A stretch of DNA of 64,000 nucleotides from Vicia villosa (Eukaryota; Streptophyta; Magnoliopsida; Fabales; Fabaceae), in contig NC_081183.1 of the NCBI RefSeq assembly GCF_029867415.1, positions 30,591,806-30,655,805 of the forward strand, written 5' to 3'. The first letter of the stretch is position 1; every line of letters starts with the position of its first letter. A program made the translations under genes and the position numbers. The notes under the pieces are model-generated. The model searched no databases. It saw nothing but the letters and a program-made list of their open reading frames with translations, and was not told where the DNA came from. Below are positions 1-64,000 of the stretch, one piece after another.

Positions 1-52
1 ATTACTCTGTGTGATTGAATGATATATTTGGGATTATAAAAGGGGTGTTACA
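1..52. repeat. Terminal fragment of a Ty3/gypsy-type LTR
   Basis: The window opens in AT-rich sequence ending GGGTGTTACA at 43-52. This is the same terminus as the Tekay-type LTR ending at 17440. LINE sequence follows directly. Only the tip is visible, so family and orientation are uncertain. Confidence 0.35.
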
Positions 53-55
53 ACA

Positions 56-1498
56 ACTGCAGCTGGATCATTGGCAATGGAAGTAGTGTCAATTTCTGGC
101 TGGATAATTGGATTGGTGAACCATTGGCTTTCTAATTCAAAATTCCGGATAAGTTCCATTATGCTTTAACTTCCATGGTCAGGGATTGGTGGAAGAATAA
201 TGCTTGGTCAATAAATAGAAACATTCAAGAGCCCATTCCTAATCTTCTAAGCACAATTTCCAGATTCTCCATTCTAGAGGTGGATGTCCCTGATGCCGTT
301 GTTTGGAGGAACAACACTAATGGACACTTGACTATCAAGGATGCTTATAATGAAATTGTTAAACCCTGTCCTTCGATTTTCTGGTTTTCTTTCCTGTGGG
401 ACAAGGATTCTCTTCCTTCGCACTCTATGCTTGTTTGGAGATTCATTCATAATAAAATACCTACTGATGAAAACTTAAAGCAATGAGGCTTCTCCTTCCC
501 CTCAATGTGGAGTCTCTGCCTTGCTCAACCGGAAACCTCTGCTAATCTTTTCTTTGATTGTGGGTATGTCAAGAACCTGTGGAAGTGGCTGGTAAACCTT
601 CTTCAACTGAAATTTTCAGTCAGTTGCCTTGAAGATTGCAGGAAAGTTATTGATAGCAACTTGTCTCCTTAGGCCTATTTTGTTGCTAAAGCTTGCGTGG
701 TTGGAATTTTCAACCATGTCTGGACTGCTAGGAACAAAGCCAGATTTGAAGACTTGCGTATTCACTAGAAAACTTGTATTTCTATGATCACTACTCTTGT
801 GCAAATGGTTGGAAACAACACCAATAGAAGCTCAAACTCGTCTATCTCAAACTTTACCATGCTCAAAAGTCTTAGTATCAACATAAAGCCTAGAAAGATT
901 CTGAATAATGTGAATGTTCTTTGGTCTCCCCCCACTTATGGCTGGATTAAATGCAATGTTGATGGTGTTGCAACTGGCTCTCCTTGGAGTTCTGCGTGTG
1001 GTGGAATATTCCAGGATCATAAGGCTCTCTATGTTCTCAGCTTCAGCGCTTTTTTGGGCAATGAATATCCGAAAATGGCGGAATTCTTAGCTGTTATTAT
1101 GGCTTTGGAAAGAGCTAAGGATCTTCGTCTCTCAAAACTTTGGATAGAAATGGATTGCACTCTTGTTGTTCATGCTTTTAAGGACCGTTACTTTGTGCCT
1201 TGGAAAATCAAATCTCGTTTGCTTGTGTGGGGCGTATACGATTACCATAGATTTGATGATCACACACATTTTTAAAGAAGCCAATTTTTGTGCGGATTTT
1301 CTCGCTAGTATTGGATTAAGGAACAAAGTTACAACTTGGTACAACAATATCCATCAAGATATCATAAGTGAGTACTTGTTAGACAAGAAGGGTACCCCTA
1401 AGCTTAGACTTTGTCGTTAAGGTGTCTTGGCTTGGCCCCCCTGTGTATTTTGTTCTCCTTTTTGTTTAATGATATCTTTTCCTTTTGGCTAAAAAATA
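56..1498 (+). pseudogene. LINE (non-LTR retrotransposon) 3' end: zinc-binding RT C-terminus and RNase H, decayed
   Basis: One plus-strand frame from 58 to about 1240 reads as the C-terminal part of a plant L1-type reverse transcriptase polyprotein. It starts with an IIGNGSSVNFWLDNW segment, continues into the zinc-binding RT C-terminal domain (LWDKD...MLVWRFIHNKIPTDENL at 385-475, then NLFFDCGYVKNLW), and ends in an RNase H domain. The RNase H opens at about 930-960 (GWIKCNVDGVATGS, first catalytic Asp), with EFLAVIMALERA near 1080 and WIEMDCTLVVHAF near 1140. In-frame stops occur near 133, 484, 670 and 766. After about 1240 the homology (IFKEANFCADFLAS) moves to another frame, ending at 1420. 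A T-rich 3' UTR ends in an A-rich stretch at about 1490-1498, as expected of a LINE tail. The endonuclease and RT core are absent. It is non-functional. Confidence 0.85.
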
Positions 1499-1654
1499 AT
1501 ACAATTTACAAATATTTTTTATTTTATTTCATCCTTTTTATTTTATTTCTAGTATATTGAATTATTTCTACAATATGTAAAACATTTGATTTTAGTCTTT
1601 TTATTACAAATACGATAAAAATAAAATCAAATATTTACAAATTACTGAGACTAA

Positions 1655-1835
1655 AACAAGAGAAAATGACTAATGCACTGATAATGTAAAATATTTTTAC
1701 AGTGTCAACCAATCACCACCATGTATCCAATTAAACAGTTTTTTATTTTAAAAAAATTTAATGACACGGCAGATTAATGATTTTCTATTAGATGACAGTC
1801 TAAAATTATTTTACACTGTCTAAAATTTAATGACA
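1655..1835. mobile_element. Degenerate MITE with TIR-like ACAGTGT/ACACTGT ends
   Basis: The left part reads ATGCACTGATAATGTAAAAT with TTTTTACAGTGTCAACCAAT following. The right part contains ATTATTTTACACTGTC in inverse sense. The motif around CAACCAATCA and CATGTATCCAATTA is shared with the element at 7308-7483, so both belong to one AT-rich MITE family. The internal segment AATTTAATGACACGG occurs twice (about 1756 and 1827), so the copy is rearranged. Ends and TSD are not resolved. Confidence 0.5.
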
Positions 1836-2325
1836 CGGAAGATTGATGATTTTCTATTTTGGTTTTGTATTTTATTTAAATTTGTTTCGGGACCTTTGAC
1901 CTAAAGATAGAGAGATCCAATCACAAGAAAGCTCAATCAAAAGACACGTACACTGAATTTCTGAAGATTGAGATTGAGTGGCTCGCAGTCATAAAGGCAA
2001 CACCTAATATTTGCCCTAAAATAATTGTCAGCAGTTAGATTTAATCAAAAGCCTCTTATTCCACGTCTCATGATCCAAGGTGGTTATAATCACCTTTCAT
2101 ATATAGAGTTCTACATGAGCTAACATTTAGGTATTCTCTCCATTCTCACACTCAAATTATTTCTCATTCATTTATTAACTTAGAGATTATAGTGTTAATT
2201 TTGTAAATTCATCCCTCTACTGCATCTAAAGCACATTCCACCGTGGAACCCCCTATTTCACTATGTCATTATTTATTACTAAATGTTTCATGTTAGACTT
2301 TGATATGGTAAGTATCACATATTTC
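1836..2325. other. Non-coding AT-rich spacer
   Basis: No reading frame or repeat of known type is visible. It separates the MITE debris from the small solo LTR. Confidence 0.6.
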
Positions 2326-2518
2326 TGTTGGGTGCAAGTTAAAGTTTCACATTGCCTATGAATGAGTTGAATGTTAGATTTATAAAAAAGGGATCTCATT
2401 CACCTAACACCTTAAGGTTTTAAGTTGAGATGTGGTGTCTTCCTCTCTTGTGGTCCTGGAGCATTGGTTCATCCTGTTATAGGATATGAGGAAATCTCAC
2501 ATTGCCTATTTTCCAACA
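2326..2518. mobile_element. 193 bp TRIM-like solo LTR with 5 bp target duplication
   Basis: The segment begins TGTTGGGTGCAAG and ends TTTTCCAACA, giving the TGTTGG/CCAACA inverted termini expected of an LTR. It is flanked by a perfect 5 bp direct repeat, ATTTC at 2321-2325 and ATTTC at 2519-2523. Length, termini and TSD fit a solo LTR of a terminal-repeat retrotransposon in miniature. It contains two CACATTGCCTAT motifs, near each end. No internal domain or second LTR is present. The family name is not recognised. Confidence 0.7.
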
Positions 2519-2559
2519 ATTTCATCCCACCAAACTGATTATAGGGACATACATATTCT

Positions 2560-2712
2560 GGGGAGCCTGGAGTTTAAACTTAAAAGAATGAACTGATTAG
2601 GGACCTGGTGAGCCTGGAGTTTAAACTTACATAAGTTCAAATATTCTGAATGTTGCAAATATTTGAACTTAAAAGAATCACACATGTTGCAACATTCAGA
2701 ATTTTTCCATGT
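2560..2712. repeat. Local direct and inverted duplications
   Basis: GAGCCTGGAGTTTAAACTTA occurs twice, near 2562 and 2610. An inverted pair AGTTCAAATATT/AATATTTGAACT spans about 2634-2672. TTCTGAATGTTGCA is repeated in inverse sense near 2690-2703. This looks like small-scale duplication or inversion; no mobile element is identifiable. Confidence 0.55.
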
Positions 2713-3417
2713 CAAAATTACAATGCCCAATAAAAATTCTTATTTAATGACTTGTAAGCTAAACAGAAGACAAAAACATGGAATAGTACATTTCCAAAAG
2801 TTTTTGAAACACTAGTTATTATTATTATTATTACTATTTTTCCAAAATATAAATTTTATTATAACTTCAAATTTTTTAGGTGCCTTGTTTATCCTTTTCT
2901 AGTTTTCTTTGTCCAGTGATGTTGAAACTTAAGAGAAACAAATGAACGAGATTGAGTCGAAATAATAAATAATATACTAATAGTTTACATTATTTTATAA
3001 TTAAATATATTATACAAATAATTACATTTTTATTTATATTTCTTTTTCTATTAATATACTAATTTTTATACTAAAATAGTTACATCATTTAGTAAATATA
3101 TCTAACTTTCTTTTCTTTTATTTTTTTATCCACTTTCATTCAATCAAACATTTAGCGTATCAATCTTTACCTACTGTCCCATTCACAGATACATTTACAG
3201 TAGTACATAATCCTTAATCAGTAGTATATAATCCTCAATCATGAAATAAATTAATAAACTATAAAGTTGTACATAAATGACTTAAAAGATTTTAAGTCTT
3301 TACAAAAATAGTATAATAGGTGTACTAAAATATTGATATCAAACTCAGAACTTCTGCAGGTTAGCTAGTAAATGATGCAAAGAAAAGAACCAATTGTCTT
3401 TGTGGGGGAGAAAAGAG
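2713..3417. other. AT-rich 3' flank of the GEX1-like gene
   Basis: No coding potential is seen. The segment includes an ATT microsatellite near 2815-2835. Sequence next to 3417 probably includes the 3' UTR of the minus-strand gene, but no poly(A) signal was assigned with confidence. Confidence 0.5.
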
Positions 3418-5672
3418 TTAATGTAACCGGTTGCGCAAGCGCAAATTATAACTTTTTGTATTTTGAGAGATTATGATTGAATTTTCTGCAACTTCTTCTG
3501 GAATTATAAAGTCGGGATCATCCAGATCATTGACATCTTCAGATAAATCGTTATCTATCCATTGCGACCAATTTATATCGTCATCATCATTATCGAGGTT
3601 TGAAGACGTCTCTTCTATATTTTGAATGTTGTTAATCTTGTTAACTAGTGTTAGTAGCATTTGATGGTTCATCCTTTCAAAGTCTCTGCATAGTTATTAA
3701 CAATCAATTCTCAGATATTTTTCATATTTGACATAGAATATACATATAAATAGAAAACTATTCTCATTTTTTCACTTACTTGTATGTGCAAATTGCGTAT
3801 AAAAGTTGAGCCAAAGCCGCTACCATGAAAAGTAACCTCACTTTGTTGATTATCCATGTTTGTTTCTCCATGTTGTCGTCGCTTATTAAGCGAATAAGTA
3901 ACACTTCAGTCATGAGAGTAGCACAAAGTTCTGAAAATAACATTCCAATCGACATCATATAATGTTTAATCGATAATAACTTGGACGCTAAGAAACTATA
4001 AGCATTAGTTAGTATACTTACCAATGTAAAGTAAAGGTCTGATATTATAGGTCAGTTTCGTGCTAGTCAACATAAAGACGACAAAGATCGATATGAAATA
4101 AATGAAGAAAGCTTTAATCACTCTTGATTCGAGCAACATGGCATTTTGTAGAGCAAAAAGTTTATCCAATGCAACAAACATAGTAGCTTGTTTTGCTTCA
4201 AAGGATTCCTATAGAATACAAATATAAAAAAAAAAATCATTAAGATTCATGAGCATAATGAGCATAAACACCTAAAAATCAATAGGACGGAAAAGTTGCA
4301 AACCTGAGCAGACAATATTGTTTTCGAATTTTCCATTAACCTATCATGTAGCCCTTGAATTTGTTCTTGCCTCTTTAGAAGCTCTTCTTGTTGCCTATGT
4401 CCATATTCTGCAAAATATTGTAGGCTTTTCCTACATTTCACCAATCATGAGGTTAACATTTTGTGAAATTAAAAATTAAATCTCTAGCATTTAATCAATC
4501 TTACCGGCTTTCTTCTAGTGCTTTGAATTGAACTTCATTCAATGAATTTAGACCCTTGAGTGCGGTGGATTGTCCGTCTAAAAGAAGTTGTTGTTTATCT
4601 AAAGAGATCCCGGCCATGTTTCCAATATCTTCGGCTTTGTTTTGTAAATTGTTCATCTTCGATGACATTGCATCACCAACTTTGATCACCTCATTCTCAA
4701 TCTCAATGGCTTCATCTCTCAACTTTTCGATTTCCTTGCCCAAATAGCTATAAGATTCTTTAAGCAAAGCGACTCCATCCTCTAAATTCCTCTTCATGTC
4801 CTCTTGCCCTTCTTTTAGTTGCAACTGTGATGCTGCAATTTTCGTAGTTTGCTCATAGACACTCTTAGAATGTGTTAATACCACATCAATATCGCCTTCC
4901 ACATTCTTGACAGTTTGTGCTACGAGCTGCGTGTGGCTATTAACCGATTCAAGAGATTCAGAAATTTGTTTTGAGCCTTGTAATAGATAATCCGATTTCT
5001 CTTCAATGTTATCTAACTTGTCCTCGACATATTGAGCCGAACTCTTCAATTCAGTCACTAGTCTCTCGGTTTCATGTTTGAATGCATGTGTCCTGTATAA
5101 GTACAAAGTTAGTTCAAGTTTGATAAAAACAGTAAATAGAATCACGAAACAATACGAGAGATTGAAACAAAAAAATCACTTAACTGTAATTGATAACAAA
5201 TGGAATTGGTTTCGAGGTAGAATTCAAGGTAAACCTTATGAGCAAGATCATCTAAGTTTCGCAGGCATTTAGCAATCGGTGTTTTTGAGTCGCAATGAGG
5301 AAACGAAGCTCGGCCCGAATCTCTTTGAAAACAATCACTTAAATGCCAAGCTAATCTAGATCTTTTGTCATTAGTAGCCAAAATCTCGGAACACCCGGCG
5401 AAAAGATTTTTATAAGCGTTTTGCCAACAAGCATTTGATCCAACCATTTTGTTCTTAGCATTCTGTACTAGTTTTACTCCCTTTGGATCATTGAAAGGTT
5501 CGACTGAGAATTCGGCACTCGAACCTCTAAAATTTGCTTGATTTTCGTAGGTATTCTCACTAGAATGACTTTCTTTAGATGATGAAAACCAACTCCATGA
5601 TTTACATCTTAATGAGAAAGAAAGCAAAATAAGGAGAAAAAACCAAACCCTATGATCATCCATTTGAGACAT
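3418..5672 (-). CDS. GEX1: GEX1 / KAR5-like nuclear fusion membrane protein (six exons)
   Basis: Six minus-strand exons join in one frame: 5672-5185, 5092-4505, 4430-4304, 4208-4022, 3930-3780 and 3685-3418. They total 1809 nt (602 aa plus stop), close to the Arabidopsis GEX1 length as I recall it. Every intron has GT/AG ends, and the phases (2, 2, 0, 1, 2) restore the reading frame exactly. The protein opens with a hydrophobic signal peptide (VWFFLLILLSFSLRC). A Cys-containing luminal domain follows (NACWQNAYKNLFAGC...LSDCF), then a long coiled-coil region in exon 2. Membrane segments lie in exon 4 (AFFIYFISIFVVFML) and exon 5 (LLFMVAALAQLLYAI), with an acidic tail ending SYNLRLRNRLH. GEX1 is known in Arabidopsis as a gamete and embryo nuclear-envelope protein related to yeast Kar5, which acts in karyogamy. 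No frameshift or stop is seen, so it appears functional. It is the only host gene in the window. Confidence 0.93.
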
Positions 5673-7307
5673 TCTAAGAATTGGTGAGAGATTAAAAACT
5701 AGAAAGAATAACTGCTATATGTCTTTCACAGCACACCACAAGTTTGACGGGGAAGAAGCAGTGAAGGAACAAATCTTGCCGGAGAAGTTGACGCCGGTTA
5801 AGGCAGTGGTCTATGCGAAGAACAGACAGTGACAGTAGCGTACCGTAGAAGATGAAGAAGAAGCGGAAAAGGACCGTTTTCCTTCTTAATTTATGTCTCT
5901 ATCCTTCGTGACTTTTGAAATTTTTGATCACTATTCCAATTTATAGAAAACCCAAAACTTGGGACTCAAGAAACAATACTGTCGGTTAAAAAAAATAATA
6001 ACATATGAGCAACTTTTTGGTTTTTATTCCTTTACCATTATTGGGTTCTAATTATTTCATGACTTTTCTTTTTCTAAAATCAAATATTTGATGTTTTTTT
6101 TTCAATATAGATAATTATTTAAAATAATTTATATCCCATCATGGAAGGGATCTTTAGAATCATGATTTTCTAAATAACGTTGAATTAAAAAAAAATTACA
6201 TATAATTGAGTGTAATTTTTTACATATTATTTGTCAATTTAACCTTTTAAAATTGAAAAGAAGTGTTGTAAAGATAAAACAAAAAAATAATAATTTTATA
6301 GTGAAAAATTAAAATAGTGGATAGTGTATATGCAAAACTAAATTAATAATAATAAAGTAAAATACTACATTTTATAATTATTTTTTTATACATAGACTAA
6401 AAAAATAGATAAAGATACTTTTAAATAACGTACATTTGATAACTAAATCAGAATGAAATATATATTAAAAAAACAATTAAAAAATATGAAACCAATAATA
6501 GATATCATTAAATAAAAGATTTAATTACGGTTTTGGTTCTCATATTTTACTTATTTATAAATTTTATCATTTTATTTTAAATATAAATAATTTTGACCCT
6601 CTATTTTATATTTAAATAGTTTTGATTTCTCTCATACTCTTGAACTTAAAATTAACGATGTTTTTATTTTTATTTTTTAAATTATAAGTTATTTGTAAAA
6701 CATGATAAATTATCTTATATAAATTTATTATAGAATTTTATAGATAAAAATATAAATTAAAAACTAAAAATTTCATCAACTTAATATGAAAAACATAAAA
6801 AAAGACAAAACTATTTAGATTTAAAATAAGGAAAATAAAACTGTTTAAATTTAAAATATGAAAATCTATTTCGTGAATCAGCTAAAATAAAATAGAATTT
6901 AATTAAAATATAAAAAAGTTCTACATCGTCAATAAATCTAAATCGTTAATTTATTAAAATTATTTAATTTTTATTTTAATTTTTAAAAAAATAATTTATT
7001 TGAATAGTAATAATTTATTGATTGTGCATACTAATTAATTTAAATAAAATAAAAGACTAGAAATTGTAATTTTGTCTAAATAAAATAAAGATATTTAATT
7101 TATATTTGAGAGCCACCGCAATGCAATGTCCAAAAACAACTCAAAGAAAGTGCCGGTATGAAAAACAACGAAGGAACCTTGAGAATAATGAATCCAAACA
7201 GGCAAACGATATCATATACTACAAAAATAAAATAAAATAAATTATGTTTCGGACACTACCTATGCTATCACTATAGTTAATAGAGTTTAAAGGTAATAGT
7301 TTAAAGG
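5673..7307. other. GEX1 upstream region and AT-rich spacer
   Basis: The first 200-250 bp (GAGA- and GAAGAAG-rich, to about 5890) are the likely 5' UTR and proximal promoter of the minus-strand gene. No TATA box is assigned. From 5900 to 7300 the DNA is very AT-rich and non-coding. At about 6519-6905 a weak inverted relationship exists between TTTTGGTTCTCATATTTTAC and the region near 6860-6880 (AATATGAAAATC). It suggests a decayed MITE, but the ends are not defined. Confidence 0.5.
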
Positions 7308-7483
7308 TAGTGCACTGACAGTCATAAATTAACTTTACACATAGTCACATACAACCAATCAAAATTCTTATATTTATCATGTCATATTAGTTTTTTAAAA
7401 TTAAAATTATATTTTAATTGGATACATGATTGTGATTGGTTGACAGTGTAAAAATATTTTACACGGTCAATGCATATCCTTTT
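7308..7483. mobile_element. AT-rich MITE with imperfect TIRs
   Basis: The left end GTGCACTGACAGT...ACTTTACAC pairs imperfectly with the inverse of the right end, GTGTAAAAATATTTTACACGG followed by TCAATGCATATCC. AACCAATCA is present in both arms. The internal CATGATTGTGATTGG segment matches, in inverse, part of the element at 1655-1835. No transposase is present. The TSD is not resolved. Confidence 0.6.
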
Positions 7484-7979
7484 TTCTCTCGTTAATATTA
7501 CAATCTATAATCCAATGGCTAAATAACAAGTAAATTAAGATTTTCTAAGCGTTGGACTGCTGCAAGCAAGGGGTATTCGGGATTCGATTCTAATCGTCTA
7601 GAATTTAATCTTTAATTACATTATTTATTAATTTATTTATAAATAAGTTGTTGATATTTATAAATTAATAATTAAAAAAAATCAAAATGAAACAAAAAAA
7701 TTTATGACTGAAATCAATTCTCCCTCTTTCTTTTTTGGGGGTGAATTTAGAAAAGAAAATTATGTAAAAATACATATTTCTTCTTCACGAATATTGGTTG
7801 GTTTTGATCTTTCTTAGAACCAATCAATTATTTTTATGACGTTGAGTTTTTTTAATTTTATATTAAATCGAAGTCACCAATTATCTTAAATTCTCATGAG
7901 TTTTTTTTATTACAAATATTACCTTTAATATCTAAAATTGTTTCGAGGTCGAACGAGAAAGAAGAAATGTTGAAGGAAT
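7484..7979. other. Non-coding spacer with one B-box-like motif
   Basis: AT-rich, with no coding frame. GGGATTCGATTC near 7570 resembles an RNA polymerase III B box, and TGGCTAAATAAC near 7516 weakly resembles an A box. The evidence is too weak to call a SINE. Confidence 0.4.
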
Positions 7980-10087
7980 GAGCTCTTTCGCTACGGTGAC
8001 AGGAGCTTGTGGTGGGGCGGAGAAGGAAGGACCTAAAGATTAGCATTCTAACGCCAAATTCAGCGGAGTCTTTGAGAAGCAGTATGAGATAAGAGTGAGA
8101 TAATGCCTGAAATGACGCGTCGTTGAACTTATATATGGTAGATAGTTAAAACTGCTTTTGTCTAACCCAACATGAGATTCAGGGAGTCATTCGATCATAT
8201 TCAATGGTGGATGATGCACTAGTAGTTGGGATAAGTGTCCGACTTTTGATAAGATCCCTCATGTTCCTTTATCCGTTAAATGGGGATCTCATACTTGGGT
8301 CTTCTTCTTAAGGCATGTGATCGACCCAAAACAATTTCGCCCCATGTCCTTGTTGATATTTGGTGAAGCCAGGATTAACATTATTGAGCCGCCCTATAAT
8401 GTCATCATGTTATCCCCGGGCTAGCCTTCGATTCACAAAAGAGGAAGTGGAAAAGTCAGATGAGTGAAGTAGGTAGCCTTAAGAACATGCACATTAAATG
8501 ATAGTCTTGCCATTGATAATTTTTACACTTCTACCTCTACATGTGGCTTCGAGCCTATAGGGTAGGGAGTGTCGCTGCCATTTAAAAAACTCAAATGCAC
8601 TTTCTGAACTTCCATCTATTTTGGACTATAGATTCTTCCTTGCCTCTTTATATAAAGGTGGTTCATTCCCATGAATCATTTTTTGCCCCTTTTTCAAGCA
8701 TTTTTCTTCTTCTTACCAATTCCATGTTGTTATTTTGTGAGTTCATACGATAGTTTGACCAGTTTTCATATTTCTTCTTTCTTGATTTTGCATTCCACAG
8801 TTACTTTTATGTTAATAGGTGATTTTATCAATGCCTCATTCACTATCTCCACATTTTTCTGAAGTAATATTTCTCTCTTTATTCCACTATTATTATTCCC
8901 ATTTTTTGTTAGTCATGGCCAACTAAGAAAATCCAAACCCTAATTTCATGGATTTATCCAATGGTGACAATATAAGTGATTCTTCGCACATTGGAGTAAC
9001 TGACCCTAACGTTAGTAATATTTATGAGGATTGTGGCAATGAACCTAGGGATTTTAAAACGATGAAGACCTAAAGGGGCCAGCAGAGAAAGATGAGGGGG
9101 TAATCCACTCAGGCTTGACATTAGAGAGGTTGGACCGGGTTTTTCCTTCCCTGAAATACGCATGGTAAAACAAAAGATAGTTGAAGAGTATCAAGATGAC
9201 TCTAGGGATCACCCCTACATTAAAGCATCTAAGACTCGGAATGGCATGAAACCTAGCACCGGCGAAGTTAGGCAGTACCTTGAATCCCCGAGGACACTTT
9301 AAAACTCATGGTCGTGAGGCACATTCAACCATATGTGTTCTTCTAAAGGGTTCCTCGTACTGCTCTCTTGTTCAGAGCATCCGAGATGTGTAGATATATT
9401 CCCAAATATTGGAATCACCAGCATTTCATGGAAACTCCAAACAACTATGGTTTTTCCTCTAGACAACTTGTCACTGGAAAAAAAGGCTTAAAGGTTGACC
9501 TTATATCATTCTGGAAGAGCCGAGCTTTATGGAAGGGGTTTGTCCGTCAAATGTATCAATGTATTATCAAAAAGGTAATATAGCATAATTTCTAGTGGAG
9601 GTGGCCGATGAACAAGAAATGAGGGACATCTTTGGTGAGGAGAGAGAATTAGATTTTTAGATATGTCTTCACTATTACTTTAGTATTTTTTCTAAATTTT
9701 GTCCTTATTCTATTTTGCAGACAACATGAAAATAATCAATAAGAATTAGGAATTAGTGAAAAATATCCCCAACAAGTGTAGTTCGAATAGAAAGGCCCAT
9801 TGAGTCAAGACCAACTGTATTTTGAGGCTCAAAGAAATATGTGAAGGTAAATTAGGGTGTATATCCATCAAAGAAAGTTGAAGACGACTCCTCGAGTAGA
9901 GACAAATAAAATAATTCAATCCATGAATTTCCTTTGAAAATATCCAAGCACACGATGCCTGAGGTTGAACTGTTTTCAAAAGGTAGGGGAATCAAATTGT
10001 AGTTTCTCTAAGATTGGCATGCAATTTGGTAAAACCAACCTAGCTGAAACATGTCAAATAAAATGCCATATCATTCAGTTTTCAACA
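7980..10087 (+). pseudogene. Decayed transposable-element-derived region, family unknown
   Basis: Several plus-strand fragments read like pieces of one plant transposon protein, but stops and shifts are frequent. A TATA-like TTTATATAAAGG lies at about 8649-8660. A potential start region near 8914 (ATGGCCAAC followed at once by TAA) leads into a Ser/Asn-rich segment. A fragment at 9368-9583 contains FWKSRALWKGFVRQMY. Codon-like composition differs from the AT-rich spacer before it. I do not recognise the family; a Ty3/gypsy or plant mobile-domain origin is possible. The same element seems to resume after 10915. Confidence 0.4.
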
Positions 10088-10914
10088 TGTTGAACAAGAT
10101 GTCGTAACATTACAGGTTTGACATCGTGTTTACTGGGGCGTGCTTGCTGGAGCTGATCTGTCAAGTATATCAGCTGTTTTGTTAGCTACATAATATTGTG
10201 GAATATTCAGTTAGCTTATGTGTATCCAAGATCGACTCAACCAGAGATATTTGTTGGTTTTCACAATCTCTATAATATGAGACAATTTAGGAAAGATTGG
10301 ATTAAAAACCTATTTTCTTGGAGATCAAGCAACAGACTTTGTGCAGACTCCTTGCTGCAGTTTTAGGCCCAATTCAGTCAATACTAATTCTATAAATAGA
10401 CTAGCCTAAACCTAGTTTTGAGTGGAACTGATATTTGTATTTTTAGGGTTCTAGGAATCCTTATTTTAGTTGTGTTGTAAGTTCCATGTTGTGTTCATTC
10501 ACAAACCTGTAGGTGTTGAATGGTGTTTAATCTTCGAAGCTGTTAAGCAAGGAGGGTAGTGTCAGTTCTCATAAGCTTTTAAGCATTGATAATTGTGTGT
10601 CTTGGAAAAGCGTCTTCTACTTTTAATTGTTTGTGGTGTTTGTCACGGGTTGTGACTGTGGGGATTTGAGGAGGGCCTCATACCTAGATGAGTCTTAGGT
10701 AGAAGTCATAGGAAGGGTAGTAATTAAGTGAGAAGTTATAAACGGGGGAGTTTAACTTCGAATTGATAATATTGTATATTGATTTCATCCCTGGCTTGGT
10801 AGCCCCCAGAGTAGGAAGGTTGTTCCGAACTGGGTAAATAATTCCTTGTGTCTTTTACCTTTCTGCACTATTTTTCGTTACTACTGCCATCTTGCTCCAT
10901 AAACTTTATCAACA
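10088..10914 (+). mobile_element. Candidate LTR (Ty1/copia-like), 827 bp
   Basis: The block begins TGTTGAACAAGATG and ends TTTATCAACA, giving TGTTGA/TCAACA termini. Composition differs from its flanks. It sits between two stretches of the same decayed element, as an insertion would. No PBS, internal domain or matching 5 bp TSD was found (CAACA on the left, GATAT on the right). The solo-LTR interpretation is therefore tentative. Confidence 0.4.
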
Positions 10915-11750
10915 GATATTTGTATCGTGACACCTCATTCGACATCACATATCTGATACTAGAATTTCACAAAGTGTGCCATCCTCCTTCTCAATGAAGC
11001 ATTTTATCCTTACCAAGGGGCCTCGTACTATCAAAAGTTCAAGCCTTTTGCTTAAAGGATACTACACATACTTTTAACGATCAACCGAGACGGCCTGACA
11101 GGAGGCGATGTCGGGAATGTCCTACTAAGTGTATCGGGATGCATTTGTGTTGTCTTTTGCTGCTTTTTTTCTGAAGGTATATCTTGGCTTCATATAGCCT
11201 AAAGAGGGAGAAGAAATTTTTGAGGAAAAACTCGACTACATCTTTCTTGAACGGGCTGCGCTTCAAAAGGAGTTGGCTCAAACAAATGAGGGACTTGCTT
11301 CTTCGGAAAAATAGATGGAAGAGCACAATACCCGTTTTTCTTTGGCTGCTAATGTCAAGTTTCAAGAGAGGTTGTTGAAATATAAATTGAAGTCTCTCTG
11401 AAAGGTCCAAGTTTCGTTGGCTAAGCTCAAAAACAAAGGAAAATCTCGATTAAAATATGCAGTGGAAAACAAAAATTTTCCTTAAGTTGATCCTTACAAA
11501 TTTGCATGATCATTGATAGAATTGTTATCTCTTGTGGAGATGTATTGTTGATGCATAATCTAGAGAGCGATCAACATCGCTGAATGAACACAACACTTTT
11601 ACTCAGTGAAAACGAATAAAGTGACTTCAATCTCAGTGCTACCTATTCTGAATGAAGAATTTGAAAGAAAGAAAATACGACTAGGGTCTCATAAACTATC
11701 AAATGTTAATAATTCAACACAAGGCTTGTTTGGGCTACAAGTGGAACAAG
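10915..11750 (+). pseudogene. Decayed TE fragment with coiled-coil coding trace
   Basis: Around 11190-11400, combined plus-strand frames give a Glu/Lys/Gln-rich, coiled-coil-like segment, for example ERLLKYKLKSL just before a stop at about 11400. No frame is open throughout. It looks like the continuation of the element seen before 10088. No function is assigned. Confidence 0.35.
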
Positions 11751-11972
11751 CCCTCTTAAGTGCACCATACCTTACATTGTATTGTATTCCACTTAAGTGC
11801 ACAATACCTTATTGATTGCGGTATTCAACTTAAGTACATTGTGTCTTAGAGTTTTGTGTAACTCAATTAAGTACATAGTACCTTACATTGTTCTATACTT
11901 TACTTTAGTACACCGTACCTTATGGTGTTCTGTAATTCACATAAGTAAATCGTACCTAACGGTGTATCACGT
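11751..11972. repeat. Degenerate 37-bp minisatellite, about six units
   Basis: Successive units of about 36-38 bp share a core CTTAAGTGCAC.ATACCTTA followed by a T/G-rich TTGTATTGTATT-like part. Cores begin near 11755, 11794, 11830, 11866, 11904 and 11941. Units differ by many substitutions, so the array is old. Short overlapping plus-strand frames inside it only reflect the repeat. Confidence 0.65.
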
Positions 11973-12438
11973 TTCTCTAATTAACATTAGTGTTTCACAA
12001 AATCGCACAATCAAATAAGCTTCACTAATTCATTTTATGTATCATCAATCTATCATTATATATGTGATCATATAGGTTGTCGTGACGTTGGTCTTTACAC
12101 AAAATCACAAATTTAATATAATAAATGGTGAGTGGTACCTAGCAGTATATCAATACTACCCAAGTCACAAAAATGTCATGTGATCATACTAAACCTTTAT
12201 GTGATAATGTTCATGTGTATAATTACCCTTTTCCCTCATGTCTAGATTGAACACATGACATATAATGTGTCACCCTTGTCTAGTTCAATATTGGACCCTT
12301 AGACATTTATTTTGTTACGCATGATGGAAAATTTTCATCTAGGTCACTCATGTCCCTCAATATGATTTGGTGGAGTACTCGTGAACAATATTATAGTCAC
12401 CCTGTTACAAACAAAATTTGAACGACAACAAAGTACCA
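11973..12438. other. Non-coding sequence, probably old TE remnant
   Basis: No open frame and no clear terminal repeats. It is bounded on the right by the TGTAACGCCC terminus of the next LTR. Confidence 0.4.
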
Positions 12439-13411
12439 TGTAACGCCCGGAAAAATAGTTATTTGCTTAATTTAGACATTTGGGATGTTTATTGAAATTT
12501 TCACATTTTGGGACGATTTAGTCGGTATTAGTTCGGGATAGAGGATCGACATTTAATCAAAGATTTTAATATTTTTAGCATTAGAAATATTAATGAGCTA
12601 ATATTTAGCGTTTTGGAGATTTTCCGAGTAATTAAGATTAGACCGAAAATATGAGACATTGAGTAATAAGTCGTTATATTAAAATAATAGAATTTTATTT
12701 TAATGAAATATAAGTGGTAGTATTATTTTTACATTAAGTGTAGAAATTAATTTGGGCTTATATTATGGTATCTTTAAGTATGAAGGGGTGTATTTTATTA
12801 GGCCCATTATGAAATAGTGACTAAGTGGTGGTGGTCTTTTTTTTTTTTTGTCATTTGAGAAGTAGTGACATATAGAGAAGAGAGGAAACCGAGAAAGAAA
12901 GAAAAGAAGAAATAGAGAAAGAGGATTAAGGTTGTGAAGAGGAGAAGAAGGAGATCCAAAATGTTGCTCTAAAGTGTCATTTTTCTCCAATTTTTCATTG
13001 AAACTTTTTAGAGATGCACTCAATCCAAGGTAAGAGAGGATTCTTTCTACCTAAATGGGAATATGATGGATTGTATGTGGGTTAGGGTATTGATTAGTCA
13101 TTGTATTGTGTTGAATTTGTTTCTGTTCTGGTTGAAATTGCTGCTGAAATTGAAAATATAAAAAAAAAATTGTGCGTGGTAGAGACAAAAGGAAGTGGGG
13201 GATGTTGCGCCTGGGTGACGTCCGGCAATGGAAGCCGTGACGGTCAACACATGTACCATATAGCCATATCATTTTTTTGTTTCATCGCTACTTACCCATT
13301 GTTTTGTTTGTTTGCGTTACTGTTCCATGTATACGCATGTTTGTTCTGTTTTCATGTTCTATGCTAATATTTAATGAAATTATATAATGAAAAATAGAAC
13401 CATAGTTATTA

Positions 13412-13776
13412 GACCATGTACAATGGTTTCAACACTCAACACCCACTTTTTCAACTCCCAACACTCCACATCATTTTCTCTTTCTTCCACCTAATAACTC
13501 AACACTCATTCAACTTTTACCCTCTCCAATGAATTTTCACTCAACACCCTCCCCGCCACTTTTTATTTTCATATTCTTATTTAAATTTTATTTTTATTTT
13601 TATGATTACATCTGCTGCCATTCATCTGCTGCCATGTGTCCCCTGCGTCAGCCTCAATTGTGTTGAGTTTTCTCAACACCTCTCTCTTCCAGCACACACT
13701 CAACACCTCTCTCAACACCCATTGGAGGGGATTTCGCATGTTGAGTTCAAACTCAACAAACCCATTGCACATGGTC
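13412..13776. mobile_element. Tourist-like (PIF/Harbinger-type) MITE, 365 bp
   Basis: Terminal inverted repeats GACCATGTACAATGG and CCATTGCACATGGTC match at 14 of 15 positions. The element is flanked by TTA at 13409-13411 and TTA at 13777-13779, the 3 bp TSD typical of PIF/Harbinger. The interior has many CTCAACAC motifs in both halves. No transposase is encoded, so it is non-autonomous. Confidence 0.82.
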
Positions 13777-15129
13777 TTAAGTGAAAGGTAATTGAAATAG
13801 TGAAATATTTAAATGTGGACATGTTAAGCCATAGCATTTTGCTTTCATTTTTTTTATGCAGTATTCCAATGTGCTATGAAGATATATATAATGGTATATG
13901 ACAACAATAATTATGAGATGAAAAGTAATTGAAAACAAAGTAAGCTTAACAAAGTGTAAATCAAAACAGTCCCGTTTCATTGAAATAACTGAATTAAGCG
14001 GTATAATTAGTTGTCCGGAATTTGATGAAAATTTACGTGGTAGCTAAGTTTACTTAGTAGATTAACGTCGTGGTGTTATTTTGTTGAAATTGTGATATTT
14101 TACGAATCGACCGAAATTGTGTTTGATTTAAATATTCTTTATAAATAAATGTTGGTTTTGTGATGGAAATTGACACAAATTTTAGGAATAGAATATAATG
14201 GAATTGAAATTAAATAGTGTGACATTAATCGGTTGATTAAATTAAATAGTAGAATTAATTTCAATAATTCTAATTAATTGGAATATACTTAGACTTGGAT
14301 AGATTATTCGGTTTATCAGTAAATTACGGTATCTTGAGAATTTGACCGTAATCGTGATTTGGTTGAATATTTATGTTGAGAATAATATATTGCTATGCTA
14401 ATGATGTTGTCTTGATAAATAATATTATGTCTAATTGAATTAGTTGATAATTGGAAGTTGATTCGATTTACTTGATAAATTAGCATGTTGAGATTATCTT
14501 ACGAATTGATCGAAAATTATGGTTTTGATTTGGATGACTTTGTTAATATGTGAAATTGAGTAATTGTGCCGATGTGTCGAAGAGTGATGATAATTGTAAT
14601 AATCTTGATGATATGCGAATTGTATATTTGTGACGATTTTGTTAATACATGAAGTTGTATGTTTGTTGTGATATGTCGAAGCATGAGGATATATATGTAA
14701 TGACTTGTTTATATGAGAAGTTGTATAATTGAGATGATGTGTCGAAACATGACGATGTTTTGTGATGACTTGTAATACGTGATATTGTATATATTTGTGA
14801 TGATGATTTTGTGACTAAGTGAAGATGAAATATTATGATGACGTGAATTACCTCGTATAGATGGTAATTGATTGTGATATAGGCTTATGCCTCGTAACGA
14901 TATGTGATTGTGATGAGTATGCTGTATTGTCTTGTTTGTCGAGTCACATTTCATATGCATACTCTGTGACGGCCTGGATTGGCAAACTAGTGATGGAGGC
15001 TTATGCCTTGTGCCTCTGAATTAGGCAATTGGTGACGGGGCTAAAGCTCTGATTGGTACCACATGCATATGCACAGTTGAGCCGCATTAGAGTCGTTGTC
15101 CGTTGTTGTTAGTTGGAGTGGTTGATTGT

Positions 15130-15345
15130 GCATTGCGATGCTTATATGACGATATAGATGCTTCTACGTTGACTTGTTGAAAATGCTTATATATTGATAA
15201 TGACGCTTATATGTTGACTTGTTGAAGATGCCTATATGATGATATTGATGATTATATATTGACTTATTGAAGACGCCTATGTGTTGACTTGTTGATGATG
15301 CTTATATGATGACCTGTCGAATATGTTTATATGTTGATATCATGA
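15130..15345. repeat. Degenerate tandem repeat inside LTR
   Basis: Units of roughly 30-45 bp combine GATGCTTATATGATGA-like and TTGACTTGTTGAAGA-like parts, repeated about five to six times with substitutions. It lies in the U3/R part of the Tekay-type LTR. Confidence 0.5.
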
Positions 15346-15596
15346 CTATTCATTGATGATGTTCTTTGTGCCGTTTATGTTAATGTTGCATGAGGCGGTG
15401 ATTCATTTATATTCTTTACCTAATATATGATTTATCATGATCCTATTCATATAGTTTGATATCTCACCCTTTCTGCTGATATTTCCCCTACCATGAGAAA
15501 TGGGCAGGTACTCAAGTATAGCTGTGGAAGTTTGTGGCTTCATCGAGTCCTGTTGGTATGTCGCTCTGATACGTAGCACTTGGGGGGGGTCGTTTA

Positions 15597-17440
15597 TGTA
15601 ACACCCTTCTAAACCCCGCGACAATTTTTAAACAATTATATCAGAGTAAAACATAAACACAAGGGTGCCACAATTATATAAAATAAATAAACCAATCATG
15701 GTCAAGTCATGCTTCATCAGGAAACGGTTCACCAAATCGTAATTATGTTTATCACAGCGGAATAAGAAACATTATCAAATACATCCAATGGAATCATAAT
15801 CCAACATCAATAAAGTAGATTAATTTCATAAAAACTCTATAACTATCGTCCCCCAGTGTTACAGATCAGAGCATGACCGACACGACCCAACATAAACGGA
15901 TAAACTCTATGAGTCATCCTCACCAAGCACTAATGCCGCTACTCCTCAATCTGAAAATGACAACATGTAAGGGTGAGTCTCATTCTCAATTAGTAAATAT
16001 TATGCAATCCATAAGCAACAAGCATCATAATATACCGTTCACCCAATTATACATATTCAGATTCACATCCATTATTAATTCACACAATAATAGATTACAA
16101 CACACACTACAGAAATCCATACAATCATATTATGACAGAATGCATATGACACAACTGACACTATGAATGTGGTACCAATAAACCGTGGAATCAATCCATC
16201 TAACCGATCTACGCCTCATCGAGATACGGCCCACCGACACAATTTCCACACAATGGGAAATATGTCCACCAACGATCCAAACATCACCGGGATCCAACAT
16301 CAATACATATGAATGAATGAAACACATATAACATACTTAAAACACACCGAATCACGATGAACAACTCATCTCAACACCACATCACCGAATAAGTATGTAC
16401 ATGTTTTCAACATCATTCAAATAGTCATGCATCCATCACAATCATAATAACAAATCACAACCAATTCATCATCACATCAAACACATTGTCACACCTATCT
16501 CATATGCACACAATGTTCAATTCTCATCAAGTAATTAACTCGAGTTTTTAAAGAAATAAAGTCGGATAATACCAATATTCATCATTCATCATATAAAACA
16601 TTTAATTACTTGCACAACGCCCAAAACGGCACTAAGAAATGATACACGGATCAAAAGATACGTTATTTTGAAGTTTGGAAAAATTCACACACAGCAAGGT
16701 TCGCTCAGCGGAGCAAGATAGAAGCGAAATCCTTCAGACCCCCGCTCAGCGGATCTCAAGCGACGTCAAACAGGAGCGAACTACGTTGGGACCTCCGCTC
16801 AGCGGACCCCCCTCCGCTCAGCGGACCTGCGATTTTAGCAAACCCCAAGTCTGCGACAGACCCTGCGATTTCACTCCCTTTTCACCCAAAAACGAATCCA
16901 AACATCACATACAGGCATATAATCATCATACATTCAATTATACACCATAAAACATCATCCAAACTCATTATTAACCAATTAGTTCACACAATTATCATCA
17001 ATTCAATCCAATTATAACACCCTAACCTAACAATCCCAATATCTAATTGAACCAAACCATACATCAATCTACCTATCACCTAAGATCACATAAGAGATAC
17101 TAAAAGGAGGAGTCCCCCCTTACCTCGATGAATTTCTTGAATGCTCTCCTTCCGGTTTCACGTTCTTGCCTCTTTCTCTTTTCTTGCTCTTTTCACGTGT
17201 TCTTCTTTTCTCCCCAAATGGTTCCTTTTTTCTTATTTTATGAAAAATAAAATAAAATAAATTAACCACAACTTAGTAAAAGGCCTAACTAATTAGCACC
17301 CCTCTTTTACTATCACCACACCATAAGCCCAATAGCTCTTACTCCCTCATTTTCCAATTAAATCCAATTTAAATTCTAAAATTCCAATTATTTAATTTAA
17401 ATCCAAATTAAATTAATAAACTGAAATTATGGGTGTTACA
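15597..17440 (-). repeat. 3' LTR of the Tekay-type element (1844 bp)
   Basis: On the plus strand it begins TGTAACACCC and ends GGGTGTTACA, perfect inverted ends. It matches the partial 5' LTR at 46270-46849 almost exactly over 578 bp. The repeated CCGCTCAGCGGA palindrome near 16740-16825 is a feature of its interior. The ORFs that can be read in it are not protein genes. Confidence 0.9.
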
Positions 17441-17456
17441 ACTCTCCCCCACTAAA
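17441..17456 (-). other. Polypurine tract of the Tekay-type element
   Basis: On the minus strand AGTGGGGGAGAGT abuts the 3' LTR terminus, the position and composition of a plus-strand primer. Confidence 0.8.
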
Positions 17457-17482
17457 AGAGTTTTCGTCCTCGAAAACATACC

Positions 17483-18311
17483 TTAGACGAAAAGTTCCGG
17501 GTAAGAGTCCTTCATCTGGCTCTCTAACTCCCATGTAACATTTCCACCGGCTGGTCCTCCCCAAACCACTTTCACCGTTGCTATATCTTTACCTCGCAAC
17601 TGCTTCACTTTACGATCTTCAATCCTCATAGGTAACGTCTCTACAGTCAGATTATCTCGTACCTGTATATCATCTACTTGAATCTCATGAGACGGATCCG
17701 CAATGTATTTCCTCAACTGAGATACGTGGAACACATCATGCAAATTAGCGAGTGCAGGCGGTAAAGCAACCTGATAAGCAACCTTTCCAATCTTCTTAGT
17801 AATCTGAAATGGACCAATGAAACGCGGAGTTAACTTCTTCGACTTCAAAGCTCTCCCAATGCCAGTCATCGGAGTAACCCGCATGAATACATGATCTCCT
17901 TCCTTAAATTCAATATCCTTCCTTCTTTTGTCATGGTAACTCTTCTGGCGACTCTGAGAAGCTCTCATCTTTTCCTGAATCATCTTGATCTTTTCTGTAG
18001 TTTGTTGCACAATCTCCGGTCCAACCACCGTATTTTCTCCAAATTCGTACCAACACAAAGGTGTTCTACATCTCCTACCATACAATGCTTCAAACGGAGC
18101 CATACCAATACTCGAATGATAACTATTGTTGTAGGTAAACTCAACCAAAGGTAAATAACTATCCCAAGCACCACCTTTTTCTAATACACAAGCTCATAGC
18201 AAATCCTCTAACGATTGAATCGTCCTCTCCGTCTGACCATCTGTCTACGGGTGATAAGCAAAACTCAACCTCAATTTAGTACCCAAGGCTTCCTGCAATC
18301 CTGTCCGAAAC
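17483..18311 (-). pseudogene. Tekay-type integrase C-terminus with chromodomain, broken
   Basis: The minus strand encodes the end of integrase: the second half of the catalytic core (LVEFTYNNSYHSSIGMAPFE, PFEALYGRRCRTP), the GPY/F-like segment (KLTPRFIGPFQI), and a C-terminal chromodomain-like region (RKVKQLRGKDIATVKVVWGG ... WELESQ) ending at 17483. Upstream of 18148 there are two nonsense codons in otherwise conserved sequence. One is a TAG where Gln is expected in the HPQTDGQ motif, and the other is a TGA before ACVLEKG. Both fit C-to-T change. The chromodomain is the diagnostic feature of chromoviruses and is thought to steer integration to heterochromatin. Confidence 0.88.
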
Positions 18312-19484
18312 TGTTGAAAGTATTTGTGGGTAAATATTTTCGGTAATATATCGTATCCACAGGGATTGGTAAATATCACTGCCGTTCTATAGTTGTTTAT
18401 TTTGAGTGAGAAAAAGTAATTGGATTTGTTTTATGATTCTAATATTGTCAAATCTAAATAATAATAAGAATGCAAATAATGAGAATTTGTTAACGATTAA
18501 GGAAATATGTTGAGCTTTTAGGGTTCATCAACCTATTCCTATACAACTTATGGATTAATTCACAATTGAACAATCATTTGAACTATTATCTTCACTTATC
18601 CTCAAATATGATTCCATGTCTGCAAACTAAATTAGATAACCTTTACCGGTATGAGATTCGATCTCTCCAAATATCAATAACGATAATAGTAATTAGGAAT
18701 GATAATTATGAAAACCCAATCACAATTCCATCTCTGCAAATTGCAATTGAATCAATATAGTAACCTAGGGCAAAAGTAAAAATCCTCTCTTTCGATCAAG
18801 GATTCAACAATGATGTAAATTAAAAGCAAGGTTTCTTATTGATAATAAAATTCAAACAATTGTTCATAGGAAAGAATCAATGGTATTGTATATTCATAGG
18901 TTAACTACTACCTTAAACTCAACAAGAGGAATTTAGCTCTCCATAAACATGATGAACACACAAGAATCAATGGAGGGATTCATCTTCATCAACGGAATGT
19001 CTTCAATGGGTAAAGATTTGGCCTTCGATTGTTGTTCTCGGCTTCAAACTCAGAATGCTCTCCTAATTTTGCTCACAAAACAATACTCCTCTTCACTTGG
19101 AAGCTAGGGCTTCTATTTATAAGTTTTGGGCTTTTAACGCCGAGGCCGCGGCGCGGCAACGGAAGTGCGCGGCGCGATCACAAACAGAGACTTTGGCGCG
19201 GCGCTGGCTAGAACTCCCGCGGCGCGCCCTTGTCAAACTTCATCTTTTTGCTTTGCCTTTGATACTTCCAGCTTCCTTTCCTCTTCATGTTTTCCTAAAG
19301 CTCCAGTTCAGCTCTAAACCTGCATCAATAACACCCACAAGTGATTCGATTTGCTTTACACATGAACTAAACCTTTTCAGTTCAATTCTCACTAAAAACC
19401 TGTGGATCTATCACAATTTGCATTAGTTTAGAGAAGAAATCACTTATATTAACACATGAATTTACCATTAATTTACTCCTAACA
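18312..19484 (-). mobile_element. Athila/Diaspora-like solo LTR (1173 bp) inserted in integrase
   Basis: On the minus strand it begins TGTTAGGAG and ends TTTCAACA. Near the end it has AATCCCTGTGGATACGATAT, a hallmark of Athila-group LTR ends preceding the Asp-type PBS. A TATA box (minus TATAAATAG) lies at about 19114-19122, and there is a GC-rich block at 19138-19230. It lies between integrase codons of the chromovirus. The flanking 5-mers GAAAC and AGAAC agree only partly, so the TSD is degenerate or the edges are off by a base. There is no internal domain or second LTR, hence a solo LTR. Assignment to Athila is from memory of LTR ends. Confidence 0.7.
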
Positions 19485-19505
19485 AGAACTTAGAAGTAAA
19501 TCTTG
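19485..19505 (-). pseudogene. 21-bp sliver of Tekay-type integrase between two insertions
   Basis: On the minus strand it encodes the residues after DRDPR (FTSKF). The first five bases (TCTTG on plus, 19501-19505) are also the left copy of the Ogre TSD. Confidence 0.8.
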
Positions 19506-20126
19506 TGTCGCGGGCGAAAAATCGTTTTGTTCCTCTTTTTTGTGGGATGAGACACCTGATGCCTTCTTTGGGCTCGAGTGCTCATAAAAAATGATTTTTC
19601 TTTTGTATCGACCAAACTTTTTATTGTTTCCAAAAGAGGAAAAGGAAAAAAGCTGCAATAACCTAAAAAGTGGGGGAGAGATTCCGGGTAAGAGGGTTGG
19701 TTATACGAAGGGAAGGTATTAGCACCCAACGTATCTATAGTACTCTATAGGTTTCTTTGTTTTGTTTATTCCATTCTTGTTGTGGTGGAGGTTCTTGTGA
19801 AAAAGAGGTGGGACCTAAGGTGTTTGTTTGATTATGCTCGCAAAGATCATCGCGATCCTCTGCATACATATCCCTTAGAGGGAATCAGAGCATCTGTAGC
19901 TCGGGGTCTACGGGTGCTAAGGTTTGAATGGTTTTTTTGTTTTGTTTTGCTCGCCAAGGATCGACCTTGTGCCTACGTATTCTCAAAGGGATGTTGAGAA
20001 AGTCAGAGCAATCGTAGTTCCCACTTATGCTAGTGGAAGCAAAGGAAAATAGACAAATGTCGTCTAAATGCTAGATGTATCTAATCTATATCATCACATA
20101 CATCTGTTTGATTTTTGTTTGTTTAA

Positions 20127-20328
20127 CCAGCCTTGTGGCAAAAACTTTCAATGAAGTCAGCCTTGTGACAAAAAGTTTTGATTAATCAGCCAGCCTTGTG
20201 GCAAAAGTTTCAATGAAGTCAGCCTTGTGACAAAAACATTGATTAATCATCCAGTACGGTGGTAAAACAGTTTGATTGATTAGCCAGCCTTGTGGCAAAA
20301 AGTTTGATTGATTAGCCAGACTTGTGGC
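20127..20328 (-). repeat. Octaloop hairpin array, 3' LTR copy
   Basis: Seven spaced units carry the motif AGCCTTGT (plus strand) closed by a short stem: GCC-AGCCTTGT-GGC alternates with GTC-AGCCTTGT-GAC. The middle stem base pair changes on both sides together. Two further units have loop variants (AGACTTGT, AGTACGGT). Spacing is about 25-35 bp with (A)n and TTTGATT linkers. It is not CRISPR: no uniform repeat or spacer lengths. Confidence 0.6.
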
Positions 20329-20467
20329 AAAAAAGTTTGATTGATTGATTGTTTGTGATGATATATAAGAGATACTCCTAGCATAGAGATGAAAAATGTC
20401 TAATCTCCTAGGGTATTTGTTTGGATATTGGGGGATGCTTATAAGAAGCCCGTGGGTCCTTGTACGA

Positions 20468-20715
20468 AGCCCAAGAGGAGGCTATCCGAGGGTCCTTGCA
20501 TTGTAAGCCCAAGAGAAGGCTATGGGAGGGACAATCCAGGGTCCTTGCATTGTAAGCCCAAGAGGAGGCTATGGGAGAGTCACTCGTTTGTACAAAGCCC
20601 AAGGGGAGGCATGGTATAGTTGGTTTGAGCTCTTAGAGCGATTTCACCGGGAAACCATACTCTATGTCCTAACCTAAACTAGGGAGATTCTTTGCACGAA
20701 GCCCAATAGGAGGCT
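20468..20715 (-). repeat. AGCC/GGCT octaloop hairpins, 3' LTR copy
   Basis: Five units AGCC-CAAGAGGA-GGCT (plus strand), with loop variants CAAGAGAA, CAAGGGGA and CAATAGGA. They are separated by sequence rich in GGGTCCTTG. The fourth unit ends GGCA, shortening its stem. Confidence 0.55.
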
Positions 20716-21327
20716 ATGGGGAACCTAGTGTTGTACTAAGTTGAATAAGTATATATAACACAATCACACATATGAACAAGTACGAACAAATATGAACAAG
20801 TACATGAACAAATATGAACAGTTATATGAACAGTTATATATGACAAAGTGTGCGTGTATAATGGAGTTTATGAAGGAAATATACCTGTAAGCATGCTCCA
20901 TTTGTATACACGGGGCTCGGGACTCATACTCGGGGAGAGGCCCACTTGAGTTTATTCAAAGTTATGTAAACAGGTATTTACAAAGGGGCTTGGGACTTAT
21001 ACCTACATGGAGGCCCATGGTATTTTTTGGGAAGATTTAAAGAAACCTTCGTTTTTTGATTGTTATTCAAAGTTGAAAAAAACAGATTGATTGAGATATG
21101 TACAAAAGGCGTACAATGAAATACCTAATTTCATGTACTGGAACGGGTATGTACAAAAGGGGCTTGGGACTTATACCTACGTGGAGGCCCCCGGTATTTT
21201 TATAAAAAACATGGTTGATTGTTTTATTTACAGACGCGAGGTTTGAAAAACCGTTTGAAAGTTTTTTTTGTTTGAGTTTTCTGTACAAAGAAAAACTGTA
21301 TAAAAGAAAAAAAGAGTAGGTCTTATA

Positions 21328-21681
21328 CTCTCTAATATTCGAGAGGCCCCTGTTTTATTTTCATAAAACAGGGTGGATGATTTTGAAAAAAGATGTGAGA
21401 TTTATTGTTTTAAAAACTGTTTGGAAGTTATTGTTTTCTGAAAGAAATTTTCTGTACAAAGAAAAACTGTATAAAGAAAAGGAAAGGGACTTATACTCTC
21501 TAATATTCGAGAGGCCCCTGTTTTATTTTCATAAAACAGGGTGGATGATTTTGAAAAAAGATGTGAGATTTATTGTTTTAAAAACTGTTTGGAAGTTATT
21601 GTTTTTTGAAAGAAATTTTCTGTACAAAGAAAAACTGTATAAAGAAAAGGAAAGGGACTTATACTCTCTAATATTCGAGAG
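21328..21681 (-). repeat. 168-bp tandem duplication with strong hairpins, 3' LTR copy
   Basis: Two tandem copies of 168 bp plus a partial third. Each carries an 18-nt hairpin CTCTC-TAATATTC-GAGAG, and two carry an 11-bp stem CCCTGTTTTAT/ATAAAACAGGG with a TTTC loop. The plus-strand ORF across it repeats 56 residues because 168 is divisible by three; it is not a gene. Confidence 0.75.
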
Positions 21682-23167
21682 GCCCCACTTCGCTTTGAAA
21701 ATCAATTGATCAATTAAAAAGATTTAATCAATAGTTTCAAAAAGAAATGGTTTATCGTCTTTGAAAAGAATCGCGATCGCTCGTCTCAAAACGATTTGAA
21801 TTTTGAAAGAAGTTAGTTTAATCATGATAAGAAAAAAGATTATACTTAATTAACACTTAGATGATTAGGGTTTGCTCAAAAAATTATTTACAAGTGATTA
21901 AGTTTGAAAATCAAATGAAAAATAATATTTAAAAGTATTAAAAATACTTAAAAATAAGTCATTTTAAACCTATTTAAAAATGTATCAAATAAATATTTTT
22001 TGATGATTTTTTTTGATATTCTTAAAATATATGTGTTAAACAAGAAGTGTGTAGAAAATGAATGAAAAATGAATTAATTTGATGTGTTAAATAATTAAAT
22101 GAAGTTGTGTAAAAAAATTGAAGGAAAATAGTGATAAAAAAAATGTTTTGGCCCCCATGAGTGTTGAACTCGCGCCCTCTCTCTCAAAACTCAAAAACTT
22201 AACCAACCAGACCACGCGCGTGGTCTGTTAATCTCTTGCAATGAATTGAATATATTTTGAATCAAGTTCCTAAGTTCAGTTTCAAAATTTGGCGCCAAGA
22301 ACACAACCCCCAAATTGAATTTGAAAATTCTGAAAACTGGATTGTTTTGATCAAGTAGATAGTCTATCTTGCTCGGTTTTGGACGAGGAACACAATGGTA
22401 TCACTTAATTGCATTTATTTTCACTCTAAGATCATTAATTTTCTGATGAACACGGAGAACCCTAATCTTATGTTTCAATCTAAAATTGTGTATAATTGAT
22501 GAATTGTGCAATTGATTGAGGGCTATTGATCAGTGATAGTGCAGAAACAAGATAGCAACTCAATTTTTCATTTATGATGCATGTATGTATGAGTTTGAAG
22601 TTCATAGCACTTACCTTCAAAAACGGCCAAGCTGGGATTCGAATTCTGCAATAGAGGTGTTACAGAAGTTGTTTGATGATCTGGATAGCTTCAATGGACC
22701 ATATGGAAGGTGTCTGGATGCTTGGAGTGGATTGAAAACATCTGGATCAGTTGGTGGAACCCGATCTGCAGTTGCTTCAAGTATGAATCGAGCTTGGTGA
22801 TTCTGAAGTTTTTGATTGATGATGAGTGTTGGGATAGTTCATATGTGATATATATGAGGTGTTGGAAGTGTTAGTTTGGACAGATATAGCTTGGTATGGA
22901 TTTTGGCATGATAAGGTTCAATATATGCAAATATGGAAGTGAGGTAGTGATTTTGAGTTTTGAGGTGTTTTTGGGTGTATGAGTGATTCAAACACATCCC
23001 ATATGGTGTTTATGGTTTGCTAGAATCATCACTTTGGCCATAGCTTCAAGGATTTGGAGGTTGACATTTCTACCTCTTTGAAACTTAAGAAACTTGCATT
23101 CTAAGAAAGAAGAGAGAAAACCTATAATTGTGAGGTTTTGGTGTGATTTGAAGAGTGATTTGCATCT

Positions 23168-23177
23168 CTATTTATAG
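23168..23177 (-). promoter_or_regulatory. TATA box of the Ogre 3' LTR
   Basis: Minus-strand CTATAAATAG, identical to the copy at 41025-41034. From this LTR it would drive transcription outward into the flanking chromovirus and Athila-like LTR. Confidence 0.6.
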
Positions 23178-24759
23178 GCCAAGAGTTCTGAACTCAGACC
23201 TTTGCAAGTTGATCAAGAATTGGTGATTTGGCTTAAGAGATAAAAAAGAATCTTTTACATTTAATGCAAAATGGTTAAAGTGACCAAACCATGGTTAAAA
23301 CTCTAGCTTCTTATCCTCTTCCATTCTGATCTCAAATCAGAAAAATATCTCCAATTATTGCCTCTATGCATCATTATTTGGATCATTTGGCAAATTGGCT
23401 CATAATTTAGTGAAAATGGCATGAAATTTCAAGTGAAAAGTTCACCAATGTCAAAATTCAAAACCATAGCTACACTTCAAATTTTTTCATGCTCTTGGAC
23501 ATTTTGGAAAGCTCATATTACACACTTCAAAACCCTAGTTGAAAGTTTCTTCAAGATCCTTAAGGAAGTGGGTGAAAAAGATCCATGAACTTTGAAGAAA
23601 GTGAGATTTTAAGTGCATTTTTCAAAAGATGCCAACTTTGAAGCTCCATATCTCTTAAATGGTTGATCTTATGAAAAACAATTATATGTGTCAAAGTTTT
23701 TTATTGGATCAAAATCTACAACTTTCATGTTGGAAGTTTTTTTCAGTTTGTAGGTGAAATTTTGAGAAATTCCCTTCCAAAGTTTGGGAAAAACCATTGA
23801 AAAACACTTAGAATTTTTCTAAGTATGGAAAGTCAAACTTTTGACTTTTTGATTCTTGATTGATTTTCTTGATTTTTCTTGATCAAATGACTTCATATAT
23901 CATATATTGATGATTCAAAACTTCAAAAGTCATGGTTGACCAAAATTCCCCAAAAGTCAATGGTAATCTTGTACAGTTGACTTTTTCAGACGAATCGCGT
24001 TTCTGGAGATTTCAAATGAAACAGGCTATCCTCACCATATGAATGGTATGAATGGATCATATTGAAGCATTAGAGGATATTGAGCCATGGTTTGAGTTGT
24101 GACACCATGTCCTGATTAAAAAGTCAGCTATTCAGTGAATTAGGTCAAAAACCCTAATTGTCGAACATATGAAATTGATGACTGTGGATCTTGAATTGAG
24201 ATGTAATTTCCATTGTATATTGTCATAGGGATTATTTGAGGATGATTGAAATCTTTGATTGGCTTCCTGGGGGGTTTTTAGGGTTTCCCAAATGTGATCC
24301 CTGATTTCAGTCCCTGATAGTTCAAAACCCTAATCTGATGATTTGAAATTTCTCTGTTGATCAATCCTTGTGTAGGAGATGTTATGAGCCAATGGATTAG
24401 GTCAAAATGATGCACTTGGGGTCTTGAGGTCATGTCCCAAGTCTTAAGATCAAATCCTGAGCAAAAGTCAGGAGTATGCTATCTTCAGTCAAAACCCTAA
24501 TTTGGTTGATTCAGAGCCTTTGAGCTTGTTGAAATGAATCTCTGAGGACCAAATGTTGATTGTTGATGAAGATGATTCATTTGAAATGAAGGGAGAACAA
24601 AACCCTAATTGATTTGTACTTGTACTGATGAGTGATTTCTTGATTAAATCCTGCTGAGTCACAAATAACAAACACAAGCTATGCAATTTGTTAGAGATGC
24701 AGATGATGCATATGCAATGGTATGAGGTGGTATCTTAGGTCAAAAATTGGGGTATGACA

Positions 24760-24773
24760 GATGCCCCTATTTA
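24760..24773 (-). other. Ogre polypurine tract
   Basis: On the minus strand AAATAGGGGCATC lies directly before the 3' LTR start TGTCATACC. The related element C2 has AATAGGGGCAGC at the same place (54797-54810). Confidence 0.75.
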
Positions 24774-24982
24774 AGTTTCTTCAACCTGAGACATGAAGAT
24801 TGAAAATCTTCATTTTGATAGGGTGGAAGAGACTTAAATATCAGAAGACGCGAATTTTGGACCTAAGATACCAAAATTGCGAATGATGTAAGGATATCTT
24901 TACCAAGGGGATATCAAGAACTGACTCCACTGGGAACAAGAGATCGGGAAGGATGTCTCAATCCGCTTTAGGAAGAGAATCC

Positions 24983-25027
<45 letters not shown>

Positions 25028-26642
25028 GGAAAGCAAGTGTATGTTTCACAGGGGAATGATAGCTTTGTAAGAAAAGCTTACCTATCGACATTATCGACTA
25101 TCAGCATGGGGATAGACTTGTTTAATAATGCGAAGGTGAAAGGTATGAAACTGTATTACCGACTACCAGCATTGTGATAGACTTGACAAGGTAAAAAAGT
25201 TTCAAAGGTTCGGTTAATATTATCGACTATCAGCATTGGGATAGACATGTTTAATAATATAACCAGAACAAAAGGTTACCGACTACCAGCCTTGTGATAG
25301 TGGTTTTGAAGACACGATCAATTATCAGCCAAGTGATAAAATGATTCTGGAGACTTTGCTAGGGAAATTACTGGTTATTCAGCCTTGTGAACAGTAATAA
25401 GGCCCTGATTGTCGAATGGTCTTCATGATTGATTTCCTAGAGAGGAAAAATCTTTTGAAAGAGACATAAGCTGCTCAGATGATGAGGCTATTGCTTATTG
25501 TCTGTTTTTTTTTTTTTTTTTTTCACGACCCTATTTGAGGAATCGGAATTTGAATCTTTGGTAAAGACAGGGTTCTATCCAAGAATGAATTGGAAAGAGA
25601 CAGTCAAACAAGACTTTGTATCCATGAGGAATGAACTCAACGGGATTTTCTCCTTCGTTTTGAGAGGAGAAAACTAAAGCAACCTTCTTCCACGAAGAAT
25701 GATCTCAGTGGGGAACTGGAGAAAGAAAGATGTTCTTTCTGCTTATGGGTGACAATCTACTGGAGAGATGACACGCCCATACTTGTTTCTCTTCTTCTTC
25801 TTTTTTTTTTTTGGGAATAGATATATCCTGAACAAGCGATTATTGAAAAATGCAAGAATGCATAAATGATGTAAATATGTATGAATGATGAATGTCATGA
25901 ATGTAGCATGCATACTGACAATACTGACAGACAGAGGAGTATATACTGGAGAAGGACCGACGTCGCAATACAACCAGATACTTGGCAAATGTTTTTCAAC
26001 ACGTTGTAGATAGCACTGGTGATGAATGGTGCTGCATGTTTTAAACTTCTCTGGGGAAGATGAGCATCTCTTCTCATTGATACGGAAGAATCTTTTCACT
26101 GGAGATGGAAAATCTTCGTCAATGGGGATAGAAGACCTTCTTCACTGGGAATAGAAGAGCCTTTTCACTGGGGATAGAAGAGCTTCGTCCTATGGAGATA
26201 GCTGTTGATGTTCCTTCTGTTGTTCACAACTCAAAGGAAAGTTTCGCTTTTATTTTGAAAAAGTGAAGTAAATTCATTTAAAACTTTTTTTCTTTTTTTT
26301 TTCAAAAGTGAATAACACAATTAAAGCGTCATTTTGCAGGCTAAAAGAAATTAGAGATTGCAAACAAATGGGCACAAGGCTCAAATTTATTTAATAGGAT
26401 GGAAATCAGCTAAAGGCGTGATTCCATGGAGTATTTACAAAAGTTGGAAATGGTAATTATGCGGAAAAGGCTACATTGAAGGCAATAACCACTATTCCCC
26501 CTAACAACTTTGAGTTCCAACTGTGCTTGTTGCTTCAGATTGGCGATGATTTGATTGAAGATCCTTTGATGACGTACAGACTTTTCAGGTGACGAAGTAT
26601 GGACTGATGCAGTTACTTTGTCATAAATCCCTAATTTTTGCC
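24774..26642 (-). other. Ogre 3' non-coding region
   Basis: This is the 1.9 kb between the pol-proximal hairpins and the PPT, with no coding frame on either strand. From right to left it holds three to four CACTGGGGATAGAAG-like repeats at about 26050-26190, a long T tract at 24985-25026 with shorter ones at 25506-25522 and 25800-25812, and the covarying hairpin array at 25089-25397. A long 3' UTR is typical of Ogre. Confidence 0.7.
25089..25397 (-). repeat. Array of six two-tier hairpins with conserved octaloop and covarying stems
   Basis: On the plus strand, apical hairpins such as CTATC-AGCATTGG-GATAG, CTACC-AGCCTTGT-GATAG and TTATC-AGCCAAGT-GATAA recur. Most have 5-bp stems and all have about 8-nt loops starting AGC. 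CTACC/GATAG contains a G.U pair on the sense (minus) strand. Each apical hairpin is enclosed by its own lower stem: CATTAT/ATAATG, TTACC/GGTAA, TATTAT/ATAATA extended by GGTTA/TAACC, ATCA/TGAT, and TTACTG/CAGTAA. Different lower stems with preserved pairing are strong covariation evidence. The loop matches the LTR array at 37984-38187. The function is unknown. Confidence 0.72.
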
Positions 26643-26787
26643 TAGATTGCCCTTTCAGGTTTTCAATCTACCAGGATAAATTTTTCTGTTTATTGTCTCT
26701 AACTTTTGCCTGGACCGCCCTTTCGGGTTTTCAGTCCACCGAGACGCTCATTTTTGCCTAAGTCGCCCTTTGCGGGTTTTCAACTTA
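26643..26787 (-). repeat. Three covarying hairpins just downstream of pol
   Basis: Three units of about 60 bp lie between the pol stop and the 3' region. Their stems differ but remain paired: TAGATTG/CAATCTA (26643-26670), TGGAC/GTCCA (26711-26738) and TAAGT/ACTTA (26759-26787). On the sense (minus) strand each has an inner CCC/GGG stem capped by GAAA (CCCGAAAGGG), by CCTGAAAGGG, or by GCAAA. Each is followed by GGCAAAA on the sense strand (the first variant by GGCAAAAA). The first two are GNRA-type tetraloops. Confidence 0.7.
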
Positions 26788-26809
26788 CCGAGCTGTTCTT
26801 TTGTTCTTT

Positions 26810-29800
26810 TTAGACAAAGTATTTCTTGACTGCATCAGCATTGACAGGATGTGGGAGTTCATCACCATCCATGGTTGTAAGAATCATGGCGCCGCCAGAA
26901 AATGTTCTTTTGACAACATACGGGCCTTCGTAGTTAGGAGACCATTTGCCCCTAGAATCTGGTTGAAAAGACAAGATCTTTTTAAGCACGAGGTCGCCTT
27001 CTCGAAATTCACGAGGTCGAACCTTTTTGTTGATGGCTTGTTTCATCCTTGCTTGGTATAACTGTCCATGGCATAGAGCAGTCATACGTTTCTCTTCGAT
27101 TAAGTTCAACTGATCGTATCTGTTTTGACACCATTCAGCCTCTGATAACTTAGTTTCCATGAGGACTCTTATTGATGGGATTTCAACTTCTACGGGGAGC
27201 ACAGCTTCCATGCCGTATACCAAAGAAAAGGGAGTTGCCCCTGTTGAAGTACGGACTGAAGTACGGTACCCATGTAAAGCAAATGGTAGCATTTCATGCC
27301 AGTCTTTGTAAGTGACGACCATTTTCTGGACAATCTTCTTAATGTTCTTGTTGGCAGCTTCAACGGCGCCGTTCATTTTTGGTCTGTAAGGAGAAGAGTT
27401 ATGATGCTCAATCTTGAATTCCTCACACAATTCTTCCATCATTTTGTTGTTCAAGTTTGAACCATTATCGGTAATGATCTTGCTGGGAATACCATATCGA
27501 CAAATGATGTTGTTCTTGATAAACCTCACAACCACTTGTCTTGTAACATTGGCGTAAGATGCTGCTTCGACCCATTTGGTGAAGTAATCAATGGCTACCA
27601 GGATGAAACGATGACCGTTTGAAGCTTTCGGTTCGATCATTCCAATCATGTCGATACCCCACATGGAGAAAGGCCATGGAGATGAGAGAACGTTGAGTAG
27701 AGTCGGTGGCACATGGATCTTATCTGCATAGATCTGGCACTTGTGACATCTCTTCACGTGTTTGTAACAATCAGATTCCATTGTCAACCAATAGTATCCT
27801 GCTCTTAAGATCTTTTTGGACATTGCATGCCCGTTTGAATGAGTTCCAAAGGACCCTTCATGCACTTCATGCATTAACATGTCTGCTTCGTGCCTATCCA
27901 CACATCTGAGCAAAACCATGTCGAAGTTTCTTTTGTATAGCACATCTCCGTTCAGGAAAAAACTGCCAGAAAGCCTCCTTAGAGTTTTCTTATCTTTGTT
28001 TGATGCCCCAAGCGGGTATTCTTGAGTTTGAAGGAAGCGTTTGATGTCGTGAAACCACGGTTTATCATCGATGACTGCTTCAGTTGCAAATACATAGGCG
28101 GGCCTTTCAAGGCGCGTGATTCTGACTGTAGGCATATCATTCCAATGATTGACTTTGAACATGGAAGATAGAGTAGCCAAGGCGTCTGCCATTCGATTCT
28201 GATCTCGAGGTATATGATGCAATTCAACCTTGTTGAAGAAAGTCAACAGACGTCTTGCATAATCTCTGTAAGGAATCAAGCCAGGGTGGTAAGTTTCCCA
28301 TTTGTCTTTGATTTGGTTGATCACAAGGGCTGAATCTCCATATATGTCTAGGATTTTGATCCTTAAGTCAATGGCTTCTTCGAGACCCATGATACAAGCT
28401 TCATATTCTGCGATGTTGTTGGTGCAATCAAATAGCAATCTGGCGGAGAACGGGATATGAGTACCCTTGGGAGTGATGATGATTGCCCCAATTCCATTGC
28501 TAAAAGCGTTTACTGCTCCATCAAAAATTAGGCCCCATCTTGATCCAGGATCAGGACCTTCTTCAGGTAACGGTTCGTCACAATCTTTCATCTTCAAGTA
28601 CAAGACATCTTCATCAGGAAAGTCAAACTTGAGAGATTGATATTCATTGATTGGTTGATGCGCCAAATGATCGGCGAGAATGCTTCCTTTGACCGCTTTT
28701 TGAGCACGGTATTCAATGTCATATTCGGATAACAGCATTTGCCATCGGGCAATCCTTCCTGTTAAGGCAGGCTTTTCAAAGACGTACTTGATCGGATCCA
28801 TTTTGGAGATTAACCAAGTAGTATTGTTGATCATGTATTGGCGGAGACGTTTTGAAGCCCAAGCCAAAGCACAACATGTTTTTTCGAGCATGGAGTAACG
28901 AGACTCACAGTCTGTGAATTTCTTACTCAAGTAATAAATGGCATGCTCCTTCTTACCAGTTTCATCTTGCTGTCCAAGCATACAACCCATGGATTCTTCC
29001 AACACAGTAAGGTACATGATTAATGGTCTTCCTTCAACTGGAGGAATTAGTATTGGTGGTTCCAACAGGTATTCTTTGATGCTGTCGAACGCTTTCTGGC
29101 AATCTTCAGTCCATACAACCCCTTGATCTTTGCGGAGCAGCTTGAAAATTGGCCCACAAGTAGCAGTCATTTGAGAGATAAATCTGGAGATGTAATTCAA
29201 TCGTCCAAGAAATCCTCTTACTTGCTTTTCAGTTTTTGGTGCAGGCATCTCTTGAATAGCTCTGACTTTGTCGGGATCTACTTCAATACCTCTTTGGCTG
29301 ACAATGAAACCCAAGAGTTTTCCAGATCTAACCCCAAAAGTGCATTTGTTAGGATTCAAACGAAGCTGATATTTCCTTAGTCGTTGAAACAACTTCAAAA
29401 GGTATTCAATATGTTCTTCTTCTGTGCTGGACTTGGCTATCATGTCGTCCACATAAACTTCAATTTCTTTATGCATCATGTCATGAAAGAGAGTAGTCAT
29501 TGCCCTTTGGTAAGTTGCGCCTGCATTCTTTAATCCAAACGGCATCACTTTGTAGCAAAAGGTACCCCATGGGGTGATGAAAGATGTCTTCTCCATGTCT
29601 TCGGGAGCCATCTTGATCTGATTATAACCGGAGAACCCGTCCATGAAGGAAAAGACGTTGAACTTAGCGGTGTTATCAACCAGCATGTCGATATGTGGTA
29701 ATGGAAAGTCATCTTTTGGACTGGCTTTGTTCAAGTCACGGTAGTCAACACACATTCTGACTTTGCCATCTTTCTTCGGAACTGGCACTATGTTGGCCAA

Positions 29801-30275
29801 CCATTGAGGATATTCAGAGGTGACAAGAAAACCTGCGTCGAGTTGCTTTTGAACTTCCACTTTGATCTTGTTAGCCATATCAGGGTGAGTCCTTCGCAAT
29901 TTCTGCTTAACTGGCGGACATTCTGGCTTCAATGGTAAGTAATGCTGAACAATATTGGTATCCAACCCAGGCATGTCTTGGTAGGACCAGGCAAACACGT
30001 CAACATATTCTTTGAGAAGGTCTGTCAACTTACTCTTGATATCAGCATCAAGTAGCGATCCAATGGTCACTTCTTTTTTGTCTTCTTCAGAACCCAAGTT
30101 GATCTTTTCTAAAGGCTCTTTGTGAGGCAGAATGGCTCTTTCCTCGTGCTTAAGTAATCGAGAGATCTCGTCCGGGATCTCCTCTTCTTCCTCTTCTTCG
30201 GCTTCGAACACAGGAAACTCAAAGTTGGGAGAGGGCATAGGGTTATTGCATTCAATGGGTTTATCAATAATAAAT
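26810..30275 (-). CDS. pol: Ogre pol: RT, RNase H, archaeal-type RNase H, integrase (second exon)
   Basis: This is the second exon of the Ogre gag-pol polyprotein, open to the stop at 26810. Reverse transcriptase carries VDYRDLNKASPKDDFPLPHI and the catalytic YVDDM near 29450. A gypsy-type RNase H and connection domain follows. A second RNase H of the archaeal type comes next (FDGAVNAFSNGIGAII near 28520, NIAEYEACIMGLEEA, GDSALVINQI), the dual-RNase H arrangement typical of the Tat/Ogre lineage. Integrase has the HHCC zinc site (H...H...CHKCQIY), the first catalytic Asp in WGIDMIGMIEP (about 27650), then ITDNGSNLNN and the Glu in NGAVEAANKN. There is no chromodomain. Without splicing, an ATG at 30283 opens the same frame. 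Spliced with the gag-protease exon it gives 2496 residues. No stops or frameshifts, so it is probably functional. Confidence 0.95.
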
Positions 30276-30642
30276 CTGCACATGTGATTTATATTTATTT
30301 CAGAAAGTTTATGAATGCAGGAGTGTATGCAGATCTCTTTTTTTTTTTTGAAAAAGTTTTTTTTTTATTTTATTTTGGTTTTTTAGGATTACCATTTCCA
30401 GAAAAAAGCAAAAATAAAACATATAATGTAGGGAATTCAAAATGACACTTTATTTATGATTCATTTTTGAAATAAAGCCCTAAACACAAACTCATTTGCC
30501 TTGGGCAGGACAAAGAGGGAAACTTTTAAAACAAAGCCCTATACACAAAGTTATTTGGGCGGAACATTTAAAAGCAAAGCCCTATAAAACATCTCTCTGC
30601 TTTGGGCAAGGCAGGAGGTCAAAATAACAGCGAGGTGATTAC
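30276..30642 (-). other. Ogre pro-RT intron (367 bp)
   Basis: On the minus strand, TCAAA|GTAATC (donor at 30642) and ATGTGCAG|ATTTATT (acceptor at 30276) join the gag-protease ORF to pol in frame, giving RRSK followed by FIIDKP. Unspliced RNA hits a TAA immediately at the donor. This matches the known Ogre intron between protease and RT, thought to set the ratio of Gag to Gag-Pol. Confidence 0.82.
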
Positions 30643-33600
30643 TTTGAGCGGCGAACAACATTCGGAACGTCGACAGCCTTCCAGTAGCAACGAACTCCTC
30701 TGTGTATTATGTATTCAGGAAAATCCTCCCCAGAGTGATCTTCAGTATTGACATTGACCGCTGGTCGAGCAGGATTTGAAGGTCCTGGTTTGTCACTCTT
30801 GTTCTTTGTAGAGTTGAAACGGTCTTCTTCTACTTCTTGAAGAGCATATGATGAGTCACAATCTTCAGAATTTTCAGGATGTATTTCCCAGTCTCCAGGA
30901 TGAAGAGACTCATTGTCAGCGACACTTTCTGAGTCAGTTGCGGGGCCATCTTCCCCTTCATCTTCAAAAATGGCATTTATGTGATAATAACCATCTTCAG
31001 GATTATAAACCTTGGCAGATGCGTTGAAGCCGAAATCTTCAGTAATTTTAGGCTGCTGAGAAAATTGACAGGGCTGATAAGCCTCTTCTGGTTGACTATT
31101 ATATTCAAAGGAATCTCCCCATCCAGTTGGTTGGATATCCTCAATCGCAATCTTGTAACTTTCAGGTGCAGTGTACTTCACCATATAATCAAATTTTCCA
31201 CTTGGTTGTCCCAAGGTGTCCCAGATCTCTGCAGGAACAGGCTCAATTTCTTTGCCTTTGGATTTCTCTGAAGGAGGATATGGTTCTTCCTGAGATATGT
31301 ATCCCGAGTCATTGAGATAACATTTCCATTCTTCTTCAGTATCAGGTAGACCTTCTTCGATACATTCTTCGATAAGGACATTAACCTCTTGAGGAATCGG
31401 GTTAAGGAATCCTCCACTAATGAATGTTTCTTTGATCGGACGAAGGGTTTCATCCTTCTTGGTGCAGTTTGAGAATGTTAGTGAACATCCGAGACCTGCT
31501 CTAGTTTCATTCTTGGTCGGGATCACAACTTGCCCCCAGCCAGTGGTAGTTCCATCTTTCACTACTTTCACTGCCTCTTTGTAAGAAGAGATTGATGCTT
31601 TCCTTTTGGAAGATTCGTCTTCTAAAGAGAGACCTTGGAACTGCGTTCCTTCCACATCATCAGCACTTATGAAAGAGAAATTGGATAAATGACTCACCAT
31701 CAAGGCTTGTTCCCCATTTATTGTTACCAATTTTCCGTTTGTTACAAATTTTAACTTTTGATGGAGTGTAGAAGTTACTGCCCCTGCTTCGTGGATCCAT
31801 GGTCGTCCTAACAGACAGCTATAAGCAGCTTGAATGTCCATGACCTGGAAGGTAATTTGAAATGTATGTGGACCAATTGTCATGGGAAGGTTGACTTCGC
31901 CGATAACAGATTTTCGCGATCCATCAAATGCTTTGACAATTACACCACTGAACTTCATAGGCATTCCTTGGTAAGACAAGCGAGCAAGAGTCGTTTTTGG
32001 CATCACATTCAAGGAAGATCCGGTGTCTACCAACACATTGGACAAAGAGTCTGACTGACAGTTCATAGAAATGTGCAAAGCAAGATTGTGATTTTTACCC
32101 TCCTCGGGGAGTTCTTCATCACAGAAGCTTAAATTGTTGCAAGCTGTTATGTTGGCTATTATCCCATCAAAGTGATCAACAGTCACATCATGGTCTACAA
32201 AAGCTTGATCCAAGACCTTCATCAGGGCTTCCCTGTGGGCTTCTGAGTTTAAAAGCAATGAAAGTATTGAGATCTTTGAAGGAGTCTGCATAAGCTGATC
32301 CACAATCTTGTATTCACTTCTTTTGATAAGCTTCAAAATTTCGTCAAAGTCTGGATTGACATTGGTTCCACTGGATTGACCAACATCAGTGTTTGTATTA
32401 CTGACAGGAGTTTCCTCAGGATTCCCCATTGGTGTATTGACAGAATTTTGTCCGGTTGTAGGAGCAACAGGCTGCTTTGGAGGTAGTGGAGTATACACAC
32501 GTCCACTTCTTGTTACTCGACTTACATCAGCGATGTTCACGACAGATGAAAGAGTTGTTAAAGGAACTTCTTGTCCGTCCTTTATCATTGTCGCATTGTA
32601 GTTATATGGAACTGCCTTGTCAGAGTCATAGGGAACAGGTCCAAGTAAACAAATGATCAAAGGAGCAAATGGAACCTTCGGCTTGTTGTAAGTAACTTCC
32701 ATGCGCTCAGGCATGTTGAAATGAGGAATGATGATGTTAACTGTAGGCATTTCCGAGTTGATATCTGAGACTAAAAGCTCATGCGGATAACATCCTATCA
32801 TGTTAACTTCATTCTCATCCCTATTTCTGTAGATCTCAATAGTACCATTATCTAGCAAAACTTGGAGATCTCTTCTCACAATTGAACACCCGTGAGGATC
32901 CACACAACATATTCTACAGGAACCGTATTGATGCTGGCGAAAATTCGGCCCTCGACAGAGAGTGGCATGCATTTGTACCAAATCTGCTCTTGAGAAGTTG
33001 ATATTATAGACTCGGTATTGGCCAGGACATCCATACACCATGTTTACAGCATGCCCTCCATGATTGGGCAGCGGATTTGCTTGCACATTAGGATTCAAAT
33101 TTCTGAAAGAGAGAAGATTAGATCTAACCAACCTCTGAACTTCATATTTCAAAGCTATGCAATGCTCAAGGTCATGGCCAGGTGCTCCTTGATGATAAGG
33201 GCATGAGACCTCAGCTTTGTACCACCATGGGAGTTTCTCAGGTACGGGTGGTGGTGCTTTAGTTTGAACAAGACCTCTTTCAATCAAAGCAGGGTACAAC
33301 TCTGTATAGGTCATTGGAATCGGATCAAACTGTGGAGCTCTTTGCACACAATTCTGATTATTGTTAAACTGCTGAGCCTGTGGTCGAGGCTGTTGTTGTT
33401 GAAACTGCGGAGTAAACCCCGGATTCGGTGCTGTATTAATGGCTGGTGCAATAGCAGCTACCTGTCGTTGACGATTAACATTTCCTCTTGGCCTCCCTTG
33501 GGATACCATGTCAACACTTTGTTCTTTCTTCTTTGGGAAACCACTTCCGAACTTTTTGGTTCCGCTTGAAGTTCCACCTTCTTTAGTTAGACGTCCGGTT

Positions 33601-34667
33601 CGGACTCCTTCTTCTAGACGCATCCCCATGTTTACCATTTCGGTGAAATCACTTGGAGCACTAGCAATCATGCGTTCATAATAAAACGGACTGAGAGTAT
33701 TCAAAAAGATCTTTGTCATCTCTTTCTCTTTTAACGGTGGATTAATCTGAGCAGCAGTTTCTCTCCAACGTTGGGCATACTCTTTGAAAGCTTCATGGTC
33801 TTTCTGAGCCATGGATCGAAGCTGATCTCTGTCTGGAGCCATATCCGAGTTGTATTTGTATTGTCGGACAAAGGCCTCACCTAGGTCATTGAATGTTCGA
33901 ATATTAGTGCTATCCAAGCCTGTGTACCACTTCACTGCGGCACCAGTCAAACTGTCTTGAAAGTAATGGATAAGCAACTGATGATTATCTGCATAAGTAG
34001 ACATCTTTCTGGCATACATCACGAGATGACTTTGTGGACAAGAACTTCCTTTGTACTTCTCAAAGTCAGGGACCTTGAACTTAGCAGGTATTTGTACACT
34101 GGGAACCAAACATAGCTCCTGGGCATTCTTTCCAAACAAATCTTTTCCACGAATAGCTTTGACTTCCAGTTGAATCTTGTTGAACTGTTCTTGGAGATCT
34201 TCCACAAGATTACGCTGATTTATGCTATCATCCTGATCATGATAAATCTCATTGCCACCATAAGGAACTGTGTGAACCGTAGGGGTCGGAACTGTCATAG
34301 TGGGTTGAGACAGTGCCATAGTAATCTGGGAAAAAGTTACCCCCGAATGTGGAATAAACGCCGAACCTTGTGCAGTAGGCGCTTCAGTTGTAGCTGTTTG
34401 AACCCCAGAGAAATTATGACGGAAACCTGTACCAAAGCTGAAAGGCGGGCCCCAACCTTCTGGCATGGAGAAAGATGGAATGTTGAATGCAACTGTAGAA
34501 ACTGGAGTAGTGACTTCAGATGTTACTGTTGCTTGACTGTTGGGTGGCGGCGGCTGATTCTGTGCGGCCATTAAAGAGTCAACCAGAGTAGTGAGACTTT
34601 CCAACTTTTCCTGAAGGGTGGTCACTGTACCACGGAGCTCAATATTCTCTTGTTCAGAGTGTTCCAT
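30639..34667 (-). CDS. gag-pro: Ogre gag-protease (1342 aa unspliced; first exon of gag-pol)
   Basis: The ATG at 34667 opens a 1342-codon frame ending in TAA inside the intron donor. Residues 1-40 form a coiled coil, followed by a Pro/Gln/Thr-rich segment. The retrotransposon gag domain lies at about residues 195-370 (FKVPDFEKYKGSSCPQ, DSLTGAAVKWYTGL, AFVRQY, FKEYAQRWRETAAQI). A Cys/His cluster CPYHQGAPGHDLEHC resembles a variant zinc knuckle. The aspartic protease active site is LVDTGSSLNVMP at about residue 880. The C-terminal 300 residues are acidic (repeated Glu/Asp/Ser) and of unknown role. The protein forms the capsid-like particle and its own protease. It begins 323 bp after ORF1 and is intact. 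Confidence 0.94.
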   Translation of the reverse strand: MEHSEQENIELRGTVTTLQEKLESLTTLVDSLMAAQNQPPPPNSQATVTSEVTTPVSTVAFNIPSFSMPEGWGPPFSFGTGFRHNFSGVQTATTEAPTAQGSAFIPHSGVTFSQITMALSQPTMTVPTPTVHTVPYGGNEIYHDQDDSINQRNLVEDLQEQFNKIQLEVKAIRGKDLFGKNAQELCLVPSVQIPAKFKVPDFEKYKGSSCPQSHLVMYARKMSTYADNHQLLIHYFQDSLTGAAVKWYTGLDSTNIRTFNDLGEAFVRQYKYNSDMAPDRDQLRSMAQKDHEAFKEYAQRWRETAAQINPPLKEKEMTKIFLNTLSPFYYERMIASAPSDFTEMVNMGMRLEEGVRTGRLTKEGGTSSGTKKFGSGFPKKKEQSVDMVSQGRPRGNVNRQRQVAAIAPAINTAPNPGFTPQFQQQQPRPQAQQFNNNQNCVQRAPQFDPIPMTYTELYPALIERGLVQTKAPPPVPEKLPWWYKAEVSCPYHQGAPGHDLEHCIALKYEVQRLVRSNLLSFRNLNPNVQANPLPNHGGHAVNMVYGCPGQYRVYNINFSRADLVQMHATLCRGPNFRQHQYGSCRICCVDPHGCSIVRRDLQVLLDNGTIEIYRNRDENEVNMIGCYPHELLVSDINSEMPTVNIIIPHFNMPERMEVTYNKPKVPFAPLIICLLGPVPYDSDKAVPYNYNATMIKDGQEVPLTTLSSVVNIADVSRVTRSGRVYTPLPPKQPVAPTTGQNSVNTPMGNPEETPVSNTNTDVGQSSGTNVNPDFDEILKLIKRSEYKIVDQLMQTPSKISILSLLLNSEAHREALMKVLDQAFVDHDVTVDHFDGIIANITACNNLSFCDEELPEEGKNHNLALHISMNCQSDSLSNVLVDTGSSLNVMPKTTLARLSYQGMPMKFSGVIVKAFDGSRKSVIGEVNLPMTIGPHTFQITFQVMDIQAAYSCLLGRPWIHEAGAVTSTLHQKLKFVTNGKLVTINGEQALMVSHLSNFSFISADDVEGTQFQGLSLEDESSKRKASISSYKEAVKVVKDGTTTGWGQVVIPTKNETRAGLGCSLTFSNCTKKDETLRPIKETFISGGFLNPIPQEVNVLIEECIEEGLPDTEEEWKCYLNDSGYISQEEPYPPSEKSKGKEIEPVPAEIWDTLGQPSGKFDYMVKYTAPESYKIAIEDIQPTGWGDSFEYNSQPEEAYQPCQFSQQPKITEDFGFNASAKVYNPEDGYYHINAIFEDEGEDGPATDSESVADNESLHPGDWEIHPENSEDCDSSYALQEVEEDRFNSTKNKSDKPGPSNPARPAVNVNTEDHSGEDFPEYIIHRGVRCYWKAVDVPNVVRRSK

Positions 34668-34990
34668 TACTCTTCTTCTGCTTGAACGAGTATTGTATCT
34701 GTGATCTGATTGCGAGCGCGGTCGAGAAACTTTGAGACGCGACAGCTTGACGATCTATTGGAGAAAGATCCAAAAGATAAGACTCTATACAACAGACTCG
34801 ATATGCAGAATGATGTATGCAAAAAGAAGTTTATGATTTTTCCAAACATTTTAAAGATTATTTCCTTGCAAACATTTGAACACAAACTATTCTTTTATTC
34901 ATTTTTTTTTATTCAATAATGGGAAATGTTACAACATTGGAGCGTAGCTCCTTACAAAAGTAAATGATAAATAAAAAAGCTAAACAAATC
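34668..34990 (-). other. ORF1-gag spacer in Ogre
   Basis: This is 323 bp between the ORF1 stop and the gag ATG, with short minus-strand frames only. No splice or internal ribosome entry evidence can be read directly. How gag is translated downstream of ORF1 is not explained by the sequence. Confidence 0.5.
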
Positions 34991-36526
34991 CTAAACATCT
35001 TCATCAGACGAAGAACCAAATGCATTGTGCAGCTTGAGCTTCATGATTTCTTTCCCATAGTAAGCTTTCAACTCGGCCTTTTCAGCCCTCAGTTTGTCAA
35101 CAACATTCTTCCAGTTGCCAGGCATCGGAGCGTTGCTTGTCGAGGCTTCAAGATTTTTCTTGCTTTCTTTGATGTACCTCCTGATCGCGGCGTCTTTCTG
35201 ACGAATCTTCTCATCTTTACTCATGAGCCATCCATCTTGATAATAGAGAGTTTCTTCGTGATCTTTCACTCTTTTCTTCAACTTTCTATTTTCCTCATCA
35301 GTTTTACGAAACTTTTCCTCCCAAGCGTCCTTTTCTAACCTCATCTTGGCCAAAATCTCCTGGTACTCTTCCACATTATTAATGGGAACATTGGGTAGTT
35401 GAGACACCACAGGGAACATGGGTTTTTCATAATCATAAGGCATTTGAAATTCCCTTGCTCTTTTCTTTACCCAGCAGGTATAGGCGTTTGTAGCAATGCA
35501 GTTCCTTTCCCCACCTTTTTCTTTTCTTCGGACGTCATACCAAGCTCTCACCATTCTTGTCTTCAACCTTTGAGGATCTTCCCCTTCTCGGTAAAAGTAG
35601 CTTTCCACTGCGAGACCAACAGGTTTAACTGAATTTGCATACCCGAGTTGTCGTCGGGCTAGGACTGGATTGTAGTTAATTCCTCCTTGTGTACCAATGA
35701 GAGGTACGTTGGCGAACTCTCCACAACTATCAATGGTTTCTGTACCACAGCGAGCCAAGGTATACCAATGAATATCATTATTAGCAAGAGACATAAGTCT
35801 TCGAGGCCAACGTAAGCCTTCTCGGTTTTCCGTGAAAATAGGGGACTTAGGTAAGTGTGAAACAATCCATTTGTACAAAAGAGGTGCACAACATACAATG
35901 ATTCCACCGCCTTGGCGATTCCTATGATGGATAGAGAAATACGTGTCACCAAGCAAAGTCGGAACAAGATTTCCAATCAGAAAGATCTTTATGGCGTTGA
36001 TATCAACAAAGTCGTTGACGTTGGGAAACAGAACCAACCCATAGATGAGCAAGGCTAGTACAACTTCAAAAGCTATCATACTACCAGTGTCAATGAAATC
36101 AAAGGCTTTCTTTATTAGAAACTGCGAAGTTAAACCCGGAAAGTTTCCTTTGGTAGTCCAATTACTTTCTATTTCAGATTTCTTCAAGTGGATACTTGCT
36201 GCAATGACTGGTGACTTAGGAATGGCTTCCAAACCATTGAAAGGTATTTTGTCAGATACAGGAATACCCAAAAGATCGGCGTATTCTTCCAAGGTTGGTA
36301 CCAACTGATAGTCTGGAAAGGTAAAACACCGGTAGACGGGATCATAAAACTGAACCAGAGTTTTGAGAAGTCCTTCATCAACATGAGTGTTCAAGATAGG
36401 CAAAAGCTTTCCATGGCTTTTCCTAAAATCAGAAGGATCTTGTACAGAAGATGCTAACTCTTTCAGCCTTTCCACATTAGGTATTTTGAAATCATATTTT
36501 TTGGTATGCCTTTTTACCCACTCCAT
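34991..36526 (-). CDS. Ogre ORF1 protein (511 aa), unknown function
   Basis: This intact minus-strand ORF upstream of gag is the extra ORF1 that defines Ogre elements. The N-terminal two thirds form a conserved domain found in plant mobile-element ORFs (FYDPVYRCFTFPDYQLVPTL, EEYADLLGIPV, SQFLIKKAFDFID, IHHRNRQGGGIIVCCAPLLY, MVRAWYDVRRK). It resembles what databases call a DUF7745-type domain; that label is from memory. The C-terminus, from about residue 385, is a charged coiled coil (EEYQEILAKMRLEKDAWEEK onwards) ending in an acidic tail. No catalytic motif is evident. The start at 36526 is the first ATG and lies 836 bp from the LTR. A role as an RNA chaperone or in host interaction is possible but unproven. 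Confidence 0.92.
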   Translation of the reverse strand: MEWVKRHTKKYDFKIPNVERLKELASSVQDPSDFRKSHGKLLPILNTHVDEGLLKTLVQFYDPVYRCFTFPDYQLVPTLEEYADLLGIPVSDKIPFNGLEAIPKSPVIAASIHLKKSEIESNWTTKGNFPGLTSQFLIKKAFDFIDTGSMIAFEVVLALLIYGLVLFPNVNDFVDINAIKIFLIGNLVPTLLGDTYFSIHHRNRQGGGIIVCCAPLLYKWIVSHLPKSPIFTENREGLRWPRRLMSLANNDIHWYTLARCGTETIDSCGEFANVPLIGTQGGINYNPVLARRQLGYANSVKPVGLAVESYFYREGEDPQRLKTRMVRAWYDVRRKEKGGERNCIATNAYTCWVKKRAREFQMPYDYEKPMFPVVSQLPNVPINNVEEYQEILAKMRLEKDAWEEKFRKTDEENRKLKKRVKDHEETLYYQDGWLMSKDEKIRQKDAAIRRYIKESKKNLEASTSNAPMPGNWKNVVDKLRAEKAELKAYYGKEIMKLKLHNAFGSSSDEDV

Positions 36527-37335
36527 AACTTAATCCTATAATGTTCGCAAAGGAAATTCTCTAAAATTTTTTTGGAAGAATCATGTTTTTATGGGAAAAG
36601 ATGGGTTTTTAATGAATGTATGAATGCATGGATGCGTGGATGCCACATATTCAAACATGGTAAAGCAAACAGGGTAGTTCAAACATGGTAACGCAAACAT
36701 GGTACTACAAACATGGTAATTTAAACATAGTACACATAGGTTCAAAGGTCCAGCGTCACGAGCATGAGGTCAGAGAACCAAGCATGGGATAGTACTAGGG
36801 TTTATCACCTGCAAAACATGTTCTACTGATACGTCAGAGTCTACATTTTTCTTTCGGATATTACCGGCTTGCACAACTGAACTTGTGAGCTAGAAATATT
36901 CTCAAGAAAAACTCGTCTGAGTGTGGTTCTCCGCATGACAACTATCCAAGTCTTCACCTGGATCGTTTCTGCACCACGTCCTAATAAGGCCAGGATGGGT
37001 TGGGGTTCTACAGCCAACTCAGCTTCTACAGTTCAATGAAAGCAATAATGTCTTCGCAACTGAACTTGCTAAACATATACTACAAACAAGGAACCTCCAC
37101 TGAGCGGAAGGATTCTCATGCTGACTTTTTAAGGACTAACTCCTTGTATGCCATACATGACTATACCCTCCACCTTATTCTTATGTGTACTTAATCCGGG
37201 TTAGGATTTGTCCATAATGTATCACTTGTAACAGAACCACACAAGTAACAGAACCAAAGAATCACACATGTAACAAGAATAAAATAAAAACAAAATAAAT
37301 AGAAATAACCCTTTCTTTGGAAACAATAAAAAGAT
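36527..37335 (-). other. Ogre 5' untranslated leader between PBS and ORF1
   Basis: About 810 bp, non-coding. It contains short AACATGGTA-type repeats at about 36655-36730 (CAAACATGGTAA variants, four or five copies). It would be transcribed as part of genomic RNA, where packaging signals often lie. Confidence 0.6.
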
Positions 37336-37356
37336 GGTTCCCCAGTGAAGTCGCCA
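37336..37356 (-). other. Ogre primer-binding site (tRNA-Arg type)
   Basis: On the minus strand TGGCGACTTCACTGGGGAAC starts seven bases after the 5' LTR end. Ogre PBSs are known to be complementary to a plant tRNA-Arg. The related C2 has TGGCAACTCTGCTGGGGA at the same place. Confidence 0.8.
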
Positions 37357-37983
37357 TTTTTCTGTCGCGGGCGAAAAATCGTTTTGTTCCTCTTTTTTGT
37401 GGGATGAGACACCTGATGCCTTCTTTGGGCTCGAGTGCTCATAAAAAATGATTTTTCTTTTGTATCGACCAAACTTTTTATTGTTTCCAAAAGAGGAAAA
37501 GGAAAAAAGCTGCAATAACCTAAAAAGTGGGGGAGAGATTCCGGGTAAGAGGGTTGGTTATACGAAGGGAAGGTATTAGCACCCAACGTATCTATAGTAC
37601 TCTATAGGTTTCTTTTTTTTGTTTATTCCATTCTTGTTGTGGTGGAGGTTCTTGTGAAAAAGAGGTGGGACCTAAGGTGTTTGTTTGATTATGCTCGCAA
37701 AGATCATCGCGATCCTCTGCATACATATCCCTTAGAGGGAATCAGAGCATCTGTAGCTCGGGGTCTACGGGTGCTAAGGTTTGAATGGTTTTTTTGTTTT
37801 GTTTTGCTCGCCAAGGATCGACCTTGTGCCTACGTATTCTCAAAGGGATGTTGAGAAAGTCAGAGCAATCGTAGTTCCCACTTATGCTAGTGGAAGCAAA
37901 GGAAAATAGACAAATGTCGTCTAAATGCTAGATGTATCTAATCTATATCATCACATACATCTGTTTGATTTTTGTTTGTTTAA

Positions 37984-38187
37984 CCAGCCTTGTGGCAAAA
38001 ACTTTCAATGAAGTCAGCCTTGTGACAAAAAGTTTTGATTAATCAGCCAGCCTTGTGGCAAAAGTTTCAATGAAGTCAGCCTTGTGACAAAAACTTTGAT
38101 TAATCATCCAGTACGGTGGTAAAACAGTTTGATTGATTAGCCAGCCTTGTGGCAAAAAGTTTGATTGATTAGCCAGACTTGTGGCAA
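37984..38187 (-). repeat. Octaloop hairpin array in the Ogre RNA leader (5' LTR copy)
   Basis: Same seven-unit array as 20127-20328, here downstream of the promoter. Stems GCC/GGC and GTC/GAC enclose loop AGCCTTGT (sense ACAAGGCT). It shares this loop with the array at 25089-25397, about 11-13 kb downstream. Confidence 0.62.
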
Positions 38188-38324
38188 AAAAGTTTGATTA
38201 ATTGATTGTTTGTGATGATATATAAGAGATACTCCTAGCATAGAGATGAAAAATGTCTAATCTCCTAGGGTATTTGTTTGGATATTGGGGGATGCTTATA
38301 AGAAGCCCGTGGGTCCTTGTACGA

Positions 38325-38572
38325 AGCCCAAGAGGAGGCTATCCGAGGGTCCTTGCATTGTAAGCCCAAGAGGAGGCTATGGGAGGGACAATCCAGGGTC
38401 CTTGCATTGTAAGCCCAAGAGGAGGCTATGGGAGAGTCACTCGTTTGTACAAAGCCCAAGGGGAGGCATGGTATAGTTGGTTTGAGCTCTTAGAGCGATT
38501 TCACCGGGAAACCATACTCTATGTCCTAACCTAAACTAGGGAGATTCTTTGCACGAAGCCCAATAGGAGGCT
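38325..38572 (-). repeat. AGCC/GGCT octaloop hairpins (5' LTR copy)
   Basis: Five units AGCC-CAAGAGGA-GGCT or close variants, at 38325, 38363, 38412, 38453 and 38557. Loop length is always 8. Confidence 0.55.
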
Positions 38573-39184
38573 ATGGGGAACCTAGTGTTGTACTAAGTTG
38601 AATAAGTATATATAACACAATCACACATATGAACAAGTACGAACAAATATGAACAAGTACATGAACAAATATGAACAGTTATATGAACAGTTATATATGA
38701 CAAAGTGTGCGTGTATAATGGAGTTTATGAAGGAAATATACCTGTAAGCATGCTCCATTTGTATACACGGGGCTCGGGACTCATACTCGGGGAGAGGCCC
38801 ACTTGAGTTTATTCAAAGTTATGTAAACAGGTATTTACAAAGGGGCTTGGGACTTATACCTACATGGAGGCCCATGGTATTTTTTGGGAAGATTTAAAGA
38901 AACCTTCGTTTTTTGATTGTTATTCAAAGTTGAAAAAAACAGATTGATTGAGATATGTACAAAAGGCGTACAATGAAATACCTAATTTCATGTACTGGAA
39001 CGGGTATGTACAAAAGGGGCTTGGGACTTATACCTACGTGGAGGCCCCCGGTATTTTTATAAAAAACATGGTTGATTGTTTTATTTACAGACGCGAGGTT
39101 TGAAAAACCGTTTGAAAGTTTTTTTTGTTTGAGTTTTCTGTACAAAGAAAAACTGTATAAAAGAAAAAAAGAGTAGGTCTTATA

Positions 39185-39538
39185 CTCTCTAATATTCGAG
39201 AGGCCCCTGTTTTATTTTCATAAAACAGGGTGGATGATTTTGAAAAAAGATGTGAGATTTATTGTTTTAAAAACTGTTTGGAAGTTATTGTTTTCTGAAA
39301 GAAATTTTCTGTACAAAGAAAAACTGTATAAAGAAAAGGAAAGGGACTTATACTCTCTAATATTCGAGAGGCCCCTGTTTTATTTTCATAAAACAGGGTG
39401 GATGATTTTGAAAAAAGATGTGAGATTTATTGTTTTAAAAACTGTTTGGAAGTTATTGTTTTTTGAAAGAAATTTTCTGTACAAAGAAAAACTGTATAAA
39501 GAAAAGGAAAGGGACTTATACTCTCTAATATTCGAGAG
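39185..39538 (-). repeat. 168-bp tandem duplication with strong hairpins (5' LTR copy)
   Basis: CTCTC-TAATATTC-GAGAG occurs at 39185, 39353 and 39521. The 11-bp stem CCCTGTTTTAT/ATAAAACAGGG occurs at 39205-39230 and 39373-39398. The period is 168 bp. Confidence 0.75.
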
Positions 39539-41024
39539 GCCCCACTTCGCTTTGAAAATCAATTGATCAATTAAAAAGATTTAATCAATAGTTTCAAAAA
39601 GAAATGGTTTATCGTCTTTGAAAAGAATCGCGATCGCTCGTCTCAAAACGATTTGAATTTTGAAAGAAGTTAGTTTAATCATGATAAGAAAAAAGATTAT
39701 ACTTAATTAACACTTAGATGATTAGGGTTTGCTCAAAAAATTATTTACAAGTGATTAAGTTTGAAAATCAAATGAAAAATAATATTTAAAAGTATTAAAA
39801 ATACTTAAAAATAAGTCATTTTAAACCTATTTAAAAATGTATCAAATAAATATTTTTTGATGATTTTTTTTGATATTCTTAAAATATATGTGTTAAACAA
39901 GAAGTGTGTAGAAAATGAATGAAAAATGAATTAATTTGATGTGTTAAATAATTAAATGAAGTTGTGTAAAAAAATTGAAGGAAAATAGTGATAAAAAAAA
40001 TGTTTTGGCCCCCATGAGTGTTGAACTCGCGCCCTCTCTCTCAAAACTCAAAAACTTAACCAACCAGACCACGCGCGTGGTCTGTTAATCTCTTGCAATG
40101 AATTGAATATATTTTGAATCAAGTTCCTAAGTTCAGTTTCAAAATTTGGCGCCAAGAACACAACCCCCAAATTGAATTTGAAAATTCTGAAAACTGGATT
40201 GTTTTGATCAAGTAGATAGTCTATCTTGCTCGGTTTTGGACGAGGAACACAATGGTATCACTTAATTGCATTTATTTTCACTCTAAGATCATTAATTTTC
40301 TGATGAACACGGAGAACCCTAATCTTATGTTTCAATCTAAAATTGTGTATAATTGATGAATTGTGCAATTGATTGAGGGCTATTGATCAGTGATAGTGCA
40401 GAAACAAGATAGCAACTCAATTTTTCATTTATGATGCATGTATGTATGAGTTTGAAGTTCATAGCACTTACCTTCAAAAACGGCCAAGCTGGGATTCGAA
40501 TTCTGCAATAGAGGTGTTACAGAAGTTGTTTGATGATCTGGATAGCTTCAATGGACCATATGGAAGGTGTCTGGATGCTTGGAGTGGATTGAAAACATCT
40601 GGATCAGTTGGTGGAACCCGATCTGCAGTTGCTTCAAGTATGAATCGAGCTTGGTGATTCTGAAGTTTTTGATTGATGATGAGTGTTGGGATAGTTCATA
40701 TGTGATATATATGAGGTGTTGGAAGTGTTAGTTTGGACAGATATAGCTTGGTATGGATTTTGGCATGATAAGGTTCAATATATGCAAATATGGAAGTGAG
40801 GTAGTGATTTTGAGTTTTGAGGTGTTTTTGGGTGTATGAGTGATTCAAACACATCCCATATGGTGTTTATGGTTTGCTAGAATCATCACTTTGGCCATAG
40901 CTTCAAGGATTTGGAGGTTGACATTTCTACCTCTTTGAAACTTAAGAAACTTGCATTCTAAGAAAGAAGAGAGAAAACCTATAATTGTGAGGTTTTGGTG
41001 TGATTTGAAGAGTGATTTGCATCT

Positions 41025-41034
41025 CTATTTATAG
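41025..41034 (-). promoter_or_regulatory. TATA box of the Ogre 5' LTR promoter
   Basis: Minus-strand CTATAAATAG in a GC-balanced context, followed about 60-85 bp downstream by a CT-rich stretch (GGTTTTCTCTCTTC). It is the best promoter candidate in the LTR and is conserved in both copies. Confidence 0.65.
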
Positions 41035-42616
41035 GCCAAGAGTTCTGAACTCAGACCTTTGCAAGTTGATCAAGAATTGGTGATTTGGCTTAAGAGATAA
41101 AAAGGAATCTTTTACATTTAATGCAAAATGGTTAAAGTGACCAAACCATGGTTAAAACTCTAGCTTCTTATCCTCTTCCATTCTGATCTCAAATCAGAAA
41201 AATATCTCCAATTATTGCCTCTATGCATCATTATTTGGATCATTTGGCAAATTGGCTCATAATTTAGTGAAAATGGCATGAAATTTCAAGTGAAAAGTTC
41301 ACTAATGTCAAAATTCAAAACCATAGCTACACTTCAAATTTTTTCATGCTCTTGGACATTTTGGAAAGCTCATATTACACACTTCAAAACCCTAGTTGAA
41401 AGTTTCTTCAAGATCCTTAAGGAAGTGGGTGAAAAAGATCCATGAACTTTGAAGAAAGTGAGATTTTAAGTGCATTTTTCAAAAGATGCCAACTTTGAAG
41501 CTCCATATCTCTTAAATGGTTGATCTTATGAAAAAAAATTATATGTGTCAAAGTTGTTTATTGGATCAAAATCTACAACTTTCATGTTGGAAGTTTTTTT
41601 CAGTTTGTAGGTGAAATTTTGAGAAATTCCCTTCCAAAGTTTGGGAAAAACCATTGAAAAACACTTAGAATTTTTCTAAGTATGGAAAGTCAAACTTTTG
41701 ACTTTTTGATTCTTGATTGATTTTCTTGATTTTTCTTGATCAAATGACTTCATATATCATATATTGATGATTCAAAACTTCAAAAGTCATGGTTGACCAA
41801 AATTCCCCAAAAGTCAATGGTAATCTTGTACAGTTGACTTTTTCAGACGAATCGCGTTTCTGGAGATTTCAAATGAAACAGGCTATCCTCACCATATGAA
41901 TGGTATGAATGGATCATATTGAAGCATTAGAGGATATTGAGCCATGGTTTGAGTTGTGACACCATGTCCTGATTAAAAAGTCAGCTATTCAGTGAATTAG
42001 GTCAAAAACCCTAATTGTCGAACAGATGAAATTGATGACTGTGGATCTTGAATTGAGATGTAATTTCCATTGTATATTGTCATAGGGATTATTTGAGGAT
42101 GATTGAAATCTTTGATTGGCTTCCTGGGGGGTTTTTAGGGTTTCCCAAATGTGATCCCTGATTTCAGTCCCTGATAGTTCAAAACCCTAATCTGATGATT
42201 TGAAATTTCTCTGTTGATCAATCCTTGTGTAGGAGATGTTATGAGCCAATGGATTAGGTCAAAATGATGCACTTGGGGTCTTGAGGTCATGTCCCAAGTC
42301 TTTAGATCAAATCCTGAGCAAAAGTCAGGAGTATGCTATCTTCAGTCAAAACCCTAATTTGGTTGATTCAGAGCCTTTGAGCTTGTTGAAATGAATCTCT
42401 GAGGACCAAATGTTGATTGTTGATGAAGATGATTCATTTGAAATGAAGGGAGAACAAAACCCTAATTGATTTGTACTTGTACTGATGAGTGATTTCTTGA
42501 TTAAATCCTGCTGAGTCACAAATAACAAACACAAGCTATGCAATTTGTTAGAGATGCAGATGATGCATATGCAATGGTATGAGGTGGTATCTTAGGTCAA
42601 AAATTGGGGTATGACA

Positions 42617-45600
42617 TCTTGGATCTCTATCCGACACAATACTAGCTGGAACACCATGCAAACTCACTATCTTCTCAACATACAACTGAGCCAACTTCTC
42701 CATCGGATAATCCATTCTTATTGGAATAAAGTGAGCAGATTTCGTCAACCGGTCTACAATAACCCAGATAGAATCACAATTCCTGCTCGTTCTAGGTAAA
42801 CCAGATACAAAGTACATAGAAATTCCATCCCACTTCCAGTCCGGAACAAACAACGGTTCCATCAATCCAGACGGTTTCTGATGCTCAATTTTCGACTTCT
42901 GACAAATTAGGCAAGCATGAACAAACTCAGCAATTTCCTTCTTCATTCCAGGCCACCAAAATAATTTCTTCAAATCATGATACATCTTGGTAGCACCAGG
43001 ATGAATACTCAATCCACTTCGGTGTCCTTCTTCCAGAATACTCTTTCTGATCTCAGCAACATCAGGTACACACACTCGGTCTCCAAACCTTATAACACCA
43101 TTCTCGTCAATTCGGAATTCACCTCCTCGACCTTGGTTAATCAATGTCAACTTATCTACCAATCCAACGTCATATTTCTGTCCGTTTCTAATTTCTTCAA
43201 GGATACTATTAGTTAACTTTAACATTCCCAACTTAACGCTATTAGAAGTACTTTCGCATACTAAACTCAAATCTCGAAATTGTTCAATTAAATCCAATTC
43301 TCGCACCATTAGCATAGACATATGCAATGACTTCCTGCTCAATGCATCAGCAACAACATTTGCTTTACCAGGATGGTAATTCAAACCGAAATCATAGTCC
43401 TTCAAAAATTCTAACCATCTTCTCTGTCTCATATTGAGCTCTTTCTGATCGAAGAGATACTTCAGACTCTTATGATCGCTGAATACCTCAAATCGAGAAC
43501 CATAGAGATAATGTCTCCACAACTTCAACACAAACACCACGGCCGCCAATTCCAAATCATGAGTTGGATAATTCCTTTCATGGATTTTCAACTGTCTTGA
43601 AGCATAGGCCACTACCTGCTTATCTTGCATCAAAACACCACCTAAACCCATCAGTGAAGCATCACAGTACACATTAAAAGACTTCGCTGGATTAGGCAAA
43701 ATTAAGATCGGAGCACTCGTCAACCTCTTCCTCAACTCTTGAAAACCTTTTTCACATTCTGAATCCCATACAAATACTTGTCCTTTTCTTGTTAACTTAG
43801 TCATTGGTAATGCCAACTTCGAAAATCCCTCAATGAACTTTCTATAGTAACCTGCCAGACCAAGAAAACTACGAATCTCTGAAGCATTCTTCGGCGTCTC
43901 CCACTGAGATACTGCTTCTACCTTCATAGGATCCACTGCGATACCGTCCTTCGTAATTACATGGCCAAGAAAACTTACTTCCTCCAACCAGAATTCACAT
44001 TTAGACAATTTCGCATACAATTTCTTTTCCTTCAATAACTCCAACACCACTCTCAAATGATCTGCATGTTCTTCATCACTCTTCGAGTAAATCAGAATGT
44101 CGTCAATGAACACTACCACGAACTTGTCAAGATACGGGTGAAATATCTTGTTCATATACTCCATGAAAACATCAGGTGCATTAGTAACACCAAATGGCAT
44201 AACAGAATATTCATAGTGTCCATACCTCGTTCGGAATGCCGTCTTCTGAATATCTTCCGCCTTCACACGAATTTGGTGATATCCAGACCTCAGATCAATC
44301 TTGCTAAACACACAAGCTCCAACCAACTGGTCCATCAAGTCGTCAATCCTCGGCAAAGGGTATCGATTCTTGATTGTCACTTCGTTCAGTTGTCTATAAT
44401 CAACACATAGCCTCATTGAACCTTCTTTCTTCTTAACCAACAGTACCGGCGCACCCCACGGTGACACACTAGGACGAATAAACTTCTTCTCCAACAATTC
44501 TTCTAACTGTTTCTTCAGTTCAGCCAATTCTGATGCCGGCATGCGATACGGTGCCATCGACACAGGACTAGTTCCAGGAATCAATTCTATAGCGAACTCC
44601 ACTTCTCTTTCAGGTGGCAACTCACTAACATCTTCTGGAAACACTTCCGGATACTCATTCACTACCCGTAGCTCACCAGTGCTATCACCCCCTTTCACTT
44701 CCATCGAGGAGCACAACATAAACACCACCGCTCCATCATTGATAGCCAAATTCATCTGTTTGACTGACATAGTCAAATCCTCAACACTAACCTCTTCAGG
44801 AAAGATAACCGTCTTCGTAAAACAATTGATATGAACTCGGTTAAATTGCAACCAGTTCATCCCTAAAATGACGTCAAGTCCTTCAAGAGGAAGGCATACT
44901 AAATCCATTCCAAACTTCCTACCAAATATGTCAACAGGACAGTTCAAACAAGCACAAGAAGTAGTTACTGAACCCGACGCAGGAGTGTCAATAACCATAC
45001 TTCCATGAATAACAGATATTTCTAATCCCAATCGTTTAGCACAATCCAATGAAATGAACGAATGAGTCGCTCCAATATCTATAATAGCAACTAAAGGTGT
45101 GTCATGGATAAAACACGTACCTTTAATTAGACGATCTTCTGGAGCAGTCTCTGACCCATACAAGGCAAAGACTTTTCCACCAACCTGATCTTTCTTCGGT
45201 TTAGTGCAGTGCGGACTGATGTGACCCTCTTCGCCGCAATTGTAGCAAGTCACAATCATCATCCTACAATCTGAAGTAATATGACCCGCCTTACCACACT
45301 TGAAGCATTTCTTCTCTCCACTCTTGCACTCATTCCTTCTATACCCGGTCTCACCACAGTTGTAGCACCTAACGGGAGCACCAGAATCTCCCCCACTAGG
45401 CCTCTTCCGATCCCCAGCTCTAGGATTTCCTCTACCATATGGCTTACCTCTATCCATAGGCTTCTTACCTTTCTTGTCAACCAACTCGCGAGAGTGAGAT
45501 GACTTCAGCTTAAGGTTATCCTCTTCAAAGATCCTACTACAGTCCACCAAATCGACAAATCGCCGAATTCTCTGGTACCTGATCCCCTGCTTGATCTCAT

Positions 45601-45739
45601 CACGAAGACCATTCTCAAACTTGATGCACTTTGAGAATTCACTAGCCTCGTCATTGTTGTAGTGAACGTAGTACTTCGCCAACTCGACAAATTTCGAAGC
45701 ATACTCTGGTACCGTCATATTACCCTGAGTCAGCTCCAA
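42617..45739 (-). pseudogene. pol: Tekay-type pol: zinc knuckles, protease, RT, RNase H, integrase N-part
   Basis: A long minus-strand frame continues gag after a frameshift. Three CCHC knuckles lie at about residues 124-177 ([42 protein letters not shown]). The protease site reads [12 protein letters not shown] near residue 220, where the family has D-S/T-G. RT has [20 protein letters not shown] and the FIDDILIYS box near 44105. RNase H has [13 protein letters not shown], and integrase has the HHCC site ([10 protein letters not shown]...CLICQKSK) and [12 protein letters not shown]. The frame stops making sense at SDRDPR, where Ogre is inserted; the residues beyond 42617 are Ogre LTR read-through. 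The integrase resumes at 19505. Confidence 0.93.
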
Positions 45740-45743
45740 AAAT

Positions 45744-46133
45744 TCAATCTCTTTCCTGCCTCAGAAAATACCTCCTCAGAAACTCTCTCTTGAACACAGC
45801 CCAGGAAACAGCTACACCATCAGCATCCAATTCAGCCCTGGTAGCCATCCACCAGTCATCAGCTTCTTCGGACAACATATGAGTACCATACCTCACTTTC
45901 AGGTTCTCAGCACAATCGATGACTCTGAAAATCCTCTCGATCTCCTTAAGCCATTTCTGAGCACCTTCAGGATCATGTGTGCCCTTGAACAACGGAGGAT
46001 TGTTCCGCTGGAAACTGTTCAGCTGCCTATCAGCACCAATACCAGCCCCATTGACATTCCCTCCCAGTACACCAGCAATCATGCCCAGAGCCTCAGCAAT
46101 TGCATCGTCGTTTCTTCCTCCTCTTCCAGCCAT
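45744..46133 (-). pseudogene. gag: Tekay-type gag N-terminus, frameshifted
   Basis: The ATG at 46133 opens MAGRGGRNDDAIAEALGMIA, then the gag core (NNPPLFKGTHDPEGAQKWLK, RYGTHMLSEEADDWW, FKREFLRRYF). The frame ends at a TGA at 45744, just where the conserved [12 protein letters not shown] segment continues in the next frame (into 45739). A small deletion near 45760 is the likely cause. Gag forms the particle core; this copy could not make a full Gag-Pol. Confidence 0.9.
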
Positions 46134-46253
46134 TGTTCTGCTAAATATAAAACAATATTCATTAGAACAAGATGTATCGATAGTGTCAACCTTACACTAT
46201 TCGCATACGAGGGATTAACTGACACTAAGACTCTGACTCAAACGACCGACTAT
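46134..46253 (-). other. Tekay-type 5' leader
   Basis: 120 bp between the PBS and the gag ATG. No other feature is visible. Confidence 0.6.
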
Positions 46254-46265
46254 GCTCTGATACCA
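46254..46265 (-). other. Tekay-type primer-binding site (initiator tRNA-Met)
   Basis: Minus-strand TGGTATCAGAGC lies four bases inside the 5' LTR end. It is the standard tRNA-iMet complement. Confidence 0.92.
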
Positions 46266-46269
46266 CTAT

Positions 46270-46849
46270 TGTAACACCCTTCTAAACCCCGCGGCAAATT
46301 TTAAACAATTATATCAGAGTAAAACATAAACACAAGGGTGCCACAATTATATAAAATAAATAAACCAATCATGGTCAAGTCATGCTTCATCAGGAAACGG
46401 TTCACCAAATCGTAATTATGTTTATCACAGTGGAATAAGAAACATTATCAAATACATCCAATGGAATCATAATCCAACACCAATAAAGTAGATTAATTTC
46501 ATAAAAACTCTATAACTATCGTCCCCCAGTGTTACAAATCAGAGCATGACCGACACGACCCAACATAAACGGATAAACTCTATGAGTCATCCTCACCAAG
46601 CACTAATGCCGCTACTCCTCAATCTAAAAATGACAACATGTAAGGGTGAGTCTCATTCTCAATTAGTAAATATTATGCAATCCATAAGCAACAAGCATCA
46701 TAATATACCGTTCACCCAATTATACATATTCAGATTCACATCCATTATTAATTCACACAATAATAGATTACAACACACACTACAGAAATCCATACAATCA
46801 TATTATGACAGAATGCATATGACACAACTGACACTATGCATGTGGTACC
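46270..46849 (-). repeat. Partial 5' LTR of the Tekay-type element
   Basis: It matches 15597-16175 with about seven differences, then is cut after GTGGTACC by the TGTTGCACCCC terminus of another LTR. Its remaining ~1.26 kb would lie outside the window. Confidence 0.92.
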
Positions 46850-47756
46850 TGTTGCACCCCAAAATTTGCCCTCTTTATTTGAGCTATAAGTTATTAATGA
46901 CGTTTATTTCATCATTCCAAAATTGAAGAAAAATAATAAAGAGTTTTCATGGGTTTAAGAAGAAAGGCGTGAAAAATGGTTTAAACGGTGGAAATACGAG
47001 AAAATTCGCAAGTCATATTTGGAAGGTGATATGAGCTAAGTTCTCGCGTAGCCCTGACTGTTTCGACGATATCTACAACTTTCGTGTTCGGCTCGGAAGC
47101 CAATTCTTTGAGGAAGGTCGTCAAATTTGCAAATTATTTGAGATTTCACAGTGAAAAATAGTGCTGAATGTAGGGTTTCGGACCTCGGAAAATTCATATC
47201 TCCTAATCCGCTCGTCGGATTTGCTTGGAAATTTAACTGGGGCTCCGTGCCATTATTACCAAGATTTCATATGTTTGGACCAAAGGCCAATTATGCGCTG
47301 AAAACTCCAAGCATTTTAAGGATCATCGCGTTGTTTCGGTAAAAAAGTGTGTTTCCGAGTATGTCGCGCCAGGTTCGAAAATTCATAACTTCTTCTATTT
47401 TTATCGTATGAAGTCCATTCCGGCGGCATTTTCTCAGAAATTTTGTTAGCTTCGATTCTTCGTCACACGTGCCAAGTCAGATTTTGAGTCGAAGATGGGG
47501 TTTTATCGGGTTCTTTGAGCGGTACTCACAAGATTCTGCACAGTCGCACCAGATGAATCGACGTTTCTCGTCATTCAAATGAGCGTATTTTCTTCATCGC
47601 ATATCGGATTGAGGTGATTCTTGCGGCGATGAGTCACAAATTTGGTCATCTTCACAATGGTATTGGTTTCATTCCGGAATTCAGAGCCGAACAGAGTTTC
47701 CTTAACAACGAGCCAAAATAAGACGCACCGAGGGCAATTTGGACATTTCGCGTTGA

Positions 47757-47768
47757 CAATATATAAAC
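47757..47768 (+). promoter_or_regulatory. TATA box of the C1 LTR
   Basis: CAATATATAAAC, followed about 30 bp downstream by a likely start region (TTCACAAATCAAGGGAG). It is at a typical U3 position, about 0.9 kb into the LTR. Confidence 0.55.
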
Positions 47769-48678
47769 ATTTTGCTCTTCACAAATCAAGGGAGAACTCT
47801 CATAACTTCAATCTCACCAAAAAGATCAAAAACACTTTCTCTCAATTCTCTCTCAATTTTCTTGGATCAAAACCACAAAAACTCACAAAAACTTCATCAA
47901 TTCAAGATCAAATCTCAAGAGCAAATGAAGATCAAAGCATAAATCAAGATCTTCTCCTCCGATTGAAGTGTCGCGCGTCTCTCTCCCTATCAAAGGATCT
48001 CACGCGCCACTCTCTCCCTCACATCTCTTGGATCTCGTTCGTGTTCACGTCGTGTTCGCGTTCGTGTTCATCCGATCTCATTCTCTTCATTCGATCCGGT
48101 AAATTCACTACAAACCTTGCTAGATCATTGATTTTGTTGCTTAATTCGACATTGATCATGATGATTTTTTATTGTGGATGATGGATCTATGATAATTGAT
48201 GATGATATTTGCTTGTTGATTGATTGATTTGTGTTGATCTTGATTATTTGATTGAATTTGAAATCTATCGTTGAATTGTTGATGATGCCACATGCATGTT
48301 GCTTATGATCCAAGAAATTGCATGCTAAGTGTTCGATGATTTGAATGTGTGAAGCATTTGTGCTTAATTTTGAGTTCTAGCATGTGATAATTGATTGTGG
48401 AATGATAATTCATGATGCCTACGCTAAATTGATGCCATTTGAGGTTTGATAACGATTACTCTTGATGATATAATCACAATGCTTACGATTCAATGCTTGC
48501 ATGCTAATTGTTCGATGGAATGTTTAATTTTGCTCTTAAAGACCAATCAATTTGCTGAATAATGTGTTTGCTCTTGACTCATAGCATTGCATGTTTGATA
48601 TTTGCTTGTATGCTGAACATTCATGAAGGATGGCATCATGTTTCCTTGCGAGAAAATTCAATTGTTGGCATTCGGCAT

Positions 48679-48905
48679 TGTTAGGTCGACCCAGGATGAG
48701 TTTAGGTCGACCTAAAACCTTCATTTTTGATCCTGGCGCTGTTAGGTCGACCCAGGATGAGTTTAGGTTGACCTAAAACCTTCATTTTCGATTCTGGCAC
48801 TGTTAGGTCGACCTAGGGTGAGTTTAGGTCGACTTGGAGCTGTTTCATTCGTTTCTGGACCTGTTAGGTCGACCTAGGTCGAAGGTAGGTCGACCTACTT
48901 TTGCT
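48679..48905 (+). repeat. 61-bp tandem repeat with TAGGTCGACCTA palindromes
   Basis: Units start at 48679, 48740, 48801 and 48862 (exactly 61 bp apart), each beginning TGTTAGGTCGAC and containing a second TTTAGGTCGACC-like box in mid-unit. The GTCGAC core is palindromic. It is not seen in the C2 LTR, so it is specific to this LTR subfamily. Confidence 0.8.
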
Positions 48906-50539
48906 TCCTTTGCTTCCTAACTTCAATCTTTCATATCTTTTGACTCGTAACTCCGATTTGCGCGTTCTTTATATCGTTGGAAAGCTTGTGAAACGTGCTA
49001 TCTTGTGAGATGATTGGCATTGATTGATTAGGGTTTATTCATCTTTGTTTTCCCCTTGACATTTTGTTGTTCATTTCATGCTTGCATTAGTTATTCATTT
49101 TCTCTTAGATTAGACTGTAGTAACGCAATTCCGATTGCGATGTTTTGTTATCTCTAACTTGTGTGCTAGTGTGCAAGGCTTTTGGATAGTCACCGGTCGA
49201 CGCTTGTTACGTGAGTGTTCCGCTCTATTCGCGGGACACGGTCTCATTCACTCGCATCGTGTTCTCATCTTGGAGAACACGTCTCTATTACTTTATATCT
49301 GCTTGTTTGGTTTGCTTGTTCCTATTGCAGGTGTATTGTGATTATGCTCGACGTGCATGTCGACCTTTGTTTGCTTTCATGGCTAATCGGTGTGCTGACT
49401 ATTTGCTTTTGCTTGGCTAGCTCGCCCGCGGGATCCTAGTTTCTTCGCTTTGCTTCACTTTAGTTTACGGATCATCATCCGTTTGGTATTGATCCCGTTT
49501 CATTTTATTCTTCTTGCACATTATCGCTTTCTCGCATCATCCTTTAACATGAGAAGTAGGACCTAGACATTCATCTGGCCAAGCCCTCAAAAGAGGCTCC
49601 GTTTTTGTTGGTGTGTTTACATTTGTGCTTTGCGGCAGGGAGTCACGGTGTAATAAGTCCTATATGGCACTCCGTTAAGTCCTCATGGAAGGCATGCGGA
49701 AAGGGTTAGCAATTAATCCCCGCCTAGTCTCATCGAGTCCGTTCAGTATGCACACGCTAAGCGTTGCTCGCTTCTGAACCTGCACAAGATCTTGTTATCG
49801 AGTGTGTCAGGAAAAGGGTTCATGTAGCCGGACCCCCGCCTTTCCTATAGCTCGCGTCGCTCGACGTTGATGCTCGGTGTACGCACGCACCGTTTTCCTT
49901 TATGATCTGTGACGGCTTGGTTGCTGAGAGGGGTCCGCCCTCTTGTCTATGGCCCGATCATTTTCGCGAGGTCTAATGCTTGGTTGAATTGGGTTGAGCT
50001 GCTCCCCTTGGCTATGGCGGGACCGCTTTTCTACCATTCGGTCAGTACCGTTGGTTTTGTTTGCTTTACGAGTGGATGTTCGTTTGTGTGCTTCCCTCTC
50101 CTTCGTAGGTTGCTAGTTTAGTTAGACTTGTACCCTTTGTATGATAACATTAGGTAGCAAGCTTTCCCCCTTAGCTTAGGCTTTTCTCATGCATTCTTTA
50201 AAACACAAACCACACTCTTTGATTTTCTTTTCTTAAGAGCTTGTTATTTCCGCTCCATTCCCAGCATAAGTCTCCAAAGGTCGAGCAGCGGAGTGTGAAT
50301 GTAACTCGTTCACCTAAAAAATACAAAACAAACAGAAATTAGTTAGCCGAGCTACGGTACCTCTGATTCTGCAAAACAGATACGTAGGCAGCGGGGTAGG
50401 GCCCGTGCGAGCACAATCCTTTCTTTTCCCTACATTCTGCATTCATTTTAGTTCAGATTAGCGCATCTTGCTTACACACCCATAGGTTTAGACATAAGCG
50501 TGGATACCATCGAGTACGATGGGCGCGAGGGGTGCTAAC

Positions 50540-53500
50540 TGTCGCTACCGCGAAAATTAATAGAGTCGCCACTAACATATTTATCCTGAAAAGGAAGGGA
50601 ATGCCAGCAAACCACAAAACAAAACGACGGTCTCACGACCAGAGAAAAAGGGTAAGGGAGTCGGTTACGCGAGGGGAAGGTGTTAGCACCCCACGCGCCC
50701 ATCGTACTCGATGGTATCCACGCCTGCGTCTAGATCTATGGGTGTGTAACAAATCTACGCTAATCTGGACTAAGATGAATGCAGAATGTAGGGAAAAGAA
50801 ATAATTGTGCTCGCACGGGCCCTACCCCGCTGCCTACGTATCTGTTTTGCAGAATCAGAGCTACTGTAGCTCGGCTAACTAGTTTCTGTTTGTTTTGTGT
50901 TTTTTAGGTGAACAAGTTACATTCACACTCCGCTGCTCGACCTTTGGAGGCTTACGCTTGGGAATGGAGCGGAAATAACAAGCTCTTAAGAAAAGAAAAT
51001 CAAAGAGTGTGGTTTGTGTTTTAAAGAATGCATGAGGAAAACCTAAGCTAAGGGGGAAAGCTTTCTACCTAATGTTATCATACAAAGGGTACAAGTCTAA
51101 GCTAAGCTAACAACCTACGAGAAAAAGGGGAAGCATACAATAATATCACACAAACGAGCATCCGCTCGTAAAGCAAACAAACCAACGGTACTGACCGAAT
51201 GGTAGAAAAGCGGTCCCGCCATAGCCAAGGGGAGCAGCTCAACCCAAGTCAACCAAGCATTAGACCTCGCGAAAATGATCGGGCCATAGACAAGAGGGCG
51301 GTCCCCTCTCAGCAACCAAGCCGTCACGGATCGTAAAGGAAAACGGTGCGTGCGTACACCGAGCATCAACGTCGAGCGACGCGAGCTATAGGAAAGGCGG
51401 GGGTCCGGCTGCATGAACCCTTTTCCTGACATACTCGATAACAAGATCTTGTGCAGGTTCAGAAGCGAGCAACGCGTAGCGTGCGCATACTGAACAGACT
51501 CGATGAGACTAGGCGGGGGTTGATTGCTAACCCTTTCCGCATGCCTTCCATGAGGACTTAACGTTGTGCCATATAGGACTTATTACACCGTGACTCCCTG
51601 CCGCAAAGCACAAATATAAACACACCAACAAAAACAGAGCCTCTTTCGAGGGCTTGGCCAGATGCATGTCTAGGTCCTACTTCTCATGTTAAAGGATGAT
51701 GCGAGAAAGCGATAAAAGGGACAAGGAGACGATACCGAACGGATAGCAAATCCGCAATGAGCTAGCAAGCGTAAGCAGAGAAGTCCGGAATACTTCGTGT
51801 AAGCCAACATCAAGCAAAGTCGGAAAGCATCGTCGTGAAAAGCAATCACGAGCGACATGTGGTACGCGTCGAACATAACCACGCAAGCAACCTGCAAGAG
51901 AAACACAAGCCAGACAATACAGGAATATACATCTCAATGAATGAGAGATCAAATGAATCGATCGGAAATACGTTCGTGTCCCACAAATAAAGTGGAACAC
52001 GGTGCAAATCAAGTCGCATCGGAAGCGAATTCGTGTCTCACAAATAAAGTGGAACACGAAGCAATCAAATCACAATCGAACCCTCTCAAAGTACCTCGCA
52101 CATCTCAGCAAACAAATCAGTAATAACAAGGAGACACGCACCCGCCACAAAAAATAATAGAAGTTAAATTCTAAGTAAATTCTAAAACAAAATCTAACAA
52201 GATTAAATTGTTTTTATGACATTTTTATCTAAAAATAAACGAACAAAACTATGTACAAAACAATTAAAGTCTAACAAGCAAAACATTACATGTTTTTATT
52301 ATTTCCTTTTATCAATGTGAGAAATCTAATCAAACGTCATATTTTTTATAGCATTTTATCAAAGAATTAAAACTAAGCAATATAGCAAAACATTTAAATT
52401 CTAACAAGAGAACATATTACATGTTTTTTTATTATCTCCTTTTATCAAGTAAAAGTCTAACAAACGTAATTGTTTTTATATTCTTTTATCATGCAAAAGT
52501 AGGAAAAGAAACTAGAAGGGAAATCTAAATTCTAATACAAAATTGAAGTGACACAGGGGGTTTAAAATTGACATTTGGTGTGCATAGCAGTTCTGGGCGC
52601 AGGGCCCCAATCAATGGCCCAAGGATATGTTTTTGTTGTCACAGTTTTTTTGGCACAAGTGAAAGCAGAGTTGGGCTACATGGGGGGTGCAGCAATCAAT
52701 TTCGGTACAGGCCCAAAGTTATTTTCTAGATTTTCTAAGTCCAAGTTTGATCCAAATTCAGATTATTATTAATTCAATTAATCACAATTAAGTCCAATTA
52801 ATCTCCCCTAATGACAATTTAATTCTACTTAATACAGTAATCAAGAGAGTTAAACCAAATTAAAATGGGAAGAGATTAGGGTTACATGAAGAGTGGCTAT
52901 TAGCCTTCTGAAACTCAATTTCCTCTCCCTTACGGCCGCGGCGGCGCGACGCATCTCTCTTCTCCGATCAGAGCTTCCGTTCGCCGCCCTTAGCAACCAA
53001 TCACATCATCTCATCGTCCTCTCATTCGTTCTCACCTCTCATATCTCATCTCTCTCACGGTCTCAGCATATTTCTCTCTCGATATCTCTATCGGACGACG
53101 ACGGAGAAATTGTACCAAAGAACCTTCACCAAATTTCTCAAATATACATGCTTCCTCTACTAATTGTAATGGATTCAATCATAGTCCTCTTCACATCTCT
53201 GAATCTCCTTCTCCTATTCTTTTGATTTGCAATTTCGAACACGTTACGACGCGGTTGTTGTTTTTGCGATGCAGAGGAGATTGAAGAGAAGCGATGAAGT
53301 TTGTTGAAGACGATGATTGATGAAGGTTGAGACTCGGTTCCACATAAATGAAGAAGAGTATTGAATTTTCAGATTAAAGAGTGAAGATGAATCGATGAAG
53401 ATCAGTGAAGATTGAAGGTTGCCATGTCCTGGTGATTCGGTGATGATATGAGATGAAGATGAAGGTTTGAGAATCGATGAAGGTTTATTGATGGAGAGAA

Positions 53501-54796
53501 GTTTGTTACACTGCGATTTCGTTTTTTTTCTTCTGTCACGATTTTCTTTTTTTCTGTTACAGGTTTTGTTTATGGAGAAGAGCGGTTGAAGATTGAAGAA
53601 GATAGAGATTTTTCTGTTGAAAGTTTGTTACGATCGATGATGAAGATTGAAGCGATGGTGAGTCCATGGAGATTCTGAGGTGAAGAACCGATGGAGTCAT
53701 TAGTGAATGATGAAGATGATTGGAGAGAGTTTAGAGAAGATGAAGAAGCGTCAATGGAGGGAGAGTTGGTTCTGAGAAAAAGGTTTGTTACGGTTCTCTT
53801 TTTTCTGTTCACGATTTCTCCTCCTTCCTCCTTCTGTTATGCTCTGATTCTGTTATGTATCTTCTTTCGATTCTTTGGCTGATTTTTGTTGTTAATTCTC
53901 AATCTGAACCGGGTTTTTTCTTTTGGTTCTGTGTTGAAAGCGCAGAATTGAACCGATGCCGTTTTCTTGATTCGAAGTCGCAGGGAACTTTATTGAAGGA
54001 TTTGTTCTTTGGGTCGGTTTAATTTGAAGTGCAGCAAGGTTTTTAAACTTGATGCGCAAGTTCGGTTCTTTTTGGATGCAGGGGCGGTTTTGGGTGGCTG
54101 CAGTTTTGAATTCACAGCTGATGAAATTAGGATAGAGTCACCTTGGTGTTAGAATCCTTTTGTGTAACTTTAATTTTTGTAATCTTTTTTCATCAGAATG
54201 AAACTATAATTTGGGCTTTTTGGAGGACTTGTTGGAATGTATGGATTGTTTGAATATATGGACTTTGTGTACTTGGACTTTTGTAATTGATATGGTTGTT
54301 TTGAATGAAATATGGATATTTGGATGAATTTAAATGATGAACTTGGACATGTAGAAATTGGCTTTTTGTATCTTTAAATGGACATTAAAGTTCTTGAACC
54401 ATAATCTTGAACCTGAGCCAAATGGTTTTACACCTCGACTTTAAATGAATGATATTCGAATCAACACTTGCATGGATACTCTTTTAGTGAATAAACTTCA
54501 ATCTGTTTGCAAACTTCAATGGAGCTCTAATTCGATTCAATTCATCAATCTAACTCAACCTTGGACGATAAGCCTCTAATAAAATGAAAGTATAAAGGCG
54601 CCTTGAACAAAATGTCCTCCTCAAGCTCATAATCTTGCAATGACTTTTTCTTTTACAATCCGCCTCACATCCCTCTTGACTTAACAGTCTCACGACAATA
54701 GAAACTCTTTAATTTTTTCTTAATTTTTGAGAGACGAAATAAACGTCTTTCATAACTTATAGCATCGAGAAAGAGGGCAAATTTTGGGGTGCAACA
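50540..54796 (-). repeat. C2 3' LTR (4257 bp)
   Basis: On the plus strand it starts TGTCGCTACCGCG and ends TTTGGGGTGCAACA. It matches 61441-63481 almost exactly. The GA-rich stretch at 53270-53760 and the frame at 52893-53225 show no protein similarity I recognise. Confidence 0.88.
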
Positions 54797-54810
54797 GCTG
54801 CCCCTATTCA
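54797..54810 (-). other. C2 polypurine tract
   Basis: Minus-strand AATAGGGGCAGC directly precedes the 3' LTR, homologous to the Ogre PPT. Confidence 0.7.
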
Positions 54811-55052
54811 AACTTCTTGAACCTGACGAGTGAGAAACGAAAGTTTCGAACCGTTGAGGTGGAAGGAGATTGAATACCAGAATGAACTCGAAAATTTGCG
54901 CTCTTGATCAATAGAAGATTCCGTCTTGTAACAAGAAGGAATGTACCATCCCGCAAGCAGGGAGAAAAAACTTCAATTGATCTAGATAATAAATATGCTC
55001 CAACTTGTGATAAGAAGGAACGGGCACCCACAGGCAGGGGAAACACTTCAAA

Positions 55053-55678
55053 TGATCTGGTTATCAAGAGAAGGAACATCTCGACTGATCTGGGCATCAG
55101 GCGTAGCAGATGTCTCCGAACTTGCATCGGGATAGATGTCTTAAGTCGATCTGGGAATCGAAGGAGATACATCGGTTGAATCGGACATCAACGGGTAATA
55201 GGTATCTCTGATCTGGGAATCATGATCTGGGAATCTGGGCAGACATCTCTTCTGATGCAATTAAATCATCAGGTAGATATTCCTACTAATCTGGGAATTA
55301 GCGGCTAGCTCCTTCGTAAGATCACGGGGATCCGGAGGCGGTTCCTTCAACTGAACTAGAAATCAGGATAGGAACAATATCTCTTCCGAACTGTGTACGC
55401 CGGGGAAAGAATGCCTTTAAACTGATCTGGACATGATGCCAGAAAATAAGTAGGACAATCTTCATCTGAAAGACAAAGTCGATCAGGCAGACATCTCCAT
55501 CTGATCTAATGATATCAGTGGCTTGCTCCTTCGTAAGATCTTGGGAGATCCGGAGGCGGTCCCTTCAACCGATCTGAATATCAAGAATAAGGACAAATAT
55601 CTCATCCGAACTGTGTGCGCCGGGAACGGAATGTCTTCAACGGATAAATTGACAATCCTCTTCTGATCTCAATATCAG
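55053..55678 (-). repeat. Array of about a dozen hexaloop hairpins with covarying stems
   Basis: On the plus strand, units of the form stem-CTGGGA-stem recur: TGAT-CTGGTT-ATCA (55053), CTGAT-CTGGGC-ATCAG (55085), TCGAT-CTGGGA-ATCGA (55146), TGAT-CTGGGA-ATCA (55209), CTAAT-CTGGGA-ATTAG (55286), CTGAT-CTCAAT-ATCAG (55663), plus weaker or longer-loop copies at 55175 (GTTGA/TCAAC), 55252 (CTGATG/CATCAG), 55351 and 55501. Stems change while pairing is kept. It occupies the same place, upstream of the PPT, as the Ogre octaloop array. Confidence 0.72.
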
Positions 55679-55699
55679 GATAACGCCTGTAATGATTAG

Positions 55700-58020
55700 G
55701 CGAACATTGCTCTCTAGGGAGCATTTGAATCTAGATAACTTTCCTGCAGAAAGAAACAGATATGATATGATTTATGCATGATGCATGTATGAATGTATAC
55801 GGAATAGTGTTCCCAAGAAGGAAGACGCTACACGCTTTTGAGAATGCTATGCAAATGATGCATGATTCGGACGCTGCTTAGGAGAACAACGGAGGAGCAC
55901 AGAATTGCTGAAGAAGTCCTTGAGAGAGTATAGAACTCTGCGGGGAGGACAAGGCGAGTGACTATGGGTCACAAACTACGAGCTGGCAAAGATGGATCAG
56001 ATATCTGCTGGAGATGATCAAATCTGGACGCGAGCTCTGTTTGGGGAATAAATCCTGCTTGGGGATACCCGGGCAACTTCATTGGAGAAGCAAAATCTCG
56101 ACACCCTGGGGATGTGAAGATAACGGCAAGTAATAGAAACAACTCTGATGGGGAGTTACCAAGTTGCTTGTGTATAACGCATTCCACTGGGGAAACCCTT
56201 GAAGGAAACAGATTCTGCTGAGGATGCAAGTGAACCTCTGGTGAGGAAAGACTCAGTGGAGAAGATGAATACTTCTCCATAATGGTCCACTGAAAAGATA
56301 AGAAATCCGCTGGGGATAAGGAACTTGGCATAAGAACCTCTCGTTAAGACAACTCCACTGGGGAATAAGATGACTCTCTTGGGGAGAACAGGTCAATATG
56401 TTGGGGAGAGAAACGCTCTACTGGGGAGAACGAGGAACTCGGACAAGGAACCTCATTAAGAGCTTGTTGGGGAATCAGATACCATTCAATCATGATTCAA
56501 CTGGGGAGAAGACATTCTACCGGGGAATAAGACTTCTGAAGCACGAAAATTTCATTGAGATGTGCTTTGCTGAGGAGATGAGAATCTTGGAACAAAGAAA
56601 ACCTCGATTGGATGCACTCAGCTGGGGAATGAGAATCTCTCACTTGGCTAGATCTGCCAACGCGCTGACATGATGCACTCAAAAGGATGTACCCACAATG
56701 GGCAAATGCAAGAGCAAACAGATTATCAGACATCTGAGCTTGAAATTTTCCAAACAAGCAACGGATTCATGAATTGAGAAGCAAGCAGTGATTAGAACAC
56801 CAAACAAGTATCGGGCGGAGTATCAAACAAGCATTGGTTCTCCAAGAGAATGCCACTGGGAAGTGGGCTTAAGGAGTCAAGCAAGTGTTGACTTCAAAAG
56901 GACCAAATAGGCATTGGCTTTCATAGTGTTTGCATGTTCGTATTGATTGTAAAAATGCCAACAAGTATTGGACTTTCAGCTTCTCACTGCTGAGGATGAC
57001 GACCCTGACGGTTCTCAAGTTCATAAGTTGTTTAGCTCACACTTGAACTTAAAACTGAACACCTCCTGATGAGGAGAGAATGCCAATGCATAGTGTCTTG
57101 CCCCAGCCTGTAAGGACATTGAAGAGATTCGTCTCGTAAGGACCTTTTGAGATTTGTGCTATCATAGCCAAATTTGCCTTAGTATCATGAATTTTGGAAC
57201 CATGCCCCTGCTTGACTAGCGTTGTAGGTAGCTTCAGCTACGCTTGGGGGAATGCCCCTGATTACTCAACACTTTGAGAGATTCTTTGAATCTTGACCTA
57301 ATTGCTTCAGATTGACTGAAAACCTGCTTCGCAGAGTATTCAAATGCTTTTGCGCCCCTGAGGGTGATCGAACTTTGAGATATTGCTGCCTCTGCTCAAC
57401 GGAGTTCGGAAGACAACTTGTCCTTCGGGAGGATACAACTTTTCATCAGAAGTTCATGATGGAAACTTTCTTGATGTTAAGCACTTGTTCATATGCAAAG
57501 AATGTTTATTATGAGAAATATAATTCTAATGCAAAGAGTATGTTTGTCTTGAAGTTTAAAGAAACTTTTTGAAAGGATGTCGTAACATCGAGTTTTTTTG
57601 TGAAAGAAAGAAAAGATGGTGTGATACCAACCCAAGCGTTTAGCGGATCTCCTAGGAGTCAGCTTACCGTATTCTCGTGTATAGTCTGCTTTCGAATTAA
57701 CCCATGCTTCAGTTAGGACTTTTCAGGGTTGTAACGTGGTCAGGTTCACGGTTTTAGAAAAAAGGATTTTTAGGCTCAAATTATTTGGTTCCCACCCCCT
57801 TCGTGATGTTCTCCAGTCCTAAGTTCAGTTAACTCGATGTGAGCATTCATCTTTCAAGAGGAATTTGAGATGATTGAGGAGTCAATGAGGTCTTCTGGAT
57901 ATGGCAGTCACTTTACCTTTCGTTTTTGGTGTCTGATCACACGACTTTGTTCTTTTGATGAGGATTCTTATTTTGTAATCCTTGTTTGCTTTGCTTTTCT
58001 TTTTTTCGTTTCCCTAACTT
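55700..58020 (-). other. C2 internal non-coding region, CTGGGGA-rich part
   Basis: From about 55930 to 56650 the plus strand has about twenty ACTGGGGA/GCTGGGGA motifs at irregular spacing, the counterpart of the shorter CACTGGGGATAG series in Ogre. From 56700 to 58020 no repeats or coding frames stand out. Confidence 0.6.
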
Positions 58021-58025
58021 TTGCC

Positions 58026-58113
58026 TGGACAAATTCTTTTGAATTTTGATTTGGATGTCCAGCGGGATGCCCTAACTTTTGCCTAAGTCACATGCTTTCA
58101 AGTTGTCGACTTA
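58026..58113 (-). repeat. Two covarying hairpins equivalent to the post-pol hairpins of Ogre
   Basis: TGGAC/GTCCA (58026-58061) encloses an inner AAATTC-TTTT-GAATTT hairpin. TAAGTC/GACTTA (58084-58113) follows. Each is preceded by TAACTTTTGCC on the plus strand, the same flank as in Ogre. Outer stems match two of the three Ogre units, while the interior differs completely. Confidence 0.65.
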
Positions 58114-60903
58114 GCAGGCTTTACTTCTTTCTTTTTTCTTTTCTTTTTGATTCATTCTTTTTTTGAACAAGTCGTATGATCATGAATATCTGACTTGTTG
58201 GAAGTTCATAGTGACTGCCTAAGTCTTTGATTGATGAGAAATTACCATTTTGGTATTGATGTCTCGACCTCCTGATGTGAGGGATAATCATGATGTCTCA
58301 ACCTCTTGAAGTGAGAGATAACCGTTGTAGATTTAATTTTCCTCAATCTTTTGAAAGATAACCATTATTGTATCTTTAGATGTGTGCTCCTGATGAATTT
58401 TGAATGCTCAATCAGGTTAACTGAATACTACCCGCCCCTGGGGTTAAAAATAAGGGTTTTTATAGAGAAAAGAAACTCCTACTTCGAAGGCTCAAAGGGG
58501 TTAACGAGGGTTTCACTCCCTTATATCTCCAGTGTTTGGGAATTTGAAACAATGCCTGTACATCATCAACAGGGTTCTACTCAAAAGCATACCATTTGAG
58601 GTTCTTGGTATCATGTTCATCATTCTCCCTTTGGAGTTATCATGCTTTGTTAACAAGAGTTACGTATCACAAAAAACCATATAAAAACATATATGAGCAA
58701 AAGCGAATGGATTTTTTCAAGACAAACATATCCAATGCATTATGATATAGTTCAAAACAAACAAGTTTTGCATGCAACCGTATTGAACAAAGCAAGAAAG
58801 CTTAAACATGAACATGCATGATGATTTAAGAATTGCCAATGTTGAGGAGATCTTCTCCGTATTGCCTTATTGCTTCAAAAGATCCGCTAAGTCAAAGAAG
58901 AACTTCAATTCTGGCCTTCAAGTGCGAATATGATAGCCTTTGAATCAATCAGGTCTTGAATCTTGTTTTTGAATGTGTGACAACCTTCACTCAGATAACC
59001 AAGTGCGGCATAGTGAAAAACACACCAAGTGTTGCATATGTTCAGGTAGAACACTTTAGATCACTTCCTGGAAGAAGATTTCGGCAAATTCATACAGAAG
59101 TTGCAAGTGTCTAGCTTTTAGGGATTCGAGCAATGCAAATGGTGCAATGCTCAAGATAGACAGTGTCTTGCTTATCCCTCGTGCGGGAGCCCCAAAATAG
59201 CGACTAGAGTTTGTGAATGCTTTAGGGATTTGAGCTGCCAATGATGCGAACTCAAGAACACGGAGTCTTGCTTATCCCTCGGTCGGGAGCCCTAAATATA
59301 GCTGCTGAAATAGAAAACACCATCATGAATGGAGGAAACTTGTATTACTATCAGCAAACAACAATAACCTCTGCGCTTGGCCACCAAAGTCATTACTTGG
59401 AACACACAACAGTTGTTGGGAAGGAAGCCTCTAGCAGTACAAGTTGCAAGTGATTCTCATGAGTTACCTCCTCAAGGAAGACCAACATTCTACTTGCAGT
59501 AGATGAAATGAGATTGACCAGTAGAAACCATTATGAATGAACTCAAACCTCTCAGCATCGAGCAAGTTCTGAACTCTTTGTACTACAACACCTTGTAAGG
59601 CTTGACATTATGATCAGGTGCCCCAGAATGGAAAACACCGAGTATCGTCATCGAAATCAGGAGAGCTATCTGTGGTGAGAAACACCTAAAGCAACGAATC
59701 TTAACCGATTGAAATTCCATCAAACAGGAAAGCAACTGAACACCAGGCATGGAGATTACATCAACTTGCTTCTTACTCTTTCCGTCTCTGTTAACAAGCA
59801 AAGGTTACTGAAAAGGACACTCCAAGAGGAGGAGGTAACTCAGGATGTGAAGCAGAACCTTGAGAATGAGAGGCGTCTCTGTAGAACACTTCTGATTATA
59901 GTCTGGCAGAAAATTCTAGCGAAGTCACACGGAATTTGTAATGCTTTAGGGATTCGAGCAATGCGAATGGTGCAATGCTCAAGATAGACAATGTCTTGCT
60001 TATCCCTCGTTCGGGAGCCCCAAGCAACTTCAAAGACTTGCAAATATTAACATCACGACCAGGTGCCCCAGAATGGAACTCACACCTAGTGTCATCGTCA
60101 TTAAGCAAAGAATATGTAGACATCCCCATAGTACGGAGCTTAACCAGTTGCAAATAAAGCAAGCATGGAAGCAAATGAGCATAAGACATGAAAATCATAT
60201 AGACTTGTCTTTCGGTCCTCTTTTGTCAAGAACATACCCCTTGAATTCCTGAGAGAAAGGAGATTAGCTGCTAACGAGGAGCTTCTGATACCGCAAGGTT
60301 GTGGAAGAGATCTACAAAGTTCTCCTCGAGTTTTTCTTACTAAGAGTCCTTGAGCATGGGTCATAACTTGCATGTCTTCATAAACAACCCCAACTGAGCT
60401 TTCACCTTGGCAAACTCCCCATAAAGTTGTTCCATGACTAATCTTTGAACATACAATAAGAACAAGTCAAGTCTCTGAGTCTGGTGAGAGAATACCAAGT
60501 CTGAATAAGAGATCCTCGACTCTGAACACCTGTTATGCATGAGATGTATGAGATGCATGATATGCGTGCAATGCCATGTTCATTCAATTTCCAAGGAATC
60601 CTCGTGTTTTGATTTTTAGCAAACAAGAGGTGGAAAAGCTCGGCACGAGGCTTAAAGTTATGATTCCTTGGAAATGAAAGGAACATGTATGCTACTTATT
60701 TTTTGTACATCATTTTTTGGAAAGTAAATATGCAATGATGCAAGGTGGTGGGACTTTGGATGTCTCCCATCGAACATGTCTAGATTTCCTCAAAGTTACA
60801 CGACCCAGGTTCAAAGGTTCGACACCAATTCGGAACTCCCCGTAGATCACGGGACACAATCAATAGAAACAGAACCATGGTCACCATCACATGAACAAAA
60901 CCA
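58114..60903 (-). other. C2 internal region with diverged repeated modules
   Basis: Three copies of a module containing TTTAGGGATTCGAGCAATGC and GTCTTGCTTATCCCTCG (then CGGGAGCCCC) lie at about 59117-59195, 59219-59300 and 59943-60025. GGTGCCCCAGAATGGAA occurs at about 59616 and 60061. Short ORFs over these modules are repeat artefacts. No gag, protease, RT or integrase motif is seen. Confidence 0.6.
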
Positions 60904-60995
60904 CTCGAACAAGAACCAAAGTAACCCTCGAACACGAACAACAGTAACCCTCGAACAAGAACAACGGTAACTCTCGACCAAGAACCAAAGTCACC
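60904..60995 (-). repeat. 23-bp tandem repeat, four units
   Basis: Units start at 60904, 60927, 60950 and 60973 with core CTCGAACAAGAAC.A.GTAACC. The array lies about 450 bp inside the 5' LTR end, in the RNA leader of C2. Confidence 0.8.
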
Positions 60996-61420
60996 ATCAA
61001 TGTACCTGTTAAGCAATGATTGATTCCCGCCCCACTCACGGGTAAATCTAGGCCAAGGTAGGTCAAAAAGCCAACAGAAGATCGAATGTAGGCGCTATCA
61101 TACGATATTGCCTCATTCCACCAAGCTCTGCCCGTGGATACGTGATCAGATCAATCAGGCATACGCCTTCTGTCCATCACGGCCACTCTAGTCCTAGTTC
61201 CTGTGGTATCACTCATAGCCTGGGTATTGAGCCTCTTACCTCTTGAAACACCCACCCACAGATAGAAATCCAGACAGTCCAGAATATGATGCAGAAAAGT
61301 AAAAGCGCACATAGAATGCAATGCAAATAGGTAAATATGCAAAGCAATAAAACACCCAAAGATAAACACACAAGCGCTAGGATCGACTCGCTGAGTCCGG
61401 ACCAGCAACAGGTCGAGACG

Positions 61421-61438
61421 TCCCCAGCAGAGTTGCCA
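61421..61438 (-). other. C2 primer-binding site (tRNA-Arg type)
   Basis: Minus-strand TGGCAACTCTGCTGGGGA begins two bases after the 5' LTR end. It is similar to the Ogre PBS. Confidence 0.75.
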
Positions 61439-61440
61439 GC

Positions 61441-63481
61441 TGTCGCTACCGCGAAAATTAACAGAGTCGCCACTAACATATTTATCCTGAAAAGGAAGGG
61501 AATGCCAGCAAACCACAAAACAAAACGACGGTCTCACGACCAGAGAAAAAGGGTAAGGGAGTCGGTTACGCGAGGGGAAGGTGTTAGCACCCCACGCGCC
61601 CATCGTACTCGATGGTATCCACGCCTGCGTCTAGATCTATGGGTGTGTAACAAATCTACGCTAATCTGGACTAAGATGAATGCAGAATGTAGGGAAAAGA
61701 AATAATTGTGCTCGCACGGGCCCTACCCCGCTGCCTACGTATCTGTTTTGCAGAATCAGAGCTACCGTAGCTCGGCTAACTAGTTTCTGTTTGTTTTGTG
61801 TTTTTTAGGTGAACAAGTTACATTCACACTCCGCTGCTCGACCTTTGGAGGCTTACGCTTGGGAATGGAGCGGAAATAACAAGCTCTTAAGAAAAGAAAA
61901 TCAAAGAGTGTGGTTTGTGTTTTAAAGAATGCATGAGGAAAACCTAAGCTAAGGGGGAAAGCTTGCTACCTAATGTTATCATACAAAGGGTACAAGTCTA
62001 AGCTAAGCTAACAACCTACGAGAAAAAGGGGAAGCATACAATAATATCACACAAACGAGCATCCGCTCGTAAAGCAAACAAACTAACGGTACTGACCGAA
62101 TGGTAGAAAAGCGGTCCCGCCATAGCCAAGGGGAGCAGCTCAACCCAAGTCAACCAAGCATTAGACCTCGCGAAAATGATCGGGCCATAGACAAGAGGGC
62201 GGTCCCCTCTCAGCAACCAAGCCGTCACGGATCGTAAAGGAAAACGGTGCGTGCGTACACCGAGCATCAATGTCGAGCGACGCGAGCTATAGGAAAGGCG
62301 GGGGTCCGGCTGCATGAACCCTTTTCCTGACATACTCGATAACAAGATCTTGTGCAGGTTCAGAAGCGAGCAACGCGTAGCGTGCGCATACTGAACAGAC
62401 TCGATGAGACTAGGCGGGGGTTGATTGCTAACCCTTTCCGCATGCCTTCCATGAGGACTTAACGGAGTGCCATATAGGACTTATTACACCGTGACTCCCT
62501 GCCGCAAAGCACAAATATAAACACACCAACAAAAACAGAGCCTCTTTCGAGGGCTTGGCCAGATGCATGTCTAGGTCCTACTTCTCATGTTAAAGGATGA
62601 TGCGAGAAAGCGATAAAAGGGACAAGGAGACGATACCGAACGGATAGCAAATCCGCAATGAGCTAGCAAGCGTAAGCAGAGAAGTCCGGAATACTTCGTG
62701 TAAGCCAACATCAAGCAAAGTCGGAAAGCATCGTCGTGAAAAGCAATCACGAGCGACATGTGGTACGCGTCGAACATAACCACGCAAGCAACCTGCAAGA
62801 GAAACACAAGCCAGACAATACAGGAATATACATCTCAATGAATGAGAGATCAAATGAATCGATCGGAAATACGTTCGTGTCCCACAAATAAAGTGGAACA
62901 CGGTGCAAATCAAGTTGCATCGGAAGGGAATTCGTGTCTCACAAATAAAGTGGAACACGAAGCAATCAAATCACAATCGAACCCTCTCAAAGTACCTCGC
63001 ACATCTCAGCAAACAAATCAGTAATAACAAGGAGACACGCACCCGCCACAAAAAATAATAGAAGTTAAATTCTAAGTAAATTCTAAAACAAAATCTAACA
63101 AGATTAAATTGTTTTTATGACATTTTTATCTAAAAATAAACGAACAAAACTATGTACAAAACAATTAAAGTCTAACAAGCAAAACATTACATTTTTTATT
63201 ATTTCCTTTTATCAATGCGAGAAATCTAATCAAACGTCATATTTTTTATAGCATTTTATCAAAGAATTAAAACTAAGCAATATAGCAAAATATTTAAATT
63301 CTAACAAGAGAACATATTACATGTTTTTTTATTATCTCCTTTTATCAAGTAAAAGTCTAACAAACGTAATTGTTTTTATATTCTTTTATCATGCAAAAGT
63401 AGGAAAAGAAACTAGAAGGGAAATCTAAATTCTAATACAAAATTGAAGTGACACAGGGGGTTTAAAATTGACATTTGGTGT
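61441..63481 (-). repeat. C2 5' LTR, partial (cut by D)
   Basis: It aligns with 50540-52580 with about a dozen substitutions and indels, then is interrupted at TTTGGTGT by another LTR terminus. The remaining ~2.2 kb are outside the window. Confidence 0.88.
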
Positions 63482-64000
63482 TGTCGCTACCGCGAAAAAT
63501 GGATCAGAGTCGCCACTAATATATTCATCCCATCGCGGGAAAGGAATATCAGAAAACCTAACTCAAAACAAGGACAAAGGTCTTTCGACCAGAGAACGGG
63601 GTACGGGAGTCGGTTACGCAAGGGGAAGGTGTTAGCACCCCTCACGCCCATCGTACTCGATGGTATCCACCTATGTTTGTTTCTATCTAAAGGGTGTCTC
63701 TATGTCTAAAACCAAATGCGAATGAATGCAAAAGAAATACGGGGAAAAGAAGGAATTATTTACAAGTGTGTTCGCTTAGGCCCCGCGACCCAATGCCTAC
63801 GTATCCTTTTCAGGAATCAGAACGACCGTAGTTCGGCTCCATAGTTTCCATTTGTTTTGTGTTTTTTAGTTGAACAGCGGTTAAGGTCACAATCCACGAT
63901 GCTCGACCTTTGGAGACTTATACGCCTAGTTTGGAAAGGACTTAACATGTTCTTAAGCGCCTAACAAGGCAAAAGAAAATGAACTTGGGTTTGTGTTTTT
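63482..64000 (-). mobile_element. D: LTR end of a further Ogre-related element
   Basis: It starts TGTCGCTACCGCGAAAA like the C2 LTR, then diverges (AATGGATCAGAGTCGCC), while keeping GGAGTCGGTTACGC and the ACTCGATGGTATCCACC block. It is a related but distinct family in minus orientation. It continues past the window end. Confidence 0.7.

Follow-up and report, generated by a model that had tools for sequence, protein, structure and literature searches.

Rows of small hairpins before the PPT of a non-coding Ogre-type retrotransposon and its relatives: binding sites or mutational by-products?

Introduction

To our knowledge, it is an open question how plant retrotransposons that code for no proteins recruit the proteins of other elements. 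The locus reviewed here raises this question in a concrete form. It is a stretch of 64 kb of plant DNA (the window), dominated by an Ogre element on the minus strand and by a second element, C2. Degenerate tandem repeats, many of them with a short palindrome, lie between the internal region of C2 and its PPT. An initial annotation described them as hairpins with a loop of their own family and suggested a recognition code, for example one in which each loop is read by a cognate protein. Here, we ask what these hairpins represent. The C2 array is one case of recurrent rows of hairpins before the PPT in Ogre-type 3'UTRs, here mainly of non-coding elements.

The C2 element and its surroundings

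C2 has the ends of an Ogre/Tat LTR retrotransposon, with LTRs, a PBS after the 5' LTR and a PPT before the 3' LTR. The following features define the two elements:

37360-42616 and 19503-24759, minus strand: LTRs of Ogre, 99.8% identical to each other
50540..54796, minus strand: 3' LTR of C2, start TGTTGCACCCC, end CGGTAGCGACA
54797..54808, minus strand: PPT of C2, AATAGGGGCAGC, directly before the 3' LTR, read from sequence
61418..61438, minus strand: PBS of C2, sequence TGGCAACTCTGCTGGGGACGT
61441..63480, minus strand: part of the C2 5' LTR matching the 3' LTR (99.3% identity), cut at about 63480 by another related LTR

The C2 PBS, TGGCAACTCTGCTGGGGACG, starts at 61438 on the minus strand and, as TGGCAACTCTGCTGGGGA, is close to that of the window's Ogre (TGGCGACTTCACTGGGGA); the primer of Ogre is tRNA-Arg according to PMC2206039. 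Nucleotide similarity between C2 and Ogre is short (144 nt at 69%, E 1.6e-10; 86 nt at 70% at the PPT and LTR start). The internal region of C2 measures 6.6 kb, with a longest open frame of 127 aa, and a tblastn search of it with the window's Ogre proteins gave no match at 1e-3 and a single one, of 22 aa, at 0.006. The window's Ogre has the pol domains RVT_1, RT_RNaseH, RVT_3 (second RNase H) and rve (integrase), whereas C2 is without pol (RT, RH, aRH, INT). Because these domains are absent, C2 is called a non-autonomous relative by its ends only.

C2 lies within a related plus-strand LTR of opposite orientation (about 46850-50539), in which positions 48679-48894 hold 61-nt tandem repeats, some units with the perfect palindrome GGTCGACC. 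A third related LTR (63481-64000) interrupts the 5' LTR of C2 itself, a picture of nested insertions of related elements. Direct repeats of 580 bp (98.8%) at 15597-16176 and 46270-46849 flank the nested Ogre and are perhaps the LTRs of an older element, and an open frame of 1070 codons (42548-45760) extends into the Ogre LTR.

Rfam returned zero families at E<=1 over 50500-61500, and ARAGORN with bacterial settings found zero tRNA in the analysis of C2; on these grounds the array was rejected as a known RNA family or tRNA. A pattern search of viral contigs gave 0 matches. A search for Ogre pol gave none in viral contigs and one in the contig collection, on the bacterial contig L001, which was set aside.

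The hairpin array of C2

The array of the initial annotation is located on the minus strand upstream of the PPT (54808-54797), as had been stated, at a distance of about 250-870 nt, and all five stems then named exist (the first five hairpins below):

55053..55678, minus strand: array of degenerate units of about 31 nt (a length read by eye), many containing a short palindrome with a stem of 4-6 and a loop of 5-9
55085..55100: hairpin CTGAT-CTGGGC-ATCAG (plus-strand reading)
55146..55161: hairpin TCGAT-CTGGGA-ATCGA
55175..55192: hairpin GTTGA-ATCGGACA-TCAAC, loop of 8 nt
55209..55222: hairpin TGAT-CTGGGA-ATCA
55286..55301: hairpin CTAAT-CTGGGA-ATTAG
55663..55678: hairpin CTGAT-CTCAAT-ATCAG
55263..55417: first copy of an internal duplication, at a spacing of about 212-220 nt, 79% to the second copy
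55475..55637: second copy, in which CTAAT/ATTAG of the first is CTGAT/ATCAG
54801..56400, minus strand: stretch of the C2 3'UTR enriched in hairpins relative to shuffles

The claim of about a dozen CTGGGA-type loops was too high, since exact CTGGGA occurs four times, three of them on stems of 4-5 bp. Other loops are CTGGTT, CTGGGC, CTCAAT, ACTTGCA, ATCGGACA and CTAATGAT, and the core that the loops have in common on the coding strand is CCCA(G). TRF reports a single row in the array, of 14 nt and 1.9 copies.

With a stem of at least 4 and a loop of 6 nt, the array holds 9 hairpins against a shuffle mean of 2.2, a number reached by 0/1000 shuffles; with a stem of at least 5 and a loop of 4-9, there are 9 against 3.7 (reached by 16/1000). 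The excess falls at loop lengths of 6, 7 and 8 nt (9, 7 and 8 hairpins against about 2 each) and concerns perfect stems (12 against 4.4), not stems with G.U (5 against 6.7). Raw counts are equalled elsewhere in the 64 kb (stem of at least 4, loop 6: 10 at 58401 and 9 at several places), and those for stems of at least 5 reach 24 in an AT-rich 6.5 kb of the window; only the shuffle-corrected scan singles the region out. Among its 317 scanning windows, the top six, which overlap, start at 54801, 55001, 55201, 55401, 55601 and 55801 (z 4.3-6.0; next best 3.6). The array is real but had been drawn too narrowly. Folding of the whole C2 region is modest, with z -1.9 for the coding strand and -0.1 for the other (20 shuffles each).

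Covariation between units and variation between copies

The initial annotation had also called the substitutions in the arms compensatory. For units chosen by their loop alone, this is borne out when CTGGGA is allowed at most one mismatch (n=11; 31/55 flank pairs against 17.9 permuted, p=0.0002), but not for the four exact CTGGGA units (17/20, p=0.12). A related test uses the loop core. The coding strand of 54798-57000 has 24 usable CCCA sites against 3 on the other strand, and their flanks are more complementary than permuted ones (z 3.9, 1/2000). The same test gave z 1.3 in the Ogre 3'UTR (n=12) and 1.2 and -0.7 in the rest of the window (n=78 and n=120), and among eight control 4-mers (n>=4) a single one, GATG, was also positive (2/500). 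Taken copy by copy, at most 25/500 permutations sufficed in 39/40 rows (median z 3.1), the copies being related to one another. The sole failure, L008 (121/500), is no clean negative because it is untrimmed at its LTR; the rows L033 and L039 are also without LTR start.

The 2.03-Gb genome gave at least 71 matches to the array, with 40 of 1217 candidates scored. The comparison of copies covers 40 rows, that is the window and 39 copies, onto which only pieces at least 85% identical were projected. Beyond 55645, a median of 3/40 rows align at this level, so the content of the array differs between copies. Twenty hairpins were set on the majority bases, and a variant was counted as shared when present in at least two rows. 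Such variants affect 17/180 sites in stems, 27/135 in loops and 84/455 in spacers. They are thus rarer in stems than in the remaining sites (17/180 against 111/590, p=0.0028), and 4/769 shifted masks gave a value as low. Singletons, which are taken to be mostly post-insertion, are spread evenly (stem 24/180 against 89/590 elsewhere, p=0.63). For the nine hairpins with a stem of at least 5 alone, the avoidance was not significant (11/92, p=0.23). As shared variants avoid stems and singletons do not, filtering or rewriting of stems seems to take place during transposition. Loops seem not to undergo it; they are not conserved between copies when loop and spacer sites are compared, and CTGGGA as the defining loop of C2 was rejected since loops vary within the family.

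Hairpin rows in other Ogre-type families

Based on both Ogre and C2, a PPT-LTR pattern with up to 3 mismatches occurs at 32767 or more places of the genome (at least 16383 and 16384 on the two strands, figures that probably reflect an upper limit on counting), and its reversed control gave 0 matches. The 3'UTRs compared here are those of the first 30 loci listed on contig C1 and of the window's two elements, which is not a random sample. These 32 3'UTRs form nine clusters, and both their sequence and their length vary from family to family and from copy to copy. According to TRF, tandem repeats also precede the PPT in the other eight clusters, with 53 arrays in the 32 3'UTRs against 4 in 30 LTR stretches. 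Hairpins with the same loop are repeated at least four times in 13/32 3'UTRs and 0/30 LTR stretches, but the latter hold so few arrays that they are not a matched control, and the contrast is partly one of tandem repeats. Hairpin z is 13.5 for L043, 7.5-10.4 for L066/L067/L069, 5.6 for C2 and -1.3 to 4.3 for the others. A hairpin better than shuffles at p<=0.05 was found in only 5/53 TRF units, which is near chance, and the idea that individual tandem units are marked by a hairpin was therefore rejected.

Several families have hairpins whose arms covary beyond permutation, with values that overstate independence because repeat units and copies are related. L066 carries 36 hairpins of the type TCAAC-CCAGA-GTTGA, together with TCAAT/ATTGA, and in L069 TCGAC/GTCGA occurs; the arms around CCAGA covary in both (0/5000 each). 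The hairpins of L043 are GCCT/ACCT/GCAT-ATTCAC-AGGC/AGGT/ATGC, and the arms around ATYCAY covary (0/5000); a second L043 array (loop TTCTCG..) gave 708/5000 with one placement of the loop boundaries and 3/5000 with another. Ogre has 3-6 loop-picked units per locus, not all pairing well, and the arms of its 17 distinct units covary (0/3000). L055 has hairpins of CATCCAA or CATCCGA-AGCCTGTTA-TTGGATG or TCGGATG, with arms that do not covary beyond chance (631/3000). In clusters 1, 4, 6 and 7, loop-sharing covarying hairpins were not seen; clusters 1, 6 and 7 contain a single type of stem or a small number of units, and in cluster 4 the hairpin z is -1.3 to -0.2.

In L047 and L056, stems of 7 bp enclose the loop ACATTA, and the 30 units include 24 distinct stems. 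The arms of all 30 loop-picked units covary (0/3000). An alignment of 28 of them (22 distinct; left out are the L047 units at -1106 and -205, outside the array) has 92.2% of cells paired against 84.0 shuffled, double-sided changes in 16 cells against 5.3, and a score of 0.475 against 0.303, each reached by 0/500 shuffles. The two measures least inflated by relatedness are not significant: doubly changed pairs number 5 against 3.1 (reached by 37/500), and additional pair types 12 against 10.8 (reached by 116/500). Four of the five doubly changed pairs also show a G.U state and one shows C.A; series of pair states with intermediates are UA/UG/CG, AU/GU/GC and GC/GU/AU. The ratio of G.U to A.C is 28:11 in the 30 units and 22:9 in the 24 distinct ones, compared with 37:19 for permuted arms; elsewhere there is little or no such bias (L066/L067/L069 3:5, L043 1:3, L055 2:1, Ogre 5:3). 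A G.U bias as proof of RNA action was rejected in view of the permuted ratio and of its absence from C2. As coding-strand RNA, 300 nt taken from the ACATTA array fold at z -4.1, against -1.2 for the other strand. The CCAGA array L066:1721-2020 folds strongly only as antisense (z -4.1 against +0.5), its units pairing with each other.

When the units of the CCAGA, ACATTA and ATTCAC arrays are picked by stem, the mean frequency of the major base is 0.92-0.98 in the loop and 0.49-0.67 in the flanks, the latter being low partly because spacing varies. Arrays with family-specific loops, as the initial annotation foresaw, are supported by covarying CCAGA, ATYCAY, ACATTA and Ogre units, but not by L055, and only under one loop cut by the second L043 array. 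A survey of related families, which it had proposed, finds such hairpins in C2, in the CCAGA, ATTCAC and ACATTA families and, in a short array, in Ogre, but not in L055 or clusters 1, 4, 6 and 7. Loops are conserved within the CCAGA, ACATTA and ATTCAC arrays, but not between the copies of C2.

The internal regions of six non-Ogre elements from five clusters (L066, L051, L048, L043, L047 and C2) are non-coding; in that of L048, a single match to an Ogre ORF covers about 30 residues. On contig C1, L066/L067, L051/L052, L048/L049 and L043 are non-coding Ogre-type elements that seemingly stand head to tail with an LTR in common. The PPT-to-PPT spacing is 7.6-8.6 kb for the three pairs, and a second PBS lies behind the L043 3' LTR. 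This layout looks as if it came from LTR-LTR recombination or array growth.

CCCAG repeats and the PBS

Part of the enriched stretch and the sequence beyond it contain a further set of repeats, which have a counterpart in Ogre:

56041..56640, minus strand: TCCCCAG repeats, 7 on the coding strand and 0 on the other, partly complementary to the C2 PBS
24760..26815, minus strand: Ogre 3'UTR for comparison, with a short CTATC-NCNATGCT-GATAG array at about 25090-25310 and CCCCAGT repeats at 26085-26181

Some TCCCCAG repeats form hairpins, including TTCC-CCAGT-GGAA and ATCC-CCAGC-GGAT, and TCCCCAG is on the coding strand in 37/40 C2 rows and on the other strand in 0/40. The ratio of coding to other strand for CCCAG is 13:0 in C2 and 4:0 in the Ogre 3'UTR. 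The earlier view that the C2 loop is unrelated to Ogre accordingly holds for the Ogre hairpin loops seen here, which are ACNATGCT-like and differ, but not for the CCCAG motif.

At a score of at least 9, the Ogre 3'UTR has 6 matches to the complement of its own PBS (reached by 0/808 control 21-mers and 1/958 20-mers) and the C2 3'UTR has 5 (reached by 0/292 and 0/418 controls); sense PBS matches number 0 in both, with 2 in Ogre at a score of at least 8. At this lower score, the Ogre 3'UTR has 7 matches to its own PBS and 0 to that of C2, and the C2 3'UTR 8 to its own and 6 to that of Ogre. All five C2 matches at 9 or above lie at 55945-56628, outside 55053-55678; the PBS-complementary repeats on the coding strand span 55945-56628 in C2 and 24934-26174 in Ogre. 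Five other elements have nearly the same PBS as C2 and Ogre, yet none has a match at 9 or above; at 8 or above, L066, L043 and L047 have 0, L051 has 1 and L048 has 3, a number reached by 17/176 controls. Because it is clear in C2 and Ogre and absent or weak in these five, PBS complementarity was rejected as the general meaning of the arrays.

What the hairpin rows may represent

Arms that change together in several families suggest, without proving it, that pairing itself matters. A tentative explanation, possible if short of probable, is that the rows are multivalent sites for a factor acting in trans, by which coding-less RNA would be packaged and mobilised. In the genomic RNA, the hairpins would act by avidity as many weak parallel sites. 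The candidate partner would most likely come from an autonomous Ogre, as its Gag/nucleocapsid, or from the host, as an RNA-binding protein, and its binding would allow RNA without coding capacity to be packaged and mobilised in trans. What a family keeps would be the hairpin, in some cases with its loop as well as its stem, while spacers drift and copy number changes. This reading was adopted on account of the small hairpins with interchangeable arms, drifting flanks, family loops and non-coding hosts. For it speak the palindrome excess, the covariation of units, the avoidance of stems by shared variants and several loops proper to their families, as well as the folding excess of the ACATTA coding strand, hairpins that are kept better than their flanks and the non-coding hosts. 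Against it stand the relatedness-robust ACATTA measures (37/500 and 116/500), the lack of a G.U excess, the strand-inverted folding of L066, the failure of L055, the value for stems of at least 5 (p=0.23) and the TRF units near chance; moreover, the loops differ from those of Ogre in the same genome, so that a single shared Ogre Gag that reads loops fits badly. A narrower version, in which a private array of up to about 40 family-loop RNA hairpins under pairing selection serves as an address label for a putative cognate factor in trans, is unlikely. If true, it would mean that the parasite families of one genome use different, or differently tuned, packaging machinery.

A mutational by-product is as likely as multivalent binding. 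RT strand transfer would rapidly turn over Tat/Ogre 3'UTR repeats without any function, RT pausing or switching at palindromes, multiplying hairpin units and rewriting one arm from the other. Tandem repeats are indeed widespread here, TRF finding 53 arrays in the 32 3'UTRs against 4 in 30 LTR stretches, and are described at this place for Tat/Ogre (PMC7004042), and template switching has been proposed to create and maintain hairpins (PMC8794818). The near-perfect stems without G.U excess in C2, L066/L069 and L043 and the content differing between copies beyond 55645 agree with it, and rewriting of an arm in each round would also explain why shared variants, not singletons, avoid stems. It accounts less well for hairpins that are kept while the flanks of the same units drift, for the intermediate ACATTA pair states, which are expected from single-base steps, and for the coding-strand folding excess of that array. 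The strand-inverted folding of L066 fits neither this neutral template switching nor multivalent binding well. It would agree with a role or bias at the level of DNA, be it through sites of dyad symmetry bound by a dimeric protein or through satellite-like repeats prone to form cruciforms, as would the almost purely Watson-Crick stems of C2, L066/L069 and L043 and the known turning of Ogre 3'UTR repeats into satellites (PMC7004042). However, a dimer site would conserve its half-sites, whereas the arms of C2 and ACATTA vary with pairing kept, and the ACATTA array folds in a strand-dependent way, which leaves the DNA explanation highly improbable. Nearly the same holds for pairing between the RNA ends or mimicry of the primer tRNA, which we regard as quite improbable. 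Repeats with CCCAG, being complementary to the PBS and similar to the primer tRNA at its 3' end, would join the ends of the long RNA, or hold or mimic the tRNA. The matches beyond controls in Ogre and C2, the Ogre repeats that follow the Ogre PBS variant (7 against 0) and the strand bias of TCCCCAG argue for it; its absence at 9 or above from five elements with a similar PBS, the C2 repeats that match the Ogre PBS almost as well (6 against 8) and the position of the C2 matches outside 55053-55678 argue against it. Least likely of all, and very improbable, is that the hairpins arose by chance in ordinary tandem repeats, spread through duplication and have no meaning. This would suit TRF units that rarely beat shuffles (5/53), the lack of covariation in L055, equally high raw counts in other parts of the window and the ACATTA measures without significance, but not the top rank of the C2 stretch after shuffle correction, the permutation results for C2, CCAGA, ACATTA, ATTCAC and Ogre units, or the contrast of stems and singletons among the C2 copies.

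Comparison with known systems

The 3'UTR tandem repeats of Tat/Ogre elements are hypervariable (Macas et al. 2009, cited in PMC7004042). Like those of C2, they lie downstream of the coding region and before the 3' LTR, and their sequence and length vary between elements, including non-autonomous ones (PMC7004042). Unlike the repeats as that paper describes them, the arrays here have hairpins, covarying stems and family-specific loops; the terms 'hairpin', 'palindrom', 'dyad' and 'inverted repeat' have 0 occurrences in the main text of PMC7004042. A literature search, with Macas et al. 2009 outside it, found no mention of hairpins or covariation in Tat/Ogre 3'UTR repeats. The tandem repeats at this place in Tat/Ogre are thus established, and the hairpin aspect of the arrays was not found in print. 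Retand elements likewise carry tandem arrays in the same region in about half of the elements, some of them non-autonomous, but they are not Ogre, and the sections of PMC11963269 consulted focus on antisense TRP28 ORFs with no hairpin mentioned. In CYC5/CYC3 of Ty1 and the bipartite PBS of Ty3, RNA of the 3' end pairs with the neighbourhood of the PBS or with the primer tRNA (PMC4974528), and C2 and Ogre similarly have a 3' stretch complementary to the PBS region. Those systems have one or two sites and not an array, and PBS complementarity was found here in 2/7 elements tested.

Arrays of hairpins that bind coat protein or serve packaging occur in RNA phages. They resemble the rows described here in that many small hairpins keep a loop and have interchangeable stem pairs. 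The phage hairpins have their coat protein, whereas the plant arrays belong to a different kind of element and have only candidate partners. The rows at a PPT-LTR junction with at least 32767 genome places (up to 3 mismatches) would be a concrete, testable candidate signal for recruiting the proteins of other elements, and they might account for the hypervariable tandem repeats of these 3'UTRs, which also seed satellite DNA.
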